Source: Pelagibacterium sp. 26DY04 (GTDB lineage: Bacteria > Pseudomonadota > Alphaproteobacteria > Rhizobiales > Devosiaceae). Taken from it: DNA of 64,000 nt. The notes under the pieces are model-generated. The model was not told the DNA's origin. It was given only the letters and a program-made list of their open reading frames with translations, and searched no databases. The stretch's first letter is position 1. Each line of letters begins with the position of its first letter. The DNA is taken from positions 2,046,001-2,110,000 of the forward strand of contig NZ_CP101731.1 in the NCBI RefSeq assembly GCF_031202305.1, in the 5' to 3' direction. Positions 1 to 64,000 of this stretch are shown here, piece by piece. The translations under genes were made by a program, and so were the position numbers.

Positions 1-823
1 CCACGATTCCGGCATCGGTGGCAATCTGCTCCACGGCGAGAATACACTCGGCGGCGGCGGCCATCGCGTCGCGGCGCCCCTGCATGGGCAGGGTACCGGC
101 ATGCCCCGCGATACCCTCAACATCGAACTGAGCCCGTATTGAACCGGAGATGGCAGTAACACAGCCTAGGGCTAGCCCTTCGCGCTCAAGGACCGGTCCC
201 TGCTCGATGTGAACTTCTATATAAGCGAGCGGCGGCGCGCCGCGCCGGGACGCCGTCCCGATCCGATCAGGCGGCAGCCCGATCGCCTCAAGCGCGCGGG
301 CTATCGTGATCCCCTCAGAATCCTTGATGTCGAGGTGTTCCGCAAGCACCTGCCCGGAAAGCGCCCGACTTCCCAAATAACTGCCGCCGAAGCGTACCCC
401 CTCTTCGTCCCAGAACCCCACAACCTCCAGCGGGAATGGAAGGCGCAGTCCCGCACCCCTGAGGTTGTCGACCGCCTCAATCCCGATCATCACGCCCAAA
501 GGTCCATCAAATCGACCAGCATCCTGGACAGTATCCAGATGAGACCCGATCATAAGGGCTGGCGCGTCCGGTGTTTCACCTTCGTAGCGCCCAATGATAT
601 TACCTACTGCATCGATCTGGACGGTAAGCCCCGCCTCTTCCATCCATGACGCAACGAGCGTGTTTGCAGTAATGTGCTCTGGGGTGAGGAACAATCGCGT
701 GATTCCCCCCGCTTGGCTGCTGATTGCCGCGAGTTCGCGGAGCCGCCGCGACAGCCGCGCAGCGCGGTCGGAAAGAGCCAGCGGCTCACAGAGCGATGTC
801 AATGGCGTGTCCTTTTTTTCCAT
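1..823 (-). CDS. M20-family Zn-dependent amidohydrolase (allantoate amidohydrolase / N-carbamoyl-L-amino-acid hydrolase type), 3' end outside window
   Basis: The minus strand reads openly from an ATG at 823 to the window edge, 274 codons without a stop. The protein shows the family's metal-site motifs in order: GSHLDTVQDAGRFDGPLG (metal His and Asp), WDEEGVRF (Glu pair), then YIEVHIEQGPVLE and GIAGHAGTLPMQGRRDA, which belong to the lid/dimer region of carbamoylases. Enzymes of this family remove a carbamoyl or ureido group from allantoate, ureidoglycolate-like compounds or N-carbamoyl amino acids; substrate cannot be told from sequence alone. It lies 49 bases downstream of the RidA gene in the same direction, so the two are probably co-transcribed. 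No convincing Shine-Dalgarno site precedes the ATG. The C-terminal third is missing because of the window end. Confidence 0.88.
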   Translation of the reverse strand, partial: MEKKDTPLTSLCEPLALSDRAARLSRRLRELAAISSQAGGITRLFLTPEHITANTLVASWMEEAGLTVQIDAVGNIIGRYEGETPDAPALMIGSHLDTVQDAGRFDGPLGVMIGIEAVDNLRGAGLRLPFPLEVVGFWDEEGVRFGGSYLGSRALSGQVLAEHLDIKDSEGITIARALEAIGLPPDRIGTASRRGAPPLAYIEVHIEQGPVLEREGLALGCVTAISGSIRAQFDVEGIAGHAGTLPMQGRRDAMAAAAECILAVEQIATDAGIV

Positions 824-872
824 GGAAAAGCTGCGCGATGGGCCGAGCCGATGTCGACCGATCGAAAGCCAA

Positions 873-1256
873 TCAGGGCGCTGGATAGTCGGCCGGCAGC
901 GCTGCAGTGATGATAATTTCCACCTGATCGCCTTCTGGCATGACCGACTGGACGAATGAGCGCACCGGCCCATAACCGTCAGGCATCCATTCGGACCATA
1001 CCTTGTCAAATGCCGGTTTCTGATCGTGATCGGTCACCACCACTTCGGCCTTGACGATTCGCGTGCGATCGAGCCCAGCCTCCCTAAGGTAGCCGTCAAT
1101 GACCTCTAGCGCGCCGGCGGCCTGCTCGGGCAGCCCCACGCTTGTATCGCGCGAGGTTGCCACTGCCCACATGAAGCCACCCCCTCCCGGCAAATGATAG
1201 AATGCGACTTTGGATTTGGTGGGCATGTCCGCGATCGGCACGCGTCTGATGGTCAT
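873..1256 (-). CDS. RidA/YjgF/YER057c-family protein
   Basis: The 127-residue protein has the RidA fold signature: an N-terminal strand pair, EQAAGALEVIDGYLREAGLDRTRIVKAEVVVTD in the middle, and a C-terminal GPVRSFVQSVMPEGDQVEIIITA segment. The Arg in GPVRSF aligns with the active-site Arg that canonical RidA uses to hydrolyse 2-aminoacrylate-type enamines/imines. RidA homologues are also found in pyrimidine and carbamoyl-compound degradation, which fits the carbamoylase-type neighbour just downstream. It is the first gene of a leftward operon and is divergent from the amino-acid ABC operon starting at 1494. The exact subfamily (imine deaminase or Rut-type) is not decided by the visible residues. 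Confidence 0.88.
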   Translation of the reverse strand: MTIRRVPIADMPTKSKVAFYHLPGGGGFMWAVATSRDTSVGLPEQAAGALEVIDGYLREAGLDRTRIVKAEVVVTDHDQKPAFDKVWSEWMPDGYGPVRSFVQSVMPEGDQVEIIITAALPADYPAP

Positions 1257-1493
1257 CTTAAGCTCCCGTCTCTTTCGTTCGATGGAATCCTAGCGACACT
1301 TCGCAAGGCACGATCTGAACCATAAGGGGACAACGATGGAACGTCATTACTTTTCGTCTGGTCACGGGCGAAAAAATGTGCATTCTTAATTTGTGCGCAT
1401 TATTTTAGCATAATCAAGGGCTCTGCGGGTGCCGGGGCTCCATCAGCATCTCGCCGGCAAGCAGGCCTGGCCAAGGGGAAGCGGAGAACAGAA

Positions 1494-2279
1494 ATGAAGT
1501 CCAAATTGATCTGGGTAATTGTGGGTGTAGGCATCGCCTCCATTGCGGTTTCGCAAGCGGCAGCGCGCTCACTGGATGAGATTACTGAATCAGGCGTTAT
1601 CCGCGTCGCCGTTCCGCAGGATGGCCCTCCCTTCGGGATGACCGACGCCAATCTTGAACTAGTCGGATATGATATCGACATGGCCCGTCTCGTCGCGGAA
1701 AGCCTAGGTGTCGATCTGGAAATGACCTCGGTCATCGGCGCCAATCGCGTGCCCTACCTTACGAGTGGCCGCGTCGATATCGTCATCTCCAGTCTGGGTC
1801 GTAATCCCGAGCGGGCCGAGGTGATCGACTTCTCCGAGCAGGCTTACGCCCCCTTTTTTAGTGGCGTCTTTGGCCCCGCCGATCTCGAGGTAGATTCGGT
1901 CGAAGACCTCGCGGGCATGACGGTTTCGGTGGCGCGCGGGTCCATCGAGGATCTCGAAATCACCGAGATGGCACTCGAAAGCACCGAAATCCGCCGCTTC
2001 GAAGATGGAAGTACCACGATGGCTGCTTTTCTTTCCGGGCAGGTTGATGCCGTGGTTACGGCCAATGTGGTTGCGGCGACGGTACTTGAAACCGACCCCG
2101 AGCGCCGTCCCGAAACCCTGTTCGTTATCGCCGATTCGCCCTGCTATATCGGCCTTCCCAAAGGCGAGCCTGAACTGCAGGCCAGGATTGATGAGATCAT
2201 TGTTGCCGCCAAGGCCGATGGCACGCTCAACGCCATGTCCGAACGCTGGTTCTACCAGCCGATACCCGAAAATCTCTAG
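1494..2279 (+). CDS. Polar amino-acid ABC transporter, periplasmic binding protein (SBP family 3)
   Basis: A 261-residue secreted protein. Residues 1-24 form a signal peptide ending in AAA-RS. The mature part starts with DEITESGVIRVAVPQDGPPFG and contains LVGYDIDMARLVAESLGVDLE and NRVPYLTSGRVDIVISS, the usual bilobed-fold motifs with the Arg that binds the ligand carboxylate. It is the first gene of a five-gene operon (binding protein, two permeases, ATPase, ureohydrolase). A GC-rich stem-loop follows its stop codon and separates it from the permease genes. The ureohydrolase downstream suggests a guanidino or basic amino-acid ligand, but that is inference. Confidence 0.93.
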   Translation: MKSKLIWVIVGVGIASIAVSQAAARSLDEITESGVIRVAVPQDGPPFGMTDANLELVGYDIDMARLVAESLGVDLEMTSVIGANRVPYLTSGRVDIVISSLGRNPERAEVIDFSEQAYAPFFSGVFGPADLEVDSVEDLAGMTVSVARGSIEDLEITEMALESTEIRRFEDGSTTMAAFLSGQVDAVVTANVVAATVLETDPERRPETLFVIADSPCYIGLPKGEPELQARIDEIIVAAKADGTLNAMSERWFYQPIPENL

Positions 2280-2289
2280 TGCCGCACCA

Positions 2290-2317
2290 GCGCCCTGCCC
2301 AACCCACGGCGGGGCGC
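2290..2317 (+). promoter_or_regulatory. Stem-loop between binding-protein and permease genes
   Basis: Arms 2290-2299 and 2308-2317 pair over ten bases with one G-U wobble around the eight-base loop CAACCCAC. It begins 11 bases after the binding-protein stop and has no U tract, so it looks like an mRNA-stabilising or attenuating hairpin rather than a full terminator. Confidence 0.6.
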
Positions 2318-2336
2318 CAGCCTATTGGGGCTAAGG

Positions 2337-3011
2337 ATGAACTACGTATTTGACTATGGGTGGGTGATCCCCTACGCGCCTATGCTGCTGGCGGGGGCGC
2401 TCGTCACAATTGGTCTTTCACTGCTGGGCACTCTGGGCGGAATAGCCCTCGGCCTGGGATGCGCCTGGACGCTGAGCTGGGGGCCTGGTCGAGCCCGACC
2501 CGTTGTCCATGCCTATGTCGAGGTCATCCGCAATACCCCGTTCCTGATCCAGCTGTTTTTCATCTATTTTGGATTGCCCGAACTGGGCATTCGCGTCTCG
2601 GCTTTCACAGCGGCCATCGCCACCACCGTGCTGAACGTCGGCGCTTACTCATGCGAAATCGTCCGCGCCGGCATCCAGGCAACCCCTCGCGGGCAGGTGG
2701 AGGCCGGCACCAGCCTAGCGATGTCGCGCACCGAGGTCTTCCGCCACATCATCCTCTTTCCCGCACTTGAGCGGATTTGGCCGGCCCTTTCCTCACAATT
2801 CGTTATCGTCATGCTGGGCACCTCGGTCGTTTCTCAGATCGCGGTCGAGGACATCACCTTCGTCGCCAACTTTATCCAGTCGCGAAACTTCCGCTCGTTC
2901 GAAACCTTCTTTGTCTCCCTATTCATCTACCTCGCGCTGGCCGCCATCATGCGGGGGTTGCTCGATCTTTTAGGGCGTAGGATTTTCCCGCGGAGGTATG
3001 CCCGTGACTGA
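2337..3011 (+). CDS. Amino-acid ABC transporter permease 1 (HisM/GlnP family)
   Basis: A 224-residue inner-membrane protein with four to five hydrophobic segments. The EAA loop is visible as VEAGTSLAMSRTEVFRHIILFPALERIWPAL, and the N-terminal signature RNTPFLIQLFFIYFGLP is typical of His/Glu/Gln/Arg permeases. I chose ATG 2337 because GGGG at 2327-2330 stands at a usable distance; an in-frame TTG at 2325 is less likely. Its end overlaps the start of the second permease by 14 bases, which points to translational coupling and a heterodimeric channel. Confidence 0.92.
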   Translation: MNYVFDYGWVIPYAPMLLAGALVTIGLSLLGTLGGIALGLGCAWTLSWGPGRARPVVHAYVEVIRNTPFLIQLFFIYFGLPELGIRVSAFTAAIATTVLNVGAYSCEIVRAGIQATPRGQVEAGTSLAMSRTEVFRHIILFPALERIWPALSSQFVIVMLGTSVVSQIAVEDITFVANFIQSRNFRSFETFFVSLFIYLALAAIMRGLLDLLGRRIFPRRYARD

Positions 3012-3663
3012 CCTGACCACCTGGGACATCCTGCGCAACTTGGCGCTGTCCACCCGCTGGACCATCCTGCTCTCGCTCATCTCTTTTGTCGGCGGCGGCG
3101 TCTTGGCGCTTCTGCTTCTGCCGCTGCGCACCAGTTCGATCAAAGCGCTCAACGTCATAAGCCGCGCCTATGTTGATCTTTTTCAGGGCACGCCGCTTTT
3201 GATCCAGCTTTTCGTCCTGTTCTTCGGATTGCCCCTGATCGGGATTGATACGTCGGCTTGGCTGGCCGCCATCCTGGGGCTTTCGCTTTGGACCGCCGCA
3301 TTCCTCACCGAAATCTGGAAGGGATGCGTACAGTCGGTTCATAAGGGCCAGTGGGAGGCGTCCGCGAGCCTGGGCATGAGCTATCTCGAGCAGATGCGCT
3401 ACATCATCCTGCCCCAAGCCTTCGTCATCGCCATCCCGCCCACCGTCGGGTTTATGGTCCAGATTATCAAGGCGACGGCCATCACCTCGATCATAGGGTT
3501 CATCGAGGTGTCCCGCGCCGGCGGGATGATGGCAAACGTCACCTTCCAGCCCTTTCTCGTCTACGGAATCGTCGCCACAATCTATTTCATCCTGTGTTGG
3601 CCACTCTCCCAGGGAAGCCGCAATCTCGAGAGGAAACTCAATGTCGCTCATCGAAATCAATGA
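2998..3663 (+). CDS. Amino-acid ABC transporter permease 2 (HisM/GlnP family)
   Basis: A 221-residue membrane protein, paralogous to the gene before it. It carries FQGTPLLIQLFVLFFGLPLIG and the EAA-type loop WEASASLGMSYLEQMRYIILPQA, which docks on the ATPase. The start ATG 2998 follows GGAGG within the preceding gene; a GTG two codons later is an alternative. Its last 23 bases overlap the ATPase gene. Together with the first permease it forms the membrane channel of the importer. Confidence 0.92.
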   Translation: MPVTDLTTWDILRNLALSTRWTILLSLISFVGGGVLALLLLPLRTSSIKALNVISRAYVDLFQGTPLLIQLFVLFFGLPLIGIDTSAWLAAILGLSLWTAAFLTEIWKGCVQSVHKGQWEASASLGMSYLEQMRYIILPQAFVIAIPPTVGFMVQIIKATAITSIIGFIEVSRAGGMMANVTFQPFLVYGIVATIYFILCWPLSQGSRNLERKLNVAHRNQ

Positions 3664-4375
3664 TGTTCACAAGAGTTTTGGTCCCGTCCAAGTCCTCAAG
3701 GGTATCGACATCGCGATCGAACGCGGAGAAGTGCTCGCCATCATCGGCAAAAGCGGTTCAGGCAAGAGCACGCTCTTGCGGTGTATCAATGGGCTCGAGA
3801 CTATCGACGAGGGGTCCGTCACCATTGGCGGCGAGCACTTGCACGAAACGGCGGCCGACCTGCGCCGCTTGCGGCTCAAGGTTGGGATGATCTTCCAGCA
3901 GTTCAACCTGTTTCCTCATCTGACAGCAGGACGCAACGTCATGCTCGCTCAGACCGTAGTCAAGAAAGTTCCCGAGGAGGAGGCCCGCAGGGTCGCCGAG
4001 GAAATGCTTGCAAGCGTAGGTCTTTCGGACAAGTTCGATGCCTATCCAGATAAACTCTCGGGCGGCCAGCAGCAGCGCGTCGCCATCGCCCGGTCGCTGG
4101 CCATGAAGCCAGTAGCTCTGCTTTGCGATGAGATCACCTCGGCGCTCGACCCCGAGCTGGTCGGTGAGGTGCTCGCGGTGGTGAGAACTTTGGCCGGCAA
4201 AGGCATGACCCTCGCCATGGTCACCCACGAAATGCAGTTCGCCCGCGAGGTCTGCGACCGCGTGATCTTTATGCATGAGGGCCGGGTGCACGAGATGGGA
4301 ACGCCCGACACTGTGTTCGGCAGCCCCCGCACTCCCGAATTGCGTCAGTTCCTGGGCGTCGCCCACGCCGCCTGA
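3641..4375 (+). CDS. Amino-acid ABC transporter ATP-binding protein (GlnQ/HisP family)
   Basis: A 244-residue ATPase with all motors motifs: Walker A GKSGSGKST near residue 37, Q-loop MIFQQFNLFPHLTA, signature LSGGQQQR near residue 140, Walker B VALLCDE followed by ITSALDPE, and the switch His in MVTHEMQFAREV. Length and C terminus (ending FGSPRTPELRQFL) match the polar amino-acid subfamily. It energises the permeases just upstream and is followed after 9 bases by the ureohydrolase gene. Confidence 0.95.
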   Translation: MSLIEINDVHKSFGPVQVLKGIDIAIERGEVLAIIGKSGSGKSTLLRCINGLETIDEGSVTIGGEHLHETAADLRRLRLKVGMIFQQFNLFPHLTAGRNVMLAQTVVKKVPEEEARRVAEEMLASVGLSDKFDAYPDKLSGGQQQRVAIARSLAMKPVALLCDEITSALDPELVGEVLAVVRTLAGKGMTLAMVTHEMQFAREVCDRVIFMHEGRVHEMGTPDTVFGSPRTPELRQFLGVAHAA

Positions 4376-4384
4376 ACCCTTCCT

Positions 4385-5362
4385 ATGCCATGGACGAACA
4401 AAATGACCGCTCTGTCCACGCCGCCTCCTAGGGCGTTCCAGACCTTCCTCGACATGCCCCTGGTCGACCCCACCCAAGAGATCAACGCCGACTTCGTCTT
4501 TATTGGCATGCCTTATGGCGATGCCTATTCTTTCGAGGAGATCGTCAACGAACAGAGCCGCGCCCCTGCCGCCGTGCGGCGCGCTTCTCAGCGCCTCACG
4601 CAAAGCCTCGATCGTTATGATTTCGACATCGGCGGCACCGTTTTCAATGGCAAGCCCGTTCGTCTGTGCGATGCCGGTGACGTCTTCGGCGACCGGACCG
4701 ACCTTGCCAGTCACTATACTCGGTTAGAAACATTGGCCCGGCGTGTTCTTTCGGCCGGCGCTTTTCCCATCACCATGGGCGGCGATCACGGCATCCCAAT
4801 TCCCATTTTTAGGGCTTTGGCCGATCACGGGCCGGTCACCCTTGTCCATGTCGATGCCCATCTCGATTGGCGCGATGCGTTCTGCGAAAAGTTTGAAGGG
4901 CTTTCGAGCACCATCCGCCGCGCGTCCGAATTGCCGCATATAGATGGGATTTACCAGCTTGGTATCCGCGGACAGGGCAGCGCCCGACCCGACGAGGTCG
5001 CCGCAGCGCTCGACTATGGCGCCCACATCGTCACCATGGCGGAGTGGGAGCGGCTCGGCACACGGGCTCTGCTCGATATCATGCCGATGGGGGGCAATTT
5101 CTACATCACAATCGATGCGGACGGGCTGGATCCCGCTGTTATGCCCGCAGTCAGCAACCCCCAGCCCGGCGGCGTCACCTATCGTCAAATTATCGATCTG
5201 ATCAGGGGCCTGACGCAGAGGGGGCGCCTGCTCGGCATGGACATCGTCGAAATTGCTCCGGCCAAGGATGTCAACGAACTCACCGCGCTTACGGCCGGCC
5301 ACATCATTCTCAACGCCATTGGCGCAGTCGTACGCTCGCCCTATGGACGCTGGGCACTCTAG
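4385..5362 (+). CDS. Ureohydrolase family enzyme (agmatinase / guanidinobutyrase / arginase superfamily)
   Basis: A 325-residue manganese hydrolase of the arginase superfamily. The binuclear metal motifs are complete: MGGDHGIPIP near residue 131, HVDAHLDWRD near 156 and ITIDADGLDPAVMPAV near 241. These enzymes release urea from a guanidino compound such as agmatine or 4-guanidinobutyrate; the ligand-selecting loops do not tell me which. The gene is last in the amino-acid importer operon, so the imported ligand is probably its substrate or precursor. ATG 4385 is used; ATG 4403 (MTALSTPPP) is an equally possible start. Confidence 0.88.
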   Translation: MPWTNKMTALSTPPPRAFQTFLDMPLVDPTQEINADFVFIGMPYGDAYSFEEIVNEQSRAPAAVRRASQRLTQSLDRYDFDIGGTVFNGKPVRLCDAGDVFGDRTDLASHYTRLETLARRVLSAGAFPITMGGDHGIPIPIFRALADHGPVTLVHVDAHLDWRDAFCEKFEGLSSTIRRASELPHIDGIYQLGIRGQGSARPDEVAAALDYGAHIVTMAEWERLGTRALLDIMPMGGNFYITIDADGLDPAVMPAVSNPQPGGVTYRQIIDLIRGLTQRGRLLGMDIVEIAPAKDVNELTALTAGHIILNAIGAVVRSPYGRWAL

Positions 5363-5402
5363 CGTGGAGGCGGGCGACAACAAGTATCGCCCGCGCTCTG
5401 GC

Positions 5403-6764
5403 TCAGCTGTTCACGAGCACCCTATCCGCCGCCAGCCACAAGGGGGGCAGATAGAGCGGAAGGTTGGAGAGCGGCAGGATCGATTCCTTGAGCGACACTC
5501 CAATTTCATCGCGCATGAAGGCGCGCCGTTTGGCGATGCGCTCCCAGGTCTTTGGATGCTTGGCAGCTAATTCATCCCGCAGTTTCGAATCGGCAAAGGC
5601 CACTGCGTCCTCGCAGTTGAGCGCGGTGCCAACCGGGGTTGGCGTGGGAATGACATCGACCTGAAAGACCATCCCTGAGCTGATCGCGTCGGTTGATCCC
5701 GGCCGCACCGGTGAATGGCTCCATTCGTCGTAATTGACCAGATGGCCGGGGTTGAGCGCCGATTTAAGCCCGCCCTGGGCCAACCTTTCAGTCACCGCAT
5801 CGTATAGTGCCCCACCGGTCACGCCGATATCGGCCGTGTCGTACCATTTGACCAGCGCATCGAAATAGCGGCCTGCCACGGCGACGAAATCCTCGTTGTC
5901 ATCGTCAAGCAGGCCTGCCCGCGAGGAGAGCCCGCCCCAGTATCCAACAGCTGTCGTTACCCCGTCGCCCTTTTCGAGCACGCGCGAGGTGGCGCTGTTG
6001 AGGCCATGGATCTGATGGCCGCGGTTGCCTGAAGCAAACATCGAATGCGCGCTCAGCGGCTCGCCCGCATAGGCAAAGTGCGCGGCCGCCTCGATCTCGC
6101 GCTGGCCCGGCCGCGCCTGCGTGAGCACCGACCATACCGCTGCCGAGGCACGCGCCGATGCCCATTCGAACGCTGCGATCTGGTCTGCGTCGATAATCGA
6201 GCGCAACCCGTCGCGCGGGTTCATCACCATCGCCGTTTCATCGGACAACCCCTCTGCACCACCGACGAGCCGCGCCAGGATCGAGACCATGTAGTGGGGC
6301 ACGATGAAACCCGCGGTTTCACCCTCCCATTCCTGGCTGCCCAGGTACTTCCAGCCCACGATCCCGACGGTGTCGCCCTCCTTAAGCCCAACGTCGCGCA
6401 GCACCCCCTCAAGGCTGGGCTTGCGGCTGCGGTCCTGGCCCATAAGGCTCAGCGTCTGAGCGAGAACCGTTTCGAGCCCGGGCAGCGGGGAAATCGCCGT
6501 GAAGCTTTCGGACTCGTTGCCCGTTATCACCACCCGGCGGCCATCAGGACCCAGCAACAGGATAGCTTCCTCAAAGCGCGGGTCGAACCCGGTGAAATGG
6601 AGGATGTTGGCGTTGTGCTCGCGGTCGGCGTAGACGAACAGCCATGTCTTGCCGGCGCGCGCATAGGCTGCGTCACACCGAGCGGCGAGGGTTTGAGCCG
6701 GGATTTGCGGACGCTCCAGCGGTGTGCCGAAATCGGGAAGGGTGACTGCTTTGAGCTCGCTCAT
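5403..6764 (-). CDS. M24-fold protein (Xaa-Pro aminopeptidase / creatinase-like), metal site incomplete
   Basis: A 453-residue protein. The N-terminal half is a creatinase-type domain (LFVYADREHNANILHFTGFDPRFEEAILLLGPDG), the C-terminal half a pita-bread fold (GNRGHQIHGLNSATSRVLEKGDG, then GMVFQVDVIPTP and NCEDAVAFAD). Active M24 peptidases need two Asp ligands after the KGD turn; here that stretch reads GVTTAVGYWGGLSSRAG and has none. The His in NPGHLV and the late acidic pair are partly kept. It may therefore work without metal, as creatinase does, or be a non-peptidase. ATG 6764 is chosen because upstream codons lie inside the GMC gene. It is the last gene of the ROK-led leftward operon. 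Confidence 0.82.
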   Translation of the reverse strand: MSELKAVTLPDFGTPLERPQIPAQTLAARCDAAYARAGKTWLFVYADREHNANILHFTGFDPRFEEAILLLGPDGRRVVITGNESESFTAISPLPGLETVLAQTLSLMGQDRSRKPSLEGVLRDVGLKEGDTVGIVGWKYLGSQEWEGETAGFIVPHYMVSILARLVGGAEGLSDETAMVMNPRDGLRSIIDADQIAAFEWASARASAAVWSVLTQARPGQREIEAAAHFAYAGEPLSAHSMFASGNRGHQIHGLNSATSRVLEKGDGVTTAVGYWGGLSSRAGLLDDDNEDFVAVAGRYFDALVKWYDTADIGVTGGALYDAVTERLAQGGLKSALNPGHLVNYDEWSHSPVRPGSTDAISSGMVFQVDVIPTPTPVGTALNCEDAVAFADSKLRDELAAKHPKTWERIAKRRAFMRDEIGVSLKESILPLSNLPLYLPPLWLAADRVLVNS

Positions 6765-6774
6765 GATTGACTCG

Positions 6775-8823
6775 CTATAGGGTTGAAAGGATGTGATCGG
6801 CGCTGCGGAAGGCGAGCGCCATGACCGTGAGGACGGGGTTGAACCCACCATTCGTCGGATGCAGCGAGGCATCGGCAACAAAGAGATTGTCATGCCCCCA
6901 CACCCGGCCGAACGGATCGGTGACCGAATGCGCCGGGTCGTCGCCCATCCGGCATGTTCCGGCCTGATGCTGGTAGGCCGAGAGCCTGGGCGCGGGTACG
7001 TGCCCCCAGACCTTGGTCGCTCCGGATGCAACCAGCCATTCACTTGCCCGCTCAAGCAGGAAATGGGCCGTCCTCTGCGTCTCGGGATGAACGACGCCAG
7101 AAAGGCGGGCCACCGGACGCCCCCATTTGTCGGTCAGTGTAGGGTCAAGTTCCACCCTGCATTGGGGCGAAGGAACTTCATGGACCGGACCCTTGACCTG
7201 CGTCACCCGTCGGTAGCTGTGTCGCATGAAATCGTGGGGCGCCTGGCCCCAGCGGGGTAGATCCGGCGGCAGGGCTTGATCCCAGAAGATCGCAGGCGGG
7301 ATGATGAAATCGTCGGCCAGCATCGCCCCGCCCACGATGCCCGGATTGTCATGGGCGTAGGCCGTCGTCGCGATGGTGACGCCCGGCCCGCGCTCTGCAT
7401 AGACCTCATCGTCAAAGAGCCCGAACGCGGTGGGATAGGTGTGCCCCTGGAGGTGGCGCCCGAGATGACCGAACTCATTGGCGAGATTCGAAAGCATCAA
7501 AAGCCGTGCGGTTTCGATAGCGCCAGCCGAAAGCACCACGATATCGGCGCCGATCTCACGACGCTCTATCTCTCCGGCATCATTCCAGGCCATCGCCACT
7601 CCCGCTACGCGCCCATTGGATGCCGTCAGCACCTTCTCGACGGTCGTTTCGGCGACAAGGGTGAGATTGCCCGTCGCCAGGGCGCGCGGAAGGACGGTGT
7701 TTTGCGTGCCGTTTTTGCCGTCCGAAGGACAGGCGAAACCGACGCAGCTTCCGCACTCCATGCAGGCAGCCCGGCCAGCCCGCGGCACGGAATTGACCAG
7801 CACCGGCGGCGGGAAGGTCTCAAGCCCCAGGGCTTGGCCGCCGCGTTCGAGCACCCGCGCACTTGCGTATCGCGGCAGCGGCGGCATCGGCAGGTTTCGG
7901 CGCCGCTTGGACTCGTGCGGCATGGCGCCCTGTGGGCCGCACACCCCGATCTCGTGCTCGGCCATCTCGTACCAGGGTTCGAGATCATCATATCCGATGG
8001 GCCAATCGACGAGGGACGAGCCATCAGGTACGCCGTATTTGCTGGCCATGCGGAAGTCGTCGGGATGAAAGCGCCAGGCCAGCCCGCCATAGATCAGCGT
8101 GCCGCTGCCAACGCAGGCCGCATTGTTGCCGAACTCGACGGTGTGGGGCTCGACAAGGGCTTCGCTGCCGTCGGGCCGGACCAGGACCCGCAGGCCATCT
8201 TCTCGGTCGGGCCCGGTGTTGTGGCCGTAAACCGGGTGGCGATGATTGCGCAGATGATCGCGATGGCCGCTGTTGCGATAGTCCAGACGCCGGCCGCGCT
8301 CAACGAGCAGAACCTTGCGTCCCGCAAGAGCCAACTGCGTAGCGACGATGCCGCCCCCTGCCCCTGCGCCGACAACAATGGCGTCGTAATGTGCCGCCAG
8401 CTCGCGTCGCGGTTCAGGAGAAGGTTGCTTTCGCGATGGACCATTGGGCCCTTCAGGTAGGCCATGGCGATATCCCACCTCTCTCCAGGATCTGGCGCCA
8501 GGGTTTCCGCCGTTGCCGGGATTGGCATAGATCGCTTCGGCGACCCAGCGCGTCAGCATAACGAACCACTTCTGGTTGGCCACGGCACTGACCAGTTCGG
8601 TAAGCGCCCGGTCGTCGATATCGGCGAAAGGAACGCGCGCGGCCCGAAGCGAAGCCTCGGAAAGGTGGACCAACCCTTCCTCCACGGCCGGCAACCAATT
8701 GGCTCCTTCCGCGGCAAGCCGCGCTTCAACATAGCCGATCGCATTCACGGAGACCGCGCCAAGCACCGGATCGGGAGCTATGGCCGCGAGAACGCGGATC
8801 AGATCCTGCCGGCTGACCACCAT
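6775..8823 (-). CDS. GMC-type FAD oxidoreductase with N-terminal gluconate-2-dehydrogenase subunit-3-like domain
   Basis: A 682-residue protein of two parts. Residues 1-~118 resemble the small subunit 3 of membrane gluconate/fructose-type dehydrogenases, ending in the typical YANPGNGGNPGARSWREVGY. From residue 147 a GMC flavoenzyme starts with VGAGAGGGIVATQLALAGR and LLVERGRRLDY, has a Cys-rich loop CMECGSCVGFACPSDGKNG, and ends HQAGTCRMGDDP...LFVADASLHPTNGGFNPVLTVMALA. Such enzymes oxidise sugar or polyol hydroxyls and pass electrons to a cytochrome c. No Tat signal is visible, unlike many exported homologues. It lies 4 bases after the ATPase gene and 11 bases before the M24-like gene. Confidence 0.86.
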   Translation of the reverse strand: MVVSRQDLIRVLAAIAPDPVLGAVSVNAIGYVEARLAAEGANWLPAVEEGLVHLSEASLRAARVPFADIDDRALTELVSAVANQKWFVMLTRWVAEAIYANPGNGGNPGARSWREVGYRHGLPEGPNGPSRKQPSPEPRRELAAHYDAIVVGAGAGGGIVATQLALAGRKVLLVERGRRLDYRNSGHRDHLRNHRHPVYGHNTGPDREDGLRVLVRPDGSEALVEPHTVEFGNNAACVGSGTLIYGGLAWRFHPDDFRMASKYGVPDGSSLVDWPIGYDDLEPWYEMAEHEIGVCGPQGAMPHESKRRRNLPMPPLPRYASARVLERGGQALGLETFPPPVLVNSVPRAGRAACMECGSCVGFACPSDGKNGTQNTVLPRALATGNLTLVAETTVEKVLTASNGRVAGVAMAWNDAGEIERREIGADIVVLSAGAIETARLLMLSNLANEFGHLGRHLQGHTYPTAFGLFDDEVYAERGPGVTIATTAYAHDNPGIVGGAMLADDFIIPPAIFWDQALPPDLPRWGQAPHDFMRHSYRRVTQVKGPVHEVPSPQCRVELDPTLTDKWGRPVARLSGVVHPETQRTAHFLLERASEWLVASGATKVWGHVPAPRLSAYQHQAGTCRMGDDPAHSVTDPFGRVWGHDNLFVADASLHPTNGGFNPVLTVMALAFRSADHILSTL

Positions 8824-8826
8824 ATC

Positions 8827-9918
8827 TTATCCCAGAACCGCGTCCGTTTTCGGATCGAGCAGATGCACCTTGGCCATGTCGACGGCGAGTTTGAGCGAAG
8901 CGCCGGCCTTCAGTCCGGGCATCGGCAGCAGACGAGCCACTGCATCGGTCCCGTTCATGCGGAAATGGACCAGCGTATCCATGCCCAGGGGCTCGACCAG
9001 CGTGGCACCGATATCGAGAGTGTTGGCGGCGCTCTCGGTTGGTGCACTGAAATGTTCGGGACGGATACCGATCAGCATCTGCGCGCCAACATGGGGAGCA
9101 AACAGAGCCCTGCGGCTGTCGGGCACCGCAAGGCTATGGCCATCGGGGAGCTTGAGGACGAGTTCGCTCCCGCCTGCTTCGATAGTCACTGAAAAGAAAT
9201 TCATGCCCGGCGAACCGATAAAGCCGGCCACAAAGCGCGTGGCGGGACGCTGGTAAAGCTCTTCGGGCGCGGCAACCTGTTCGATACGCCCCTTGTTCAT
9301 CACCACGACCCGGTCGGCCAGGGTCATCGCTTCGATCTGGTCATGGGTGACATAGATCGTTGTGGTCGGGATGCGGGCGTGCAGCTCCTTGATCTCTGTG
9401 CGCATCTGGACGCGCAGCTTGGCATCGAGATTGGAAAGAGGCTCATCGAACAGGAAGACGGCTGGATTGCGGATTAACGCCCGCCCCATGGCGACACGCT
9501 GGCGCTGGCCGCCCGAGAGCTGGCGCGGTTTGCGGTCGAGATATTGCTCGAGTCCCAGGATCTCCGCGGTGCGCTTGAGGCGAGATTCGATATCGGCCTT
9601 GGGCACCTTGCGCAGCTTCAATCCGAAAACGATGTTCTCGGCAACGCTCAGATGCGGATAGAGCGCGTAATTCTGGAACACCATGGCAATGTCGCGCTCG
9701 CCGGGCTGGAGCTCGTTGACCCTGCGTCCGCCGATGGCGACCTCCCCGCCGGTGACTGTCTCCAGACCCGCGATCATCCGCAACGTCGTCGACTTACCAC
9801 ACCCGGAGGGGCCGACAAGGACGATGAATTCCCCATCGGCGATCTCGAGATCGATGCCGTGAACGGTTTTAAGGCCGTCATAGGCCTTTTCAACCTTTCC
9901 GAGCGTTACGCTGGCCAT
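8827..9918 (-). CDS. Sugar ABC transporter ATP-binding protein, UgpC/MsmX/MalK family
   Basis: A 363-residue ATPase: Walker [11 protein letters not shown] near residue 35, signature [19 protein letters not shown], Walker [17 protein letters not shown], switch [16 protein letters not shown], and a C-terminal OB-type TOBE domain with [11 protein letters not shown] 9918 is chosen because AAAGGAG lies five bases ahead; a TTG 15 bases earlier is inside that site. The family energises carbohydrate importers. No permease or binding protein lies in this operon, while the divergent operon at 12.9 kb has both but no ATPase, so the two sets almost certainly form one importer. Confidence 0.95.
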
Positions 9919-9957
9919 GTGGGCTCCTTTCAATCGCGTGTCGTGTCCGCAGCCGGC

Positions 9958-11451
9958 TCAGTCGGCATCGCCGTAGAGCGAGGCGGCGGCGGACCAGTCG
10001 AAATCCTTGTCGAGCGGCCAGGTCGGCCGCGGCAGGCGGTTCCATTCGAGCCGGGTCATGTCGAGCTGTGACGTCCCGTCACTGAGCAGCAGGATATGAC
10101 GCGCCGCTATGTCTTCGAGCTGGGGATGCAGATAGCCGAGCTTGACCACATAGGCCTTGTGCGCCAGCGGATCGATATCCATGGCCCGGAAATGCTGCGG
10201 CGTGGTGATCCCGATCGGCTGGGCGTGGAAGGTTGCGACGACGTCGCCGATTCGCACCTTGGCCCATGCCGCTTCCCGGGAGCGATAGGGCTGGAAGCCG
10301 CCCAGTTCGAGCCAGTCGCCTCCGCCCTCGACCACGGCTTTTACCTTGCGCTTTGTCCTGGGTCGGGAAAGATGCTCGGCACCGAGCTCGATCTCGACCT
10401 CCGCTCCTATCCCTGCGGCCAAAAGCTGGCGCACGGTTTCCGGCGCGGTGATCCCGGCGACAATGATATCTGAGCCCTCCGGCAGGTCTAGAGTTGCCTG
10501 GAGAACGCTCGTCAATTCGCCGCCGGCGCCGGCCGTGGTGTTGTCACCTGAATCGGAAACATAAACCGGTCGCTCGGGCACCGTTAGAGCCCGCTCCAAC
10601 CCCTCCCCCACTTCGGCGGTTTCCATGTTGAGCACAAATTGCGAGTGTGCAGCCCAGATCTTTTCTGCCAGCCTGATCGCCTGCTCCCGGGCCAGCCCGG
10701 CATCGTCCTCGGCGACCGCGAAGGCGGTCACCGCCGTCCAGGGGCGGTCGTTCCAGGCGAAACCAACCAAGATGTTGGCCTCCATCATTCCCGACACGGC
10801 GTCGAACTCGGCAAGGCTTCCATAGAGCGTGCGTCCGGGCTCCTGAGTGGTAACCGCCGTTTCGCCTGGCACGAGGATGGGGATGGTGACCGCGGCCTTT
10901 TTGGGCTTGAGCCCCCTTTTGATGACGTCGATGAGTTGGTGGGCGGCACGATATCCGGTTTCCCGGTCATCGCGATGGGGCGCGGTACGCAGCACCGAGA
11001 ACACCGTTCCAGCCTCCAGGAGCGGTGGCGTCATATCGCCGTGCAAGTCGAGCGAAACGCCAATCGGTACTTCAGACCCCACCGTTTCGCGGATGGCGCA
11101 CACGAAGTCGGCATCAGCATCGCTGTCCAGTCCATCCACTTCCAGCGCGCCATGATTGACGACCAGAACACCCTCGAAGGGCCCTTCGCTTTGGAGGAGC
11201 GACAAGGTCTTGTTCTTGACCATCTCGTAGGCGTCCGCCGTCATCGGGCCGCCGGGAAGCGCTGTTGCCCAGTAGAGGGGCACCGCATTCCAGCCGGGTT
11301 CCTCCGCCAGCCGCGCCAGCATACCGCGCACCATCCACAGATCGCCATTGAGCATCTGTTCTGCGGAATATTCCTGGAGCGCCCCTATCCCCGTAGGAAT
11401 GGGCGAAGCGAGCATGATTTCGATGGACAGGCCGACGATGGCTATGCGCAT
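9958..11451 (-). CDS. M81-family (MlrC-like) metallopeptidase-type protein
   Basis: A 497-residue protein with the N-terminal MlrC region (RIAIVGLSIE, VLVVNHGALEVDG, VSLDLHGDM, RTAPHRDDRETG) and the C-terminal DUF1485-type region (VYVSDSGDNTTAGAGGELTSVLQ). The His/Asp residues in LDLHGDM and PHRD are the proposed zinc ligands of microcystinase C. Most members sit beside ABC importers and their real substrates are unknown; hydrolysis of a small amide or lactam is plausible. The gene follows the ROK regulator by 27 bases and precedes the ATPase by 39. Confidence 0.88.
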   Translation of the reverse strand: MRIAIVGLSIEIMLASPIPTGIGALQEYSAEQMLNGDLWMVRGMLARLAEEPGWNAVPLYWATALPGGPMTADAYEMVKNKTLSLLQSEGPFEGVLVVNHGALEVDGLDSDADADFVCAIRETVGSEVPIGVSLDLHGDMTPPLLEAGTVFSVLRTAPHRDDRETGYRAAHQLIDVIKRGLKPKKAAVTIPILVPGETAVTTQEPGRTLYGSLAEFDAVSGMMEANILVGFAWNDRPWTAVTAFAVAEDDAGLAREQAIRLAEKIWAAHSQFVLNMETAEVGEGLERALTVPERPVYVSDSGDNTTAGAGGELTSVLQATLDLPEGSDIIVAGITAPETVRQLLAAGIGAEVEIELGAEHLSRPRTKRKVKAVVEGGGDWLELGGFQPYRSREAAWAKVRIGDVVATFHAQPIGITTPQHFRAMDIDPLAHKAYVVKLGYLHPQLEDIAARHILLLSDGTSQLDMTRLEWNRLPRPTWPLDKDFDWSAAASLYGDAD

Positions 11452-11478
11452 TGGTATACCTAAGCTAGAAGACTGTTT

Positions 11479-12681
11479 TCACTGCAGAACATGCGAGCCA
11501 TCGAGGCCCGTGATGCCGTCGAGGGCGATGGCGACGCCACCGAGCAGTGGCATGCCTTCCGATATTTCCGAGAACCTCACGGTGCTGCGCGAATACATCG
11601 CCGGATGGGCCAGCCGCAGCAGGGCACGTTCCATGGCCGCCGACACATAGGGCTGGGCCAGCGCGATATCGCCGCCCAAAAGAACAACGGGGGGATTGAA
11701 GACGTTGATGAGGCTCGAAACCGCAGACCCCAGCACCTCTCCGGCATGGTCGAGGACATTGAGGACAATTTCGTCACCCGCCTCGGCGCCTTGGAGGATC
11801 GATGCAAAACCGTTCGGCACCCTGCCGCCCAGCCTTTCGATCTCCTGGACCAGCGCCGGTTCGGAGAGGTAGGCGGAAAGGCACCCCGAGGCGCCGCAGG
11901 AACAAAACCGCCCCTGAGGGACGATCTTGATGTGCCCCAGTTCCCCGGCCAAGCCATCGGCCCCGCCGTAAACTTCGCCATCAAGAAAAAGCGCGCCACC
12001 GACGCCCGAGCCCGAGAATAGATAGAGAAAATCATCGATGTCGGTGCAGGCGCCGAACATGCGTTCGGCCATGGCGGCCGCCTTGCCGTCATTGCCAACG
12101 AAAATCGAGGCTTGGGTGACCCCGTCAAGTAGGCCGCGCATGTCTACGTCGCGCCAGCCGAGTACAGGAACGTGGACCAGCGTGCCGTCTCGCTTGACCA
12201 GGCCTGGCAGCGATACGCCCACGCCCATGACCGGCGCGCTCGAGCCCGAGGCGGCAATCACGGCGTCTATGCCCGCCTTCACATAGGTCGCGATGCCATC
12301 AAGGGCCCCGCTAAACGGTTCGATCCGGGACGCCATGACCGATCCATCAAGCCCGCAGGCGACAAAGCCGACAGCGCCGGCCTCAACTTGAACCCCCACC
12401 AGAAGCCCTGAATTGCGGGAGATATGCAGTCCTTCCGACGGACGGCCCCGTCGATTGGCCTCCGGCTTTGACTGGCGTTCGATGAGCCCCATCTCGGCGA
12501 AGCGGGATACGATCGAGGAGACTGTCGATTTGTCGAACCCGGTGCGCTCTATGATCTCGCGCTGCGAGATCGAGGGCTCGAGCCTGATGCGATGGAAGAT
12601 CGCGTTGGCATGAAAGCGTCGCAGATACGAGCGGTTCACCGGCGCCCCCCAGTTTGTCTGTACTAAAGAAAAATTATGCAC
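11479..12681 (-). CDS. ROK-family transcriptional regulator
   Basis: A 400-residue regulator. Residues ~18-75 form a winged helix (ISQREIIERTGFDKSTVSSIVSRFAEMGLIER). The rest is a sugar-kinase-like ROK domain with MGVGVSLPGLV, FVGNDGKAAAMAERMFG, SGSGVGGALFLDGEVYGGADGLAGELGHIK and the zinc-site cluster CSCGASGCLS, which lacks the usual Glu at the end. It leads the leftward operon and is divergent from the sugar-importer operon, so it is the likely repressor of both, with a sugar or sugar-derived effector. Confidence 0.92.
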   Translation of the reverse strand: MHNFSLVQTNWGAPVNRSYLRRFHANAIFHRIRLEPSISQREIIERTGFDKSTVSSIVSRFAEMGLIERQSKPEANRRGRPSEGLHISRNSGLLVGVQVEAGAVGFVACGLDGSVMASRIEPFSGALDGIATYVKAGIDAVIAASGSSAPVMGVGVSLPGLVKRDGTLVHVPVLGWRDVDMRGLLDGVTQASIFVGNDGKAAAMAERMFGACTDIDDFLYLFSGSGVGGALFLDGEVYGGADGLAGELGHIKIVPQGRFCSCGASGCLSAYLSEPALVQEIERLGGRVPNGFASILQGAEAGDEIVLNVLDHAGEVLGSAVSSLINVFNPPVVLLGGDIALAQPYVSAAMERALLRLAHPAMYSRSTVRFSEISEGMPLLGGVAIALDGITGLDGSHVLQ

Positions 12682-12836
12682 CGTTCATCACCCGCGTCAA
12701 GTGCACGCCGATAGCCCGATGGGGAGTCAAATTGGACAGACGCCGGAAATTTCGCTTAACTAACAGTTTTTGCTTACATAATTTAAGTCAGCCAGATTGC
12801 CCAATTTTCCATCATCCATGTGGAGTGCACAAGGGA

Positions 12837-12866
12837 TTGACATCCAACCTTGGGTTGGCGCAGAAT
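12837..12866 (+). promoter_or_regulatory. Candidate promoter with palindromic operator for the sugar-importer operon
   Basis: A TTGACA hexamer at 12837-12842 is followed after 18 bases by CAGAAT (12861-12866). Between them lies the palindrome CCAACC-TTG-GGTTGG (12844-12858), a good place for a repressor to block RNA polymerase. The divergent ROK regulator is the obvious candidate. A leader of about 60 bases would precede the ATG at 12931. Promoter strength and the protein bound are inference. Confidence 0.5.
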
Positions 12867-12930
12867 TTTTCTTGTACGCAGATTATTAGAGGGTCTGCAG
12901 AGGGAAGTTTCAGGCTGCAAAGGTTGGAAA

Positions 12931-14205
12931 ATGAAAAAGACAGGATTGGTGAGCGTCATCGCCGCTGCGGCGCTGGCCTCGGCCGGCGCTCATGCGCAGG
13001 AAACCTATGAGATTTGGCACTACTATGCCGCCGGCTCGGAACTCGCCGGCATGGAAGCGCTCATCGCCAACGGCAACGAGGCCGCTCAAAACGCTCAGTT
13101 CACGGGCGTGATCATCCCCGGCAATGTGGTGGAACTGCGCCGCCAACTCCAGACGGCATTTCTGGGTGGCCAGCCGCCCGCCGCCTACCAGAGCTCCATG
13201 GCCTTCGAGCTCAAGGCCTTCGTGGATGGCGGCCGGCTCCACCCGTTGACCGACGTCTGGGAAGAGATTGGTGGCGACGAGATTTTCCCTGAAGGCGTTC
13301 AACGTGTCGTAAAGGTCGAGGGTGTGCCCTATGGCGTTCCCTTCGATCTCTCGCTGATCAACAACGTGTTCTACAACACTGCCATCTTTGAAGAGCTCGG
13401 CCTTGAGCCTCCCGCCGACTGGGACAGCTTCATGCAAACCTGCACTGCGCTCTCGGAGGCCGGATATCAGCCTCTCGGTAATGCGGGCGGCACCTTCTGG
13501 AGCCTTTACAATTTCTATGCCCCTCTGGTTTCTGTCCTTGGCGAGGACGGCTATTATCAACTCGCCAGCGGCGAACTCGGTTTTGACAGCCCTGAGTTTT
13601 CCGAAGCGCTCGACCTTTACCGCGACATGATGGTCTCGTGCTACGCCGACAACTGGAGTGGCAAGACCTGGACGCAGACCGCCGACGACGTGGTCAACGG
13701 CGATACCGGCATGTTCATGATGGGTATCTGGGTGGCCGCCTACTTCGAACAGGCCGGCTTCACGGCTGGCGAGGAATTCGACGTTTTCCAGGCACCCGGC
13801 ACCATCGGTAAATCCATCTTCCAAATGGATGTGCTCGCCGTTCCCGCCGGCTCGGAAGCCGGGATTGCTGCGGCCGAGGACTTCATTGTCACCGCAGCTT
13901 CCCCCGAAGGCCAAGCTGCCTTCGCGGTCCCCAAAGGCTCGCTTGCTCCCAATATCAACGTCGATCCTTCGGTGTACGGCTATGCCGGCGCCAAGTTTGC
14001 CGAGCAGTTCGCCCAAGCCTCGGCCGCAAACGCCGTTTTGCCCAATCTGTTCTTTCTGCTGCCCACGGCGGTCGGCACGGAATTGGGAGTGCAGATCGAG
14101 CGGTTCGCCATCGATCCGTCCGATACGGTCAAGGCCGAACTGATGGCCACGCTCGAAAGCCTACGCCAGCAGGCGCTCGCCGAAGACGCCTTCATCGCCT
14201 GGTAA
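12931..14205 (+). CDS. Sugar ABC transporter, substrate-binding protein (SBP family 1)
   Basis: A 424-residue periplasmic protein. Signal peptide MKKTGLVSVIAAAALASAGAHA with cleavage before QETYEIWHYY. Later motifs are of carbohydrate-binding family 1: VPYGVPFDLSLINNVFYNTAIFEELGLEPPADWDSFM and a conserved GDTGMFMMGIWVAAYF. ATG 12931 follows AAGGTTGG; upstream in-frame codons would spoil the signal peptide. It opens a four-gene operon and is followed by a stem-loop. The ligand is not evident; an oligosaccharide or sugar derivative is most likely. Confidence 0.93.
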   Translation: MKKTGLVSVIAAAALASAGAHAQETYEIWHYYAAGSELAGMEALIANGNEAAQNAQFTGVIIPGNVVELRRQLQTAFLGGQPPAAYQSSMAFELKAFVDGGRLHPLTDVWEEIGGDEIFPEGVQRVVKVEGVPYGVPFDLSLINNVFYNTAIFEELGLEPPADWDSFMQTCTALSEAGYQPLGNAGGTFWSLYNFYAPLVSVLGEDGYYQLASGELGFDSPEFSEALDLYRDMMVSCYADNWSGKTWTQTADDVVNGDTGMFMMGIWVAAYFEQAGFTAGEEFDVFQAPGTIGKSIFQMDVLAVPAGSEAGIAAAEDFIVTAASPEGQAAFAVPKGSLAPNINVDPSVYGYAGAKFAEQFAQASAANAVLPNLFFLLPTAVGTELGVQIERFAIDPSDTVKAELMATLESLRQQALAEDAFIAW

Positions 14206-14215
14206 ATCACGCCCT

Positions 14216-14239
14216 GGAGCGGTCTCTTTCGGCCGCTCC
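14216..14239 (+). promoter_or_regulatory. Stem-loop after the sugar-binding-protein gene
   Basis: GGAGCGG (14216-14222) pairs perfectly with CCGCTCC (14233-14239) around a ten-base loop. It is followed by a pyrimidine-rich stretch, TTCATTTCTTC. It could act as a leaky terminator or as a 3' shield for the binding-protein message. Confidence 0.6.
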
Positions 14240-14262
14240 TTCATTTCTTCATGAGGTTGGCA

Positions 14263-15168
14263 ATGGCCCTGCGCGCGTTGATGCCGAACCGCACGACCCG
14301 GACGCATCTGGCATTTCTTGCCTTGCCCGTCCTCCTGTTTGCGACGTTCTACATCTACCCCATTGTTTCGAGCATTCACCTTTCCCTCCATAGCTGGGAC
14401 GGGTTCTCGCCCTCCATGCGCTGGGTCGGACTGCAGAACTACACAACCCTTCTGGGCCAGCCGCGGTTCATCAACGCCGTGCTCAACAACGTTACCTGGG
14501 TGGCGTTCATGCTGATCGTCCCCACTGGCATCGGACTGCTTCTCGCTGCCCTCCTCGATCGGGGGATACGGGGAGAGAGCGTGTTCCGCATTGTCTTCTT
14601 TTTGCCCTTCACCATCCCCGCGGTGGCCGTCGCAGCCATCTGGCGCTGGATGTACGAGCCCTCCAATGGTCTGCTCACCACCGTTTTCAATCTTGTGGGC
14701 CTGGGTGGGCTGGCGCAGAACTGGTTGGGCGATCCGGCGATCGTCAATTTCTCGCTCATGGGCGCCGTCGCCTGGTGGACGACAGGCTTTGCCTTCCTGG
14801 TCTTTTTCGCTGGACTGCGCAATATCCCCACCGAATGCATCGAAGCGGCCCGCATCGAGGGCGCCACGCCCTGGCAGACATTCTGGAAGGTGAGCTTTCC
14901 TCTGCTCTGGCCCTCGACCATTATCGTGCTGGGCATGTCCGCGATCGACGCCATGCGCCTCTTCGACGTCGTCTGGGCCATGACCAGGGGCGGGCCGGCC
15001 TATTCCTCCGAAGTGCTCGCCACCCAGATGTACGACCTCGCTTTCGGTCGCTTTGCCATGGGCCAGGCCAGCGCCGTCGCCGTCTATCTGCTGATCATCG
15101 CCGCAGTCGTTATCATGCCCTACATCTACTACATGTCCACTCGCGTGACCGAGAGCGAGGCCGAATGA
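14263..15168 (+). CDS. Sugar ABC transporter permease (MalF/UgpA family)
   Basis: A 301-residue membrane protein with six hydrophobic stretches. The EAA loop is CIEAARIEGATPWQTFWKVSFPLLWPS, typical of the MalF/UgpA side. ATG 14263 is preferred since GAGG lies six bases ahead; ATG 14251 has no ribosome-binding site. Its stop overlaps the start of the next permease. It forms half of the channel for the binding protein just upstream. Confidence 0.93.
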   Translation: MALRALMPNRTTRTHLAFLALPVLLFATFYIYPIVSSIHLSLHSWDGFSPSMRWVGLQNYTTLLGQPRFINAVLNNVTWVAFMLIVPTGIGLLLAALLDRGIRGESVFRIVFFLPFTIPAVAVAAIWRWMYEPSNGLLTTVFNLVGLGGLAQNWLGDPAIVNFSLMGAVAWWTTGFAFLVFFAGLRNIPTECIEAARIEGATPWQTFWKVSFPLLWPSTIIVLGMSAIDAMRLFDVVWAMTRGGPAYSSEVLATQMYDLAFGRFAMGQASAVAVYLLIIAAVVIMPYIYYMSTRVTESEAE

Positions 15169-15989
15169 TGAGCACTGCTCTCCAACAGCGCCAGAGCGCC
15201 CTCACCCGCACGGTGCTCATCGTTTTCGCCATCGTCTTTGCCGCCCCGCTCGTCGTGGCCGCGATCACCTCGGTGAAATCACCGTCCGAGCTCACCCTGG
15301 TGCTCTCGCTGCCCAGCGAGTTTTACTGGCAGAACTATCTGATTGCGTTCGAGCGCATGGGCCGGAGCTTTTTCAACTCCATCGCCATCTCGGTCCCGGC
15401 CGTGGCCCTTTCGATTCTGATCGGCGCTATCGCGGGCTACCCGCTTGCCTATATGCGCGGCGCGAGCGGCCGGCTCGTATACTTCCTGCTGCTCACGGGC
15501 ATGCTAGTTCCCTTCCAGATCGTTCAAATCCCGCTGTTCTTCCTCATCCAGCGCATGGGTCTTTACGACACGATCGGCGGCATGTGGCTCGTACACACCG
15601 CCTATGCCATTCCGTTCTGCACCTTCTTCATGCGCAATTTCTTCGCATCGGTGCCCCGCTCGATGTACGAGGCGGCCTTGATCGACGGGTGTGGCCCCGC
15701 CCGGTATTTCTGGAAGCTACTCCTCCCCGCTTCCACCTCCGGTCTGGCCGCACTTGCCATCATCCAAAGCCGCGCGATCTGGAACGACCTGCTGTTTGCC
15801 ATAACGCTCACCTCAAGCGACAAGGCGCGGCCGGTGACCGTGCAGATTTCCGGCTTTGCCTCAAGCCTGCAGGTCGAATACGGGCCGCTGATGGCTGCGA
15901 CCCTGGTATCGGTGTTGCCGGTGATGGCCGCCTATCTGTTCTTCCAGAAAGCCTTCGTGCGCGGGCTGCTCGGCGGAGCCGGCAAGTAA
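15165..15989 (+). CDS. Sugar ABC transporter permease (MalG/UgpE family)
   Basis: A 274-residue membrane protein with the MalG-type EAA loop YEAALIDGCGPARYFWKLLLPASTSGLAAL. ATG 15165 (overlapping the previous stop as ATGA) or ATG 15168 can serve as start. Its stop TAA overlaps the ATG of the following oxidoreductase. It completes the channel; the ATPase must come from elsewhere, most simply from the UgpC-type gene at 8827-9918. Confidence 0.93.
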   Translation: MMSTALQQRQSALTRTVLIVFAIVFAAPLVVAAITSVKSPSELTLVLSLPSEFYWQNYLIAFERMGRSFFNSIAISVPAVALSILIGAIAGYPLAYMRGASGRLVYFLLLTGMLVPFQIVQIPLFFLIQRMGLYDTIGGMWLVHTAYAIPFCTFFMRNFFASVPRSMYEAALIDGCGPARYFWKLLLPASTSGLAALAIIQSRAIWNDLLFAITLTSSDKARPVTVQISGFASSLQVEYGPLMAATLVSVLPVMAAYLFFQKAFVRGLLGGAGK

Positions 15990-17122
15990 TGGTTTTGCGC
16001 GTAGCGATAGTCGGCTGTGGGGATATCGCGCATGCCTATGCAAGGCTCTCACACCACTTCCGGAGCTTTAAGATTGTGGCGTGCGCGTCCCGGAGCGCCG
16101 AACGCGCTGAGCGTTTCGCAGCACGGCATCGAATTCTCGCCTTGAGCGTCGAAGACGCTCTGGCGGGAAGGCACGGGGTGCAAGCCGTTCTCAACCTTAC
16201 TCCGCCCACAAGCCACTACGCCGTCAGCATGGCTGCCATCGAAAATGGCCTCCACGTCTATACCGAAAAGCCCCTCGCAACCTCGCTCGAAGAGGGGCAA
16301 AAGCTGCTGGATCATTCCCGAGCCAGAACAGTCCGGCTGGGGAGCGCTCCCGACACATTTCTCGGCGCAGCGCTGCAACGTGCCAGACAAGCGGTCGATG
16401 ACGGGTCAATTGGCGAGGTGGTCTTCGGGCAGGCAAATTTCATATCCGGGGGCATGGAACATCGACACCCCAATCCCGAGTTCTTTTTTAAGCCCGGCGG
16501 CGGGCCGGTCTTCGACATTGGACCCTATTATATAACTGCGCTCGTCTCTCTTTTGGGGCCCGTCACGTCCGTGAGCGCGACCGGAACCATCGGTCGCCGG
16601 GTCCGGACGGCCTCCGCGCCAGGTTCACCTCATCGGGGGACAACGATCGAGGTGGAAGTGCCGACCACCGTACAGGCCCTGCTGCGCTTCCGTGCCGGAC
16701 CGCAGGTATGCATGTCATTGAGTTGGGACAGCCGGCCGACTGCCCTGCCCCATATTGACCTACACGGCACGCATGGCCGACTGGTGCTTCCCGACCCCGA
16801 TTTCTTCGGCGGCAGCCTCGAGATCACCGATGCGAATGGGACAGCCATTGTTCCAACAGGGGCACTGCCGCTGGGGAAGGTCAATTGGCCGGAGCAAAGC
16901 CCTTCCTTCGCCAATTACCGCGGGATCGGGTTGGCCGAGTTTGCGCAGGCCATTGAGGAGAGCAGACATCATCGTGCATCCGCTGAGATGGCCTTTCATG
17001 TCCTGGACGTTCTGACCGCGATATTGACATCGGCTGAAACCGACAAGATGTGCCAAATCGCCTCAACATGCGAGCGCCCGGTGCCAGTACCAAACGGTAC
17101 CTACGATCGCTTCTTTATTTAG
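15989..17122 (+). CDS. Gfo/Idh/MocA-family oxidoreductase
   Basis: A 377-residue NAD(P)-dependent dehydrogenase of sugar-like substrates. The Rossmann motif VAIVGCGDIAHAYARL lies at the N terminus; TYEKP-type catalytic Lys is seen in VYTEKPLATSLEEG, and the second domain has GPVFDIGPYYITALVSLLGP with the His/Tyr region. The start is the ATG that overlaps the permease stop (TAATG). It closes the sugar-importer operon and probably performs the first intracellular oxidation or reduction of the imported compound. The mobile-DNA remnant region begins soon after its stop. Confidence 0.92.
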   Translation: MVLRVAIVGCGDIAHAYARLSHHFRSFKIVACASRSAERAERFAARHRILALSVEDALAGRHGVQAVLNLTPPTSHYAVSMAAIENGLHVYTEKPLATSLEEGQKLLDHSRARTVRLGSAPDTFLGAALQRARQAVDDGSIGEVVFGQANFISGGMEHRHPNPEFFFKPGGGPVFDIGPYYITALVSLLGPVTSVSATGTIGRRVRTASAPGSPHRGTTIEVEVPTTVQALLRFRAGPQVCMSLSWDSRPTALPHIDLHGTHGRLVLPDPDFFGGSLEITDANGTAIVPTGALPLGKVNWPEQSPSFANYRGIGLAEFAQAIEESRHHRASAEMAFHVLDVLTAILTSAETDKMCQIASTCERPVPVPNGTYDRFFI

Positions 17123-17266
17123 AACTCAGGCCCAAGCCGGTTCTCCATCTATCAAAAATGCCAAAGTTGCCTTTTGTTGTATTTTGTTTTGGGTCCGACA
17201 GCGGGCTGGCAGCTTTTAGGACGGCGATGGTGTGAGATTGCCGTTCGATCTGTCCAAGACGACTAC
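17123..17266. other. Intergenic spacer without recognisable gene
   Basis: This spacer after the oxidoreductase holds no coding region I can support and no clear terminator. It is somewhat richer in T runs than its surroundings and leads into decayed mobile DNA. Confidence 0.5.
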
Positions 17267-17880
17267 TCACACGTCGAAACTCCTTTTCCCACCGCGTTTT
17301 CCAAAGGTCCTCGATCGCCTCCTCACTTGACCATTCGAAGGGTCCGGAAGCGAGTCTGCTTCGCTCTGGATCGAGTTGATGACCCGAGATCCGCTACCTC
17401 GATTCGCGACGCTCCCGATGATCAGACTAGCATCGCCGGCACGCGCCGCCGCTAACGCGATGTCCTTGGTCGCCACCTCAAGTTCAGGAACGACCGCACG
17501 AGTTCGTGCCCCGCTACCTTGCAGCACCCCACCACGAACGAGAACAGGTATCGGCAAGGGCGTTCTGCATGGCCCGGCCTGAAAGGATTGGCGCGCCAGG
17601 ATCGTCGAAAGTGCCGGCGCGCGAACGGGCCATCAGCTCATCAACGAAAGCACCTTAAAGACCGTAAAGACGGGTCCTTGGCCGCCTGGGCAACGAGCTG
17701 CGCCGTCGCCTGCTGCGAGTTCGGCGCATCAATGATCGAGCGGATTTCCTCATTTGGCCTCGCATTGGCGAACCTGAGCGGCGTCGATTGCCGGGAGTTG
17801 AGCATAGCGGACGCTTCATCGATCCGCTGGAAAAGCGCATCGGCGGCGTCTTGAGGCAGGATCCGATCTTGTCGCGAACG
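17267..17880 (-). pseudogene. Decayed coding region, possibly the C-terminal part of a phage internal-virion/transglycosylase-type protein
   Basis: Read leftward, this stretch carries protein-like sequence broken over three frames. The first piece runs from about 17880 with ILPQDAADALFQRIDEASAM and NEEIRSIIDAPNSQQATAQL, then hits a stop after PSLRSLR. A shifted frame continues with GAFVDELMARSRAGTF and ILSGRAMQNAL. A third, from 17557, has RAVVPELEVATKDIAL and ends with a glycine/serine-rich region. The order (helical repeats, DP-x-LRxAFVDxLM, LSG-x-AM) reminds me of the C-terminal region of large virion proteins in rhizobial podoviruses, but I hold that loosely. Two or more frameshifts exclude a working product. 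Confidence 0.35.
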
Positions 17881-17881
17881 G

Positions 17882-18240
17882 TGCGGTTTGGAAGCCAGAA
17901 TGGCGACGGCGGAGGTGTGCCGGCGTCATGGGCTCAGCCCGGCGACGTTCTACAAGCGCAAGGCCAAGTATGGCGGGATGGACGTGTCCGATGCCCACCG
18001 CTGAAGGCACTGGAAAACGAGAACGGGAAGCTGAAGCGCCTGCTGGGGACGCAATGCTCGACAACATCGTGCTGAAGGACCTTCTGGAAAGTCCTAACGA
18101 CACCGAAGGTGCAGCGGGAGGCGGTGCTGAGGGCGTGCGGGATCATGACATCTCGCAACGCCGGCCCTGCGTTCTGGTCGTGTCGATCCGAAGACGGTGC
18201 GTCGCGAGCGGCCGCCGAAGTCCTGCCCGCCGCGCCTGCA
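17882..18240 (+). pseudogene. IS3-family transposase remnant (orfA with start of orfB)
   Basis: In three frames the rightward strand encodes an IS3-type OrfA: EARMATAEVCRRHGLSPATF and KRKAKYGGMDVSDA in one frame, RLKALENENGKLKRLL in the next, then AMLDNIVLKDLLE, and finally VDPKTVRRERPPK, which matches the OrfA-OrfB border. At least three indels separate these blocks and everything after about 18240 is lost. No inverted ends of its own were found. It abuts the IS21-type element on the right and the other remnant on the left. Confidence 0.75.
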
Positions 18241-18255
18241 GTAACAATCCGTGCC

Positions 18256-19088
18256 TGTGATTAGGCGTGCAATTTTGACCCCCGTTTGGGGTTAATCGGC
18301 ATCCAATATTGACCCCCTTGTTTTGGTTTTAGCACTGCCTGTTTTGGATTTTGACAGGCGGTCGGGGGATGAAGGGCGTGGATACGATTGCACGGGTTCG
18401 CCGGGCATATTTCGTGCAGGGCAAGTCCATCAAGCAGATCGAGCGTGAGCTGCATGTTGCGCGCAACACGGTGCGCAAGATCATCCGGTCGAGTGAGACG
18501 CGCTTTTCCTATGAGCGAGAGACCCAGCCCCTGCCAGCCATCGGGCCGTGGCAGGCAGAGCTGGATCGCCTGCAGCGCAATGTCGTGCTGGTCGGCGGGA
18601 CGGGAACCGGAAAGACCCACCTGGCAATCGCCATAGCCTGAGCCTGTATCCGCAATGGCGCACGCGGCAGATTCTTCAACGTCGTCGACCTGGTCAACAA
18701 GCTCGAGATCGAATCCAGGGCTGGAAAGCAGGGGCGGCTGGCCGAGTATATGGGGCGCAAGGACTTCGTCATCCTCGACGAACTGGGATATCTTCCCTTT
18801 GCCCAGTCAGGAGGCTAATTGCTCTTCCATCTGGTGAGCCGCCTCTATGAGCAGACCTCGGTGACACAAAGATGACCACCGCCCTGCTCGATCGGCTCAC
18901 TCATCACTGCGATATCGTCGAGACCTGCAACGAAAGCTGGCGATTCAAAAACAGGGAATAAAGCTCCCTCAGCAGACCCGCGGCCGAACCGCCTCCGCAA
19001 CCCCCGCCAGCTCCACCGGTTCGCCCGCTCCACATAGGGGGTCAATATTGGATGCCGATAAGGGGGCAAACTTCAACGCCGATTGACA
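18256..19088 (+). mobile_element. Internally deleted IS21-family element with intact terminal inverted repeats
   Basis: The ends begin with TGT and are inverted copies: the outer parts (18256-18283 and 19061-19088) match imperfectly, and a 24-base block (18295-18318 and 19036-19059) is a perfect inverted repeat, fitting the multiple internal repeats of IS21 ends. At 833 bp it is about a third of a normal IS21. Inside are only the start of istA joined to parts of istB. No target duplication is evident (flanks GTGCC and CTTTG), so one end may have been rearranged after insertion. It cannot move unaided but could be mobilised by a related element. Confidence 0.8.
18351..18960 (+). pseudogene. 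Fused and broken istA-istB (IS21 transposase and helper ATPase)
   Basis: The reading frame opens with an IstA N terminus (RVRRAYFVQGKSIKQIEREL, a helix-turn-helix, through FSYERETQPLPAIGPW) and passes in frame into IstB at its P-loop VVLVGGTGTGKTHLAIAIA, so about 1.4 kb has been deleted. IstB then has a stop at the codon after AIAIA, a second stop after AQSGG, and lacks the segment between YEQTSV and MTTALLDRL. The last block ends [11 protein letters not shown]. These are clear inactivating changes. Confidence 0.8.
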
Positions 19089-19122
19089 CTTTGATTCGAG
19101 CAGTTACGTCGCCAAGGTGTAT

Positions 19123-21339
19123 TCAGGTGGTCGTAGCGAAGCCAATCGCACCTTGGCGCCTTTCCACCTCGACCACCACGGCTTGGCCAGAGCGGTGGAG
19201 AGAAATATCGGCCGTCGCACTGTTCAACCGCAAGCGCTTCAGATGGACCGTGTTGAGAAAGTCCGGCAGCATTGGGCTGTCGAACAGGATGCGACCGGCC
19301 TCGACATCGAAGCGCAGGCCGAGGCAGGCTTGCAGTGTGTAAAGCGGTGCAGCAGCGGCCCAGGCCTGGGGAATACAGGCGACTGGGTAGAATGTCGGTC
19401 CATGGGATGCGAGTCGCGAAAAGCCACAGAACAATTCAGGCAAGCGCCGCAAATCGATATAGCTCGCCGCGGCGAACAATCCCTCGAGAATGCGAACCGT
19501 TTCGCCCTTCAGCCCGTAGCGTGCCAGGCCGGCGGCGATCAGAGCATTATCGTGCGGCCAGACTGAACCGTTGTGATAGCTCATGGGATTGTAGCGGCTC
19601 TGACCTGCTGCGATCGTGCGCACACCCCATCCGCTGAAGCTTGCTCGGCCCATAAGGGCGGCAGCGACCGAGCGGGCGTGCGCGCGTTCCGCTATACCGG
19701 TCCAAAGGGCATGTCCTGCATTGGACGACAGCACCCGGCAAGGGCGCTTGTCGCCATCGAGCGCCAGAACGTAACTGCCAAGTTCGGGGTCGAAGAAATC
19801 GCGCGCGAAGGCATGGCGCAGGCTTTCGGCACGCCGGGCAAACCGCGCTGCGGCATCGGCATGCCCCAGGCGTTCCGCCATGGCGCTTGCTGCCATGAAC
19901 GCTCCATAGACATAGGCCTGCACCTCGCAGAGCGCGATCGGGCCCTTGGCCAGCGTACCGTCGCTGTGAAAGATTGAATCGTGGCTGTCCTTCCAACCCT
20001 GATTGGCCAGGCCCTGCTCGGACCGGCGGCCATACTCGAGGTATCCGTCGCCGTCTCGGTCGCCATAGTGCTCGATCCACGCCAGCCCGGCCTCGATGTG
20101 AGGCCAGAGCGCACCGATCGCCTCCATATCTCCTGTGCGGTCGAGATATGCTCCCGCCAGCATCATGAACAAGGGTGTTGAATCGATGCTGCCGTAATAG
20201 CGGCGGAATGGCACCTCGCCCAACTCCGCCATTTCGCCATACCGCACCTCGTGCAGGATCTTGCCCGGCTCGGCATCGGCAGCGGCATCCATTTCTGTCG
20301 CCTGGTTGGCCGCGAGATGGAACAGCACGCCTCGCGCGATATCTGGGTCGATCCAGAGCGTCTCGAACGCGGTGATGAGCGCGTCCCGCCCGAAAACCGT
20401 GCTGAACCACGGAACGCCAGCATAGGGGTATGGACCTTCCGGCGTGTCGGTCATCAGCATATAAAGGTCCGAGATGCTGCGAGCCACGCTCTCGTTAAAG
20501 ATATCGTTGGAGGTAACGATCGCGGCCGCGCGCGAGAAGGCCCTGCGCAGGGAATGGCGTGCCCCGCGAATGGCGCTGAAGAACGATTCTCTCCGGGGCG
20601 TTTTGTGGACGCCGTCGAGGCACTCGACAGTCACAAGTACCGATTGGGTCTCCTTGGGTTCGAGGGTGAGGACGAAGCGTACGCGCGCTCCCGAAATCAC
20701 GTGGGGGCGGGGCAAAAACCGCAGATGCGTCTTGCGCTCGATTCCGTCCAGCCCGGTATAGCCCAGCAGCACTCTGTCTTCACCGACGACCGCCTCGTGG
20801 TCCTGCCCGCGCCGTGTGCGGGCGGTGCCGCGTACCTCGAACAGATCGGCGAAATCTGCCTCGAAGACGAGGTCGAGAACCACGGTGACCGCCTGTTCGT
20901 CGAAGTTGCGCACGGCGATCCGCTCGTAGCATGCAGCCTTCCAAAGAAACCGCGAGCGACGGATGTGGATCAGATCATGCTCGAGCCGGAGGCGTCCCTG
21001 CTCGTCGAAAAGGTCGGGATTGGTGAGATCTGAGGTCAGAGTAGCATTGTCATCACGCAGGGTTGAGCTCAAAAGCAGCGGCCTGCTGCCATTGATGGTC
21101 AGCGTCAAGCGTGAGAGATGCCGTGTATCTCGGTGAAAAAGGCCCTCCGCGCCGGTCGGATCGGCATGGATGTCGCCATTATGGTCGAACACGCCGAACG
21201 TGTCGCCATGCTTGAGCGTGCGGGTTCGGACCTCTTGCAGCGATGCGCGGGCCAGGACGCCATAGGGTTCTTCGTCGTGGGGTGGAAACCCACCGGCTTC
21301 CATCTGTGATGCGAGTTCATGCATTCTGTCCTCCGTCAC
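19123..21339 (-). CDS. Glycogen-debranching-type amylo-alpha-1,6-glucosidase
   Basis: A 738-residue protein. The N-terminal domain (residues ~35-230) has the pattern GDTFGVFDHNGDIHADPTGAEGLFHRDTRHLSRL, characteristic of bacterial GDE_N-bis proteins. The rest is an alpha/alpha toroid with GVPWFSTVFGRDALITAFETLW, NQGWKDSHDSIFHSDGTLA (acidic catalytic region) and SYHNGSVWPHDNALIAAGLARYG. It trims alpha-1,6 branches or acts on a related glucan or glucoside. Its start overlaps the stop of the glycosyltransferase gene by four bases (ATGA), so the pair is translationally coupled. The 3' end lies only 35 bases from the IS21-type element. Confidence 0.9.
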   Translation of the reverse strand: MTEDRMHELASQMEAGGFPPHDEEPYGVLARASLQEVRTRTLKHGDTFGVFDHNGDIHADPTGAEGLFHRDTRHLSRLTLTINGSRPLLLSSTLRDDNATLTSDLTNPDLFDEQGRLRLEHDLIHIRRSRFLWKAACYERIAVRNFDEQAVTVVLDLVFEADFADLFEVRGTARTRRGQDHEAVVGEDRVLLGYTGLDGIERKTHLRFLPRPHVISGARVRFVLTLEPKETQSVLVTVECLDGVHKTPRRESFFSAIRGARHSLRRAFSRAAAIVTSNDIFNESVARSISDLYMLMTDTPEGPYPYAGVPWFSTVFGRDALITAFETLWIDPDIARGVLFHLAANQATEMDAAADAEPGKILHEVRYGEMAELGEVPFRRYYGSIDSTPLFMMLAGAYLDRTGDMEAIGALWPHIEAGLAWIEHYGDRDGDGYLEYGRRSEQGLANQGWKDSHDSIFHSDGTLAKGPIALCEVQAYVYGAFMAASAMAERLGHADAAARFARRAESLRHAFARDFFDPELGSYVLALDGDKRPCRVLSSNAGHALWTGIAERAHARSVAAALMGRASFSGWGVRTIAAGQSRYNPMSYHNGSVWPHDNALIAAGLARYGLKGETVRILEGLFAAASYIDLRRLPELFCGFSRLASHGPTFYPVACIPQAWAAAAPLYTLQACLGLRFDVEAGRILFDSPMLPDFLNTVHLKRLRLNSATADISLHRSGQAVVVEVERRQGAIGFATTT

Positions 21340-22424
21340 ATAAGAACGGAAACGCTTCGGGCTGTTTGAGTCGCTGAAAACGCTTCGTGCCGTCCCACCA
21401 GGCTCAGGCGCTCATAGAGGGCCACATAGTCCCGCGCCATACGCTCGGCTGTGAAGCGGGCTTCGAATGCGGCGCGGACCAAATGACGATCCAGGCCGCG
21501 CGCCTTTTGCGCGCACTCGACGGCCTGCTCGATCGTCTCGACAATGAAGCCGGAAACGCCATGGTCGAGTACCTCGGGCACCGAGCCGCAGTTGAAGGCG
21601 ATGACCGGCGTGCCACAAGCCATGGCCTCGATCATCACCAATCCGAAGGGTTCGGGCCAGTCGATGGGAAACAAAAGCGCTGTGGCGTTGCCCAGGAACT
21701 GCGCCTTCTGCGCCTCGTTGATCTCGCCGATGAACTCTACATTGTCGTGACGGGCTATAAGCGGGGCGATGGTTTTCTCCCAGTAGGCCTGGTCAACCTT
21801 GTCCACCTTGGCGGCAATCTTGAGGATCATGCCTGTACGTGCCGCGATTTCTATGGCGCGGTCTGGGCGCTTTTCAGGCGAGATGCGTCCCAGGAACGCC
21901 AGATAACCGCCAGCTGCCTCTGGCTGGAACGGCAGAAGGTCTGCCGGCAGGCCGTGATAGATCGTCCCGGCCCAGTTAACCGGAGGCATGGGTTTGCGCT
22001 GATCATTGGAAATCGAAACCAGCGGGAATTCGGGGAAGGTGCGATAGAAAGGTACGAGATCGGGCAGATCGAGTCGGCCGTGCAGCGTAGTGATGGTCTT
22101 GCCGGCGCATTCACGCACCAAGGGGAAATGTAGCATGTCGATGTGGAAATGCAGGATATCGAATTCGTCGGCGCGTTGGCGCACCTGTTCAAGCATCATG
22201 ACATTATAGGGAATCGGGTCACGCACTTGGGGATTGAGCCGCAGAGCGACATGGGCACAAGGCACCAACTGGGCCAGCGTTCTCGAGTCGCCGCTGGCAA
22301 AGAGCGTCACCTCATGGCCCTGCCGGACCAACTCGTCGGTGAGATAAGCTACGATGCGCTCCGTCCCGCCGTAAAGCTTGGGCGGCACACATTCAGTCAA
22401 AGGGGCGATTTGCGCGATTTTCAT
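21336..22424 (-). CDS. Family-4 glycosyltransferase
   Basis: A 362-residue GT-B enzyme. N-terminal MKIAQIAPLTECVPPKLYGGTERIVAYLTDELVRQGHEVTLFASG binds the acceptor side; the C-terminal GT4 domain shows LGRISPEKRPDRAIEIA, PIDWPEPFGLVMIEAMACGTPVIAF with the E-x7-E motif, and NCGSVPEVLDHG. ATG 22424 follows AGGAG at ten bases. Its product is unknown; the coupled debranching-type glucosidase suggests an alpha-glucan or compatible-solute role. The 600 bases upstream hold only a broken groEL fragment. Confidence 0.9.
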   Translation of the reverse strand: MKIAQIAPLTECVPPKLYGGTERIVAYLTDELVRQGHEVTLFASGDSRTLAQLVPCAHVALRLNPQVRDPIPYNVMMLEQVRQRADEFDILHFHIDMLHFPLVRECAGKTITTLHGRLDLPDLVPFYRTFPEFPLVSISNDQRKPMPPVNWAGTIYHGLPADLLPFQPEAAGGYLAFLGRISPEKRPDRAIEIAARTGMILKIAAKVDKVDQAYWEKTIAPLIARHDNVEFIGEINEAQKAQFLGNATALLFPIDWPEPFGLVMIEAMACGTPVIAFNCGSVPEVLDHGVSGFIVETIEQAVECAQKARGLDRHLVRAAFEARFTAERMARDYVALYERLSLVGRHEAFSATQTARSVSVLM

Positions 22425-22585
22425 TATTAGGGCACTCCTTTGCTCGCGCGAAGGCTCGGCCACACTGATTAGGGCCGCGCGGCGACAGTTTTTCTGGATA
22501 TCTCGGCTGACAGCCGATTGAGCCGGCCTGCCCAATCGTTAACGATGTCCGGCGGCAAACCGCCGGGCACTTTGACTTGCGATAA

Positions 22586-22880
22586 TCAGAAGTCCATTCC
22601 AGCTCCGGCCGGCATGGTGGGAGCCGCTCCCTTCTTGGGCTTCTCGGCCACCAGGGTCTCGGTTGTGATCAGGAGTGACGCGACCGAAGCGCGGCGCGGA
22701 CCACCTTTGCGGGTCGATCACGCCTGTGGCGACGAGGGCCTGATATTCGCCTGCCACGGCGTTATAACCCCAGCTGTAGTCATCCTTCACAAGCAGCTTG
22801 CCCGCGATCACCGAGCCATGCTCCCCGGCATTGAGCCGCGATCTGCTTGTTCGCGAAAAAGCGACAGGCGATGTACCGCG
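22586..22880 (-). pseudogene. Decayed 3' end of a groEL gene
   Basis: Leftward frames hold the chaperonin C terminus: NAGEHGSVIAGKLLVKDDYS and WGYNAVAGEYQALVATGVID, PQ, then KVVRAALRS after a shift, and LLITTETLVAEKPKKGAAPT ending MPAGAGMDF at a TGA (22586-22588). At least two indels lie between these blocks and nothing of the ATPase domain is present. It is a relic of an extra groEL copy whose main part was lost. The stretch from here to 23019 shows no other recognisable sequence. Confidence 0.78.
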
Positions 22881-23019
22881 CAGATGGTGGCCGGATCGGG
22901 GTTGCGGGATCTTTCCCCGCCCCTCGCGCGCACGCCAACGGCTCGAGGAAGGGCAGCGGCGGGTTCGTGTTGGATCCTAATGGGCTACGGCGCCAAAGAA
23001 ATATGACAACTTCGCTTCA

Positions 23020-23706
23020 TCAACGCGGGATAAAATAGGCGGGAAACCGCTTCCGGCCGAGTTCGAGATGCGCGGTGATTTTTCCCAGATGCGTACGCAA
23101 CACACGCTCCGCTGCATCCGCCCTGCCCGCAAGAATTGCCTCCGTAATGTCCCGGTGCTCGGCCAGGGATAGCTTCAGATTGGAGTCGAGCGTCATGAAG
23201 CGAACCCGGTCGAGCTGCGCCTTTTGGGCGTCGATCAAATCCCAAACGAACTCCACCTCAGCGAGTTCGGCGATCTTGCGGTGAAAGGCTTCATCAAGCG
23301 CATGAAAGGCCGATACGTTCTGCGATGTCGCCGCTTCCTCTTGCGCGATCAGCAGCGGCTCCAGCGCCTCTCCCCATCCCGAATGATCCCGCGCAGCCGC
23401 CTTGCGCATGATTTCAACTTCCAGCGCCTCGCGCGCGAAGCGCGCGTTGAGCACCGCCTGTTCGGAAATCGGCACCACCCGCGTCGTCCTGCGCGCCCGC
23501 ACCGTAACCAGCCCCATCTGTGAGAGGCGGATCAGCGCTTCTCGTACGGGTTGCCGCGACACTCCGAACCGCAGCGCCATCTCGGATTCGGAGACCGGAT
23601 CGCCAGGCTTGAGCGCCAGTCTGATAATATCATCGCGCAGCAGCGAAACGATACGCTCTGCATTGGTCTCTTCAACTATGTCCAGCTCAGTTATCATACA
23701 GAACAT
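23020..23706 (-). CDS. GntR-family transcriptional regulator (FCD domain)
   Basis: A 228-residue regulator. The winged helix at residues ~10-75 reads PGDPVSESEMALRFGVSRQPVREALIRLSQMGLV, followed by a helical FCD ligand domain with FHRKIAELAEVEFVWDLIDAQKAQLDRVR and AEHRDITEAILAGRADAAERVLRTHL, where the His residues are metal/ligand contacts. It is divergent from the TRAP transporter genes and most likely controls them in response to the imported acid. ATG 23706 or ATG 23694 may start it. Confidence 0.92.
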   Translation of the reverse strand: MFCMITELDIVEETNAERIVSLLRDDIIRLALKPGDPVSESEMALRFGVSRQPVREALIRLSQMGLVTVRARRTTRVVPISEQAVLNARFAREALEVEIMRKAAARDHSGWGEALEPLLIAQEEAATSQNVSAFHALDEAFHRKIAELAEVEFVWDLIDAQKAQLDRVRFMTLDSNLKLSLAEHRDITEAILAGRADAAERVLRTHLGKITAHLELGRKRFPAYFIPR

Positions 23707-23713
23707 ACAATTG

Positions 23714-23724
23714 GTCAGTTGACA
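23714..23724 (+). promoter_or_regulatory. Candidate GntR operator overlapping a -35 hexamer
   Basis: The short palindrome GTCA-GT-TGAC at 23714-23723 overlaps TTGACA (23719-23724) in the spacer between the GntR gene and the TRAP operon. Symmetry and place suit an operator. No good -10 box is seen 16-18 bases on, so the promoter call is weak. Confidence 0.35.
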
Positions 23725-23857
23725 TGCAATTCAATCTTCCATACCAGATTGACGGGCAGGCTAGGGATAGGGCCAGTTGTGTTCTGCCGCAAGCCTCGTT
23801 CTGGGAGAATTTGCCGTTCGGCCGGTGGAGGAACCGGCCTGTGCATGGGAGGAACTT

Positions 23858-24841
23858 ATGAACGTCTTCGTGAAGTTTTCGGCGTCGGTGGCCATCCTGG
23901 CCGGCCTCGCCACCGGCGCTGCGAGCCAGGAAATCCTCTTGCGCTCGTCCGACACCCACCCCGATGGCTACCCCACGGTCGAAGCCGTCAAGCACATGGG
24001 TGAGTTGCTTATGGAGCGCTCGGGCGGCCGCATCGGCGTCGAAGTCTACCATTCGAGCCAGCTCGGCGAAGAGGCCGACGCCATCGAACAGACCCGGCTC
24101 GGCGTCATCGACATCATCCGCGCCTCGTTCGGCCCGTTCAACAACATCATCCCCGAAACCAAGGTCCCCTCGCTGCCCTATATCTTCCGTTCGGTGGAGC
24201 ATATGCGCGCTGTAGCCGACGGCGATATCGGCGCCGACATCCTCGCCGCCTTCGAGCCGCACGGCCTGATCGGGCTCGCCTTCTACGATGCGGGCGCGCG
24301 GTCCTTCTACACGTCCGAAACCCCGGTCCGCTCGATCGAGGACATGGCGGGTCAGAAATTCCGCGTCATGCAGTCGGATCTCTTCGTCGACATGATCAAC
24401 GCGCTGGGCGCCGACGCCGTGCCCATGCCCTATGGCGAGGTCTATTCGGCCATCCAGACCGGGGTCATCGACGGGGCGGAGAACAATCCTCCCTCCTATG
24501 AAACCGCGCTGCACGCCGAAGTCGCGCCCTATTACACGCTGGACGAACACCTGATCGTCCCCGAAGTCCTCGCCATCTCGAAAATCACCTGGGATCGGCT
24601 TTCGCCCGAAGACCAGGAGTTGGTCCGCCAGGCAGCGATAGATTCGGTCGCCTATCAACGCGAGCTCTGGGATGCCGCCGAACAGGCTTCGCTTGAAGCC
24701 GTTGCCGCCGCCGGCTCGGAAATCATCGAGGTCGATAAGCAACCCTTCATCGACGCCATGGCGCCCGTCTACGAGCAATATGTCGACACCCCTGAACTCC
24801 AGGAACTGGTCGACCGCATCCAGGCGCTCGAAGTCGAATAG
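23858..24841 (+). CDS. TRAP transporter substrate-binding protein (DctP family)
   Basis: A 327-residue periplasmic protein with signal peptide [23 protein letters not shown] and mature start [28 protein letters not shown]. The DctP core is seen in [19 protein letters not shown] and [50 protein letters not shown], holding the conserved Arg that salt-bridges a carboxylate ligand. ATG 23858 follows GGGAGGAAC. The ligand is thus an organic acid, probably a sugar acid. A stable stem-loop follows the gene. Confidence 0.95.
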
Positions 24842-24869
24842 CGAACCGCCGGCTCCTCCCGGCTGGATA

Positions 24870-24897
24870 GGGAGCACGGCCGCAAGGCCGCGCTCCC
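24870..24897 (+). promoter_or_regulatory. GNRA-capped stem-loop between dctP- and dctQ-like genes
   Basis: GGGAGC-A-CGGCC (24870-24881) pairs with GGCCG-C-GCTCCC (24886-24897) with a single mismatch, capped by the stable tetraloop GCAA. No U tract follows. It likely protects the binding-protein mRNA from 3' decay or partly stops transcription within the 170-base gap. Confidence 0.65.
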
Positions 24898-25012
24898 TGC
24901 CCTCCGAAGCCGGTCAGCCTCGTGGAGCCGCCGCCTCGGGACAAATCCCGGAATAGCAGCGCCAGCCCCTCACCTGGCTTCCGGCAGCCCCAAATCCGCT
25001 CACGGATGATCG

Positions 25013-25540
25013 ATGAACACGATGCTTACCCGCCTTAGCGCCGTTTTCTCCCGCCTCGCCACCCTCGCGCTCTGGGTCGCCGGCATCGGGCTGGTCGCCA
25101 TGACCGTCGCCGTCGCTTGGCAGGTCTATGGCCGCTACGTCCTGGGCTCCACGCCGCGCTACACCGAAGCCCTCTCGATCATGCTCATGGCCTGGTTCAT
25201 ATTCCTGGGCGCCGCCGTCGGCGTCCGCGAGCGCTACCATTTGGGCTTCGACGTGCTGCTCTATTTCGTCCCCCTGCGCGCCAAATCGGTGCTGCGCACC
25301 ATCTCCGATGTCGTCGTCTTCGCCTTCGGGTTCGGCATGGTGGTCTATGGCGGCCAGCTCGCCGCGCTCAACTGGTCGGTCGCTATCCCCACGCTGGGAC
25401 TGCCCGGCTTCATGAGCTTCCTGCCCATCATCACCGGCGGCGTCCTGATCTGCCTGTTCACTATCGAACGCCTGCTACAGCGCTTCGCCGGTCTCGACCC
25501 CGATGGCGATGCCGCCCTCGCAGAAGCCGTGGAGAACTGA
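25013..25540 (+). CDS. TRAP transporter small permease (DctQ family)
   Basis: A 175-residue protein with four membrane segments. The typical AVAWQVYGRYVLGSTPRYTEALSIMLMAWFIFLGAAVGVRERYHLGFDVL signature is present in pieces (VYGRYVLGSTPRYTEAL; VRERYHLGFDVL). It bridges the binding protein and the large permease. ATG 25013 is used, with ATG 25022 as an alternative. The DctM gene begins three bases after its stop. Confidence 0.95.
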   Translation: MNTMLTRLSAVFSRLATLALWVAGIGLVAMTVAVAWQVYGRYVLGSTPRYTEALSIMLMAWFIFLGAAVGVRERYHLGFDVLLYFVPLRAKSVLRTISDVVVFAFGFGMVVYGGQLAALNWSVAIPTLGLPGFMSFLPIITGGVLICLFTIERLLQRFAGLDPDGDAALAEAVEN

Positions 25541-25543
25541 GCG

Positions 25544-26824
25544 ATGGAATTGCTCGTCCTCTTCGGCACTTTCGTCGTCCTGCTCCTGATCGGCACTCCC
25601 ATCGCCTTTTGCTTAGGCGTTGCCTCCTTCGCCACTATCCTTTTCATGGGCTTGCCGCCCGTCGTCGTCTTCCAGCGCCTCCATTCGGGCGTCTCGGTCT
25701 ATTCGCTGATGGCCATCCCCTTCTTCATCTACGCAGGGGATCTGATGGTGCGCGGCGGCATCGCGGCGCGATTAGTGGCGCTGGCTGGCTCGGTTGTCGG
25801 GCATCTGCGTGGTGGGCTTGGTCAGGTCAACATCGCCGCCTCGACCATGTTCGGCGGCATTTCCGGCTCGGCCATCGCCGACGCTTCAGCCATTGGCGGA
25901 TTGATGATTCCGCAGATGAAACAACGCGGCTACGGGGTTGATTACGCCGTCAACATCACCGTCACCTCGGCCGTGATCGCACTGATGATCCCGCCTTCTC
26001 ACAACATGATCATCTATTCCATCTCGGCGGGCGGCCGCATTTCGATCGCAGACCTCTTCACCGCCGGCATTATTCCGGGCCTGCTGTTGACGATCGCGCT
26101 GATGTCCACCGCTTATGTCGTCGCCGTCCGCCGCGGCTATCCAACGGAAAAATTCGCCGGCCTGCGCGTGGTGCTGCAACTGCTCCTCGCCGCCATCCCC
26201 GGCCTGATCCTCATCGGCATCATCTTCGGCGGCGTGCGCTCGGGCGTTTTCACCGCCACCGAAAGCTCGTGCATCGCCATCATCTACGCCTTCCTCGTGA
26301 CGCTGCTGATCTACCGCTCCATGAGCTGGCGCGACTTCGTCGCCGCCACCCTCGGCGCCGTCCGCACCACGGCCATGGTGCTGCTCGTCATCGGCAGCGC
26401 CGCAACCTTCGGCTGGCTCCTCGCCTACACGCGTGTCCCCACCCACCTGATCGAATTCATGCAGGCGATTTCGGACAATCCCATCATCGTCCTCCTGCTC
26501 ATCAACGTGCTGCTGCTGTTCCTGGGCACTTTCATGGACATGTCGCCCCTGATCATCATCACCACCCCCATCTTCCTGCCTGTCGCCGTCGCCTATGGTG
26601 TCGATCCTGTCCATTTCGGGGTGATCATGGTTCTCAACCTGGGCATCGGGCTATGCACCCCGCCCGTGGGATCGGTCCTGTTCGTTGGCTGTGCCGTGGG
26701 CGGTATCCGCATCTGGGACGCGATAAAATCGATCTGGCCCTTCTACTTCGCCGCGATCGCCGTCCTTCTGATCGTCAGCTACATTCCCGCTACGGCCCTC
26801 TGGCTGCCGTCACTGTTTCAGTAG
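25544..26824 (+). CDS. TRAP transporter large permease (DctM family)
   Basis: A 426-residue protein with about twelve hydrophobic segments. It carries MFGGISGSAIADASAIGGLM and PPSHNMIIYSISAGGRISI, the first elevator hairpin, and later FLGTFMDMSPLIIITTPIFLP and NLGIGLCTPPVGSVLFVGC. It is the sodium-coupled transport subunit and last gene of the operon. The FadR-type gene converges on it from the right, 31 bases away. Confidence 0.96.
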   Translation: MELLVLFGTFVVLLLIGTPIAFCLGVASFATILFMGLPPVVVFQRLHSGVSVYSLMAIPFFIYAGDLMVRGGIAARLVALAGSVVGHLRGGLGQVNIAASTMFGGISGSAIADASAIGGLMIPQMKQRGYGVDYAVNITVTSAVIALMIPPSHNMIIYSISAGGRISIADLFTAGIIPGLLLTIALMSTAYVVAVRRGYPTEKFAGLRVVLQLLLAAIPGLILIGIIFGGVRSGVFTATESSCIAIIYAFLVTLLIYRSMSWRDFVAATLGAVRTTAMVLLVIGSAATFGWLLAYTRVPTHLIEFMQAISDNPIIVLLLINVLLLFLGTFMDMSPLIIITTPIFLPVAVAYGVDPVHFGVIMVLNLGIGLCTPPVGSVLFVGCAVGGIRIWDAIKSIWPFYFAAIAVLLIVSYIPATALWLPSLFQ

Positions 26825-26855
26825 GGCCGGCAGAGCCTGGCGCGGCGACCGCCCG

Positions 26856-27572
26856 TCAAATAGCAGTGGTGCCGCGTGGGGACAAAAGACGATCCCGCGA
26901 GCCCGCGATGTGCTGGCGCATCTGGTCCCGTGCACGGGCGGCGTCGCGGTTGGAAATGGCTTCATAGACCGCCGTGTGCTCCACGAATACGTGCTCCAGC
27001 CCGTCATTGGTGCTCTTGAGCGACAGGCCGTGGAATCGCATGCCCACGGCGATGTGATCTTCGAGCGCCTGCATGGCGGTCGCGAAGTACGGATTGGCCG
27101 ACGCCTGGGCGATGCTGAGGTGGAACATGAAATCGGCGTCGACCCGGTGGGCCCGGCGATTGGTAGCGTCACGCAGAAGGCTCAGCGCCGTCCTGATCTT
27201 GCCCAGCGCCTCTTCGGTGCGCCGCTCGGCAGCCATGGCGGCGGCCTCGGGCTCTATTGTGAGACGGAAGTCATAGCAATGCTGCAGGTCCGACAGGTTT
27301 TCCATCTGCCCGAACCCCAAGGGCTCGCGAATGCCCTGCTCGCGCACGAAGCTCCCCGCGCCGCGACGGGAATAGATCAGACCCTGATCGCGCAGCCGCT
27401 GCAATGCGTCTCGGATCACCGGTCGGGAAACCTGGAACTCGGCGGCAAGGGCATGCTCGGTCGGCAGGCGTTCGTCCACGCCATAAGCGCCCGATTTGAT
27501 CGCCTTTTGGATACGCTCGAACACCGTATCCGAAAGGGTGCGGCGAACGTTAAGACCATTCGATAAAGTCAT
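26856..27572 (-). CDS. FadR/GntR-family transcriptional regulator
   Basis: A 238-residue regulator: winged helix with VDERLPTEHALAAEFQVSRPVIRDALQRLRDQGLIYSRRGAGSFV, then an FCD domain (FRLTIEPEAAAMAAERRTEE; DADFMFHLSIAQASANPYF). Its start overlaps the stop of the DUF1537 kinase by four bases, so it is the last gene of a six-gene leftward operon and probably controls it together with the divergent catabolic genes at 33.9-38.1 kb. Confidence 0.93.
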   Translation of the reverse strand: MTLSNGLNVRRTLSDTVFERIQKAIKSGAYGVDERLPTEHALAAEFQVSRPVIRDALQRLRDQGLIYSRRGAGSFVREQGIREPLGFGQMENLSDLQHCYDFRLTIEPEAAAMAAERRTEEALGKIRTALSLLRDATNRRAHRVDADFMFHLSIAQASANPYFATAMQALEDHIAVGMRFHGLSLKSTNDGLEHVFVEHTAVYEAISNRDAARARDQMRQHIAGSRDRLLSPRGTTAI

Positions 27573-28609
27573 GCGCCACCTACCATTGTCCCCATCCCCT
27601 GACGGTTGAGGACATCCACAAATGCATCCGGCCCGCCGAAGCCGCCGGATTTGGTGATTAGCTTGAAGCGGCCGGCAACGGCAAGTGGAAGCCCCGGCAC
27701 CACTTCACCGAGCACCTCAAGCAGATCGATGCCGATAAAATCGAGCACGGCCTGAGCCGTCGCACCGCCGGAAACGACGAGCAGCGCATTGTCCGGTGGA
27801 TCGAGCGTCGCGACGGCCCTTGCGAGATTTTCCGAAACTGTGCCCGCATCGGCTCGCTGCGACCCAGGCGTCGCTTGGATGACGGTGATCGCGTCACTCA
27901 ACCTCGCCCCATCGGGCACCAGGCCATTGGGTGCGGGAAAATAGGCGATATCGGGAAAAGCCCGACGCAGATGGTCGACCTGTTCGAGCGTGATGGGGTC
28001 CGTCGATCCGATCACCACCAGGACCGGTCCACCATGCATGACCTTGCCCGCGCCCCGGCCTCCAATCCCCATGCGCTCAGCCTGCGCTTCAGCGAGCGCC
28101 CTCGCGCCGACAAGCAGATCGTAGCCGCCTCGCTGCAAAGCGGCATGGATATCGTCCTGCGTTGCGGCATCGGGAATGATCGCGCGCGCCGTATGATGGC
28201 CCAGGCGGCCGGCGACGTCGATGGGTGCATCGACGCCAAACCCGCCCAGCTTGCCATCGCGCACCCAGCGCCCGAAGGCCGGAATGGCGGGAACGACGAG
28301 CGCCTTGCTGAAGGTAAGCGCATCGAGTTCGGCCACCAGATTGCCCTTGAGGCGCGAGTCGATCTTCTTGAAGGCCTTAGTGCCCCTCGGAAACGCCCGC
28401 CACGCCGCCGCTGTCCTTTCGCACGCCTCTGCGGGCGCGACGTCGCGGCTATCGGTTGAGACCGCGACGACCCTGGCGCCCGTGTCTATGGCCTTTCCCA
28501 AAGCCGCCGGCGATAGGGCGACAATCGTGCGATGGCCGCACGCGGCAAAGGGCGCGGCGGAATCCAGCGCGCCCGAGAGATCGTCAGCGATGATCGCCAG
28601 TTCCGTCAT
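27569..28609 (-). CDS. Four-carbon acid sugar kinase family protein (DUF1537)
   Basis: A 346-residue protein, shorter than the usual ~420. The N-terminal domain has LAIIADDLSGALDSAAPFA and FKKIDSRLKGNLVAELDAL, the phosphoacceptor-site motifs; the C-terminal domain has VIGSTDPITLEQVDHLRRAF and a nucleotide-type LVVSGGATAQAVLDFIGID, ending with KSGGFGGPDAFVDVL. DUF1537 kinases phosphorylate four-carbon acids such as D-threonate, L-threonate or D-erythronate. The PdxA-like dehydrogenase in the divergent operon is the known partner type. The gene overlaps the ATPase start by four bases. Confidence 0.87.
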   Translation of the reverse strand: MTELAIIADDLSGALDSAAPFAACGHRTIVALSPAALGKAIDTGARVVAVSTDSRDVAPAEACERTAAAWRAFPRGTKAFKKIDSRLKGNLVAELDALTFSKALVVPAIPAFGRWVRDGKLGGFGVDAPIDVAGRLGHHTARAIIPDAATQDDIHAALQRGGYDLLVGARALAEAQAERMGIGGRGAGKVMHGGPVLVVIGSTDPITLEQVDHLRRAFPDIAYFPAPNGLVPDGARLSDAITVIQATPGSQRADAGTVSENLARAVATLDPPDNALLVVSGGATAQAVLDFIGIDLLEVLGEVVPGLPLAVAGRFKLITKSGGFGGPDAFVDVLNRQGMGTMVGGA

Positions 28610-30222
28610 GCGGAAGTGGCCGCCACGAGCCGTCTTTGGGCCTGGACATCCGGATCGGGGTCGAGATTGGCCGCCAGGAGCTTTTGCGTATAGGGGTGCC
28701 GGGGGGCGTTGAAGACCTGCTCGGTGGGACCGCGTTCCACGATCTCCCCCGATTTCATCACCAGCACCATATCGGCGAAATCCCGCACAACGCCAAGATC
28801 ATGGGCAATGAAGAGATAGGAGATGCCGAGCTTTTCCCGCAAACCGTCGAGCAGCGCCATCACCTGGGCCTGGACCGAAACGTCGAGGGCGGACACCGCC
28901 TCGTCACAGATAATCAGCTCAGGTTCGAAAGCGAGTGCCCGGGCGATGGCGATGCGCTGGCGCTGGCCACCCGAGAATTGATGCGGATAACGGTGGGCGT
29001 GCTCAGGTAACAGGCCGACCTGTTCGAGCAGTTCGGCCACCCGGGCGCGACGCGCCTTGCGGTCCGGCATCAAGCGGTGAATGTCCCAGGCCTCGGATAT
29101 GAGCTGATAGACCGACATGCGCGGATTGAGCGACTGCGTGGGGTCCTGAAACACCATCTGGATGTCACGGCGCACGGCGAGCAATTCGCGTGCCGGCATG
29201 ATGATGAGGTCCCTGCCCTTCCACAGCGCCTTTCCGCTATCGGCTTTTTCGAGGCGCAGAATGGTGCGCGCCAGGGTCGATTTGCCCGATCCGCTCTCGC
29301 CGACCACGGCGAGGCTCTGCCCGCGTGCCAGCGAAAAGGAAACCCCGTTTAGCGCCGTGAAATTGCCATAGGTCTTGGCAAGATCGGTCACCTCGAGCAG
29401 AACCGGCGCCTCTTTTGCCGGCTGCTTGATCTCGCCCTTGCCCGGCGCGGCGCCGATGAGTTTGCGCGTATAGGGGTGCTGTGGATTGTGATAAACCTCG
29501 CGGGCAGTTCCCCGCTCGACGATCTCCCCCTCGTTCATCACGATCACCCGGTCCGCGATTTCGGCGACCACGCCCAGATCGTGGGTGATGAGCACGAGCC
29601 CCATACCTGTTTCGGCCTGCAACTCCTTCAGCAGCGTCAGCACCTCGGCCTGTATCGTGACATCGAGCGCCGTGGTGGGCTCGTCGGCGATCAAGATGTC
29701 TGGCTTAAGCATCAGCGCCATGGCGATCATCAGGCGCTGGCGCTGTCCGCCCGAGAACTCGTGCGGATACTTCCTCAGCGCCTTTTCCGGTTCGGGCAGT
29801 CCCACCCGCGTCACCAGTTCCAGAGCCCGCGCGCGAGCCATCTCGAGCGGACGGCCATGGGCCGTCATCATCTCGATGATCTGCCAACCCACCGTATAGA
29901 CCGGATTGAGGTGTCCCAGCGGATCCTGGAAGATCATCGCGATCCGCTTGCCATTGAGCGCCCGGTGCTCCTCATAGCTGACCTTGAGCAGGTCCTTGCC
30001 CTCGAACATCACCTCCCCGCTCACCACCTCGGCAGGCGGGATATCGAGCAGGTTCATGACCGCCGATGCGGACACCGATTTGCCCGATCCGCTCTCTCCG
30101 AGGATGGCCAGCGTCTCTCCGCGATCCACCGACCAGGAGACATTGCGCACGGCATGCACCGTCCCGCGCGCGGTGTGAAAATCAACCGACAGGTTGCGGA
30201 CGGCGAGCAGGGCTTGAGTCAT
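28606..30222 (-). CDS. Dipeptide/nickel-type ABC transporter, fused double ATPase (DppD-DppF)
   Basis: A 538-residue protein with two complete ATPase halves. Half one: LGESGSGKSVSASAVMNLL, FSGGQRQRLMIAMALMLKPD, ILIADEPTTALDVT. Half two from residue ~275: VVGESGSGKSTLARTILRLE, FSGGQRQRIAIARALAFEP, LIICDEAVSALDVS. Each half ends with the oligopeptide-type C terminus (HNPQHPYTRKLIGA; NAPRHPYTQKLLAA). It powers the two permeases encoded just upstream. Both catalytic Glu residues are kept. Confidence 0.95.
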   Translation of the reverse strand: MTQALLAVRNLSVDFHTARGTVHAVRNVSWSVDRGETLAILGESGSGKSVSASAVMNLLDIPPAEVVSGEVMFEGKDLLKVSYEEHRALNGKRIAMIFQDPLGHLNPVYTVGWQIIEMMTAHGRPLEMARARALELVTRVGLPEPEKALRKYPHEFSGGQRQRLMIAMALMLKPDILIADEPTTALDVTIQAEVLTLLKELQAETGMGLVLITHDLGVVAEIADRVIVMNEGEIVERGTAREVYHNPQHPYTRKLIGAAPGKGEIKQPAKEAPVLLEVTDLAKTYGNFTALNGVSFSLARGQSLAVVGESGSGKSTLARTILRLEKADSGKALWKGRDLIIMPARELLAVRRDIQMVFQDPTQSLNPRMSVYQLISEAWDIHRLMPDRKARRARVAELLEQVGLLPEHAHRYPHQFSGGQRQRIAIARALAFEPELIICDEAVSALDVSVQAQVMALLDGLREKLGISYLFIAHDLGVVRDFADMVLVMKSGEIVERGPTEQVFNAPRHPYTQKLLAANLDPDPDVQAQRRLVAATSA

Positions 30223-31142
30223 GTCCTGTCCTTTCGGCTTTCAAGACGCCAGCGCTGGGCCGGATCGAGCGCGATACGCATCCAGTTGGAGAGCAGGTTG
30301 AGCGCCAGGGCGGTGATGACGATCATCAGCCCCGGCCAGAAGGCCAGCCACCAGGCCGAGTTGAGATAGGGCCGCCCCTGGCTGACCATTAGGCCCCAGG
30401 TGATGTTGGGCGGCTGAATGCCGATACCCAGGAACGAGAGCGAGGATTCGGCCAGCATGACGAAGGCGAAATCAAGCGTCGCGATGGTAATCAGCGTCGG
30501 GGCGATGATCGGCAGGATATGGCGGAAAATGATGCGCCAGTGGGAGGCGCCCATCACCACCGCCGCCTGCACGAACATGCGTTCGCGCACTTCGAGCACT
30601 TCGGCGCGCGTGGTGCGCAGATAGATGGGAATGCGGGTGATTGCGAGCACCAGGATCATGTTGGGGATCGAAGGCCCGAGAACATAGAGCACCACCACGG
30701 CAAGCAGCAGCGAGGGGAAGGACATGATGACGTCCGCAAGCCGCATGATGACCTGCGAAACGGTCTTGCCCATATAGCCGGCGATCAGCCCGAACAGCGC
30801 CCCCACTGTCAGGGCGGAAAGCACGGCGCCGGCGGCAACCATCATCGTGCTTTGCGCCGCGACGATCAGACGGGCCAGCATCGGCCGGCCCAGCGTGTCG
30901 CCGCCGAGCACGAAAATCCAGCCGCGTGAGAGATCGAACGGCGGGCTGTTGCGTCCGCGCAGGTTCTGGTCGGTCGCCAGCTCTCCGAGGAGCGGCGGGC
31001 CGAAAACCGCGCAGGCGATGATGATGAGCAACACCACCGCCGAAGCAAAGGCCAGCTTGTCCCTCCACAGCATGGAAAGAAGCGCCCTGCCCTTGCCCGA
31101 GGGCTTGGCAGGCGAAGCTGACGTGAGAGATGTGTCGGTCAT
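30219..31142 (-). CDS. Dipeptide-type ABC transporter permease (DppC family)
   Basis: A 307-residue membrane protein. An N-terminal cytoplasmic tail precedes the first helix (LAFASAVVLLIIIACAVFG) and the region with LGGDTLGRPMLARLIVAAQ; the EAA loop is AAVVMGASHWRIIFRHILPIIAPT. It pairs with the DppB-type gene 11 bases upstream. The start and stop overlap neighbouring genes by a few bases. Confidence 0.94.
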   Translation of the reverse strand: MTDTSLTSASPAKPSGKGRALLSMLWRDKLAFASAVVLLIIIACAVFGPPLLGELATDQNLRGRNSPPFDLSRGWIFVLGGDTLGRPMLARLIVAAQSTMMVAAGAVLSALTVGALFGLIAGYMGKTVSQVIMRLADVIMSFPSLLLAVVVLYVLGPSIPNMILVLAITRIPIYLRTTRAEVLEVRERMFVQAAVVMGASHWRIIFRHILPIIAPTLITIATLDFAFVMLAESSLSFLGIGIQPPNITWGLMVSQGRPYLNSAWWLAFWPGLMIVITALALNLLSNWMRIALDPAQRWRLESRKDRT

Positions 31143-31153
31143 CGGGGCGCTCC

Positions 31154-32077
31154 TTACTGCCGGATGCGCGGATCGAGGATCGAATAGGCGATGTCGATCA
31201 GGATGTTCATGATGAAAATGGCGATGGCGGTGACGAGGATTGCGGCCATGACCACGTTGAAATCGCGCTGCAGGATGGAATCGATCATCAGCTTGCCGAC
31301 GCCGGGAAATCCGAAGATCGTTTCCACGATCACCGCGCCGTTGAGCAGCGCCGCCGCCTGATCGCCGATTACGGTGATGACCGGCAGCATGGCGTTGCGC
31401 AGGGTGTGTACGAAGATGATGGGGCGGTTCTTGACGCCCTTGGCACGCGCCGTCTTGACGTAGGGGGCCGCAAGCGCGGACAGCATGGAGCCCCGCACCA
31501 CCTGCACGATCAGCCCGAACGGGCGGATGAACAGCACCGCGACGGGCATGATCCAGTGCCAGGGCGTTCCCACCCCCGATGTGGGCAGCCAGCCCAGATT
31601 GATGGCGAAAAGCACGATGGCGACAATGGCGATCCAGAAATCGGGCGCCGAAGCCCCGATCAGCGAAACGACCGAAATGCCACGATCGATGATGCCGCCC
31701 ACATTGAAGGCGGCGATGGCGCCCAGAACGATGGCGGCGGCGACCACCAGGGTCATGGTGATCAGGGCCAGCGGCAGCGTCCAGGCATAGGCCTCCAGCA
31801 CCACATCGATGGCAGGCCGGGCCTGGCGCAGCGACTCCCCGAGATCGAGCCGGAGCACGTCCATGACATACATACTGAACTGCTCGATGACCGGACGATC
31901 CAATCCGTGAAGCGCGCGGAACTGCTGCTTCATCTCCTCGGTCGCGTCGATCGGAAGAAACAGCGCCGCCGGATCACCCGTCAGGCGCGAGAGAAAGAAG
32001 ACCATCACCATGAGGACAATCAGCGAAAAGAAGCTGGCAATCGCTCTCTGGCCGACCAGTTTGATCATGGGTGTCAC
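31154..32077 (-). CDS. Dipeptide-type ABC transporter permease (DppB family)
   Basis: A 307-residue membrane protein with the DppB N-terminal layout (LSRLTGDPAALFLPIDATEEMKQQFRALHGLDRPVIEQF) and EAA loop KTARAKGVKNRPIIFVHTLRNAMLPVI. ATG 32077 is used; ATG 32068 (MIKLVG) is possible. It is separated from the binding-protein gene by a spacer with a strong stem-loop. Confidence 0.94.
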   Translation of the reverse strand: MTPMIKLVGQRAIASFFSLIVLMVMVFFLSRLTGDPAALFLPIDATEEMKQQFRALHGLDRPVIEQFSMYVMDVLRLDLGESLRQARPAIDVVLEAYAWTLPLALITMTLVVAAAIVLGAIAAFNVGGIIDRGISVVSLIGASAPDFWIAIVAIVLFAINLGWLPTSGVGTPWHWIMPVAVLFIRPFGLIVQVVRGSMLSALAAPYVKTARAKGVKNRPIIFVHTLRNAMLPVITVIGDQAAALLNGAVIVETIFGFPGVGKLMIDSILQRDFNVVMAAILVTAIAIFIMNILIDIAYSILDPRIRQ

Positions 32078-32094
32078 CGATCCGTTTTCGAAAA

Positions 32095-32122
32095 GGGCGG
32101 CGCCGGCTCTCCGACGCCGCCC
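32095..32122 (-). promoter_or_regulatory. Stem-loop between binding-protein and permease genes
   Basis: On the minus strand GGGCGGCG pairs perfectly with CGCCGCCC around a 12-base loop, followed by TTTTCG. It stands 20 bases after the binding-protein stop and may act as a leaky terminator that lowers permease expression. Confidence 0.65.
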
Positions 32123-32142
32123 GTCAATGCTTCGTCAGGGCT

Positions 32143-33648
32143 CTAGTTGAAGCCGATCTCGGAGAGCTGGAGCTGCGAGTTGGTGGCAATGGTGGGACGG
32201 AAATCCAACCGTTCGCTCACCCGGCTGTGCCCGACCATGTGGAACAGGAGCACGTCGGCATAAAGCTCGTCATGGACCACCGCGAAGAGCTCGGACCAGA
32301 GCGCGGAACGCTCGTCTCCGGTCGCGGCCGTTGCGCGTTCGATCAGGTCATCCACCTCTGGATCGGCAATGCCCGACTGGGTGCCTTCGCTGTGATATTT
32401 GAAGGCGGCCGAGAACACCGGATCACCGCGGCTGTTATCGTGCTGGGCAAGGATCAGGCGCGTGCCTTCGCTTTCCGGATAGGGCTTGGAGTAATACTGC
32501 TCGTGCTCGGCCACTTCCACCATGCGCAGGGTCGCGTTGAACCCGACATCGGTCAGCATCTGGGTCAGCGCTTCGGCAACTTCAGCCACGTTGGGAAAGT
32601 TCTCGGTCCGCGCGATGATCTCGATGGGCAAGCTCACATCGACCCCATCGGCCTCCGCTTCGGCCAGGAGCTGGCGCGCCAGGTCGGGATCGAAGGCATG
32701 CGGCACGAGATCGCCGTTCCAGCCGAGCGTGGTCGGCGGAACGATGGCCACGGCAAGGTCGGTGCCTTCGGCCAAAAGCGTTCCGATAAACGCCTCGCGA
32801 TCGATCGCATGGTTCAGCGCCTGGCGGACGCGAAGATCGCTGGTGGGCGCGTCGGCGCTATCGATCCGCAGATAGACGGTTTCGGAATTGGGATAGCTGA
32901 AGTCGGTCGCCGGGTTAGTGGCTTCCAGTTCGGTGATCTGGGGCGCGATATCGGCCTCCCCGGTTTCCACCATGGCGGCGCGCACGGCAGCCTCGCTGCG
33001 GAAGACGTAGCGGGCCGAAGTCACTTCCGGCTGCTCGCCCCAATAGTCGTCGCGGCGGTCAAGCTGGATGTATTGGCCGATAGCCCGATCGGAAAGCACG
33101 TAAGGTCCGGTACCGATCGGTTCGTCGACAAACTCCATCGGCGTTTCCGACGGCACGATGGTCACCAGCGTCATCAGCAGCGGCAGGATCGGCTGGGCCG
33201 GCTCGGCCGTGATATCGATCGTCAGGTCATCGACGACCTCGAAGCTGAGTTCGGTATCGGCGAAATAGCGGGCACTCTCGCAGGTGATCTGATCGGAGAA
33301 CACGCGCGCAAAGGAGTGTTCAACGTCGGCGGCATCAAAGCTCGTGCCGTCCGAGAACGAGACGTCCGGGCGCAGGTTGAAGCGCCAGGTGCCCTCCCCG
33401 AGATCTTCCCAGCTTTCAGCCAACCTTGGCATCAGCCCCGCATCGCCCCGCACGTCGAGCTGGGTGAGCGTCTCGCTGATATTCTGCATGATGACGCGGC
33501 CGATGTTGGAACGGGTCGCCATGCAGGGCTCGACAAGATCGAGCTCCTCGCTGAGCACCACGGTGATGTCGGTATTGTCCTGCGCAAGCGCGGGGCTCAC
33601 GGCGGTCGACGTAAGCAAAGCGCCGGCAATCAGATATCTCAGAGTCAA
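32143..33648 (-). CDS. Dipeptide-type ABC transporter substrate-binding protein (SBP family 5)
   Basis: A 501-residue periplasmic protein. Signal peptide (M)TLRYLIAGALLTSTAVSPALA is followed by QDNTDITVVLSEELDLVEPCM. Family-5 motifs include ALNHAIDREAFIGTLLAEGTDLA and LPLLMTLVTIVPSE. No ATG fits before the signal peptide; the start is TTG 33648, preceded by GGGAGGA at five bases, so I assign a TTG start. It is first in the leftward operon. Family-5 proteins bind peptides but also oligosaccharides and opines, and here the catabolic neighbours suggest a sugar-like ligand. Confidence 0.93.
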   Translation of the reverse strand: MTLRYLIAGALLTSTAVSPALAQDNTDITVVLSEELDLVEPCMATRSNIGRVIMQNISETLTQLDVRGDAGLMPRLAESWEDLGEGTWRFNLRPDVSFSDGTSFDAADVEHSFARVFSDQITCESARYFADTELSFEVVDDLTIDITAEPAQPILPLLMTLVTIVPSETPMEFVDEPIGTGPYVLSDRAIGQYIQLDRRDDYWGEQPEVTSARYVFRSEAAVRAAMVETGEADIAPQITELEATNPATDFSYPNSETVYLRIDSADAPTSDLRVRQALNHAIDREAFIGTLLAEGTDLAVAIVPPTTLGWNGDLVPHAFDPDLARQLLAEAEADGVDVSLPIEIIARTENFPNVAEVAEALTQMLTDVGFNATLRMVEVAEHEQYYSKPYPESEGTRLILAQHDNSRGDPVFSAAFKYHSEGTQSGIADPEVDDLIERATAATGDERSALWSELFAVVHDELYADVLLFHMVGHSRVSERLDFRPTIATNSQLQLSEIGFN

Positions 33649-33844
33649 TGCTTCCTCCCTTGGCAGCGTCCTGTAGCGGCTGGACGGCGCTGCCCGAGCG
33701 CCCAGCGGCGATAACGTGACCCGGCTCGACAGCCGAACCCGCACCACTATCCAACTCCGCCGCCATAGTTGTCAAACTAAAATTCGAGATGTCATCGCAA
33801 ACCGAGATTTTTGCCTATCTATCTAATTGTTTTCATTTGTATTT

Positions 33845-33860
33845 TTTTCATATATGAAAA
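33845..33860. promoter_or_regulatory. Perfect AT-rich palindrome in the divergent promoter region
   Basis: TTTTCATATATGAAAA is a perfect 16-base palindrome in the AT-rich spacer between the importer operon and the sialidase-led operon. It is a good operator candidate for a dimeric regulator, for example the FadR-type protein of this cluster. TTGACA at 33892-33897 may be the rightward -35 box, and a leftward TTGACA lies near 33770. Confidence 0.45.
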
Positions 33861-33944
33861 TTCTCATTACAAATTATGGGACATGAATAACTTGACAACA
33901 TTGCTAACACGGTGAAGGTAAAGGCACGCGAAGTGGGAGGGACC

Positions 33945-35114
33945 ATGTCTCCGGACGATATTGCCACAGCCATGACGGGGCGGCTGACACCAGGGAAATC
34001 AGGCCGCGTGGAGGCGTTCTTGCCCTCGCCCATGGTTCAGAATCACGCCGCCTTCATCGAGCGCCTGGATGACGGGACGCTCGCCTGCCTCTGGTTCGGT
34101 GGAACGCTGGAAGGCAAATCGGATATCTCGATCTTCGGCAGCACGCTCGCGCCCGGTGCCGATCAATGGAGCGCCCCGATCCAGCTTTCCGACGACCTCG
34201 ATCGTTCCGAGCAAAATCCCGTGCTCGCCCATAACGGGCGCGGCTGGCAGCTCTTCCACACCGCCCAACCCGCCGGCAATCAGGACGAATGCCTGCTGCG
34301 CGCGCGCAATATCTCGCTGACCGGCGGACGCCTGACCGCCGATGCGCCGCGCACCATCGATCTGCCGCTCGGCTGCTTCATCCGCGGGCGCTTCGTGCGC
34401 CGGACGGACGGGGCATGGATGATGCCGATCTTCCGTTGCGTTTCCCGTCCCGGCCAACGCTGGACGGGCAGCCACGACACGGCGGCCGTCGGTGTGAGCC
34501 ATGACGACGGAGAAACGTGGTCGCTCCAGGAGGTGCCGGGCTCCATCGGATCGGTGCACATGACCATCGTTCCGCTCGATGGCGAGCGCATGGTCGCCTT
34601 CTATCGCCGCCGGCAGTCCGATTTCGTCCACCGTTCGGTCAGCGAAGATGGCGGGGTGACCTGGTCGCCCCCTGAGCCCACGGACGTGCCCAACAACAAC
34701 TCCTCGATCAACGTGGTCCGGCTCGCCGACGGCCGCCTTGCCATGATCTGCAATCCCGTCTCGGCGGCCACCTCGACGGACCGGCGCGCCTCGCTCTACG
34801 ACGAAATCGAGGAGGGCGACGACCGACCCGACGCCACCGGCGGCTGCGAGCCGATCTGGGGCGTGCCGCGCGCCCCGCTGACCCTGTGCATTTCGACCGA
34901 CGAGGGCCGGACCTTCCCACAGCGCCGGATCGTCGACGACAGCCCCGGCACGTGCCTTTCCAACAATTCGGAAGACGGCCGCAACAAGGAGCTGTCCTAT
35001 CCTTATCTGCTCGAAGGAGATGATGGCGCGCTTCACCTCGCCTACACCTACTTCCGGCGTGCAATCAAATATGTCCGCCTCCCCCAGGGCTGGATCGACG
35101 GAGAAGAAGCGTGA
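33945..35114 (+). CDS. Sialidase/BNR-repeat family protein (cytoplasmic)
   Basis: A 389-residue six-bladed propeller of the exo-alpha-sialidase superfamily. Asp-box repeats (S-x-D-x-G-x-T) are visible: [28 protein letters not shown] and [44 protein letters not shown] marks the N-terminal blade. ATG 33945 follows GGGAGGG; a GTG at 33912 is a poorer start. No signal peptide is present, so it should act inside the cell on an imported compound. Related non-sialidase members occur in sugar-acid clusters, so sialic acid should not be assumed. Confidence 0.82.
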
Positions 35115-36061
35115 GCGATACGATCGGCATCACAATGGGCGATCCGGCGGGCGTCGGGCCGGAAATCACCGTCAGGGCCATCGCCGAGATGAGCGAGGCC
35201 GACCGGGCGCGCACCCGCATCTACGGTCACCGCCAGACTTTGGAAAAGGCTCTCGAAAGCTCGGGCCTTTCGCTCGATCTCGATCCGCTGGTCGCTGATA
35301 TCGAGATCGATGGGGGCGTTCTGCCCTGGGGCAAGCTCGATGCGCGCGCCGGCGATGCCGCTTACCGCTTCATTGCCAGCGCCGTCTCGGATGCCAGCGC
35401 CGACAAGATCGGCTGCATCGTGACAGCTCCGATCAACAAGGAAGCGCTCAACCTGGCCGGACACCACTATGACGGCCATACCGGCATGCTGGCCGCGCTG
35501 ACCGGTCAGCGTTCGGCCTTCATGCTGCTGGCGTCCGAGCGGCTCAAGGTGATCCACGTCTCGACCCACGTTTCGCTCAAGACGGCGATCGACCGGGCGA
35601 CGCCCGAACGCATCCTCGCCACCATCCGCGCGGGCAACGATCATCTCAAGCGGATCGGCTACAAAAAGCCGCGCATCGCAGTGGCCGGGATCAATCCCCA
35701 TTGCGGCGAGAACGGCCTGTTCGGAACCGAAGATGACGAACAGATCGTCCCGGCCGTCGAGATGGCGCGAGCCGAGGGGATCGATGTGGCCGGCCCCATC
35801 TCGGCGGATACAGTCTACTACCGCGCCTATAACGGCGCCTTCGATCTGGTGGTCGCGCAATATCACGACCAGGGCCATATCCCCATAAAGCTGGTCGCCT
35901 TCGATACGGCGGTCAATGTCTCGCTCGGCCTGCCCATCGACCGCACGTCCGTCGATCACGGCACGGCCTTCGACATCGCCGGCACCGGCAAGGCCAACCA
36001 CACCAACATGAACGCCGCCATAGCTTATGCGCGCAAGCTGGCAGCTGGGAGAGCACGATGA
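35111..36061 (+). CDS. PdxA-family 4-phosphate dehydrogenase (PdxA2-like, probable 4-phospho-threonate/erythronate dehydrogenase)
   Basis: A 316-residue NAD-dependent oxidative decarboxylase of the PdxA family: [34 protein letters not shown] with metal/substrate His, [35 protein letters not shown] and [20 protein letters not shown]. True pdxA normally neighbours surA/ksgA; here it lies with a DUF1537 kinase, DapA-type aldolase and dehydrogenase, as PdxA2 proteins of four-carbon acid degradation do. Those convert 4-phospho-D-threonate or -erythronate to dihydroxyacetone phosphate and CO2. It overlaps both neighbours by four bases. Confidence 0.88.
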
Positions 36062-36987
36062 ACCCTGCCCGCGACCTTCCCATCAGCGGCGTGTTCTGCG
36101 CCGCCGCCACGCCGATCCTCGATAGCGGTGAGCCCGATCACCCCATCTTTGCCAGCCACTGCAAGGCCCTGCTGGAGGAAGGCTGCGACGGCATTGCGCT
36201 GCTGGGGACCACCGGGGAGGCCAATTCGTTTTCCATTGCGCAACGGCAGGCTTTGCTCGACGATCTCATCGTCGCGGGCGTCGATCCCCGGCGCCTCATG
36301 CCGGGAACCTCGCAGACGAATGTCGCCGACAGCGTGACCCTCACCCGGCACGCCGTCGAATGCGGCGTTGCTGCCTGCGTGGTGTTGCCGCCCTTCTACT
36401 ACAAGGGCGTGAGCGACGAGGGCCTGTTCCGCTTTTATGCCGAGCTCATCGAAAAGGTGGGCAGCAACGATCTGCGGATCGTCCTCTACCACATTCCACC
36501 CATCGCCCAGGTCGGGCTGTCGATGGAATTGGTTGCTCGTCTGGTCGAGCATTTCCCCGGTATCGTCGTGGGCATCAAGGACAGCTCGGGCAAGCTCGAG
36601 AGCATGCAGGGTTTTGCCAGCACCTTCCGCGATTTCTCCGTCTTCTCGGGAGCCGATCCGTTCATGCTGCCCCTGCTCCGGTCCGGTGGCGCCGGCTGCA
36701 TCACGTCAAGCTCGAACCTCATCGCCCATCATCTGCGCTTGGTTTTCGACAACTGGTTCGATCCGGCCCGTACTGGCGAGGTGGATCGTGCTCAGGAGCG
36801 TATCGATGCCTGGCGCAATCTCTCCAACGCTTATGTGCAGCTTCCGACCGTCAAGGCAATGCTGGCCCGGCGACGGAACCATGACGGCTGGACGCGCGTG
36901 CGCCCGCCCCTGGTCGAACTCGGGCCGGACGAGATCGAAACGGTCTGGCGACGGATGGAAGAACTCGAGGCTATCGAAAATGACTGA
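36058..36987 (+). CDS. DapA-family (dihydrodipicolinate synthase / N-acetylneuraminate lyase superfamily) aldolase
   Basis: A 309-residue class I aldolase. The pyruvate site [18 protein letters not shown], the proton-relay Tyr in [16 protein letters not shown] and the Schiff-base Lys in [14 protein letters not shown] are all present. Members cleave or form 2-keto-3-deoxy acids through pyruvate; a housekeeping dapA role is unlikely in this operon. With a sialidase-like protein upstream it could act as an ulosonic or 2-keto-3-deoxy sugar acid lyase. Its end overlaps the dehydrogenase start. Confidence 0.86.
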
Positions 36988-38119
36988 GCCCGTCCTTTCA
37001 ATGGCCCGGCCGATCACCATAGCGCAGCCGGGCAAACTGGAGATCGGGGCCGGCGCGATCGCGCGGCTCGGGACCTTCGCCAACCGTTACGACCGAGTCT
37101 TCGTCGTCGCGATGGGGCCGACCGCGCCCTTTGTCGACCGGATCGGACTTAACGGAACCGTCGAGACCTATATCGACCTGCCGCCCGAGCCCGACCTGCC
37201 TTCGGTCGAGGCCGTGCTCGATGCGGCGCGGGCGTTCAAGCCCGATCTGGTGATCGGCTTGGGTGGCGGATCGGCCATGGACGTCGCCAAGCTCGTCGCC
37301 GTGCTCTGGGACAGCGAGCAGACGATCTCCGAGGTGGTCGGGGTCGGCAAGGTGAAGGGCCGCCGCACTGGTCTGGTCCAGGTTCCCACCACATCGGGCA
37401 CCGGCTCGGAAGCGGGCACCCGCGCACTGGTCACCGATCCGGAAACGCTCGCCAAGCTGGCCGTGGAAAGCGAGCACATGCTGGCCGACATGGCGGTGCT
37501 CGACCCCGAGCTTACCTATTCGGTTCCTGCCCCGGTTACCGCCGCGACGGGCATCGACGCCCTGGCCCATTGCGTGGAAGCCTTCACCAACATAAAGGCG
37601 CACCCGCTTATCGATGGTTATGCAAGGCTGGGCATCGAACTTGTTGGGCGATACCTCAAGCGCGCCGTCGCCAATGGTGCAGATGTCGAGGCGCGGGCCG
37701 GCATGATGCTCGCGTCCTACTATGGTGGCATCTGCCTCGGCCCCGTCAACACCGCCGCCGGACACGCTTTGGCCTACCCGCTCGGCACGCGCCTCAAGCT
37801 GCCGCATGGCCTGGCCAACGCCATTGTCTTCCCTCACGTTCTCGCGTTCAACGCCCCTGCCCGGCCGGAAAAGACCCGCGAGATCCTCGCCCGGCTCGGC
37901 CTTCCTGGCGATGAAAGCACACAGGCCGTGCTGGCCGCCGCTCATGACTATTGCCGCGATCTCGGCGTCGAAATGGCTCTCGCCCGGCACGGAGCCACGG
38001 CCGACGAGCTACCGCAATGGGCCGACGAAGCCCACGCCATCCGACGCCTCATGGACAACAATCCCCGCGTCATGAGCACCGAGGACGTGCTTTCCATCTA
38101 TCGTGCCGCTCTGGATTGA
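36980..38119 (+). CDS. Iron-containing alcohol dehydrogenase family protein
   Basis: A 379-residue group III dehydrogenase. NAD site GLGGGSAMDVAKLVAVLW near residue 85, the PTTSGTGSEAGTRALVTD stretch, and metal His residues in ALAHCVEAFTN, AAGHALAYPLG and LPHGLANAIVFPHVLAFN. ATG 36980 lies in the end of the aldolase gene, so translation is coupled. It would reduce the aldehyde from the aldolase step or oxidise a hydroxy acid. It closes the rightward operon. Confidence 0.9.
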   Translation: MTEPVLSMARPITIAQPGKLEIGAGAIARLGTFANRYDRVFVVAMGPTAPFVDRIGLNGTVETYIDLPPEPDLPSVEAVLDAARAFKPDLVIGLGGGSAMDVAKLVAVLWDSEQTISEVVGVGKVKGRRTGLVQVPTTSGTGSEAGTRALVTDPETLAKLAVESEHMLADMAVLDPELTYSVPAPVTAATGIDALAHCVEAFTNIKAHPLIDGYARLGIELVGRYLKRAVANGADVEARAGMMLASYYGGICLGPVNTAAGHALAYPLGTRLKLPHGLANAIVFPHVLAFNAPARPEKTREILARLGLPGDESTQAVLAAAHDYCRDLGVEMALARHGATADELPQWADEAHAIRRLMDNNPRVMSTEDVLSIYRAALD

Positions 38120-38168
38120 GCCTGAAGCCTCGAGGGCACGGCACGACGGCCACCCGACATGAAAAAGC

Positions 38169-38183
38169 CGCCCTCTCCGGGCG
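38169..38183 (+). terminator. Weak candidate terminator after the catabolic operon
   Basis: CGCCC (38169-38173) pairs with GGGCG (38179-38183) and is followed by TCATGTGTTTTC. The stem is short and the U tract is broken, so this is only a possible end of the rightward operon. Confidence 0.35.
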
Positions 38184-38200
38184 TCATGTGTTTTCTATAG

Positions 38201-38238
38201 CGCTTTCAGCTGAGTGGCTTCCACGTTTGCTGAAAGCG
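38201..38238. repeat. Ten-base inverted repeat with nested hairpin
   Basis: CGCTTTCAGC (38201-38210) and GCTGAAAGCG (38229-38238) are a perfect inverted repeat 18 bases apart; within the loop GTGG and CCAC form a second small stem. It lies just upstream of a small membrane-protein gene and could be an operator or an interspersed repeat. Confidence 0.5.
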
Positions 38239-38276
38239 TCAGAGACTTGGCATGCACTGATTCCGGAGGTCCGCCC

Positions 38277-38459
38277 ATTCCGACCGACAACCCCACCATC
38301 CTGATCTACGCCCTGGCAGCCCTCGTGGTCCTGTGGCTTGTCTTTGCCATGATGCGCAAACTGTTCGGCATCGCCATCATCTTGGCGCTTGTCGGCGGCG
38401 CCTGGCTGCTCTGGAGCAATCCCGAACTTCTTGAAAACCTCTGGAGCCGCTTCGGCTGA
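38277..38459 (+). CDS. Small membrane protein of unknown function, possible ATT start
   Basis: About 60 residues: a short N terminus (PTDNPTILIYALAALVVLWL), a near-continuous hydrophobic stretch through FAMMRKLFGIAIILALVGGAWLLW, and a polar end NPELLENLWSRFG, so probably two membrane helices. No ATG lies near a ribosome site; GGAGG (38265-38269) is seven bases before ATT 38277, in frame and directly ahead of the conserved-looking part. An ATG at 38214 would add 21 residues across the inverted repeat and lacks a site. I do not recognise the family. Confidence 0.55.
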   Translation: MPTDNPTILIYALAALVVLWLVFAMMRKLFGIAIILALVGGAWLLWSNPELLENLWSRFG

Positions 38460-38912
38460 CGCCGCATTCGGCGCAAAAACTTATCCCCGCTTTCCAAACC
38501 GCCGTTATTGTCGCCTCACGACCCCCGCGCATATGGACGCAAGCGCTACGAACGTTTGGGCGGGATCGGTTCGGGTTCCTCACGGGTCGCCGTGGGGAAG
38601 GCCCAAAGCGGACAGATGGCCGGATGTGGATAAAAGGTGTGAGCGGACCACCAATCCAATCACTCCCACGTCGAACCGGGGAAACCCGGAGGGGCAGCGG
38701 GAAATCATCGGCAACGGTGGCTTCCCAACAACCCCCAGCCCGAGAAGCCGCCATAAGCCCAAAATCCCGGACGCATGGGGCGATGATCGCTTCATACTAA
38801 CAAATACAGCACGAGGCGTTCATCGCCCCATGCCGTCCATCATCAACCGAGGCCCATGGCCGTCGGATGCTTGCGTGCGTCTTTGAACCCGTGAATCGGA
38901 ATCGACCGGTTA
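38460..38912. other. 453-base gene-free stretch with a 14-base inverted repeat
   Basis: No reading frame here has convincing codon usage or a ribosome site. The one structure I can define is a perfect 14-base inverted repeat (38773-38786 and 38820-38833) around a 33-base AT-rich loop, reading GCATGGGGCGATGA on the left arm. The part 38540-38760 is GC-rich and could fold, but I match it to no RNA family. Confidence 0.45.
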
Positions 38913-39530
38913 TCAGCCGTAGAAAGCGCTCGATATCCCCAGCATCGTCACGCCCAGCCCGCTACTGAGCCCCAACAGAATCAACGCGGCGATCGCCGCT
39001 CCGATAAGCAGCCTGAAGCGGTTGAGCGCCTCGGCAGCCTTGGGCGCGATCCCGATCAGCAGGTGCCCCGCCGTTAGCGGCAAGATCGGGACGAGATTGA
39101 GCAGCACGAAGGATAACGACACCCGTGCCGTCATCTCGAGCAGCCCGACGACGGTAACCCCGACCGCGCCACCGGTCAGAACCGAATAGGCAAGGGGCCG
39201 TATCTGCCAGAGCACCCAACCCAGCGCCAGCGATCCGGCGAGCGCGATCAATGCCACCAGCAGCGGCCCTGCCGCGCGTCCGGCCAGCGATTCCCGCTCG
39301 ATCGCCAGCGGCTTGACCCAGCCGAATTGCGTGAACACCAGGGTCAGCCCGCCGAGCGGATCGAGATGGCTGAACGGGTTGAGGCTCAGCCGCCCGTCAT
39401 GTTCGGGGCCTTTGTCGCCCAGAAGCCGCGCCGCCAACGCAAGAAAAAACCCGTGGGTCGCGATGATCACCACCGCCGCGACGGCTTGATAAAGGATGCG
39501 CTGGAAGGAAAAATCGATAAAGGGGTTCAT
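38913..39530 (-). CDS. M50/site-2-protease-like membrane protein lacking the catalytic motif
   Basis: A 205-residue protein with five to six membrane helices. The fold is that of small M50 proteins: ARLLGDKGPEHDGRLSLNPFSHLDPLGG, FTQFGWVKPLAI and a late LNLVPILPLTAGHLLIG. The zinc motif HExxH is replaced by THGFFLALA, and the Asp of the usual PLDGGH is Thr, so metal binding and proteolysis look lost. ATG 39530 is preceded by GAGGTTG. Function unknown. Confidence 0.8.
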   Translation of the reverse strand: MNPFIDFSFQRILYQAVAAVVIIATHGFFLALAARLLGDKGPEHDGRLSLNPFSHLDPLGGLTLVFTQFGWVKPLAIERESLAGRAAGPLLVALIALAGSLALGWVLWQIRPLAYSVLTGGAVGVTVVGLLEMTARVSLSFVLLNLVPILPLTAGHLLIGIAPKAAEALNRFRLLIGAAIAALILLGLSSGLGVTMLGISSAFYG

Positions 39531-39840
39531 CGGCAACCTCCGGCGCGTTCTGTTCACCACCTCCGGTTAGCGCCAAAATGCGTTAACGAAAACCCCAGCA
39601 GGCTGGGTCCAATCATCATATTTTTGCTTTGGGCTATAGAAAACGCGCGCCAGCGGTGCCAAAGTCCAAACTGTCATGTTAGCGTGTTCTCGGAGGCTTA
39701 CCCAAGAAGCTTCCGCCGCCGCATGTTGGTCTATGGCCGAAGCGACAGGATGGAGCGCATTTCGCTGCACAAGCCTCGTTACCCCCATTTTGACGGTGCT
39801 TGCTTGGGAGACATAACCTTTTCACGAAGGAGAAAGAAAA
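39531..39840. other. 310-base spacer holding the promoter region of the PQQ dehydrogenase
   Basis: Divergent spacer between the M50-like gene and the PQQ gene. No coding sequence is supported. Near its right end TTGACG (39790-39795) and CATAAC (39812-39817) are 16 bases apart and could form the promoter, followed by AAGGAG at 39827-39832. Confidence 0.5.
39790..39817 (+). promoter_or_regulatory. Candidate promoter of the PQQ dehydrogenase gene
   Basis: TTGACG at 39790-39795 and CATAAC at 39812-39817 are spaced by 16 bases. If used, the message would start only about 17 bases before the GTG codon, leaving just the ribosome site AAGGAG as leader. Confidence 0.4.
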
Positions 39841-42099
39841 GTGACTGGCGAACTCAACGCCTTTAACAACCGGAAGGGTCGTGGCGCGATGCGCCTGCTG
39901 CTCTCTGGAACCGCCTTGACGCTTGCGTCATTGGCCGGAGGAGCAGCTCTCTCTCAGGAATATACCACTGAGGAGCAGGTCGCGCGCGGTGCGACAACCT
40001 ATGCCCAGCAGTGCTCCACCTGCCACGGACAGGACATAGTCGAATCGATCGCCGGTTACCCCGACGCTTCCCTGTTCTATAGCTTCATCTCGTCGGCCAT
40101 GCCGGCCAATGCTCCCGGCAGCCTGCCGGCTCAGCAATACGCCGATATCGTCGCATATCTGCTGAACGAGAACGGCTACCCCATCGGCACCGAAGAGCTC
40201 CCCGCAGATCCCGAAATCCTCGCTCAGATCGACCCGCGCGCCATCGAGGCCGCCCCGGCTGGCGATGATGCGGCTGCCGAGGAACCTGCCGCTGAGGAAG
40301 CTCCGGCTGAAGAGCCTGCAGCAGAAGAAGCTCCGGCTGAAGAGCCCGCGGCCGAAGAAGCTCCGGCTGAAGAAGCCGCGGCTCCTGCTGCCCAGGCCGT
40401 GCCGCCTTCGATCGTCACCCAGGTCTCCGAGTGGGAGGGTGAATACACCCCCGTCACCGACGAGATGCTTCTTGATCCCAATCCGGCCGACTGGCTGCAG
40501 TGGCGTCGTACGGTCAACAACTGGGGCCACAGCCCGCTTGATCAGATCAACCGCGACAACGTCGCCGATCTCGAACCGGTCTGGAGCTGGGCTCTGGGCG
40601 AAGCTGGCCAGCAGGAAGTCGTGCCGATCATTCACGACGGCATCATGTTCGTTGCCACCAACAACAACTACGTCGAAGCTCTCGACGCGGTTACCGGCGA
40701 CCTGATCTGGTCCTACACCCACAGCCGCCCCGAATTCACCGGCGGCTACCACAACAACCAGGCCATGCGTCAGAAGAACTCCGTTGCCCTCTATGAGGAC
40801 AGCGTCATTCTGACCACGGTCGACGCCAAGCTCGTGTCGCTGAACGCCCTGACCGGTCAGGTCGAATGGGAAGTTCAGGTCAACGATTGGGAAAAGGGCT
40901 ACAGCTTCACCGCCGGCCCGTTGATCGCTGATGGCAAGATCTTCACCGGCACTTCGGGCTGCTCCATCGTGGGCACCGCCGGCGCTTGCTACATCACCGC
41001 TCACGATGCCACCAACGGTGAAGAACTCTGGCGTTTCAACACGTTGGCTGATCCCAACAACCCCGACGTGGATGCAAGCTGGAACGGCGTTCCGCCTGAA
41101 AACCGCTGGGGTGGTTCCATCTGGGCCACCGGTTCGTACGATCCGGAACTGGATATGACCTTCTTCGGCACCGCGATTCCGCTCCCCTACGCGGAAATCA
41201 CCCGCGGCACCGGCGACGGCGACGTGCTCTACACCAACGCCACCCTGGCTCTCGAAGCCGATACGGGCGAACTGGTGTGGTACTATCAGCACCTGCCGCG
41301 CGACAACTGGGACCTGGACTCCCCGTTCGAGCGTATGATCGTCGACGCCGAAGTGAACGGTGAAACCCGCAAGATGGTCGTCACCACTCCGGGCAAGAAC
41401 GGCATCACCTGGGGCCTGGACGCCGCGACCGGCGAATTCATCTGGGCTGAAGAGACCATCTACCAGAACGTGGTGTCCGACATCGATCCGGAAACCGGCA
41501 CTGTGAGCCTCAACGAAGAGGTCATCCCGACCGAATTCGGTGAGTCGTTCACCTTCTGCCCGGCCATCCCTGGTGGTCGTCTGTGGCAGGCAACCGCATA
41601 CAGCCCCGATTCGGGCCTGTTCTATCTGCCGGCTGCCAACACCTGCCAGACCAGCGCTGCGCGTAAATTCGCAGAGGCTGCCCCCGGCACGTCCATGGGT
41701 CTGTTCCAGACCTTCGGCGAAAGCCTGGCTCCGGGCGCGGAAGGCGTTGGCGCTCTGCACGCGCTCAATGCCGCTGATGGTTCGGATGGCTTCGAAGTCC
41801 AGCAGGGTCCGCGCTTCACCTCCTCGATCCTGGCCACCGGTGGCGGCCTGATCTTCGTGGGTGACGCCGACCGCTACATCAAGGCGATGAACGACGAGAC
41901 CGGTGAAGTGCTCTGGCAGGAACGCCTGGCTGCTCCGATCGGTGGTTCGCCGGTGACCTACGAGGTCGATGGCGTTCAGTACCTGGTCGTTGCCTCCGGT
42001 CAGTCCAACCAGACTCACGCGGCTCTGACCCCCGGCCTGGCTTCGCCGCGCATGGGTGGTAACGCGATCCACGTGTACCGTCTGCCCGACCAGGAATAA
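39841..42099 (+). CDS. PQQ-dependent quinohemoprotein dehydrogenase with N-terminal cytochrome c domain
   Basis: A 752-residue periplasmic enzyme. GTG 39841 is chosen because AAGGAG lies eight bases ahead; ATG 39889 has none. Signal peptide to about residue 38 (MRLLLSGTALTLASLAGGAALS). A class I cytochrome c domain has CSTCHG at residues 58-63. Residues ~140-185 are an Ala/Glu/Pro linker. From ~205 to the end is an eight-bladed PQQ propeller with repeated ALDAVTGDLIWSY-type W motifs. Residues 490-493 read WDLD, matching the catalytic Asp plus the extra Asp that marks lanthanide-dependent alcohol dehydrogenases. The gene favours CTG, GGT and CGT codons, suggesting high expression. Confidence 0.92.
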   Translation: MTGELNAFNNRKGRGAMRLLLSGTALTLASLAGGAALSQEYTTEEQVARGATTYAQQCSTCHGQDIVESIAGYPDASLFYSFISSAMPANAPGSLPAQQYADIVAYLLNENGYPIGTEELPADPEILAQIDPRAIEAAPAGDDAAAEEPAAEEAPAEEPAAEEAPAEEPAAEEAPAEEAAAPAAQAVPPSIVTQVSEWEGEYTPVTDEMLLDPNPADWLQWRRTVNNWGHSPLDQINRDNVADLEPVWSWALGEAGQQEVVPIIHDGIMFVATNNNYVEALDAVTGDLIWSYTHSRPEFTGGYHNNQAMRQKNSVALYEDSVILTTVDAKLVSLNALTGQVEWEVQVNDWEKGYSFTAGPLIADGKIFTGTSGCSIVGTAGACYITAHDATNGEELWRFNTLADPNNPDVDASWNGVPPENRWGGSIWATGSYDPELDMTFFGTAIPLPYAEITRGTGDGDVLYTNATLALEADTGELVWYYQHLPRDNWDLDSPFERMIVDAEVNGETRKMVVTTPGKNGITWGLDAATGEFIWAEETIYQNVVSDIDPETGTVSLNEEVIPTEFGESFTFCPAIPGGRLWQATAYSPDSGLFYLPAANTCQTSAARKFAEAAPGTSMGLFQTFGESLAPGAEGVGALHALNAADGSDGFEVQQGPRFTSSILATGGGLIFVGDADRYIKAMNDETGEVLWQERLAAPIGGSPVTYEVDGVQYLVVASGQSNQTHAALTPGLASPRMGGNAIHVYRLPDQE
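40288..40377 (+). repeat. Three tandem 30-base repeats encoding an acidic Ala/Glu/Pro linker
   Basis: Three in-frame copies of a 30-base unit encode AAEEAPAEEP, with small variation in the last copy. They form the flexible hinge between the cytochrome and PQQ domains. Copy number may vary between strains. Confidence 0.85.
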
Positions 42100-42121
42100 T
42101 CTCCAGGTCACACGACTATGG

Positions 42122-42147
42122 CGCCCCGGGAACCCATTCCCGGGGCG
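42122..42147 (+). terminator. Stem-loop terminator after the PQQ dehydrogenase gene
   Basis: CGCCCCGGGA (42122-42131) pairs perfectly with TCCCGGGGCG (42138-42147), followed by TTGTTTCT. It should stop most transcripts but may let some through to the binding-protein gene at 42208. Confidence 0.8.
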
Positions 42148-42207
42148 TTGTTTCTACCCACACCGGTCGCAAAGAACCGGTCAACCACCATACCAGTGAG
42201 TTATTCC

Positions 42208-43083
42208 ATGCCTGCCCTGCCCAACGCCGCTTTCTGGTCGCACGCCGCAAAATCCACCGCCGCCGTTCTCCTGGCCACCATCTCGGCCACCAGCGCACCC
42301 GCGCAGGTCAGCCAGAATGTCGATACCTCGTTGCTTGAATCCTGGCGCCTGAGCACGGGCAACGTCATTCGCTTCTGCCAATACGAAACCTCCCCCGCCT
42401 TCGAATTCGATCAGGCCGTCGCGCAGGCCATCGCCGACAGCCTGTTGGTCAGCGCCGAATTCCTGACCTTGGGTGCCGCCTACGGCATCGGCGGCGAGTA
42501 CGCCGCGGAAGATCTTTTCATTTCGCTCACCAATGACTGCGACATCATGCTTGGCATGGGGCTAGGATCGGACATGTACCCGGTCGAGTTCACCACGACC
42601 CGCCCCTATGTCGGCTTTCCCTATGTTCTTGCCGTCGCCGATACCGAGATCGAGTCGCTCGACGACATTCCGGGCGGCCAACGCATCGGCGCACTTGTTG
42701 GCTCCTATGGCTTCACGGCACTGATGCGCTATAGGGCCACCCTGCCCCAGGATCAGCAATGGCAGCCGCTGCCTTATGGCGACACAGAGCTGATGATCAC
42801 CCGGGTTTTCGATGACACGATCGCCGGCATGGTCGTCTACGGGCCGAGTCTTGTGGAGTACCAGCGCGAGACCGAGATCGAAGGTGAACTGTTCATCCGG
42901 CAGCTCGACGCGCAGATCGCCGCCAACGTGAACATTGGCGGGCTGATGCTGGCCCGCAATTCCTATCTGCGGACCATCGTCGATGAAGCTATCGGTGCCA
43001 TGGCGGAGGACGGCACCATCGAGGCCCTGCTTGCCGAATACGATTTGGCTTCGCTCCAGCCGGCGGTCGGCGGATACCAATAA
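42208..43083 (+). CDS. Periplasmic binding protein (SBP family 3-like), probable MxaJ/XoxJ-type partner of the PQQ dehydrogenase
   Basis: A 291-residue secreted protein: signal MPALPNAAFWSHAAKSTAAVLLATISATSAPA, then QVSQNVDTSLLESWRLSTGNVIRFCQYETSPAFEFDQAVAQAIAD in family-3 fold. It has two Cys that may pair (FCQYE and NDCDIML) and lacks the usual NRIPxLxSGxxD ligand Arg. No permease or ATPase is nearby; instead it directly follows a PQQ dehydrogenase, as MxaJ/XoxJ proteins do. Those help deliver or activate the enzyme. The ATG 42208 keeps the signal peptide compact. Confidence 0.75.
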   Translation: MPALPNAAFWSHAAKSTAAVLLATISATSAPAQVSQNVDTSLLESWRLSTGNVIRFCQYETSPAFEFDQAVAQAIADSLLVSAEFLTLGAAYGIGGEYAAEDLFISLTNDCDIMLGMGLGSDMYPVEFTTTRPYVGFPYVLAVADTEIESLDDIPGGQRIGALVGSYGFTALMRYRATLPQDQQWQPLPYGDTELMITRVFDDTIAGMVVYGPSLVEYQRETEIEGELFIRQLDAQIAANVNIGGLMLARNSYLRTIVDEAIGAMAEDGTIEALLAEYDLASLQPAVGGYQ

Positions 43084-43088
43084 GAGGC

Positions 43089-44309
43089 CTAACGCCCTTT
43101 TCTGCCTGGGGCGCCGACCGCGCTTTTTAAATGCGCTAAAGCACCTGCCCCGGCCAACCGGCCGGTGGCAAGGCAGGCAGTGAGCAGGTAGCCGCCGGTC
43201 GGCGCCTCCCAATCGAGCATTTCTCCAGCCACGAAGACACCGGGCAAACGCGAAAGCATCAGGTGCGAATCGACCTCGCTCCAGCGGAGACCCCCGGCAG
43301 CCGAAATCGCCTCGGCGATCGGTCGTGGCCGAACAAGCGGAATTGCCAGCGCCTTTATCGCTCTGGCCATTACCCTCGCCTCGCCGCGCTCTGCCTCGCT
43401 GGTGAACTCACGCACCAGCCCTGCCTTGACCCCATCGAGTCCGGCCCCCTTGCGCATGCGATTTGAAAAGCTTGCCTTCGACGGCTGCCGCGCCAGATCT
43501 TGCTCCAATCGCGCGAGAGTTCGCCCCGGCGCCAGATCGATCACGAAGGCCGCCGGTCCACACTCCAACGCGTCCCGCAACCTGGCAGATTGGGCATAGA
43601 CAAGGCTTCCCTCAATTCCGTGTCGGGAAATAACAAACTCGCCGCTCTGGCCATCTGCGGTGACGGATTTGACCGGCGCTCCAGCAAACCGCTCGATAAA
43701 GTGCTCGCTCCACTTGACGTCGAACCCACAATTGGCCGGCCGGAGCTTTTCGACGCCGATGCCCCGCTCCTCCAGCCAAGGCACCCAACTGGCATCAGAC
43801 CCCAGCCGAGGCCAACTCGCTCCGCCTAATGCCAAGACCACCGCATCGAAGGTTTCGCATTTGTCTCCGGCCGGCGTCTCGAACACGAAGCCATCTCCAT
43901 CAAAGCCCCTCCACCTGTGGCGCGTGAGAATTTGGACGCCTTGCTCCGCCAGCCGCTTGAGCCACGATCGCAACAGGGGAGAGCCCTTCATCGCCTTGGG
44001 AAATACCCGGCCGGAAGACCCCACGAAGGTTTCAACGCCCAACCCTGCGGTCCAGGCCCGAACCTGCTCGTTGCCAAACGCCCTCAGGGCCGGCTCCAGT
44101 CGCCCTCGCGCCTCCCCGAACCGCCCGAGAAAATTGTCCATCGGCTCCGCATGGGTCAGGTTGAGCCCCGACTTTCCCGCCATCAGGAATTTGCGCCCGA
44201 CCGTCGGCATCCCTTCATAGACGGTTACGGCGTACCCAGCCGCCGAAATCACCTCGGCAGCCATCAACCCTGCGGGTCCACCGCCGATGATCGCTATGCG
44301 TTTGTCCAT
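43089..44309 (-). CDS. BaiN/RdsA-family NAD(P)/FAD-dependent flavoprotein (PP_4765-like)
   Basis: A 406-residue flavoprotein. Dinucleotide motif RIAIIGGGPAGLMAAEVISAAG at the N terminus, then VGRKFLMAGKSGLNLTHAEP, ALGGASWPRLGSDASWVPWLEERGIGV and the C-terminal GVFVAGEMLDWEAPTGGYLLTACLATGRLAG. These are diagnostic of the conserved HI0933/PP_4765 group. The cellular reaction is not known for most members. ATG 44309 begins right at the Rossmann strand. It converges on the binding-protein gene. Confidence 0.9.
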   Translation of the reverse strand: MDKRIAIIGGGPAGLMAAEVISAAGYAVTVYEGMPTVGRKFLMAGKSGLNLTHAEPMDNFLGRFGEARGRLEPALRAFGNEQVRAWTAGLGVETFVGSSGRVFPKAMKGSPLLRSWLKRLAEQGVQILTRHRWRGFDGDGFVFETPAGDKCETFDAVVLALGGASWPRLGSDASWVPWLEERGIGVEKLRPANCGFDVKWSEHFIERFAGAPVKSVTADGQSGEFVISRHGIEGSLVYAQSARLRDALECGPAAFVIDLAPGRTLARLEQDLARQPSKASFSNRMRKGAGLDGVKAGLVREFTSEAERGEARVMARAIKALAIPLVRPRPIAEAISAAGGLRWSEVDSHLMLSRLPGVFVAGEMLDWEAPTGGYLLTACLATGRLAGAGALAHLKSAVGAPGRKGR

Positions 44310-44401
44310 GGCTGCCCAGAACACTCTTTCGCGCTGTCTGTCAAACCGCTAGGCTTTCTTCTCACCCCTGAGTCACCTCTTAAAAACAAAAGAGACCCAT
44401 C

Positions 44402-45655
44402 ATGTCCGACTCACGCGCAAATGCGCCCGTCAATGAGGAAAAGCTCGATAAGCTCGCCCAGGTCGCCGTTCATACCGGACTTGGTTTGAGGGCGGGCCAG
44501 GACCTCATCATGACTGCCCCGCTCTCGGCCCTTCCTCTCGTGCGCAAGATTACCGAGCACGCCTATAAGGCTGGCGCTGGCCTCGTCACCACCATCTATT
44601 CGGACGAGGAAACCACGCTCGCCCGCTACAAATACGGCAATGACGACGCCTTCGATCACGCCGCCGATTGGCTCTATGAGGGCATGGCCAAAGCATTCAG
44701 CTCCAACACCGCGCGCCTGGCGATTGCCGGCGACAATCCCATGCTGTTGGCCGAGCAGGACCCCGAAAAGGTCTCCCGCGCCCAGCGCGCCAATTCAAAG
44801 GCCTATAAGCCTGCCATCAAGAAGATCACCGGTTTTGAAACCAACTGGAACATTGTCGCCTATCCCGGCACCAAATGGGCCAAGCTCGTCTTCCCCGACC
44901 TGGGTGACGACGAAGCCGTCGCCAGGCTCGCCGATGCGATTTTTGCCGCCTCGCGGGTGGATCAGGCCGATCCCATCGCAGCGTGGAAGGCGCACAATGC
45001 CAACATCCACGCCCGCCGCGATTGGCTCAACCAGATGAAGTTCCGCGACCTCCATTTCACCGCTCCGGGCACAGACCTGATCGTGGGCCTCGCCGACGAT
45101 CATGAATGGGCCGGCGGCGCCTCGCTGGCAAAGAACGGCATCACCTGCAATCCCAACATCCCGACCGAAGAAGTCTTCACCACGCCCCACGCACGCCGCG
45201 TCAATGGCCATGTGCGCTCCACCAAGCCGCTCTCCCACAACGGCACGGTGATCGAAGACATCGAAATGATCTTCAAGGACGGCGTCGCCGTCGAAGTTCG
45301 CGCTTCCAAGGGCGAGGAAGTCTGGAACAAGGTTCTCGATACCGACGAAGGCGGCCGCCGCCTGGGCGAAGTTGCCCTGGTGCCGCATTCATCGCCCATC
45401 TCGCAGTCTGGCATTCTCTTCTACAACACCTTGTTCGACGAAAACGCCGCCTGCCACATCGCCATGGGCCAGTGCTACACCGAATGCTTCGTTGATGGCG
45501 ACAAGCTCAGCGAAGACGAGGTCGCCAACAAGGGCGGCAATTCCAGTCTCATCCATATCGACTGGATGATCGGTTCGGGCGAGATGGATATCGACGGCAT
45601 CACCCAGGACGGCGAGCGCATCCCCGTCTTCCGCAAGGGCGAATGGGCCAACTGA
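44402..45655 (+). CDS. M29-family aminopeptidase (thermophilic aminopeptidase type)
   Basis: A 417-residue cytosolic metallo-aminopeptidase. Typical features are LRAGQDLIMTAPLSALPLVRKITEHAYKAGA in the N-terminal domain and NIPTEEVFTTPHARRVNG, AFSSNTARLAIAGDNP, and the late LIHIDWMIGSGEMDIDG in the metal-site domain. Glu and His ligands of the co-catalytic site are kept. It removes N-terminal residues from peptides. A strong terminator follows. Confidence 0.94.
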   Translation: MSDSRANAPVNEEKLDKLAQVAVHTGLGLRAGQDLIMTAPLSALPLVRKITEHAYKAGAGLVTTIYSDEETTLARYKYGNDDAFDHAADWLYEGMAKAFSSNTARLAIAGDNPMLLAEQDPEKVSRAQRANSKAYKPAIKKITGFETNWNIVAYPGTKWAKLVFPDLGDDEAVARLADAIFAASRVDQADPIAAWKAHNANIHARRDWLNQMKFRDLHFTAPGTDLIVGLADDHEWAGGASLAKNGITCNPNIPTEEVFTTPHARRVNGHVRSTKPLSHNGTVIEDIEMIFKDGVAVEVRASKGEEVWNKVLDTDEGGRRLGEVALVPHSSPISQSGILFYNTLFDENAACHIAMGQCYTECFVDGDKLSEDEVANKGGNSSLIHIDWMIGSGEMDIDGITQDGERIPVFRKGEWAN

Positions 45656-45664
45656 GGGCTTTAC

Positions 45665-45686
45665 GGACCGGGCAATAGCCCGGTCC
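45665..45686 (+). terminator. Intrinsic terminator after the aminopeptidase gene
   Basis: GGACCGGGC (45665-45673) pairs perfectly with GCCCGGTCC (45678-45686) around AATA, followed by TTTCTTCTT. Classic rho-independent form. Confidence 0.88.
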
Positions 45687-45810
45687 TTTCTTCTTCATCT
45701 TACCATCCTGTCCAACATTTCATGGCCCGGACAGCTTGGCGTGAGGTGAGCTTCTCTAATCTCCAATGCGTCGGCGGCATTTACGCCGCTCAGCAACGGA
45801 GACAGACATC

Positions 45811-46383
45811 ATGAAACCCATCAGCAAAGCAGCCCTTGTTGCGTTTACCGCCGCCTCCATCGGCGCGACCAGCCTGGCGCCAGCCTTCGCGCAGCCCTTC
45901 GGCGGCGGTCAGCATGTGATCCAGCGCGTCCCCGGCGGCGAGGCCCGAAGCTTCCGCCCCGGCCCCGTGCCCGGTTTCGGAATGCATGGGGGCTTGTTCG
46001 GCATGTTCCTCTCCGGCAATGCCGAATCTATCGACGTCGCCGCCGTCCGCCTCACCCACCGACTTGACCTCACGGAAGATCAGCAGACGCTGCTCGAGGA
46101 TCTGCGGTTGGCTGCCCTCGATGCCCAGGCCGAGATTATCACCGCGCGCGAAGAATTCGCCCCGGCCGCGGACGAGGCAATGTCCGACACCGATCTCATC
46201 GCCCGTTATGCCGGTCTTGTCGCCATGACCACCGCCCGTGCCGACGCCCTTGAGGCAATTCAGCCGGCATTCGAAGCCTTTGTTTCGAGCCTTGATGATA
46301 CCCAGCTTGAATCGCTGGTCCCCCAGCGTCCGGACTGGGCGCCTGAACGGTCCGCCCCTGCCGCTTCCGAGGCGGAAGGCTAG
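45811..46383 (+). CDS. Periplasmic Spy/CpxP-like protein
   Basis: A 190-residue secreted helical protein. Signal MKPISKAALVAFTAASIGATSLAPAFA, a Gly/Pro-rich N terminus, then LTHRLDLTEDQQTLLEDLRLAALDAQAEII and a second helix pair ending LDDTQLESLVPQR, the LTxxQ type repeats of Spy/CpxP envelope chaperones and metal sensors. ATG 45811 is preceded by ACGGAGAC. Its stop TAG shares a CTAG palindrome with the stop of the convergent ykoC-like gene. Function in stress protection is inference. Confidence 0.72.
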   Translation: MKPISKAALVAFTAASIGATSLAPAFAQPFGGGQHVIQRVPGGEARSFRPGPVPGFGMHGGLFGMFLSGNAESIDVAAVRLTHRLDLTEDQQTLLEDLRLAALDAQAEIITAREEFAPAADEAMSDTDLIARYAGLVAMTTARADALEAIQPAFEAFVSSLDDTQLESLVPQRPDWAPERSAPAASEAEG

Positions 46384-47132
46384 AACACCAGCAGGGGGGC
46401 AAGTACAGCGAGGCTCGTGAGTCCGAAAGCCGCGTCTCGCCACGAGAAACCCGGCACGCCCACCATGGTGCGTGCCGGAAGCGCTCCGAACCCTCGCGCC
46501 TCCATGGCAACCGCCGACCGCCCGGCCCGGCGAACGGCAAAGGCCAATAGCGGCACCATCAGCCCCGCCATCTCGCTGGGTCCTGGCACTCTGCCCACCG
46601 GCCTGCCGGTCCGAATCGCCCGCGCCATCCGCAGATGCGCCGCCTCGGCCAGAAGGTCGGGCACGAGCTGCATGGCGACGAAAAGCGCATAGCCGAGCCG
46701 TGCGGGAAAGCGCAGATAAGCGATTAGCGCTCTTACGAAAGCTCCTGGATCGACACTGAGCGCAAAAAGGATCGAGACCGCACCACACGCCAGGGCTCGG
46801 AGGCTCAGCGTAAGCCCCGCCGACAAGGCCGCCCCGCTCTCGCTCCCGGCCAGATGCACGGCAAAATCGCTGTCCCGGCGAAACAGCAGATTGGTGGTGA
46901 TAAAGCCCATGCCAAACAACACGAATGGCACCATCAGCACGAGCAGGAGCAGCGGCGGCACACGCTGCACGGCAAGGAGAACTGCTGCAACGAGAACAAC
47001 CACCGATATCTGAAAGCCAGCGTCGAACGATGTCGCCGCCGCGGCGAGATACGCAAGGCACACGGCAAAAAGGGTGAGCGGATTAAGCCTCCTCAAAGGA
47101 GACGCCTTGGAGATGTCCTGAGCTACCGTCAT
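46380..47132 (-). CDS. ykoC: ECF transporter T component (YkoC-like, thiamine-type importer)
   Basis: A 250-residue membrane protein with five to six helices and the coupling-helix Ala-Arg-Gly type motif seen in AVAMEARGFGALPARTMVG, as in EcfT proteins. It links the ATPase to the substrate-binding membrane subunit. It is the last gene of the riboswitch-controlled operon, three bases after the ATPase gene. The symbol follows the Bacillus ykoFEDC order seen here. Confidence 0.88.
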   Translation of the reverse strand: MTVAQDISKASPLRRLNPLTLFAVCLAYLAAAATSFDAGFQISVVVLVAAVLLAVQRVPPLLLLVLMVPFVLFGMGFITTNLLFRRDSDFAVHLAGSESGAALSAGLTLSLRALACGAVSILFALSVDPGAFVRALIAYLRFPARLGYALFVAMQLVPDLLAEAAHLRMARAIRTGRPVGRVPGPSEMAGLMVPLLAFAVRRAGRSAVAMEARGFGALPARTMVGVPGFSWRDAAFGLTSLAVLAPLLVF

Positions 47133-47135
47133 GAT

Positions 47136-48791
47136 TTATCCCCAAGCTGCCAACGGCCGCTCGACCCTTGCCAGCCAATCCAGCACCGGAGCAAAGCTCG
47201 GTCGCGCCAGCCCAGCTATCGCGATGATTTGGGGATCGTTCAGCAGATCGATCGGTCGTCCCTCCGCCGCTATCGCTCCATTGGCAATCACTGCCGCGCG
47301 ATCGCAGAGCCGCACCGCCATGTCCATGTCATGGGTAATGAGCATGATCGCTTTGCCGCGAGCCTTCAAAGTCTCGATATGCCGGGCGACCTGATCGGCA
47401 CCTGCCGCATCGAGACTGGAGAATGGCTCATCGAATATCAGCAATGGCCAGCGGTCGCCGGCGTCGAGCGCGGCCAGTGCCAGCCGCCGCTTTTGTCCAA
47501 AGCTCAATTCGTATGGATGCCGGTCGGCCAGCGGCATAAAATTCCAGCGCTCCAGCACGGCTCCGGCGTCAGCCTCGGGCCGGCCGGCATCGGCCTGAGC
47601 CCGAAGTATCTCCTCTCGCACCGTACCGGCGGTAAGCTGCGCCTCGGGGTTCTGGAATGCTATGGCACCCATGGGTCCGAACCGTCGGCCCGCGCGCAGC
47701 CGCAACACGCCTGCGAGGCTGGCCGCAAGGGTGGTCTTGCCAGCTCCGTTGGGCCCGAGCAGGCCCAGCACCTCGCCTGCGCGAACTTCCAGCGACACAT
47801 CATGGAGCACTGCACGTCCCATTGGCGGCGCACAGGTTGCCTCATGCAACGCAGCAACGATAGCACCGCCAGCCGAAGACTGATTGATCCGGCGCTCCAC
47901 GAACCGCCGCGCGACCATCCGCGCCGCTTCACGAGCGGCGCCCTTGCCGCGTCCAGCGCTGAACGGCTCGACCACATCGGCAAAGCGGACCGGCGGGTGT
48001 TCGCTCGCTAGCCCCACGGCGCCAAGCATATCGTCGAGTGCGGAAAACGCGGGTCGCCAGATACCCTGTCGCTCAAGATCCTTCCCATGCTCCCGAAAGA
48101 GCGGACCTGGCGCCATATCGGCGAGAACTCGGCCCTCCCCGCCCAACACCACAACGCGGTCGATCGCATCGATCAGACCGTCGAGCCGGTGGTCGATCAC
48201 CAACACGCCCTCAAAACCCCTCCGGTTCGCCAGCAGTTCGTGCACCCGCCGTGTTGCCACCGAGCTGAGATGACTGGTGGGCTCGTCCGCCACGAGGATG
48301 GGAGCCTCCTGTGCCATCACCGCTGCCAGTGCCACAAGCTGCCGCTCCCCACCAGACATCGCCGCGCTACGCCGAGCCAGCCACTCTTGCGGCAGTCCCA
48401 GGCGGTCCAGCACCTCTCCAATCTTGCGCTCGATGATGCCCGCCGGCACACCCCGGTTCTCAAGGGCAAAGGCGATTTCCTCACCCACCCGCATCCCGCA
48501 AAGCGTTTCGTCGGCATTCTGGAAGTATTGGGCGACGGTATCGGCCCATTGTGCCGGACTGCGGCTGGAAACGAGAGCGCCATTGAGACGAATCGCTCCG
48601 CCGACAGTTGCTGGAATAGCGCTTGGGATCAGCCCCGTAAGCGCCAGCATCAAGGAGGATTTGCCCGAGCCCGACGCACCGAGCAGCAGAACCCGCTCGC
48701 CCGGCGCGATCGAGAGATCGACTGGCCCCACAGCATCGCTTTGCGCGAAGGGGTAGCGGATCGACACGCTGTCCCATTGGGCGAGAGTCAC
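47136..48791 (-). CDS. ykoD: ECF transporter double ATPase (YkoD-like)
   Basis: A 551-residue protein with two ATPase halves: LLLGASGSGKSSLMLALTG, MSGGERQLVALAAVMAQE and ILVADEPTSHLSS, then LLGPNGAGKTTLAASLAGVL, LSFGQKRRLALAALDAGDRW and LLIFDEPFSSLDA. Signature SFGQK in the second half is typical for ECF ATPases. Its first codons overlap the S-component stop by four bases. It drives thiamine (or HMP) uptake together with the T and S components. Confidence 0.92.
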   Translation of the reverse strand: MTLAQWDSVSIRYPFAQSDAVGPVDLSIAPGERVLLLGASGSGKSSLMLALTGLIPSAIPATVGGAIRLNGALVSSRSPAQWADTVAQYFQNADETLCGMRVGEEIAFALENRGVPAGIIERKIGEVLDRLGLPQEWLARRSAAMSGGERQLVALAAVMAQEAPILVADEPTSHLSSVATRRVHELLANRRGFEGVLVIDHRLDGLIDAIDRVVVLGGEGRVLADMAPGPLFREHGKDLERQGIWRPAFSALDDMLGAVGLASEHPPVRFADVVEPFSAGRGKGAAREAARMVARRFVERRINQSSAGGAIVAALHEATCAPPMGRAVLHDVSLEVRAGEVLGLLGPNGAGKTTLAASLAGVLRLRAGRRFGPMGAIAFQNPEAQLTAGTVREEILRAQADAGRPEADAGAVLERWNFMPLADRHPYELSFGQKRRLALAALDAGDRWPLLIFDEPFSSLDAAGADQVARHIETLKARGKAIMLITHDMDMAVRLCDRAAVIANGAIAAEGRPIDLLNDPQIIAIAGLARPSFAPVLDWLARVERPLAAWG

Positions 48792-49405
48792 TGGGCCGGC
48801 TGGGCCGCAAGGCCCGCCCCCCGACGGTCAAAATCGATCTTTAGTCCCCTGAGAACCCCTGTTCGATACAGAGCTTCGACGATCAGGTGTCCAGCAACGC
48901 CGGCCAGCAATGCACCGCTCAGCAGCCGGATGCCAAACATCAGCGCCAGCAGCCAAGGCTCGAGCGCACCATAGTCGAACAGGATCCAATTGTAGGCAAA
49001 GCTTGTTATGGCTGCACCGATCCCAGCCAGCATCAAGACGACCAGGCCGTAATGCCGCCAGCCGAAGGCGGCAAAGACGAGTTCCGCTCCAAGCGCTTGC
49101 ACCACTGCAGCGGTCAAAAGCCCGAGCCCCGCCGGACTGCCAAGCAGGATTTCCACCCCCGCCGCCAGCACTTCGGCCATGAACGCTACGCCAGGCTTGC
49201 GAACGATGGCCGCGGCCACGATGGAGGCGGAGAACCAAAAGCCCATGAAAACGTCCATGGCCACTGGCCCGAACGCCGCCTGGCTCACCAGCCAGACCTG
49301 CACCCAAGCGAGATAGAGCACGGCGAAAGCCGCGCCCAGCACGGCAACAACCAGTGTTTCACGCAGCGTCCAACGCCACGACGAAGATGATGTGGAATAG
49401 GACAT
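48788..49405 (-). CDS. ykoE: ECF transporter S component (YkoE-like thiamine/HMP-binding membrane protein)
   Basis: A 205-residue protein with about six membrane helices. WTLRETLVVAVLGAAFAVLYLAWVQVW at the N terminus, AEVLAAGVEILLGSPAGLGLLTAAVVQALGAELVFAAFGWRHY in the middle and LIVEALYRTGVLRGLKI at the end match YkoE proteins. A good ribosome site AAGGAGG precedes ATG 49405. It gives the importer its ligand specificity, and the riboswitch upstream supports thiamine or its pyrimidine part. Confidence 0.9.
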   Translation of the reverse strand: MSYSTSSSSWRWTLRETLVVAVLGAAFAVLYLAWVQVWLVSQAAFGPVAMDVFMGFWFSASIVAAAIVRKPGVAFMAEVLAAGVEILLGSPAGLGLLTAAVVQALGAELVFAAFGWRHYGLVVLMLAGIGAAITSFAYNWILFDYGALEPWLLALMFGIRLLSGALLAGVAGHLIVEALYRTGVLRGLKIDFDRRGAGLAAQPAQ

Positions 49406-49441
49406 CTCGTGCCCTCCTTGCTTGACGATGTAGGGAATGGT

Positions 49442-49460
49442 CGGGCGAGCACCCCGCCCG
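49442..49460 (-). promoter_or_regulatory. Short stem-loop between ykoF and ykoE
   Basis: CGGGCG and CGCCCG form a six-base stem around a seven-base loop, beginning five bases after the ykoF stop on the minus strand. It may tune the ratio of YkoF to the membrane subunits. Confidence 0.4.
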
Positions 49461-49464
49461 AAAA

Positions 49465-50082
49465 TCAGGCCGTGCCGCCCTTGGACGGGCTATTGGCCGA
49501 AACCGTGAGGTCGATCGCCACATGGGCATTGGAGTCGCCAAAGCTCAGCCAGGCCTGCGATAAAGCCTCGAACACCGGTCCGGCATCGCCCGCCAGCCGC
49601 GTGCAATAGTTCTTGGCGCGGTCGAAAACGGGCGAAGCCTTGAGGAAATCGATGCAGCCGTAGATCTCATCCATGTACTCGGCCGGTCCGAGCGGATAGA
49701 GCGAGAATTGAACCGCCGCGCGCTGGCCGGTCTCCTGCGCCTCGGCGACCGCTTGGGCCGCCCGGCGCTTGCGTTCTTCGAGATCCGTATCGAAGGCTGA
49801 GGGTTCGGCCGGCTCACAGATCTCCATGTCCGGCTCACCCGGGCATCCACGGGAGACGGTTGCATGCATCGCCACGTGATGCCCGCTGCGCGCGGCAGCC
49901 ACAAACATCTCACGCATGGTGGGAAAGATCAGCTCTGGCGGCCCCACGACCAGCGTCGAGATATCGTCGGTTTCGATGCGCAAACGCTCACGAAACGAAG
50001 CCATCGCTTCGATGGAAGAGAGAATGACGCGGACGAAATTATCCGCCATAACGTAAAGGGAGATCTGTGCACCGCACTTCAT
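49465..50082 (-). CDS. ykoF: YkoF-type thiamine/HMP-binding protein
   Basis: A 205-residue soluble protein of two ferredoxin-like repeats: CGAQISLYVMADNFVRVILSSIEAM with VGPPELIFPTMREMFVAAARSGHHVAMHATVSRGCPGE, then AAVQFSLYPLGPAEYMDEIYGCIDFLKAS with NAHVAIDLTVSAN. YkoF of Bacillus binds thiamine between such repeats. It is the first gene after the TPP riboswitch, whose closing stem runs into its ribosome site. It lacks a signal peptide, so it is cytoplasmic. Confidence 0.9.
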   Translation of the reverse strand: MKCGAQISLYVMADNFVRVILSSIEAMASFRERLRIETDDISTLVVGPPELIFPTMREMFVAAARSGHHVAMHATVSRGCPGEPDMEICEPAEPSAFDTDLEERKRRAAQAVAEAQETGQRAAVQFSLYPLGPAEYMDEIYGCIDFLKASPVFDRAKNYCTRLAGDAGPVFEALSQAWLSFGDSNAHVAIDLTVSANSPSKGGTA

Positions 50083-50087
50083 CTTCG

Positions 50088-50179
50088 CCTCGCTCCGCTG
50101 GTATTATCCAGATCAGCTAAAGGGTTAGAAGGCTTGGCGCCGTCCTCTCAGCCCCGGCCATACGGAGCACCCCTGTCGA
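50088..50179 (-). ncRNA. TPP riboswitch (THI element)
   Basis: On the minus strand the conserved blocks appear in order: ACAGGGGTGCTCC, GGGGCTGAGAGGA, AACCCTTTAGCTGATCTGG and ATAATACCAGCGGAGCGA. Both the pyrimidine-binding CUGAGA loop and the pyrophosphate-binding ACCUGAUCUGG-type loop are present (here GCTGATCTGG). The 3' strand of the closing stem contains GGAGCGAGG right before ATG 50082, so bound TPP should hide the ribosome site and block translation of ykoF and the operon. Confidence 0.97.
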
Positions 50180-50287
50180 ACGATTCAATCGTTAGCACGC
50201 CCCGCACCCGTCCGCAATCGTCAACTTGTGGCTTTGAAGCAGGTGTATTTTCCGGCACTCTGGGGATGCCAGCACGGAGGACACCAC

Positions 50288-50890
50288 ATGCGGGTTATCA
50301 CTCTTCTGACCATTACGTTGGCCCTCGCGCCCGGCGCGGCATGGGCCCAGCAGGCCGGCGACATTGCCGAAAGCGCCGCTTTCGCCCATTTCTCTCAAGC
50401 CTTCAACCAATTATGCCTTTTGGACGAAGAGTCGGCCGCGGCTGAATACAATCCGCACGAAAGCTGGGAGTTGAGCTGGGAGACTGGGTATTCCGACGAA
50501 CCGGAAACCACGACGCTCTACAAATTTTTCTGCGGCGCCGGCGCCTACAACCTCAACCACATCTACTACTTGGACACCGAGTACGATGGCCCGTTGCCCA
50601 TCTCCTTCGCGGTGCCTGACTTCGACGTCATTTATGAGAACGACGACTATGAAGGCGCGGTGCTCGACATTCCCCTGACCGGTTATGACACCCAACTGGT
50701 ACTGATCAATTCCGAGTTCGACCCGCAAACCCGAACCATAACCAGCCACGGCCTATGGCGTGGACTCGGTGATGCCTTTTCGGCGGGAACCTGGGAGTTC
50801 GACCTGGGGCGGTTTATTCTAAAGCACTATGAAGTCGATGCCCAGTATGACGGCGAGGCCAATCCCAAAACGTTGGTCGAATTCGACTAA
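50288..50890 (+). CDS. DUF1176-like secreted protein
   Basis: A 200-residue secreted protein. Signal peptide MRVITLLTITLALAPGAAWA, then NQLCLLDEESAAAEYNPHESWEL, KFFCGAGAYNLNHIYYLDTEY, PDFDVIYENDDYEGAVLDIPLTG, INSEFDPQTRTITSHGLWRGLGDAFSAGTWEF and EVDAQYDGEANPKTLVEFD, a pattern I associate with DUF1176. Two Cys may form a disulfide. ATG 50288 has GGAGG seven bases ahead; a GTG at 50228 is less likely. Function unknown. Confidence 0.8.
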   Translation: MRVITLLTITLALAPGAAWAQQAGDIAESAAFAHFSQAFNQLCLLDEESAAAEYNPHESWELSWETGYSDEPETTTLYKFFCGAGAYNLNHIYYLDTEYDGPLPISFAVPDFDVIYENDDYEGAVLDIPLTGYDTQLVLINSEFDPQTRTITSHGLWRGLGDAFSAGTWEFDLGRFILKHYEVDAQYDGEANPKTLVEFD

Positions 50891-50931
50891 TGCGCGATCC
50901 TGTGGGCTCCGCCCATCCCGCCAAACAAAAA

Positions 50932-50965
50932 GAGACCGCAGCGCCGGGCGGACGGCTGCGGTCTC
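50932..50965 (-). terminator. Strong intrinsic terminator on the minus strand
   Basis: GAGACCGCAGC (50932-50942) and GCTGCGGTCTC (50955-50965) form a perfect 11-base stem. Read leftward it is followed by TTTTTGTTTGG, a good U tract; read rightward there is only CGTATAAG. So it points to a leftward transcript although no recognised leftward gene lies to its right before 51203. Confidence 0.8.
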
Positions 50966-51203
50966 CGTATAAGCTCCCGCCGCGCTGTTGAGGGCTTGGG
51001 GGACTACAGCGGAAGCATGTCCGCTAGTGCATGGGCTCGTTTGCCAGTCCAGCAGACAAGCTCAATATCGTGCGCCAATGCGGCGACAAAAGGCCCAATC
51101 ACCGAACTGTGATATTTCGCTGGCTTAATCGCCGGCCATTGCGTGCCCTGCGGGAAACTGGCATGGCTTGCGGTTAAAACCAAAAACAAGAACAGGAAAC
51201 CGG
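50966..51203. other. Spacer upstream of amn, possible source of a leftward small RNA
   Basis: This spacer between the stem-loop and amn holds no gene I recognise. A 61-codon leftward frame from a TTG at 51189 to 51004 exists but has no ribosome site and no familiar motif. The leftward terminator at 50932-50965 makes a small RNA or short peptide message from here possible. Confidence 0.4.
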
Positions 51204-52682
51204 ATGAAACTCGTCACCCCGTCGCCGCTCCCCCTCAAGTCCTTCACCGATCCGGTCAAGGCCTGGGAATATGTCTGCGAAATCTACGACCGCAACACCG
51301 GCTTCATCCGCGACCACCTGCTCAACCTCACCAAGGGCCAGGTACCGCCGGGCAAGGTGCGCGCGCATTATCCCAAGGTGCAGGTGCTCTCGACCAGTTT
51401 TCAGCAGCAGGCAAGTTCCCGCCTCGCCTATGGCTTTTTGCACAGCCCCGGCCTCTATCAGACAACGCTGACCCAGCCCGCGCTTTTCGAGAAATATCTG
51501 GTCGAGAACTTTGCGCTGATCCTCAAGAACCACGGCGGCGAAATCGAAATCGGCGAATCCGAAACACCTATCCCTCTGCATTTTGCCGTCGATCCCCGCG
51601 AGCGGGTCGAAGGTGATGTGCTGCTCGATATCGGCGTGCCCCTGCGCGATATTTTCGACGTTCCCGATCTCGGCCATATGGACGATGAGATCGCCAACGG
51701 CACCTTCATTCCGCCTGCCGGTGGCCCCTACCCGCTCGCCGCCTTCACCGGCCCGCGCGTCGACTATTCGCTGCACCGACTCAACCACTACATGGCGACC
51801 ACGCCCGAGCACTTCCAGAATTTCGTGATCTTCACGAATTACCAGTTCTATATCGAAGAGTTCACCCGCCTGGCCCATCAATGGATGAGCGAGGGCCACG
51901 AGTTCTACGAAAGCTTCGTCGAACCGGGCAATGTGGTCACCATGAACGCGCGCCTGGGTGGCGGCGCCACCGGCACGCCCCCGGTCCGCCAGCCCCAGAT
52001 GCCCGCCTATCACCTTACGGCCCCCAACGGCCGCGGTATCACCATGATCAACATCGGCGTCGGTCCCTCCAACGCCAAGACCGCCACCGATCACGTAGCG
52101 GTCCTGCGCCCCCACGCTTGGCTGATGCTCGGGCACTGCGCCGGACTGCGTAATTCCCAATCCTTGGGCGACTACGTTCTAGCCCATGGCTATGTTCGGG
52201 AAGATCACGTACTCGACGACGATCTTCCAGTAACGGTCCCGGTTCCTGCTCTAGCGGAAATCCAGGTCGCCCTTCAGGAAGCCGTTGAGGAGGTGACTCA
52301 TCTCGAAGGCCTTGAAGCCAAGGCCATCATGCGAACGGGCACGGTGTTCACGATCGACAACCGAAATTGGGAACTGCGCGACCAAAGCGAGATTACCCGG
52401 CGCCTCTCGCAATCGCGCGCCATCGCCCTCGACATGGAAAGCGCCACCATCGCCGCCAACGGCTTCCGTTTCCGGGTTCCCTATGGCACCCTGCTCTGCG
52501 TCTCCGACAAGCCGCTGCACGGCGAACTCAAGCTCCCCGGCATGGCCTCGGATTTCTACCGCACTCAGGTCAACCGTCACCTGCTGATCGGGCTCAAGGC
52601 CATGGAGATCCTGCGCAATCAGCCGGTCGAGCGACTGCATTCGCGCAAGCTCCGCTCCTTCGCCGAAACCGCTTTCCAGTAG
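51204..52682 (+). CDS. amn: AMP nucleosidase
   Basis: A 492-residue enzyme splitting AMP into adenine and ribose 5-phosphate. An N-terminal regulatory half (AWEYVCEIYDRNTGFIRDHLLNLTKGQVPPGKVRAHYPKV) precedes a nucleoside-phosphorylase-like catalytic half with TMINIGVGPSNAKTATDHVAVLRPHAWLMLGHCAGLRNSQ, LGDYVLAHGYVREDHVLDDDLP and ALDMESATIAANGFRFRVPYG, where the Met-Glu-Ser holds the ribose. ATG 51204 is preceded by AGGAAACCGG; an upstream TTG is weaker. Confidence 0.95.
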   Translation: MKLVTPSPLPLKSFTDPVKAWEYVCEIYDRNTGFIRDHLLNLTKGQVPPGKVRAHYPKVQVLSTSFQQQASSRLAYGFLHSPGLYQTTLTQPALFEKYLVENFALILKNHGGEIEIGESETPIPLHFAVDPRERVEGDVLLDIGVPLRDIFDVPDLGHMDDEIANGTFIPPAGGPYPLAAFTGPRVDYSLHRLNHYMATTPEHFQNFVIFTNYQFYIEEFTRLAHQWMSEGHEFYESFVEPGNVVTMNARLGGGATGTPPVRQPQMPAYHLTAPNGRGITMINIGVGPSNAKTATDHVAVLRPHAWLMLGHCAGLRNSQSLGDYVLAHGYVREDHVLDDDLPVTVPVPALAEIQVALQEAVEEVTHLEGLEAKAIMRTGTVFTIDNRNWELRDQSEITRRLSQSRAIALDMESATIAANGFRFRVPYGTLLCVSDKPLHGELKLPGMASDFYRTQVNRHLLIGLKAMEILRNQPVERLHSRKLRSFAETAFQ

Positions 52683-52688
52683 AAGAAA

Positions 52689-52706
52689 GGGCGCCACCAG
52701 GCGCCC
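52689..52706. terminator. Bidirectional terminator between amn and the malic enzyme gene
   Basis: GGGCGCC (52689-52695) and GGCGCCC (52700-52706) pair around ACCA. An A-rich left flank and TTTTGTTT on the right let it serve both convergent genes. Confidence 0.88.
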
Positions 52707-52713
52707 TTTTGTT

Positions 52714-54996
52714 TCAGCTCCTGAGAGCCAGGCTCTCGTTCGCGGTGATCGCCGTCATGTTGACGATCCCGCGGCTGGTGACCGAGGGCGCCAGGATGTG
52801 CGCCGGGCTCCGCGTACCCATGAGGATCGGCCCAACCGGAAGTGCGTTGTTCATTTCCTTGAGCAAGGTCATGGAAAGATTAGCGCTTTCCAGATTTGGG
52901 AACACCAGCAAATTGGCTTCACCCTTGAGCACCGTATCGGGAATATAGCGTTCCCGCAGCGACTGGTTGAGCGCAAGATCGCCCTGCATCTCGCCCTCGA
53001 CGATCAGGTCCGGCGCCACTTCCTTGAGCGTGCGATACGCCTGTTGCATCTTCTCGGACGTGTCCCCCTCGCGCGAACCGAAGTTCGAATAGCTCAGCAG
53101 CGCAGCACGCGCCTCGATATTGAACCGCTTGAGGTGGTCGCGCGCCTGCAATGTGATCGACACGATCTCGTCCGGCGTCGGATCGATGTTCACATAAGTG
53201 TCCGCCAGGAAGAACACGCCGCGGGGCATGATCAGCATGGAAAGCGCCGAGGCATCGGAAACGCCATCGGAAAGCCCGATCACCGATTTGATGTCGCGCA
53301 CATGCTTGATGTAGCGCCCCTGCAATCCACAGATCAGCCCATCGGCCTCCCCGCGCTTAACGGCCAGCGCGCCGATCACCGTCGTATTGGTGCGTACGAT
53401 GGTGCGCGCCGTATCCGGCGTCACCCCGCTGCGCCCCACCAGCGAGTGGAACAGCGAGACATAGTCGCGGTAACGCGGATCGTCTTCGGGGTTGATGACC
53501 TCGAAGTCCTTGCCCGGCGTCAGTGCCAGCCCGAAACGTTCGATGCGCTGCTCGATGACGAACGGGCGACCGATGAGGATCGGCTGGGCAATCCCCTCTT
53601 CCAAAACCACTTGCGTCGCCCGCAGCACCCGCTCGTCCTCGCCATCGGCGAACGCGATGCGCTGGCCCGCCCCCTTGGCGCGCTCGATCATTGGCTTCAT
53701 CACCATGCCCGAGCGGAAAACGAAGCGGTTGAGGCTGTCTTTGTAGGCGTCGAAATCGGTGATCGGCCGCCGCGCCACCCCGGAATCCATCGCCGCTTTG
53801 GCGACGGCCGGCGCAATGCGCAGGATCAGCCGCTGATCGAACGGATTGGGGATGAGATAGTCACGGCCAAAGGTCGAGGGGGCGCCAGGAACCGCTTCCA
53901 GCACCGGCTCATGGGCCAGCTTGGCGATCGCATGCGCCGCCGCCGCCTTCATCTCCTCGTTGATCGTGGTCGCCCCCACGTCGAGCGCTCCGCGGAAGAT
54001 AAAGGGGAAGCACAGGACGTTATTGACCTGGTTGGGATAGTCCGACCGCCCGGTGCAGATCATCGCGTCCGGGCGCTCTTCCTGAGCGATTTCCGGCATG
54101 ATTTCAGGCACCGGATTGGAGAGCGCCAGAATCAGCGGATTTTCCGCCATGTCCTTTAGCATCTCGCGCTTGAGCGCACCGGCCGCCGAAAGCCCGAGGA
54201 AAATGTCGGCACCCTCCATCACCTCAGCGAGCGAGGTCTTGTCGCTGTCCTGGGCAAAAGCGCCGCGCCAGCGGTCGACCGAATTGTCGCGGCGCGTGGT
54301 CACCAGTCCCTCGCGGTCCGCGACCCAGATGTTCTCGCGCTTGGCCCCGACCGCCATCAGCATGTTGAGGCAAGCGATCGCCGCCGCGCCGGCACCCGAA
54401 GTACAGATCTTGACCTTGGAGATGTCCTTGCCGGCGATCCTGAGTCCATTGAGCACAGCCGCGGCAACGATGATGGCCGTGCCGTGCTGGTCGTCATGGA
54501 ACACCGGGATCGGCATACGCTCGCGCAGCGCCTCCTCGATCTCGAAGCAATCGGGTGCCTTGATGTCCTCGAGGTTGATGCCACCGAAGCTGGGCCACAT
54601 GGGCGCGACGGTTTCGATGAACTTCTTGGGATCCTGTTCGTCGATCTCGATATCGATGGAATCGATGCCGGCGAACTTCTTGAACAGAACCGCCTTGCCT
54701 TCCATAACCGGCTTGGAGGCCAGTGCACCGATATTGCCCAGCCCCAGCACGGCGGTGCCGTTGGAGATCACCGCCACCAGGTTGCCGCGCGACGTGTAGA
54801 GTGCCGCCGCTTGGGGATCCTCTGCGATTTCCTCGCACGGAGCAGCCACGCCCGGCGAATAGGCCAGCGCGAGGTCGCGCTGGTTGGCGAGCGGCTTGGT
54901 TGCCGTGATCTCGATCTTGCCGGGCTTGGGATACTGGTGGAAATGCAGTGCGGCTTCTTTGAGCGCCTTCTGCGGATCGCGCGGTTCGTCGGTCAT
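52714..54996 (-). CDS. maeB: NADP-dependent malic enzyme (malic domain plus phosphotransacetylase-like domain)
   Basis: A 760-residue enzyme converting malate to pyruvate and CO2. Residues ~15-160 are the malic domain ([56 protein letters not shown]), ~165-400 the NAD(P) domain ([44 protein letters not shown]), and ~430-760 a phosphotransacetylase-like domain ([29 protein letters not shown]), which is regulatory in rhizobial homologues. Full length for the class. Confidence 0.96.
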
Positions 54997-55075
54997 GCCG
55001 TCTCCTCAGGATTAGCGGCGAGATACGTGCCACCAATCGGGCGAAAAGGAAAGGCTCACGGCCTTAATTCTTGGC

Positions 55076-56716
55076 CTAAGCGACGGCAAATCCCGGCTCG
55101 AGATTGCTTTCGTGCCCAGCCGGTTTGAGAGCATTGGCGAGAATGAGGAACGCAGAAAGTTTCATGGGCGGCGCAAACAGGTATCCTTGCGCAAAAACAA
55201 CGTTCCGGGCGCGCAGATAAAGCGCCTGTTCCTGCGTCTCGACGCCTTCGGCCACGATCTCGATATCGAGTTCGCGCGCCATGGCGATCAGTCCGTCAAT
55301 GACCGGCACGGGCGTACGCGGGTCCTTGATCATTTCGACAAAGATCTTGTCGATCTTAATGATGTCGATGCCCAATGTCTGCAGATAGGCCAGGTTGGAA
55401 TGCCCCGTTCCCGCATCGTCCATGGCAATACGTACACCAAGCTTGTGCATGGCCGTCATCACCCGGTTCGCGGCGGCCCTGTCGTCCAGGGGACGGCGCT
55501 CAGTGATCTCGAACACCAACTGGCGGTAAGATATCCCGCTCCCCTCGAACACGGACTGGATGTCATCAACGATCGAGCCATCCCGTAAATGCCCCTCGAA
55601 GAGATTGATCGAGACTTTGAATTCGGGCACCTGGCGGCAGATGTCCTCCAGGTCGTATCGAACTTGCTCCATGAGGCTCAGCGTCATGGGAATGGCCAGC
55701 CCCGACATTTCCGCATAGTCGATAAAAACTCCAGGCGGAATGACTTCGCCATTCTTCTTCACCCATCGGATGAGCACCTCGCATCCTGTCAGCTTACCAG
55801 TCTTGAGGTTGATGACAGGCTGGTAATAGGGCTTCATCTCTCCGGCGACGATGGCGCGCTCGAGATCAAAGACGGCAATATCCGCCTTGCGTGCGTACTG
55901 GATGGCGAGCACCAAGGTCAGCATGCCAAGGAAGCACGCCACGACGGTGAACCCCACATCGAGCTGCGAATAGTCGGCTCTGATCAGCGCGAAGGAAATT
56001 GCCGCTTCCGCTTTGACTGGGATTTCACCCGCAAACGACCGAGCAAAGAGGTAGTCGCCGCGTTCGGCCTCCTGCTCGACAGCCGCATCTCCCCGCAGCA
56101 GAATGGACGTGCCGCTGGTCAGCGCCACCTGCAAATAATCGATCTGGGCGGTCAGCGGCATCGCTTCCCGCAATAGCATCGGAGAAGCGATCACCAGCGC
56201 GGAAACGGTCCGGTCCCGTCCGAAAGACTGGGTAATCTTGAGAAGCGGCGTTTGACGGCCTTCAAGCGTCACCACACTCAAGGTTTCCGTGAATCCTGGA
56301 ATTGCTAGGTTTTCGGAAAGCGTGCGATAGCGCACCGTCTGGTCGAAAGCTGCGCAGTACTGCACCCCGTCGTCGTTCTCGACGATCACCTGCCGCAAAA
56401 ACGGATTTGCCCCCAGCTCCGCGCCCACATTCTGGAGAAAAGTCGTGGCGCATAGGGAAGGACTGTTCGCCAGTATGCGGCGAAGCGACTGCACGCCGTC
56501 CTGCACCGTTTCCTGCGCGTCGTGCGTAATGGCGTCGACAAGCACCTGCAAATTGCCGGTTTCGCGCGCCTTGATATAGCCGTCGAGCACGTGATCGACC
56601 GCCACCACCGGCAGAAATGCCAGCAGAGTCACGACAAGCAACACTATCTGCGAAAAACGCGACCGCAAAGATTTTGCCCGCTGTACCGAACCCTTGGGGC
56701 CGACACTAGCGGGCAA
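55076..56716 (-). CDS. Cyclic-di-GMP phosphodiesterase with CSS-motif sensor (EAL domain)
   Basis: A 546-residue inner-membrane protein. One helix (IVLLVVTLLAFLPVVAVDHVL) leads to a periplasmic CSS-type sensor with two Cys (SPSLCATTFLQ and VQYCAAFDQ), a second helix near residue 255, and an EAL domain. The catalytic set is kept: CEVLIRWV (EAL motif as EVL), SINLFEGHL, FEITERRP, AMDDAGTGHSNLAYL, KIDKIFVEMI and VAEGVETQEQ. It should hydrolyse cyclic di-GMP, with the periplasmic Cys pair sensing redox state as in related proteins. No GGDEF domain is present. Confidence 0.93.
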   Translation of the reverse strand: MPASVGPKGSVQRAKSLRSRFSQIVLLVVTLLAFLPVVAVDHVLDGYIKARETGNLQVLVDAITHDAQETVQDGVQSLRRILANSPSLCATTFLQNVGAELGANPFLRQVIVENDDGVQYCAAFDQTVRYRTLSENLAIPGFTETLSVVTLEGRQTPLLKITQSFGRDRTVSALVIASPMLLREAMPLTAQIDYLQVALTSGTSILLRGDAAVEQEAERGDYLFARSFAGEIPVKAEAAISFALIRADYSQLDVGFTVVACFLGMLTLVLAIQYARKADIAVFDLERAIVAGEMKPYYQPVINLKTGKLTGCEVLIRWVKKNGEVIPPGVFIDYAEMSGLAIPMTLSLMEQVRYDLEDICRQVPEFKVSINLFEGHLRDGSIVDDIQSVFEGSGISYRQLVFEITERRPLDDRAAANRVMTAMHKLGVRIAMDDAGTGHSNLAYLQTLGIDIIKIDKIFVEMIKDPRTPVPVIDGLIAMARELDIEIVAEGVETQEQALYLRARNVVFAQGYLFAPPMKLSAFLILANALKPAGHESNLEPGFAVA

Positions 56717-56763
56717 GCGTTTAATCGCGGATTAAGCCGCAGCTCTTTCCGGCAAGGGCTTGT

Positions 56764-58548
56764 TTAGCCGCCCTTTTTTTCTGCCGGCAGGTTGAGCCGC
56801 AGATGCAGCTCGCGCAACTGGCGAGCCGAGGCTTCGCTGGGCGCACCCATCAGCAGGTCTTCGGCCTGCTGGTTCATCGGGAACAGCGTGATCTCGCGCA
56901 GATTCTGCACCCCGCACAGCAGCATCACGATGCGGTCGATGCCGGCCGCCATGCCACCATGCGGCGGGGCTCCGTACTGAAAGGCACGGTAGAGGCCGCC
57001 GAAGCGTTCCTCGACGTCCTGACGCGACAGCCCAACCTTCTCGAACGCGGCAATCATCGTCTCGGGTTCCTGATTACGAATGGAGCCGGAGGCGATCTCA
57101 TACCCGTTGCAAACTGCGTCATACTGGTATGCCTTGATGGAAAGAGGATCCTCTCCATCCAGCGCCTCGCGGCCGCCCTGTGGCATAGAGAACGGGTTGT
57201 GCGCGAATTCGAGCTTCTTCTCGTCCTCATCCCATTCGTAGAACGGAAAATCGACGATCCAGCACAGTGCGAAGGCGTTGAGGTCGACCAGTTCGAGATC
57301 GGTGCCCACTTTGGTGCGCGCGGCGCCAGCGAAATTGTAGAACTTTGACGGCACACCGCAGACAAAGAACACGGCATCGCCGTCATTGAGCCCGAGCTGG
57401 GCGCGGATGGCTTGCGTGCGCTCCTCGCCGATATTCTTGGCGATCGGACCGGACCCCGCTCCGTCCTTGAAGAAAATATAGCCCAGCCCCGGCTGCCCCT
57501 CGCCCTGCGCCCAGGCATTCATGCGGTCGCAGAATGCGCGGCTGCCGCCCGTAGGCGCAGGAATGGCCCAGACCTCGACCTTGGGATCGCCGGCGATCTG
57601 GTTGGCGAACACCTTGAACCCGGAATCACGGAAATGCTCGGTGACGTCCTGCATTTCGATAGGATTGCGCAGGTCCGGCTTGTCCGAACCGTATTTGCGG
57701 ATTGCCACATCATAGGGAATGCGCGGGAATTCCTGAGTGACGACCTTGCCGTCGGCGAATTCCTCGAACACGCCACGGATGACCGGCTCCATCGTCGCCC
57801 AGACTTCTTCCTGGGTGACGAAGCTCATCTCGACGTCGAGCTGGTAGAATTCGCCCGGCAGGCGGTCGGCGCGCGGATCTTCATCGCGGAAGCACGGCGC
57901 GATCTGGAAATAGCGGTCGAAGCCCGCCACCATCAGCAATTGCTTATATTGCTGCGGCGCCTGCGGCAGCGCGAAGAACTTGCCCGGATGGATGCGGCTG
58001 GGCACCAGGAAATCGCGCGCGCCCTCGGGTGAAGACGCCGTCAGGATGGGGGTCGAATATTCCCCGAACCCGATCTCGTCCATGCGCCTGCGCATGGACG
58101 AAATGATCTTGGTACGCTTGACGATGTTGGCGTGCAACGTTTCGCGTCGCAGGTCGAGGAAGCGGTAACGCAGACGCGTGTCTTCGGGATAGTCGGGTTC
58201 CCCGAATACCGGAAGCGGCAGCTCAGCCGACTTGCCCAGCACTTCGATCTCGCGGATGAACACTTCGACTTCGCCCGTCGGCAGGTTCTTGTTGACCGTC
58301 TCGGGCGTACGGGCCTTCACCTCGCCATCGACGCGGATCACCCATTCGGCGCGCACGGCCTCGGCATCCTTGAACGCGGGCGAATCCGGATCGATCACGC
58401 ATTGGGTAAGGCCATAGTGATCGCGCAGGTCGATGAACAGCAGCCCCCCGTGATCGCGGATACGGTGCACCCATCCAGACAGGCGTGCTGTCGAGCCGAC
58501 GTCGGCCTTTGTAAGCTGAGCGCAGGTGTGCGAACGATAGCGATGCAT
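56764..58548 (-). CDS. aspS: Aspartyl-tRNA synthetase
   Basis: A 594-residue class II synthetase. N-terminal OB fold ([35 protein letters not shown]), motif 2 region [24 protein letters not shown], a GAD insert, and motif 3 [19 protein letters not shown]. The bacterial insert marks the AspRS likely to charge both tRNA-Asp and tRNA-Asn in species lacking AsnRS. ATG 58548 (MHRYRSHTC) is the family's usual start; an in-frame codon 54 bases upstream is not needed. Confidence 0.97.
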
Positions 58549-58711
58549 CACGAAAAGTCTTTCCGGAAAACGGAGTGGGAATTTAGTGCCGGAAAAGCGC
58601 ATGCGAGGGCCCTGTTGTCAAGCGTGACAACAAATGAACGCGCCGCCTTTGCGGCTGGCGAGCATTGCTGATAGGAAAACATCCAATTTCTTTGAACTGG
58701 ATACCGACTCA

Positions 58712-59869
58712 ATGCAGGTCATCACATCGACCGGGGCGCTCGAGGCTTTTTGCAAGGACGCTGCGACCTACGATTTCGTCACCGTCGATACCGAATTCTT
58801 GCGCGAAACCACCTATTGGCCGAAACTCTGCCTCATCCAGGCCGCAACGCCCGACCGTGCCGTAATCATCGATCCGTTGGCCGATGGCATCGATCTTGCG
58901 CCCTTCGCCGCGCTGCTTGCCAGCGAGCATGTCACCAAGGTGTTTCACGCCGCGCGGCAGGATATCGAGATTTTCGTCAAGCTGTTCGGCAGTGTACCGC
59001 ATCCGCTGTTTGACACCCAGGTCGCAGCCAGCGTCTGCGGCCACGGCGATTCGGTATCCTATGACAACCTCGTGCGCGCGGTCGTCGGCGAACAGATCGA
59101 CAAGAGCTCGCGCTTCACCGATTGGTCGCACCGCCCGCTCACCGAAAAGCAACTTGACTACGCGTTGGCCGACGTTACCCATCTGCGCAACATCTACGTC
59201 CAACTCCGCACCGAGATAGAAAAGGCCCGCCGCGGCGCTTGGGTTGCCGACGAGATGGCTGTGCTCGAAAGCATGGAGACCTATATCGTCCAGCCCGAGG
59301 ACGCCTGGAAGCGCGTCAAGGCACGTGTCAACAAGCCCCGCGATCTTGCGGCCCTTCAAGCTATCGCCGCCTGGCGCGAGCGCCGTGCGCAAGAAAACGA
59401 CCAACCGCGTGGCCGTATCCTCAAGGACGATGCGGTCGCCGAACTCGCCGTTCAGCGCCCGACCACGCCGGATGCATTCGAAAAACTGCGCGTCGTGCCG
59501 CGCGGCTATGGCCGCTCCTCGGCTGCCGCCGAGCTGATCGCCATCATCAAGTCCGTGGAAGCCGCCGATAAGGCCAGCCTTCCTAAAATTCCCGAACGTC
59601 CTCGCGGCCCTTCGCCCAAGGGCGCCGTCGGCGACCTGCTGCGCGTCTGGCTCAAGGCTGTCGCCGACACCAATGGCGTCGCCACCCGCATCATCGCCAG
59701 TTCCGACGACATTGATGCCATCGTTCTCGACGACAATGCCGACGTTCCTGCCCTCAAGGGTTGGCGCCGCAAGCTGTTTGGCGAAAAAGCCCTGGCGATC
59801 AAACACGGCCGCATGGCCCTCGCCGCCACCCGCAAGGGCGTGGTGGAAGTGCCGATCGATCCTCTCTGA
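58712..59869 (+). CDS. rnd: Ribonuclease D
   Basis: A 385-residue 3'-5' exonuclease that trims tRNA precursors. DEDDy motifs are complete: FVTVDTEFLRETTYWP, FHAARQDIEIFVKLFG and KQLDYALADVTHLRNIY; an HRDC domain follows (KPRDLAALQAIAAWRERRAQE). ATG 58712 (MQVITSTGALEAF) matches the usual start of the family; ATG 58634 would add 26 residues. The gene is divergent from aspS and converges on ppx. Confidence 0.93.
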   Translation: MQVITSTGALEAFCKDAATYDFVTVDTEFLRETTYWPKLCLIQAATPDRAVIIDPLADGIDLAPFAALLASEHVTKVFHAARQDIEIFVKLFGSVPHPLFDTQVAASVCGHGDSVSYDNLVRAVVGEQIDKSSRFTDWSHRPLTEKQLDYALADVTHLRNIYVQLRTEIEKARRGAWVADEMAVLESMETYIVQPEDAWKRVKARVNKPRDLAALQAIAAWRERRAQENDQPRGRILKDDAVAELAVQRPTTPDAFEKLRVVPRGYGRSSAAAELIAIIKSVEAADKASLPKIPERPRGPSPKGAVGDLLRVWLKAVADTNGVATRIIASSDDIDAIVLDDNADVPALKGWRRKLFGEKALAIKHGRMALAATRKGVVEVPIDPL

Positions 59870-59909
59870 TACCGGTGAACCGCCTGCCCGGCGACTCGTA
59901 CCGCAGCCT

Positions 59910-61451
59910 CTAGTCGACCTGAATCGTACCTTCCTTGAGCCCCGACTCAATGGCAAGCTGCCGCTGGCGGCCCCGCATTCTGTCGCCGTCGAGAAACGCA
60001 AGATCGGCCGGCAGGTGCAGAACCAGCGTCTTTCCATCCACTGAAAAACGCGTACGTGGTAGAATTCCCGGCATGGCGGCCGTTAGGGGATAAGCCACGC
60101 GGAAATAGGCGGCGATCAGTCGCGCCCGCTGTCCAAGATCCGGCCCGGCCAGATCCAGCAGCTTGGCGCTGGCGCTTTTTTGCTTGAATCCCATGTAGCG
60201 GAAGGCAAGCGTCTGGGCGAGAAAGGCCCGTCCGCCGTGGTCGATGCCCACGATATCGGAAAACGCCACCATCTGGATGCTCTGCTCGCCGCGATAATCG
60301 GGATGCGCGCGCCAACCGATATCGGACATATAGCATGCAGCCTCGCGCAGCCGCTTCTGATCTGGCGTTTCCTGCACGTCGATCAGCTCGAACAATGCCG
60401 CGCTCCCCCCGATCAGATCGCCGGCGAATTCCGGAGCCCGAGACCGCAGCGTCGAGATTTCCTCGGCCGCCTGCAGCAGCGGATCGATCGCTTTGTCCTC
60501 CTCGCTCAGCCGGTCATAGAGGTAGCCCTCGCGAACCCCGAGCGCGGAGAAAACCACTTCCTCGAACTTGCCGGTCCGCAGCACCTCGGCGAGCACCGCC
60601 GCTCCGTAAGGCAGCAAATCCTTGCGCGAACCCGAAACGGTCTCGATCCCCTTGACCAGCTTCTTGTCGCCACTGCTCTCGATCAGCGCATCGCACAGGG
60701 GCAGTATATCTTCAGTGCGAACCGTATAATCCTGCACCATATGCAGCGGGTAGTTGCACCGCACCTGATGGAGCTTTGCCAGCGCACGCCAGGTGCCCCC
60801 GATCGCCGCGAAAGACTTGTATTTGCCAGGTGTCAGCAAGTTGGACTGCTTGAGCCGCTCCCTGGCTATCCCGCCAGCCTTTCCCGGTGTCATCTGCGTA
60901 TCGTCCTGCAAGCGGATGACTCCGAGCTGGTGCGTCTCTCCACCGGTGTCATGCCCGTGGTCGACCATGGCGAGTTCGAGACTGCCGCCACCCAGGTCGC
61001 CGACGATCCCCTGAAACCCGGGCATGCCCGAAACGAGGCCATAGGCTGCAAAGTGAGCTTCTTCCGCCCCACTGAGCACCCGCACCGGCACGCCGATGAT
61101 GTCCTCGACCGCCCGCGCGAACTCCGGGCCGTTCTCCGCTTCGCGGGTAGCCGAGGTCGCGATGGGGTAGATCTCGCCCACCTCGGTCAGCCGGCACACC
61201 ATGGCGAACCGCCTGATGGCCTTGAGCGCGTTTGCCATCGAGGTATCGGCAAGCCGTCCGGTTGCGGCAACACCGCGCCCGAGCGTACTTGCGGATTTTT
61301 CATTGTAGAGGACCGTCAGGGCCCTGGCCAGCCGTTCATAAACGACAAGGCGTACCGAGTTCGAACCGATGTCGAGCACCGCAACGGGCTTTGCCCCCGC
61401 GATGCGCCCCTGGCCTGCAGGATCGGATTCGAGGCTCCAGAATCGTATCAA
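59910..61451 (-). CDS. ppx: Exopolyphosphatase / guanosine pentaphosphatase family (Ppx/GppA)
   Basis: A 513-residue actin-like ATPase-fold phosphatase. The phosphate-1 loop [17 protein letters not shown], catalytic region [26 protein letters not shown], and a C-terminal HD-like region ([16 protein letters not shown]) are present. It removes terminal phosphates from polyphosphate and possibly pppGpp. Start overlaps the ppk stop by four bases, so synthesis and breakdown enzymes are coupled. Confidence 0.94.
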
Positions 61452-63628
61452 AGGTCGCTGTCCTCATCCTCGCCATCCCCGTGCAATGCGCTGCCGCGCC
61501 CGGACAGGGACGGATTGGTCATGAAGTAGTCATGGGCGTTGAAAGGCTCCTCGCCTTCCCCCGGCGCGACACGCTGGGCCGTCCCGTCGGGCAGCACCTC
61601 CCAGCTCTGCTGGTTGTCGCGCAGGTTCGCTACCATGATTCTGTCGAGAATCTGCCGATGCACCGTGCGGTTTTTGATCGGCACCAGCGTTTCCACCCGC
61701 CAGTCGAGATTGCGCGGCATGAGATCGGCCGACGAGATATACACCGCAGCCTCGCGCGAAGGCATCTCGCCGCCATTGCCAAAACAATAGATACGCGAGT
61801 GCTCGAGGAAACGCCCGACGATCGACTTGACGCGGATATTGTCCGAAAAGCCCGGTATCCCCGGCCGCAGGCAGCAGATGCCGCGAACCACGAGCTCCAC
61901 CTTCACCCCCGCCTGGCTCGCATTGTAGAGCGCATCGATAAGCTCGGGATCGACAAGCGCATTGCACTTGAACCAGATCGCTGCCGGCTCACCCCGTCGT
62001 GCCAGTTCGATCTCGGCCGCAATGTGATCCATCAACGTCTGGCGCAGCGAGAATGGCGAGATCGAAATGGCTTCCAACTCGCTCGGCCGCGCATAGCCGG
62101 TGATGAAGTTGAAGACGCGCGCCACATCGCGCGTGATCACCGGATCGGCGGTAAAATAAGAAAGATCGGTATAAATCTTGGCGGTGACCGGGTGATAGTT
62201 GCCGGTTCCCACATGGCAATAGGAAACGAGCTTGCCCTTTTCGCGCCGCACCACCTGGCTCAGCTTGGCGTGGGTCTTGAGCTCGATAAAGCCGAACACC
62301 ACCTGCACGCCCGCCCGTTCGAGATCGCGCGCCCAGCGGATATTGGCTTCTTCATCGAACCGCGCCTTGAGTTCGACCAGCGCCGTCACCGATTTGCCCA
62401 TCTCCGCCGCAGCGATCAGCGCCTTGACGATGGGGGAATCCTTGGATGTGCGGTAAAGCGTCTGCTTGATCGCCACCACATCGGGGTCGCGAGCCGCCTG
62501 CGCCACGAACTGGGCCACCACGTCGAAGCTTTCATACGGATGGTGGACGACGATGTCCTTTTCCCGGATCGCGGCGAAGCAATCGCCATGATGGTCTCGG
62601 ATGCGCTCAGGGAAGCGCGCGTGATAGCGCGGGAATTTCAGCTCCGGCCGGTCAAGATCGTAGATCTTGCCCGCATCGGCGAGACCCATGAACCCATCGA
62701 CCTCGAAGGTATCCTCCTGGGAAATTCCCAGTTCCTCCGCAATAAGGCGCTTGAGCGATCGCGGCATGGAGCGCTCGATCTCGAGGCGGATGACCTGCCC
62801 GCGCCGACGCTGACGCAAGGCGGATTCGAATTCGACCACGAGATCGGCCGCCTCGTCGTCGATTTCGATTTCGCTGTCGCGCACGATCCGGAAAGCGCCG
62901 AACCCGACGACATTGTAACCGGGAAAAATCTTGTGGAAGAACAGTTTGACCATCGTTTCGACGGTCACCATCTCCACCTGCCGGTCCGAGATCGCCTTGG
63001 TCGGCAGCTTGATGAAGCGGTCGAGATTGGAAGGAATGCGCACCAGCGCCGTCAGGCGCGAATTGTCCGTCGCCCGGTCCAACTGGAAGGCTAGCGAGAA
63101 GCCCAGGTTCGGAATGAACGGGAACGGGTGCGCCGGATCCACGGCGATCGGGGTCAGAACGGGGAAAATCTCTTCCCGGAAGATTTTCTGCAGGAAATCC
63201 ACCTGCTCGGGCGACAGATCGTCGGCTTCGTGGATGACGATGTTCTGCTCAAGAAGCTCTTCACGGATCGACTGCCACTGGTCCTGCTGCTCGATATGCA
63301 GGTGCTGGGCCAGCGTGGTGATTTCCTCGATCTGCTCGGAGGGGGTCATCCCGTCGGCGCTCTGGCGCGGCAGGCCGACGCGCAATTGCCCCTTGAGGCC
63401 CGCGACGCGCACCATGAAGAATTCGTCGAGATTGTTCGCCGAGATCGATACGAACCGCAGCCGCTCGAGCAGCGGATGGTTCGGATTGGCCGCCTCTTCG
63501 AGCACGCGCATGTTGAACTGCAGCCAGCTCACTTCGCGATTGACGAACCGTGCCGGGCTTGTCCGCAGCGCCTCGATATCGGGCGTTACGTCCTCGCTCG
63601 CGTGCTGCTCATATGCCATATCGTCCAT
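61448..63628 (-). CDS. ppk1: Polyphosphate kinase 1
   Basis: A 726-residue enzyme making polyphosphate from ATP. Domains in order: N domain ([49 protein letters not shown]), head, and two catalytic phospholipase-D-like domains with [29 protein letters not shown] and [22 protein letters not shown], holding the phospho-His. ATG 63628 or ATG 63619 may start it. It lies between hdaA and ppx in the usual alphaproteobacterial order. Confidence 0.96.
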
Positions 63629-63657
63629 AATCTGAGCCCTTCCGGTCGCCTTGCGAC

Positions 63658-64000
63658 TTATCTAACGTTGGAGCGGATGTTGAGCGCTTCGGCGGCAATG
63701 GTGCGCGTGATCGCCCGTCCTCGCGACAGTGACAGCCGGTCGAGCAGTTCCACCAGCGCAACGACCTCCTCGGAAGAGCGTTCCATACGCCCCACCAGAT
63801 AGGAGATCACTTTCGGATCGACCGACAATTGCCTGTCGGCGAACAACTTCACGAACATCTGCGACAACAAGATGTCATCAGGCGCCGTGAGCGAAAAGTG
63901 CGCCGCCAGCCGCGCCCGGGATTTGACGTCGTTGGTGCGGTACGGCCATTCGGCCACCGGTGTCTGCGCAGTCAGCATCAACGGGCGGTCGTCACGCATG
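63658..64000 (-). CDS. hdaA: HdaA-type regulatory inactivator of DnaA, C-terminal part only
   Basis: Only the last 113 or so residues lie inside the window; the frame continues beyond 64000. [102 protein letters not shown], seen in pieces, is the lid subdomain of a DnaA-like AAA+ protein, with the sensor-2 Arg in GRMERS. HdaA with the sliding clamp inactivates DnaA-ATP after initiation. The ATG at 63999 is internal, not the true start. Confidence 0.88.

Follow-up and report, generated by a model that had tools for sequence, protein, structure and literature searches.

The ten genes at positions 26856–38119 of the window (the whole 64,000-nucleotide stretch analysed) are proposed to serve the catabolism of Dha (3-deoxy-D-lyxo-hept-2-ulosaric acid), a rare acidic sugar of seven carbons, or of a Dha glycoside. 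Judged from the gene content, this assignment is evenly balanced. Dha is the proposal of the present analysis; the earlier sequence-only reading of this DNA named no substrate. The sugar occurs in rhamnogalacturonan II (RG-II) and in algal (prasinophyte) scales. We further suggest, with slightly more doubt than belief, a widespread and undescribed pathway from Dha to pyruvate and dihydroxyacetone phosphate via D-threuronate and D-threonate; its first enzyme would be a cytoplasmic protein of sialidase fold, belonging to a new glycosidase family. A literature search for this gene set found none, and no description of bacterial disposal of RG-II Dha was found among the open-licence papers listed.

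Gene set and layout

Open reading frames and profile searches place ten genes in two head-to-head operons, and profile matches bear out every family that the sequence-only reading had named. The genes of the regulator, the DUF1537 kinase and the importer lie on the minus strand. Those of the BNR/Asp-box protein, PdxA, the DapA-type (DHDPS family) protein and the iron-type alcohol dehydrogenase (Fe-ADH) lie on the plus strand, all four joined by head-to-tail overlaps.

26856..27572, minus strand: FadR/GntR-type regulator with FCD ligand domain (PF07729 90.9 bits, PF00392 65.8 bits, above the cut-offs)
27569..28609, minus strand: short DUF1537 four-carbon acid kinase, 346 aa; predicted D-threonate kinase
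28606..30222, minus strand: fused dipeptide-type ABC importer ATPase, two ABC_tran stretches (PF00005 215.1 bits)
30219..31142, minus strand: ABC permease, DppC type (PF00528 109.7 bits)
31154..32077, minus strand: ABC permease, DppB type (PF00528 120.4 bits)
32143..33648, minus strand: family-5 solute-binding protein, probable TTG start (PF00496 235.7 bits)
33769..33775, plus strand: conserved TTGTCAA site, overlapping the promoter-like -35 box of the importer operon
33846..33859, plus strand: exact palindrome TTTCATATATGAAA, not common to relatives as such
33889..33899, plus strand: conserved AACTTGACAAC site that precedes the enzyme operon, in inverted orientation to the TTGTCAA site
33945..35114, plus strand: sialidase-fold BNR/Asp-box protein, cytoplasmic; predicted Dha glycosidase or ring-opening helper
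35111..36061, plus strand: PdxA2-type 4-phosphate dehydrogenase (PF04166 334 bits); predicted D-threonate-4-phosphate dehydrogenase
36058..36987, plus strand: DapA-type pyruvate aldolase (PF00701 141.6 bits); predicted Dha aldolase
36980..38119, plus strand: iron-type alcohol dehydrogenase (PF00465 117.4 bits, PF25137 164.5 bits); predicted D-threuronate reductase

The Fe-ADH gene starts with ATG 36980, within the end of the DapA-type gene. ATG 33945 is the more likely start of the BNR protein, with the ribosome site GGGAGGGACC and homologues starting there, and TTG 33648 is the more likely start of the binding protein. A signal peptide was recognised by eye in the binding protein. None is visible by eye in the BNR protein, in line with the earlier description of an Asp-box propeller without signal peptide.

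Proposed route

The family-5 ABC system would import Dha or a Dha glycoside. The BNR protein would then free Dha from the glycoside in the cytoplasm, or make it available to the aldolase. Cleavage between C3 and C4 by the DapA-type aldolase would give pyruvate and D-threuronate, the aldehyde of which Fe-ADH would reduce to D-threonate. The DUF1537 kinase would form D-threonate 4-phosphate, and PdxA2 would oxidise and decarboxylate it to dihydroxyacetone phosphate and CO2. These last two steps constitute an established module elsewhere. Carbon count and stereochemistry fit the scheme. A ulosonic acid from which loss of pyruvate and reduction of the aldehyde leave a C4 acid must be a 3-deoxy-heptulosaric acid, and by Fischer projection (derived by hand) the D-lyxo form gives D-threonate. 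The gene set, its co-conservation, the families, the site pair and the predicted BNR fold were computed here; all of the biochemistry we infer.

Co-conservation of the gene set

The sequence-only reading was to be given up if the two halves of the cluster were not co-conserved. Among 62 related loci, 8 shorter ones were set aside, and the five enzyme families are all present in 51 of the remaining 54 (at least 18 kb each). ABC parts, binding protein, DapA and Fe-ADH are each present in 54/54, GntR in 53/54, and PdxA and DUF1537 in 52/54. L070 lacks PdxA, DUF1537 and GntR; L068, whose cluster reaches the start of the fetched stretch, lacks DUF1537. In L018 the BNR frame continues into the place of PdxA, which is probably present. 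The five enzymes also occur together in 20 of 26 further homologous loci, judged in part from record annotations and several from the same species or genome. This co-conservation supports the earlier view of a single route in which aldol cleavage is joined to disposal of a C4 acid by kinase and PdxA2; the idea of an acidic, ulosonic-type sugar likewise found support.

In other clades, the DapA-type aldolase is swapped for other DapA lineages (21–24% identity to that of the window), and the kinase/PdxA pair and the transporter types for distant relatives, with functions kept. Each step therefore seems required.

In a search of 398 Pseudomonadota genomes, matches were found in 20, the window's own included (11 strong, 559–676 bits; 9 weak, 76–123 bits). 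No partner genes were seen at L117 and L118, two of the nine weak-match contexts, nor beside the BNR homologue of L086. Other BNR homologues lack the full set: L115 has SSS, BNR and SDR only, L087 and L127 have the same plus YhcH, and L083 and L111 have no kinase. These incomplete loci count against the Dha scheme. The cluster is found in rhizobia, Devosia, Paracoccus and Pantoea and in a Comamonadaceae strain of Arabidopsis leaf origin. Soil bacteria are among its hosts, many of which are plant-associated or marine. Rhizobium accounts for 128, Sinorhizobium for 78 and Pantoea for 27 of 308 plasmid records.

The four-carbon acid module

The window kinase matches its superfamily (PF07005 80.2 against a cut-off of 25, PF17042 65.5 against 28.3) and retains the KKIDS, PA.P and KSGGFG-type motifs, although its central part is reduced. 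Its D-threonate kinase score lies below the cut-off (NCBIfam NF047819, 87.9 against 450). The window PdxA also belongs to its superfamily (TIGR00557 345.1 against 290.35; PF04166 334 against 27) and lies below the cut-off for D-threonate 4-phosphate dehydrogenase (NCBIfam NF002891, 321.6 against 583); 2hi1 and 6e85 (D-threonate 4-phosphate dehydrogenase) are among its best PDB relatives. The other alpha- and betaproteobacterial kinases and PdxAs scanned likewise miss the D-threonate equivalog cut-offs, a point against the Dha scheme. Both are reached in the gammaproteobacterial loci L113, L114 and L126 (kinases 613.5, 615.4 and 505.7 against 450; PdxA2 681.5, 681.5 and 665.1 against 583), and a Pantoea PdxA2 scores 653.8 against 583. 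The earlier choice of threonate or erythronate is thus narrowed to D-threonate by the gammaproteobacterial relatives, though not by the window's own proteins. The same two enzyme families act together in the D-threonate pathway (DtnK and PdxA2). In the window, the module differs in being fed by an aldolase, Fe-ADH and a BNR protein, and in its short kinase.

The short form of the kinase was traced in 61 genomes; the 67-residue match of G052 lies outside the eight with a BNR homologue, and partial matches in G014, G015, G019 and G028 were not counted as short. In seven of these eight, the PF07005 match is confined to the first 125–153 profile positions. The exception (G058), whose cluster reaches the contig end, has no short-form match. 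Only one of the 53 other genomes (G036) has a short-form kinase, beside a PdxA at 71%, with no BNR, DapA or Fe-ADH gene within 19.9 kb. Such a lone pair of short kinase and PdxA (L130) counts against the Dha scheme.

Vitamin B6 synthesis was rejected as the task of this PdxA because the window genome has a second PdxA gene elsewhere. Among 21 genomes, all five that bear the cluster have two PdxA copies. Of the other 16, 13 have one, G007 and G010 have two each and G011 has none.

Aldolase and dehydrogenase

The aldolase belongs to the DHDPS/NAL superfamily (PF00701 141.6 against 22.1). K174 and Y144, corresponding to the Schiff-base lysine and the active-site tyrosine of these aldolases, are invariant in 21 of 21 aligned sequences. 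It lies below the cut-offs for NanA (TIGR00683, 71.8 against 382) and DapA (TIGR00674, 132.5 against 206.15). Fe-ADH has the domain and the Asp/His metal ligands of iron-type alcohol dehydrogenases, with D195, H199, H264 and H278 (numbered from 36974) invariant in 8/8.

A sialidase-like fold, a NanA-like lyase and a regulator with NanR as its best named relative could suggest that Kdo or sialic acid catabolism has been misread here. The NanR score of 118.2 is below the cut-off of 260, and the NanA and DapA cut-offs are missed as well. Cleavage of Kdo or Neu5Ac gives D-arabinose or N-acetylmannosamine, which need neither a D-threonate kinase nor PdxA2. This explanation is very improbable and was rejected. 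Sialic acid (nan) operons do share a sialidase-fold protein, a DapA-superfamily lyase and a GntR regulator with the cluster and, in the gammaproteobacterial loci, a YhcH homologue and an SSS symporter. However, the anomerase cut-off is also missed, and the window genes lead to D-threonate, not to N-acetylmannosamine.

Transport and the size of the substrate

The window importer is of the family-5 (dipeptide/nickel) type, with SBP_bac_5, two permeases and an ATPase. In several relatives the same enzymes occur with an SSS symporter, and one adjoins a tricarboxylate-type binding protein. Both are typical of small acids. The import of a larger conjugate, as previously proposed, is not upheld, as the substrate does not have to be large. 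In its general form, that proposal has a conjugate with a C4 acid enter the cell and be cleaved by the BNR protein; the kinase and PdxA2 would treat the C4 acid, and the aldolase and Fe-ADH the other part. Larger solutes are transported by family-5 importers, whose PDB relatives here include binders of agrocinopine and of peptides, and the BNR fold is a glycosidase fold. Given the small-acid transporters of the relatives, we nevertheless consider this reading unlikely; we know of no such conjugate.

The SSS-type and Comamonadaceae operons also contain an SDR. The Dha scheme assigns no task to the one in the SSS-type loci, a point against it. The SDR would have one if the substrate were a 3-deoxy-heptulosonic or other ulosonic acid, cut by the aldolase to D-threose that a dehydrogenase then oxidises to D-threonate, with another task for Fe-ADH. 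Where SDR matches were listed for alphaproteobacterial ABC-type loci, only L060 (57%) has an SDR, and Fe-ADHs generally reduce aldehydes or oxidise alcohols rather than make acids. Such a substrate is accordingly quite improbable, and Dha remains the preferred one.

The BNR protein

The predicted fold is a sialidase propeller of the GH33 type, with GH33-type sialidases as best structural matches. The HMMER alignment to NanC and NanB pairs H205 with a Glu and R221 with an Arg. We take these positions to be catalytic in sialidases, and Y352, from a motif reading, to be a candidate nucleophile. Of the earlier proposal of cytoplasmic cleavage by a sialidase-like protein, the predicted fold holds; cleavage as a sialidase is not supported, a Glu of NanC/NanB being aligned with a His.

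The known Dha hydrolase of family GH143, presumably BT1020 (PDB 5mqr), is a weak sequence match to the BNR protein (E 0.0076). It is not among the 50 structural matches listed, which excludes nothing. In RG-II degradation by Bacteroides thetaiotaomicron, GH143 is likewise a propeller, there cleaving Dha, which is termed a seven-carbon sialic acid analogue (excerpt of PMC6811678). The same excerpt gives the GH143 propeller five blades and a Tyr-Glu pair and places it in a two-module enzyme, whereas the BNR protein is a single domain and its GH33-type matches are six-bladed (PMC6811678).

Within the Dha scheme, the BNR protein might instead act on the free sugar acid, as a mutarotase or a lactonase. 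Its His in place of the sialidase Glu is consistent with this, as are the small-acid transporters of beta- and gammaproteobacterial loci. However, Pantoea and other BNR-bearing gammaproteobacterial loci already carry an adjoining YhcH-type, anomerase-related protein, and the idea is rather doubtful. In favour of the Dha scheme, YhcH-family proteins are present in L113, L114 and L126; those of L113 and L126 score 105.0 and 109.7, below the N-acetylneuraminate anomerase cut-off of 160. YhcH converts cyclic ulosonic acids to the open form that an aldolase uses (excerpt of PMC8141875).

A homologue in a Streptomyces pectin island

One homologue (36%) was found in Streptomyces, within a pectin island and accompanied by DapA-type and dipeptide-type ABC genes of its own. 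By Pfam, the island holds GH78, GH95, GH127, pectinesterase and apiosidase-like genes, and by record annotation three GH28 and one GH2. RuBisCO-like and DUF1537 kinase genes are also present; against the D-threonate kinase model, the kinase reaches only 56.4. The annotation of the island, over 49 kb, lists neither PdxA nor Fe-ADH (the table may be incomplete), and neither was found in L128, a near copy of 41 kb. Kdo, also a component of RG-II, could account for this one locus. D-apiose/apionate routes use the DUF1537 kinase OiaK and the RuBisCO-like OiaX. They share with the Dha scheme the breakdown of an RG-II sugar acid via a DUF1537 kinase, but decarboxylation is by a RuBisCO-like protein there and by PdxA2 here.

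A comparison of twelve island proteins with L001–L118 (without L085) recovered no more than GH127 genes, in L023 and L080, and one TIM-barrel homologue, in L087. The window genome has no match to the apiosidase family. Therefore, the window organism could only scavenge.

Regulator and intergenic sites

The FCD-GntR protein is a probable repressor of both operons and probably acts through a conserved inverted pair of AACTTGACAAC-type sites between them. This pair is kept in 42 of 48 regions. CTTGACAA occurs in 44/48 regions against 0.5% of mononucleotide shuffles; TTGTCAA, outside the shuffle comparison, occurs in 46/48, about 120 nt from the second site. The sequence-only reading had placed the operons around one palindrome. 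TTTCATATATGAAA does exist, but it is absent from the best five dyads listed for each of 17 other loci and was rejected as a shared operator; the inverted pair is the conserved element. L012 and L014 have other dyads at a similar distance.

Significance

RG-II ranks with the most complex polysaccharides of plants. According to the excerpt of a review, Dha standards are lacking (PMC12168206). If true, the proposed route would provide enzymes to make Dha. It would also give a natural origin to D-threonate, on which the PdxA2/DUF1537 module acts, and would tie the turnover of pectin and of algal scales to a defined operon that yields gene markers.

Organization of the gene cluster

The genome that carries the cluster consists of a single contig of 3,887,506 bases; the cluster is also present in Pelagibacterium sediminicola (locus L062), a member of the same genus. 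Its ten genes occupy positions 26856–38119 of the window, six on the minus and four on the plus strand. Two head-to-head operons had been described in the sequence-only reading. The divergent gene arrangement is confirmed, and neighboring genes on the same strand overlap or are at most 65 bases apart, which argues for two operons.

Features of the cluster and its control region (window positions)
Minus strand, from the middle outward: family-5 binding protein, two permeases, fused ATPase, DUF1537 kinase, FCD-GntR regulator
Plus strand: sialidase-fold BNR/Asp-box protein (BNR protein, 33945–35114), PdxA, DapA-type aldolase, iron-type alcohol dehydrogenase (Fe-ADH)
33769–33775: TTGTCAA site
33889–33899: CTTGACAA site

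The genes of a TRAP transporter (DctP, DctQ and DctM, 23777–26824) end 31 bases from the cluster and are convergent with the GntR gene. The PQQ-type alcohol dehydrogenase propeller encoded at 39841–42099 carries a cytochrome c domain at its N terminus and a long linker of Ala/Glu/Pro repeats.

Conservation and exchange of the components

Use of the BNR protein as query in a genome scan yielded 62 homologous loci; eight shorter than 18 kb were set aside and the other 54 were counted. The ABC parts, the binding protein, the DapA-type aldolase and Fe-ADH are each present in all 54 loci, the GntR regulator in 53, and PdxA and the DUF1537 kinase in 52 each. All five enzymes (BNR protein, PdxA, aldolase, Fe-ADH and kinase) occur together in 51/54 loci. 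In this search for conserved co-occurrence, proposed in the sequence-only reading, the two halves of the cluster are thus kept together. Gene order differs among Devosia-type, rhizobial and rhodobacterial loci, so that inheritance together through mere neighborhood is unlikely. In L018 (10010–12145) the BNR frame has a length of 711 amino acids and continues into the place of PdxA in other loci, owing to either a changed reading frame or a genuine fusion; the BNR homologue of L064 (10019–11191) has one stretch that is seemingly frame-shifted relative to other homologues.

Another 26 homologous loci (L072–L084, L087, L108–L116, L125–L127; several from the same species or genome) were inspected, with presence taken partly from record annotations and, for the Comamonadaceae kinase, from record annotation and profile score. 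All five enzymes are present in 20 of these. The contig of L073 ends before the kinase, L083 and L111 are without kinase, L115 contains only SSS, BNR and SDR genes, and L087 and L127 contain these and YhcH. No partner genes were found at the loci of the remote BNR homologues L086 (Haladaptatus, 26%), L117 and L118.

The aldolase is of a second lineage (23–24% identity to the window aldolase, five aligned) in 22 of the 54 loci. The hosts are Aureimonas and many rhizobia and Paracoccus, and the aldolase gene can be the distal one of the importer operon. The lineage of the window is retained in others, e.g. L051, L081 and L082. A third lineage (21%, one aligned) is present in Pantoea-type loci, Klebsiella and a Comamonadaceae strain, together with a different Fe-ADH (33%, three aligned), an SDR and an SSS symporter as transporter. 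The Comamonadaceae cluster is flanked by a tripartite tricarboxylate-type binding protein instead of the symporter. Repeated exchange of single parts for remote relatives is the pattern expected of a required set of activities.

Control region

The palindrome noticed earlier between the operons (33846–33859) does not hold up as a shared element: it is absent, in its exact form, from the five best dyads of each of 17 other loci. What is conserved is an inverted site pair. The comparison covered 48 regions, namely the window and 47 of the 62 loci, with 15 loci left out: CTTGACAA is present in 44, TTGTCAA in 46 and both in 42, inverted and ~120 nt apart. The frequency of CTTGACAA in mononucleotide shuffles is 0.5%, a control that covers this site only and not the shorter TTGTCAA. 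Both sites include TTGACA boxes, one of which scored promoter-like, and the conservation may therefore be partly that of a promoter. The conserved flanks extend past these boxes. The inverted pair suggests a single control shared by both operons.

Prediction of the substrate

The sharpest clue to the substrate comes from three gammaproteobacterial loci, L113 and L114 (two genomes of one genus, in the same family as a genome with the Pantoea locus) and L126 (a Klebsiella record). In these, kinase and PdxA genes are divergent from Fe-ADH-DapA-SSS-BNR-YhcH-SDR. The kinases score 613.5, 615.4 and 505.7 against the NCBI D-threonate kinase equivalog (cut-off 450), and the PdxA proteins 681.5, 681.5 and 665.1 against the corresponding D-threonate equivalog (cut-off 583), which the Pantoea PdxA likewise reaches (653.8). 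The window's own kinase and PdxA are both below the D-threonate cut-offs. YhcH of L083, L113 and L126 scores 96.3, 105.0 and 109.7 against a cut-off of 160 for N-acetylneuraminate anomerase, which indicates family membership only. This anomerase opens the ring of ulosonic acids and so makes them available to the aldolase (PMC8141875). Taken together, the D-threonate equivalogs and YhcH imply that a cyclic 2-keto-3-deoxy acid should enter, pyruvate be split off and D-threonate leave.

Provided that Fe-ADH reduces the aldehyde product, a C4 acid can result only from a seven-carbon diacid, i.e. a 3-deoxy-heptulosaric acid. The stereochemistry was derived by hand. In the Fischer projection of the D-lyxo isomer, C4, C5 and C6 point left, left and right. 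Cleavage between C3 and C4 would turn C4 into the aldehyde and leave C5 (left), C6 (right) and the C7 carboxyl; after reduction and turning of the molecule, the order would be carboxyl, left, right, CH2OH, corresponding to D-threonate. The D-lyxo acid is Dha (3-deoxy-D-lyxo-hept-2-ulosaric acid), a sugar of rhamnogalacturonan II (RG-II), and the predicted C4 acid is, among four possible, the one in the names of the gammaproteobacterial enzymes. Dha is proposed as the substrate with middling confidence. The predicted role of the BNR protein is that of a glycosidase or ring-opening helper. A weak point is the SDR of the SSS-type loci, which the Dha scheme does not account for.

Genome G036 contains a short DUF1537 kinase and PdxA (71%), with no BNR, DapA or Fe-ADH gene within 19.9 kb. 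This fits a modular end piece for C4 acids, and such a stand-alone pair means that kinase and PdxA are not specific to the proposed Dha route. The two genes, the PdxA gene being PdxA2-like, are divergent (L130, 9036–11300) and adjoin what were assigned by eye as an amino-acid-type ABC importer and a hydroxyisobutyrate-dehydrogenase-like gene; L130 is perhaps an operon for free C4 acids.

Sources of Dha

Dha belongs to a disaccharide side chain of RG-II on galacturonan (chain D, with an arabinose cap; PMC12282258, PMC6811678). It is also a constituent of the scales of prasinophytes and the cell walls of Tetraselmis (PMC10762512, PMC7693365). The latter occurrence is compatible with the marine hosts of the cluster. 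Among the matches listed in a search of open-licence papers, no description of Dha catabolism was found, and term counts gave none joining D-threonate or DUF1537 with Dha.

On a plasmid of Streptomyces sp. NBC_00184 (L119, 100–149 kb), a BNR homologue (36%) is accompanied by DapA-type and dipeptide-type ABC genes within a large island of pectin/RG-II type. Pfam families of the island include GH78, GH95, GH127, pectinesterase and an apiosidase-like protein; three GH28 and one GH2 (record annotation) as well as RuBisCO-like and DUF1537 kinase genes are also present. Aceric acid hydrolase (397.4 vs 950), OiaX (386.8 vs 700) and OiaK (264 vs 700) are equivalogs whose cut-offs the island proteins miss, and neither PdxA nor Fe-ADH is annotated in the 49 kb. 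L128 (Streptomyces sp. NBC_00841) is a near copy of the BNR-ABC-DapA part; no PdxA or Fe-ADH was found in its 41 kb.

Twelve proteins of the L119 island were used as queries against L001–L118 without L085. The only matches were GH127 in L023 and L080 and a TIM-barrel homologue (58%) in L087. This xylose-isomerase-like protein is encoded at 8455–9498 of L119 and at 14920–15912 of L087, near SSS-BNR-YhcH-SDR of Pantoea piersonii. The window genome has no match to the apiosidase family. Given this and the few matches of island genes elsewhere, the alphaproteobacterial hosts would be scavengers of released fragments.
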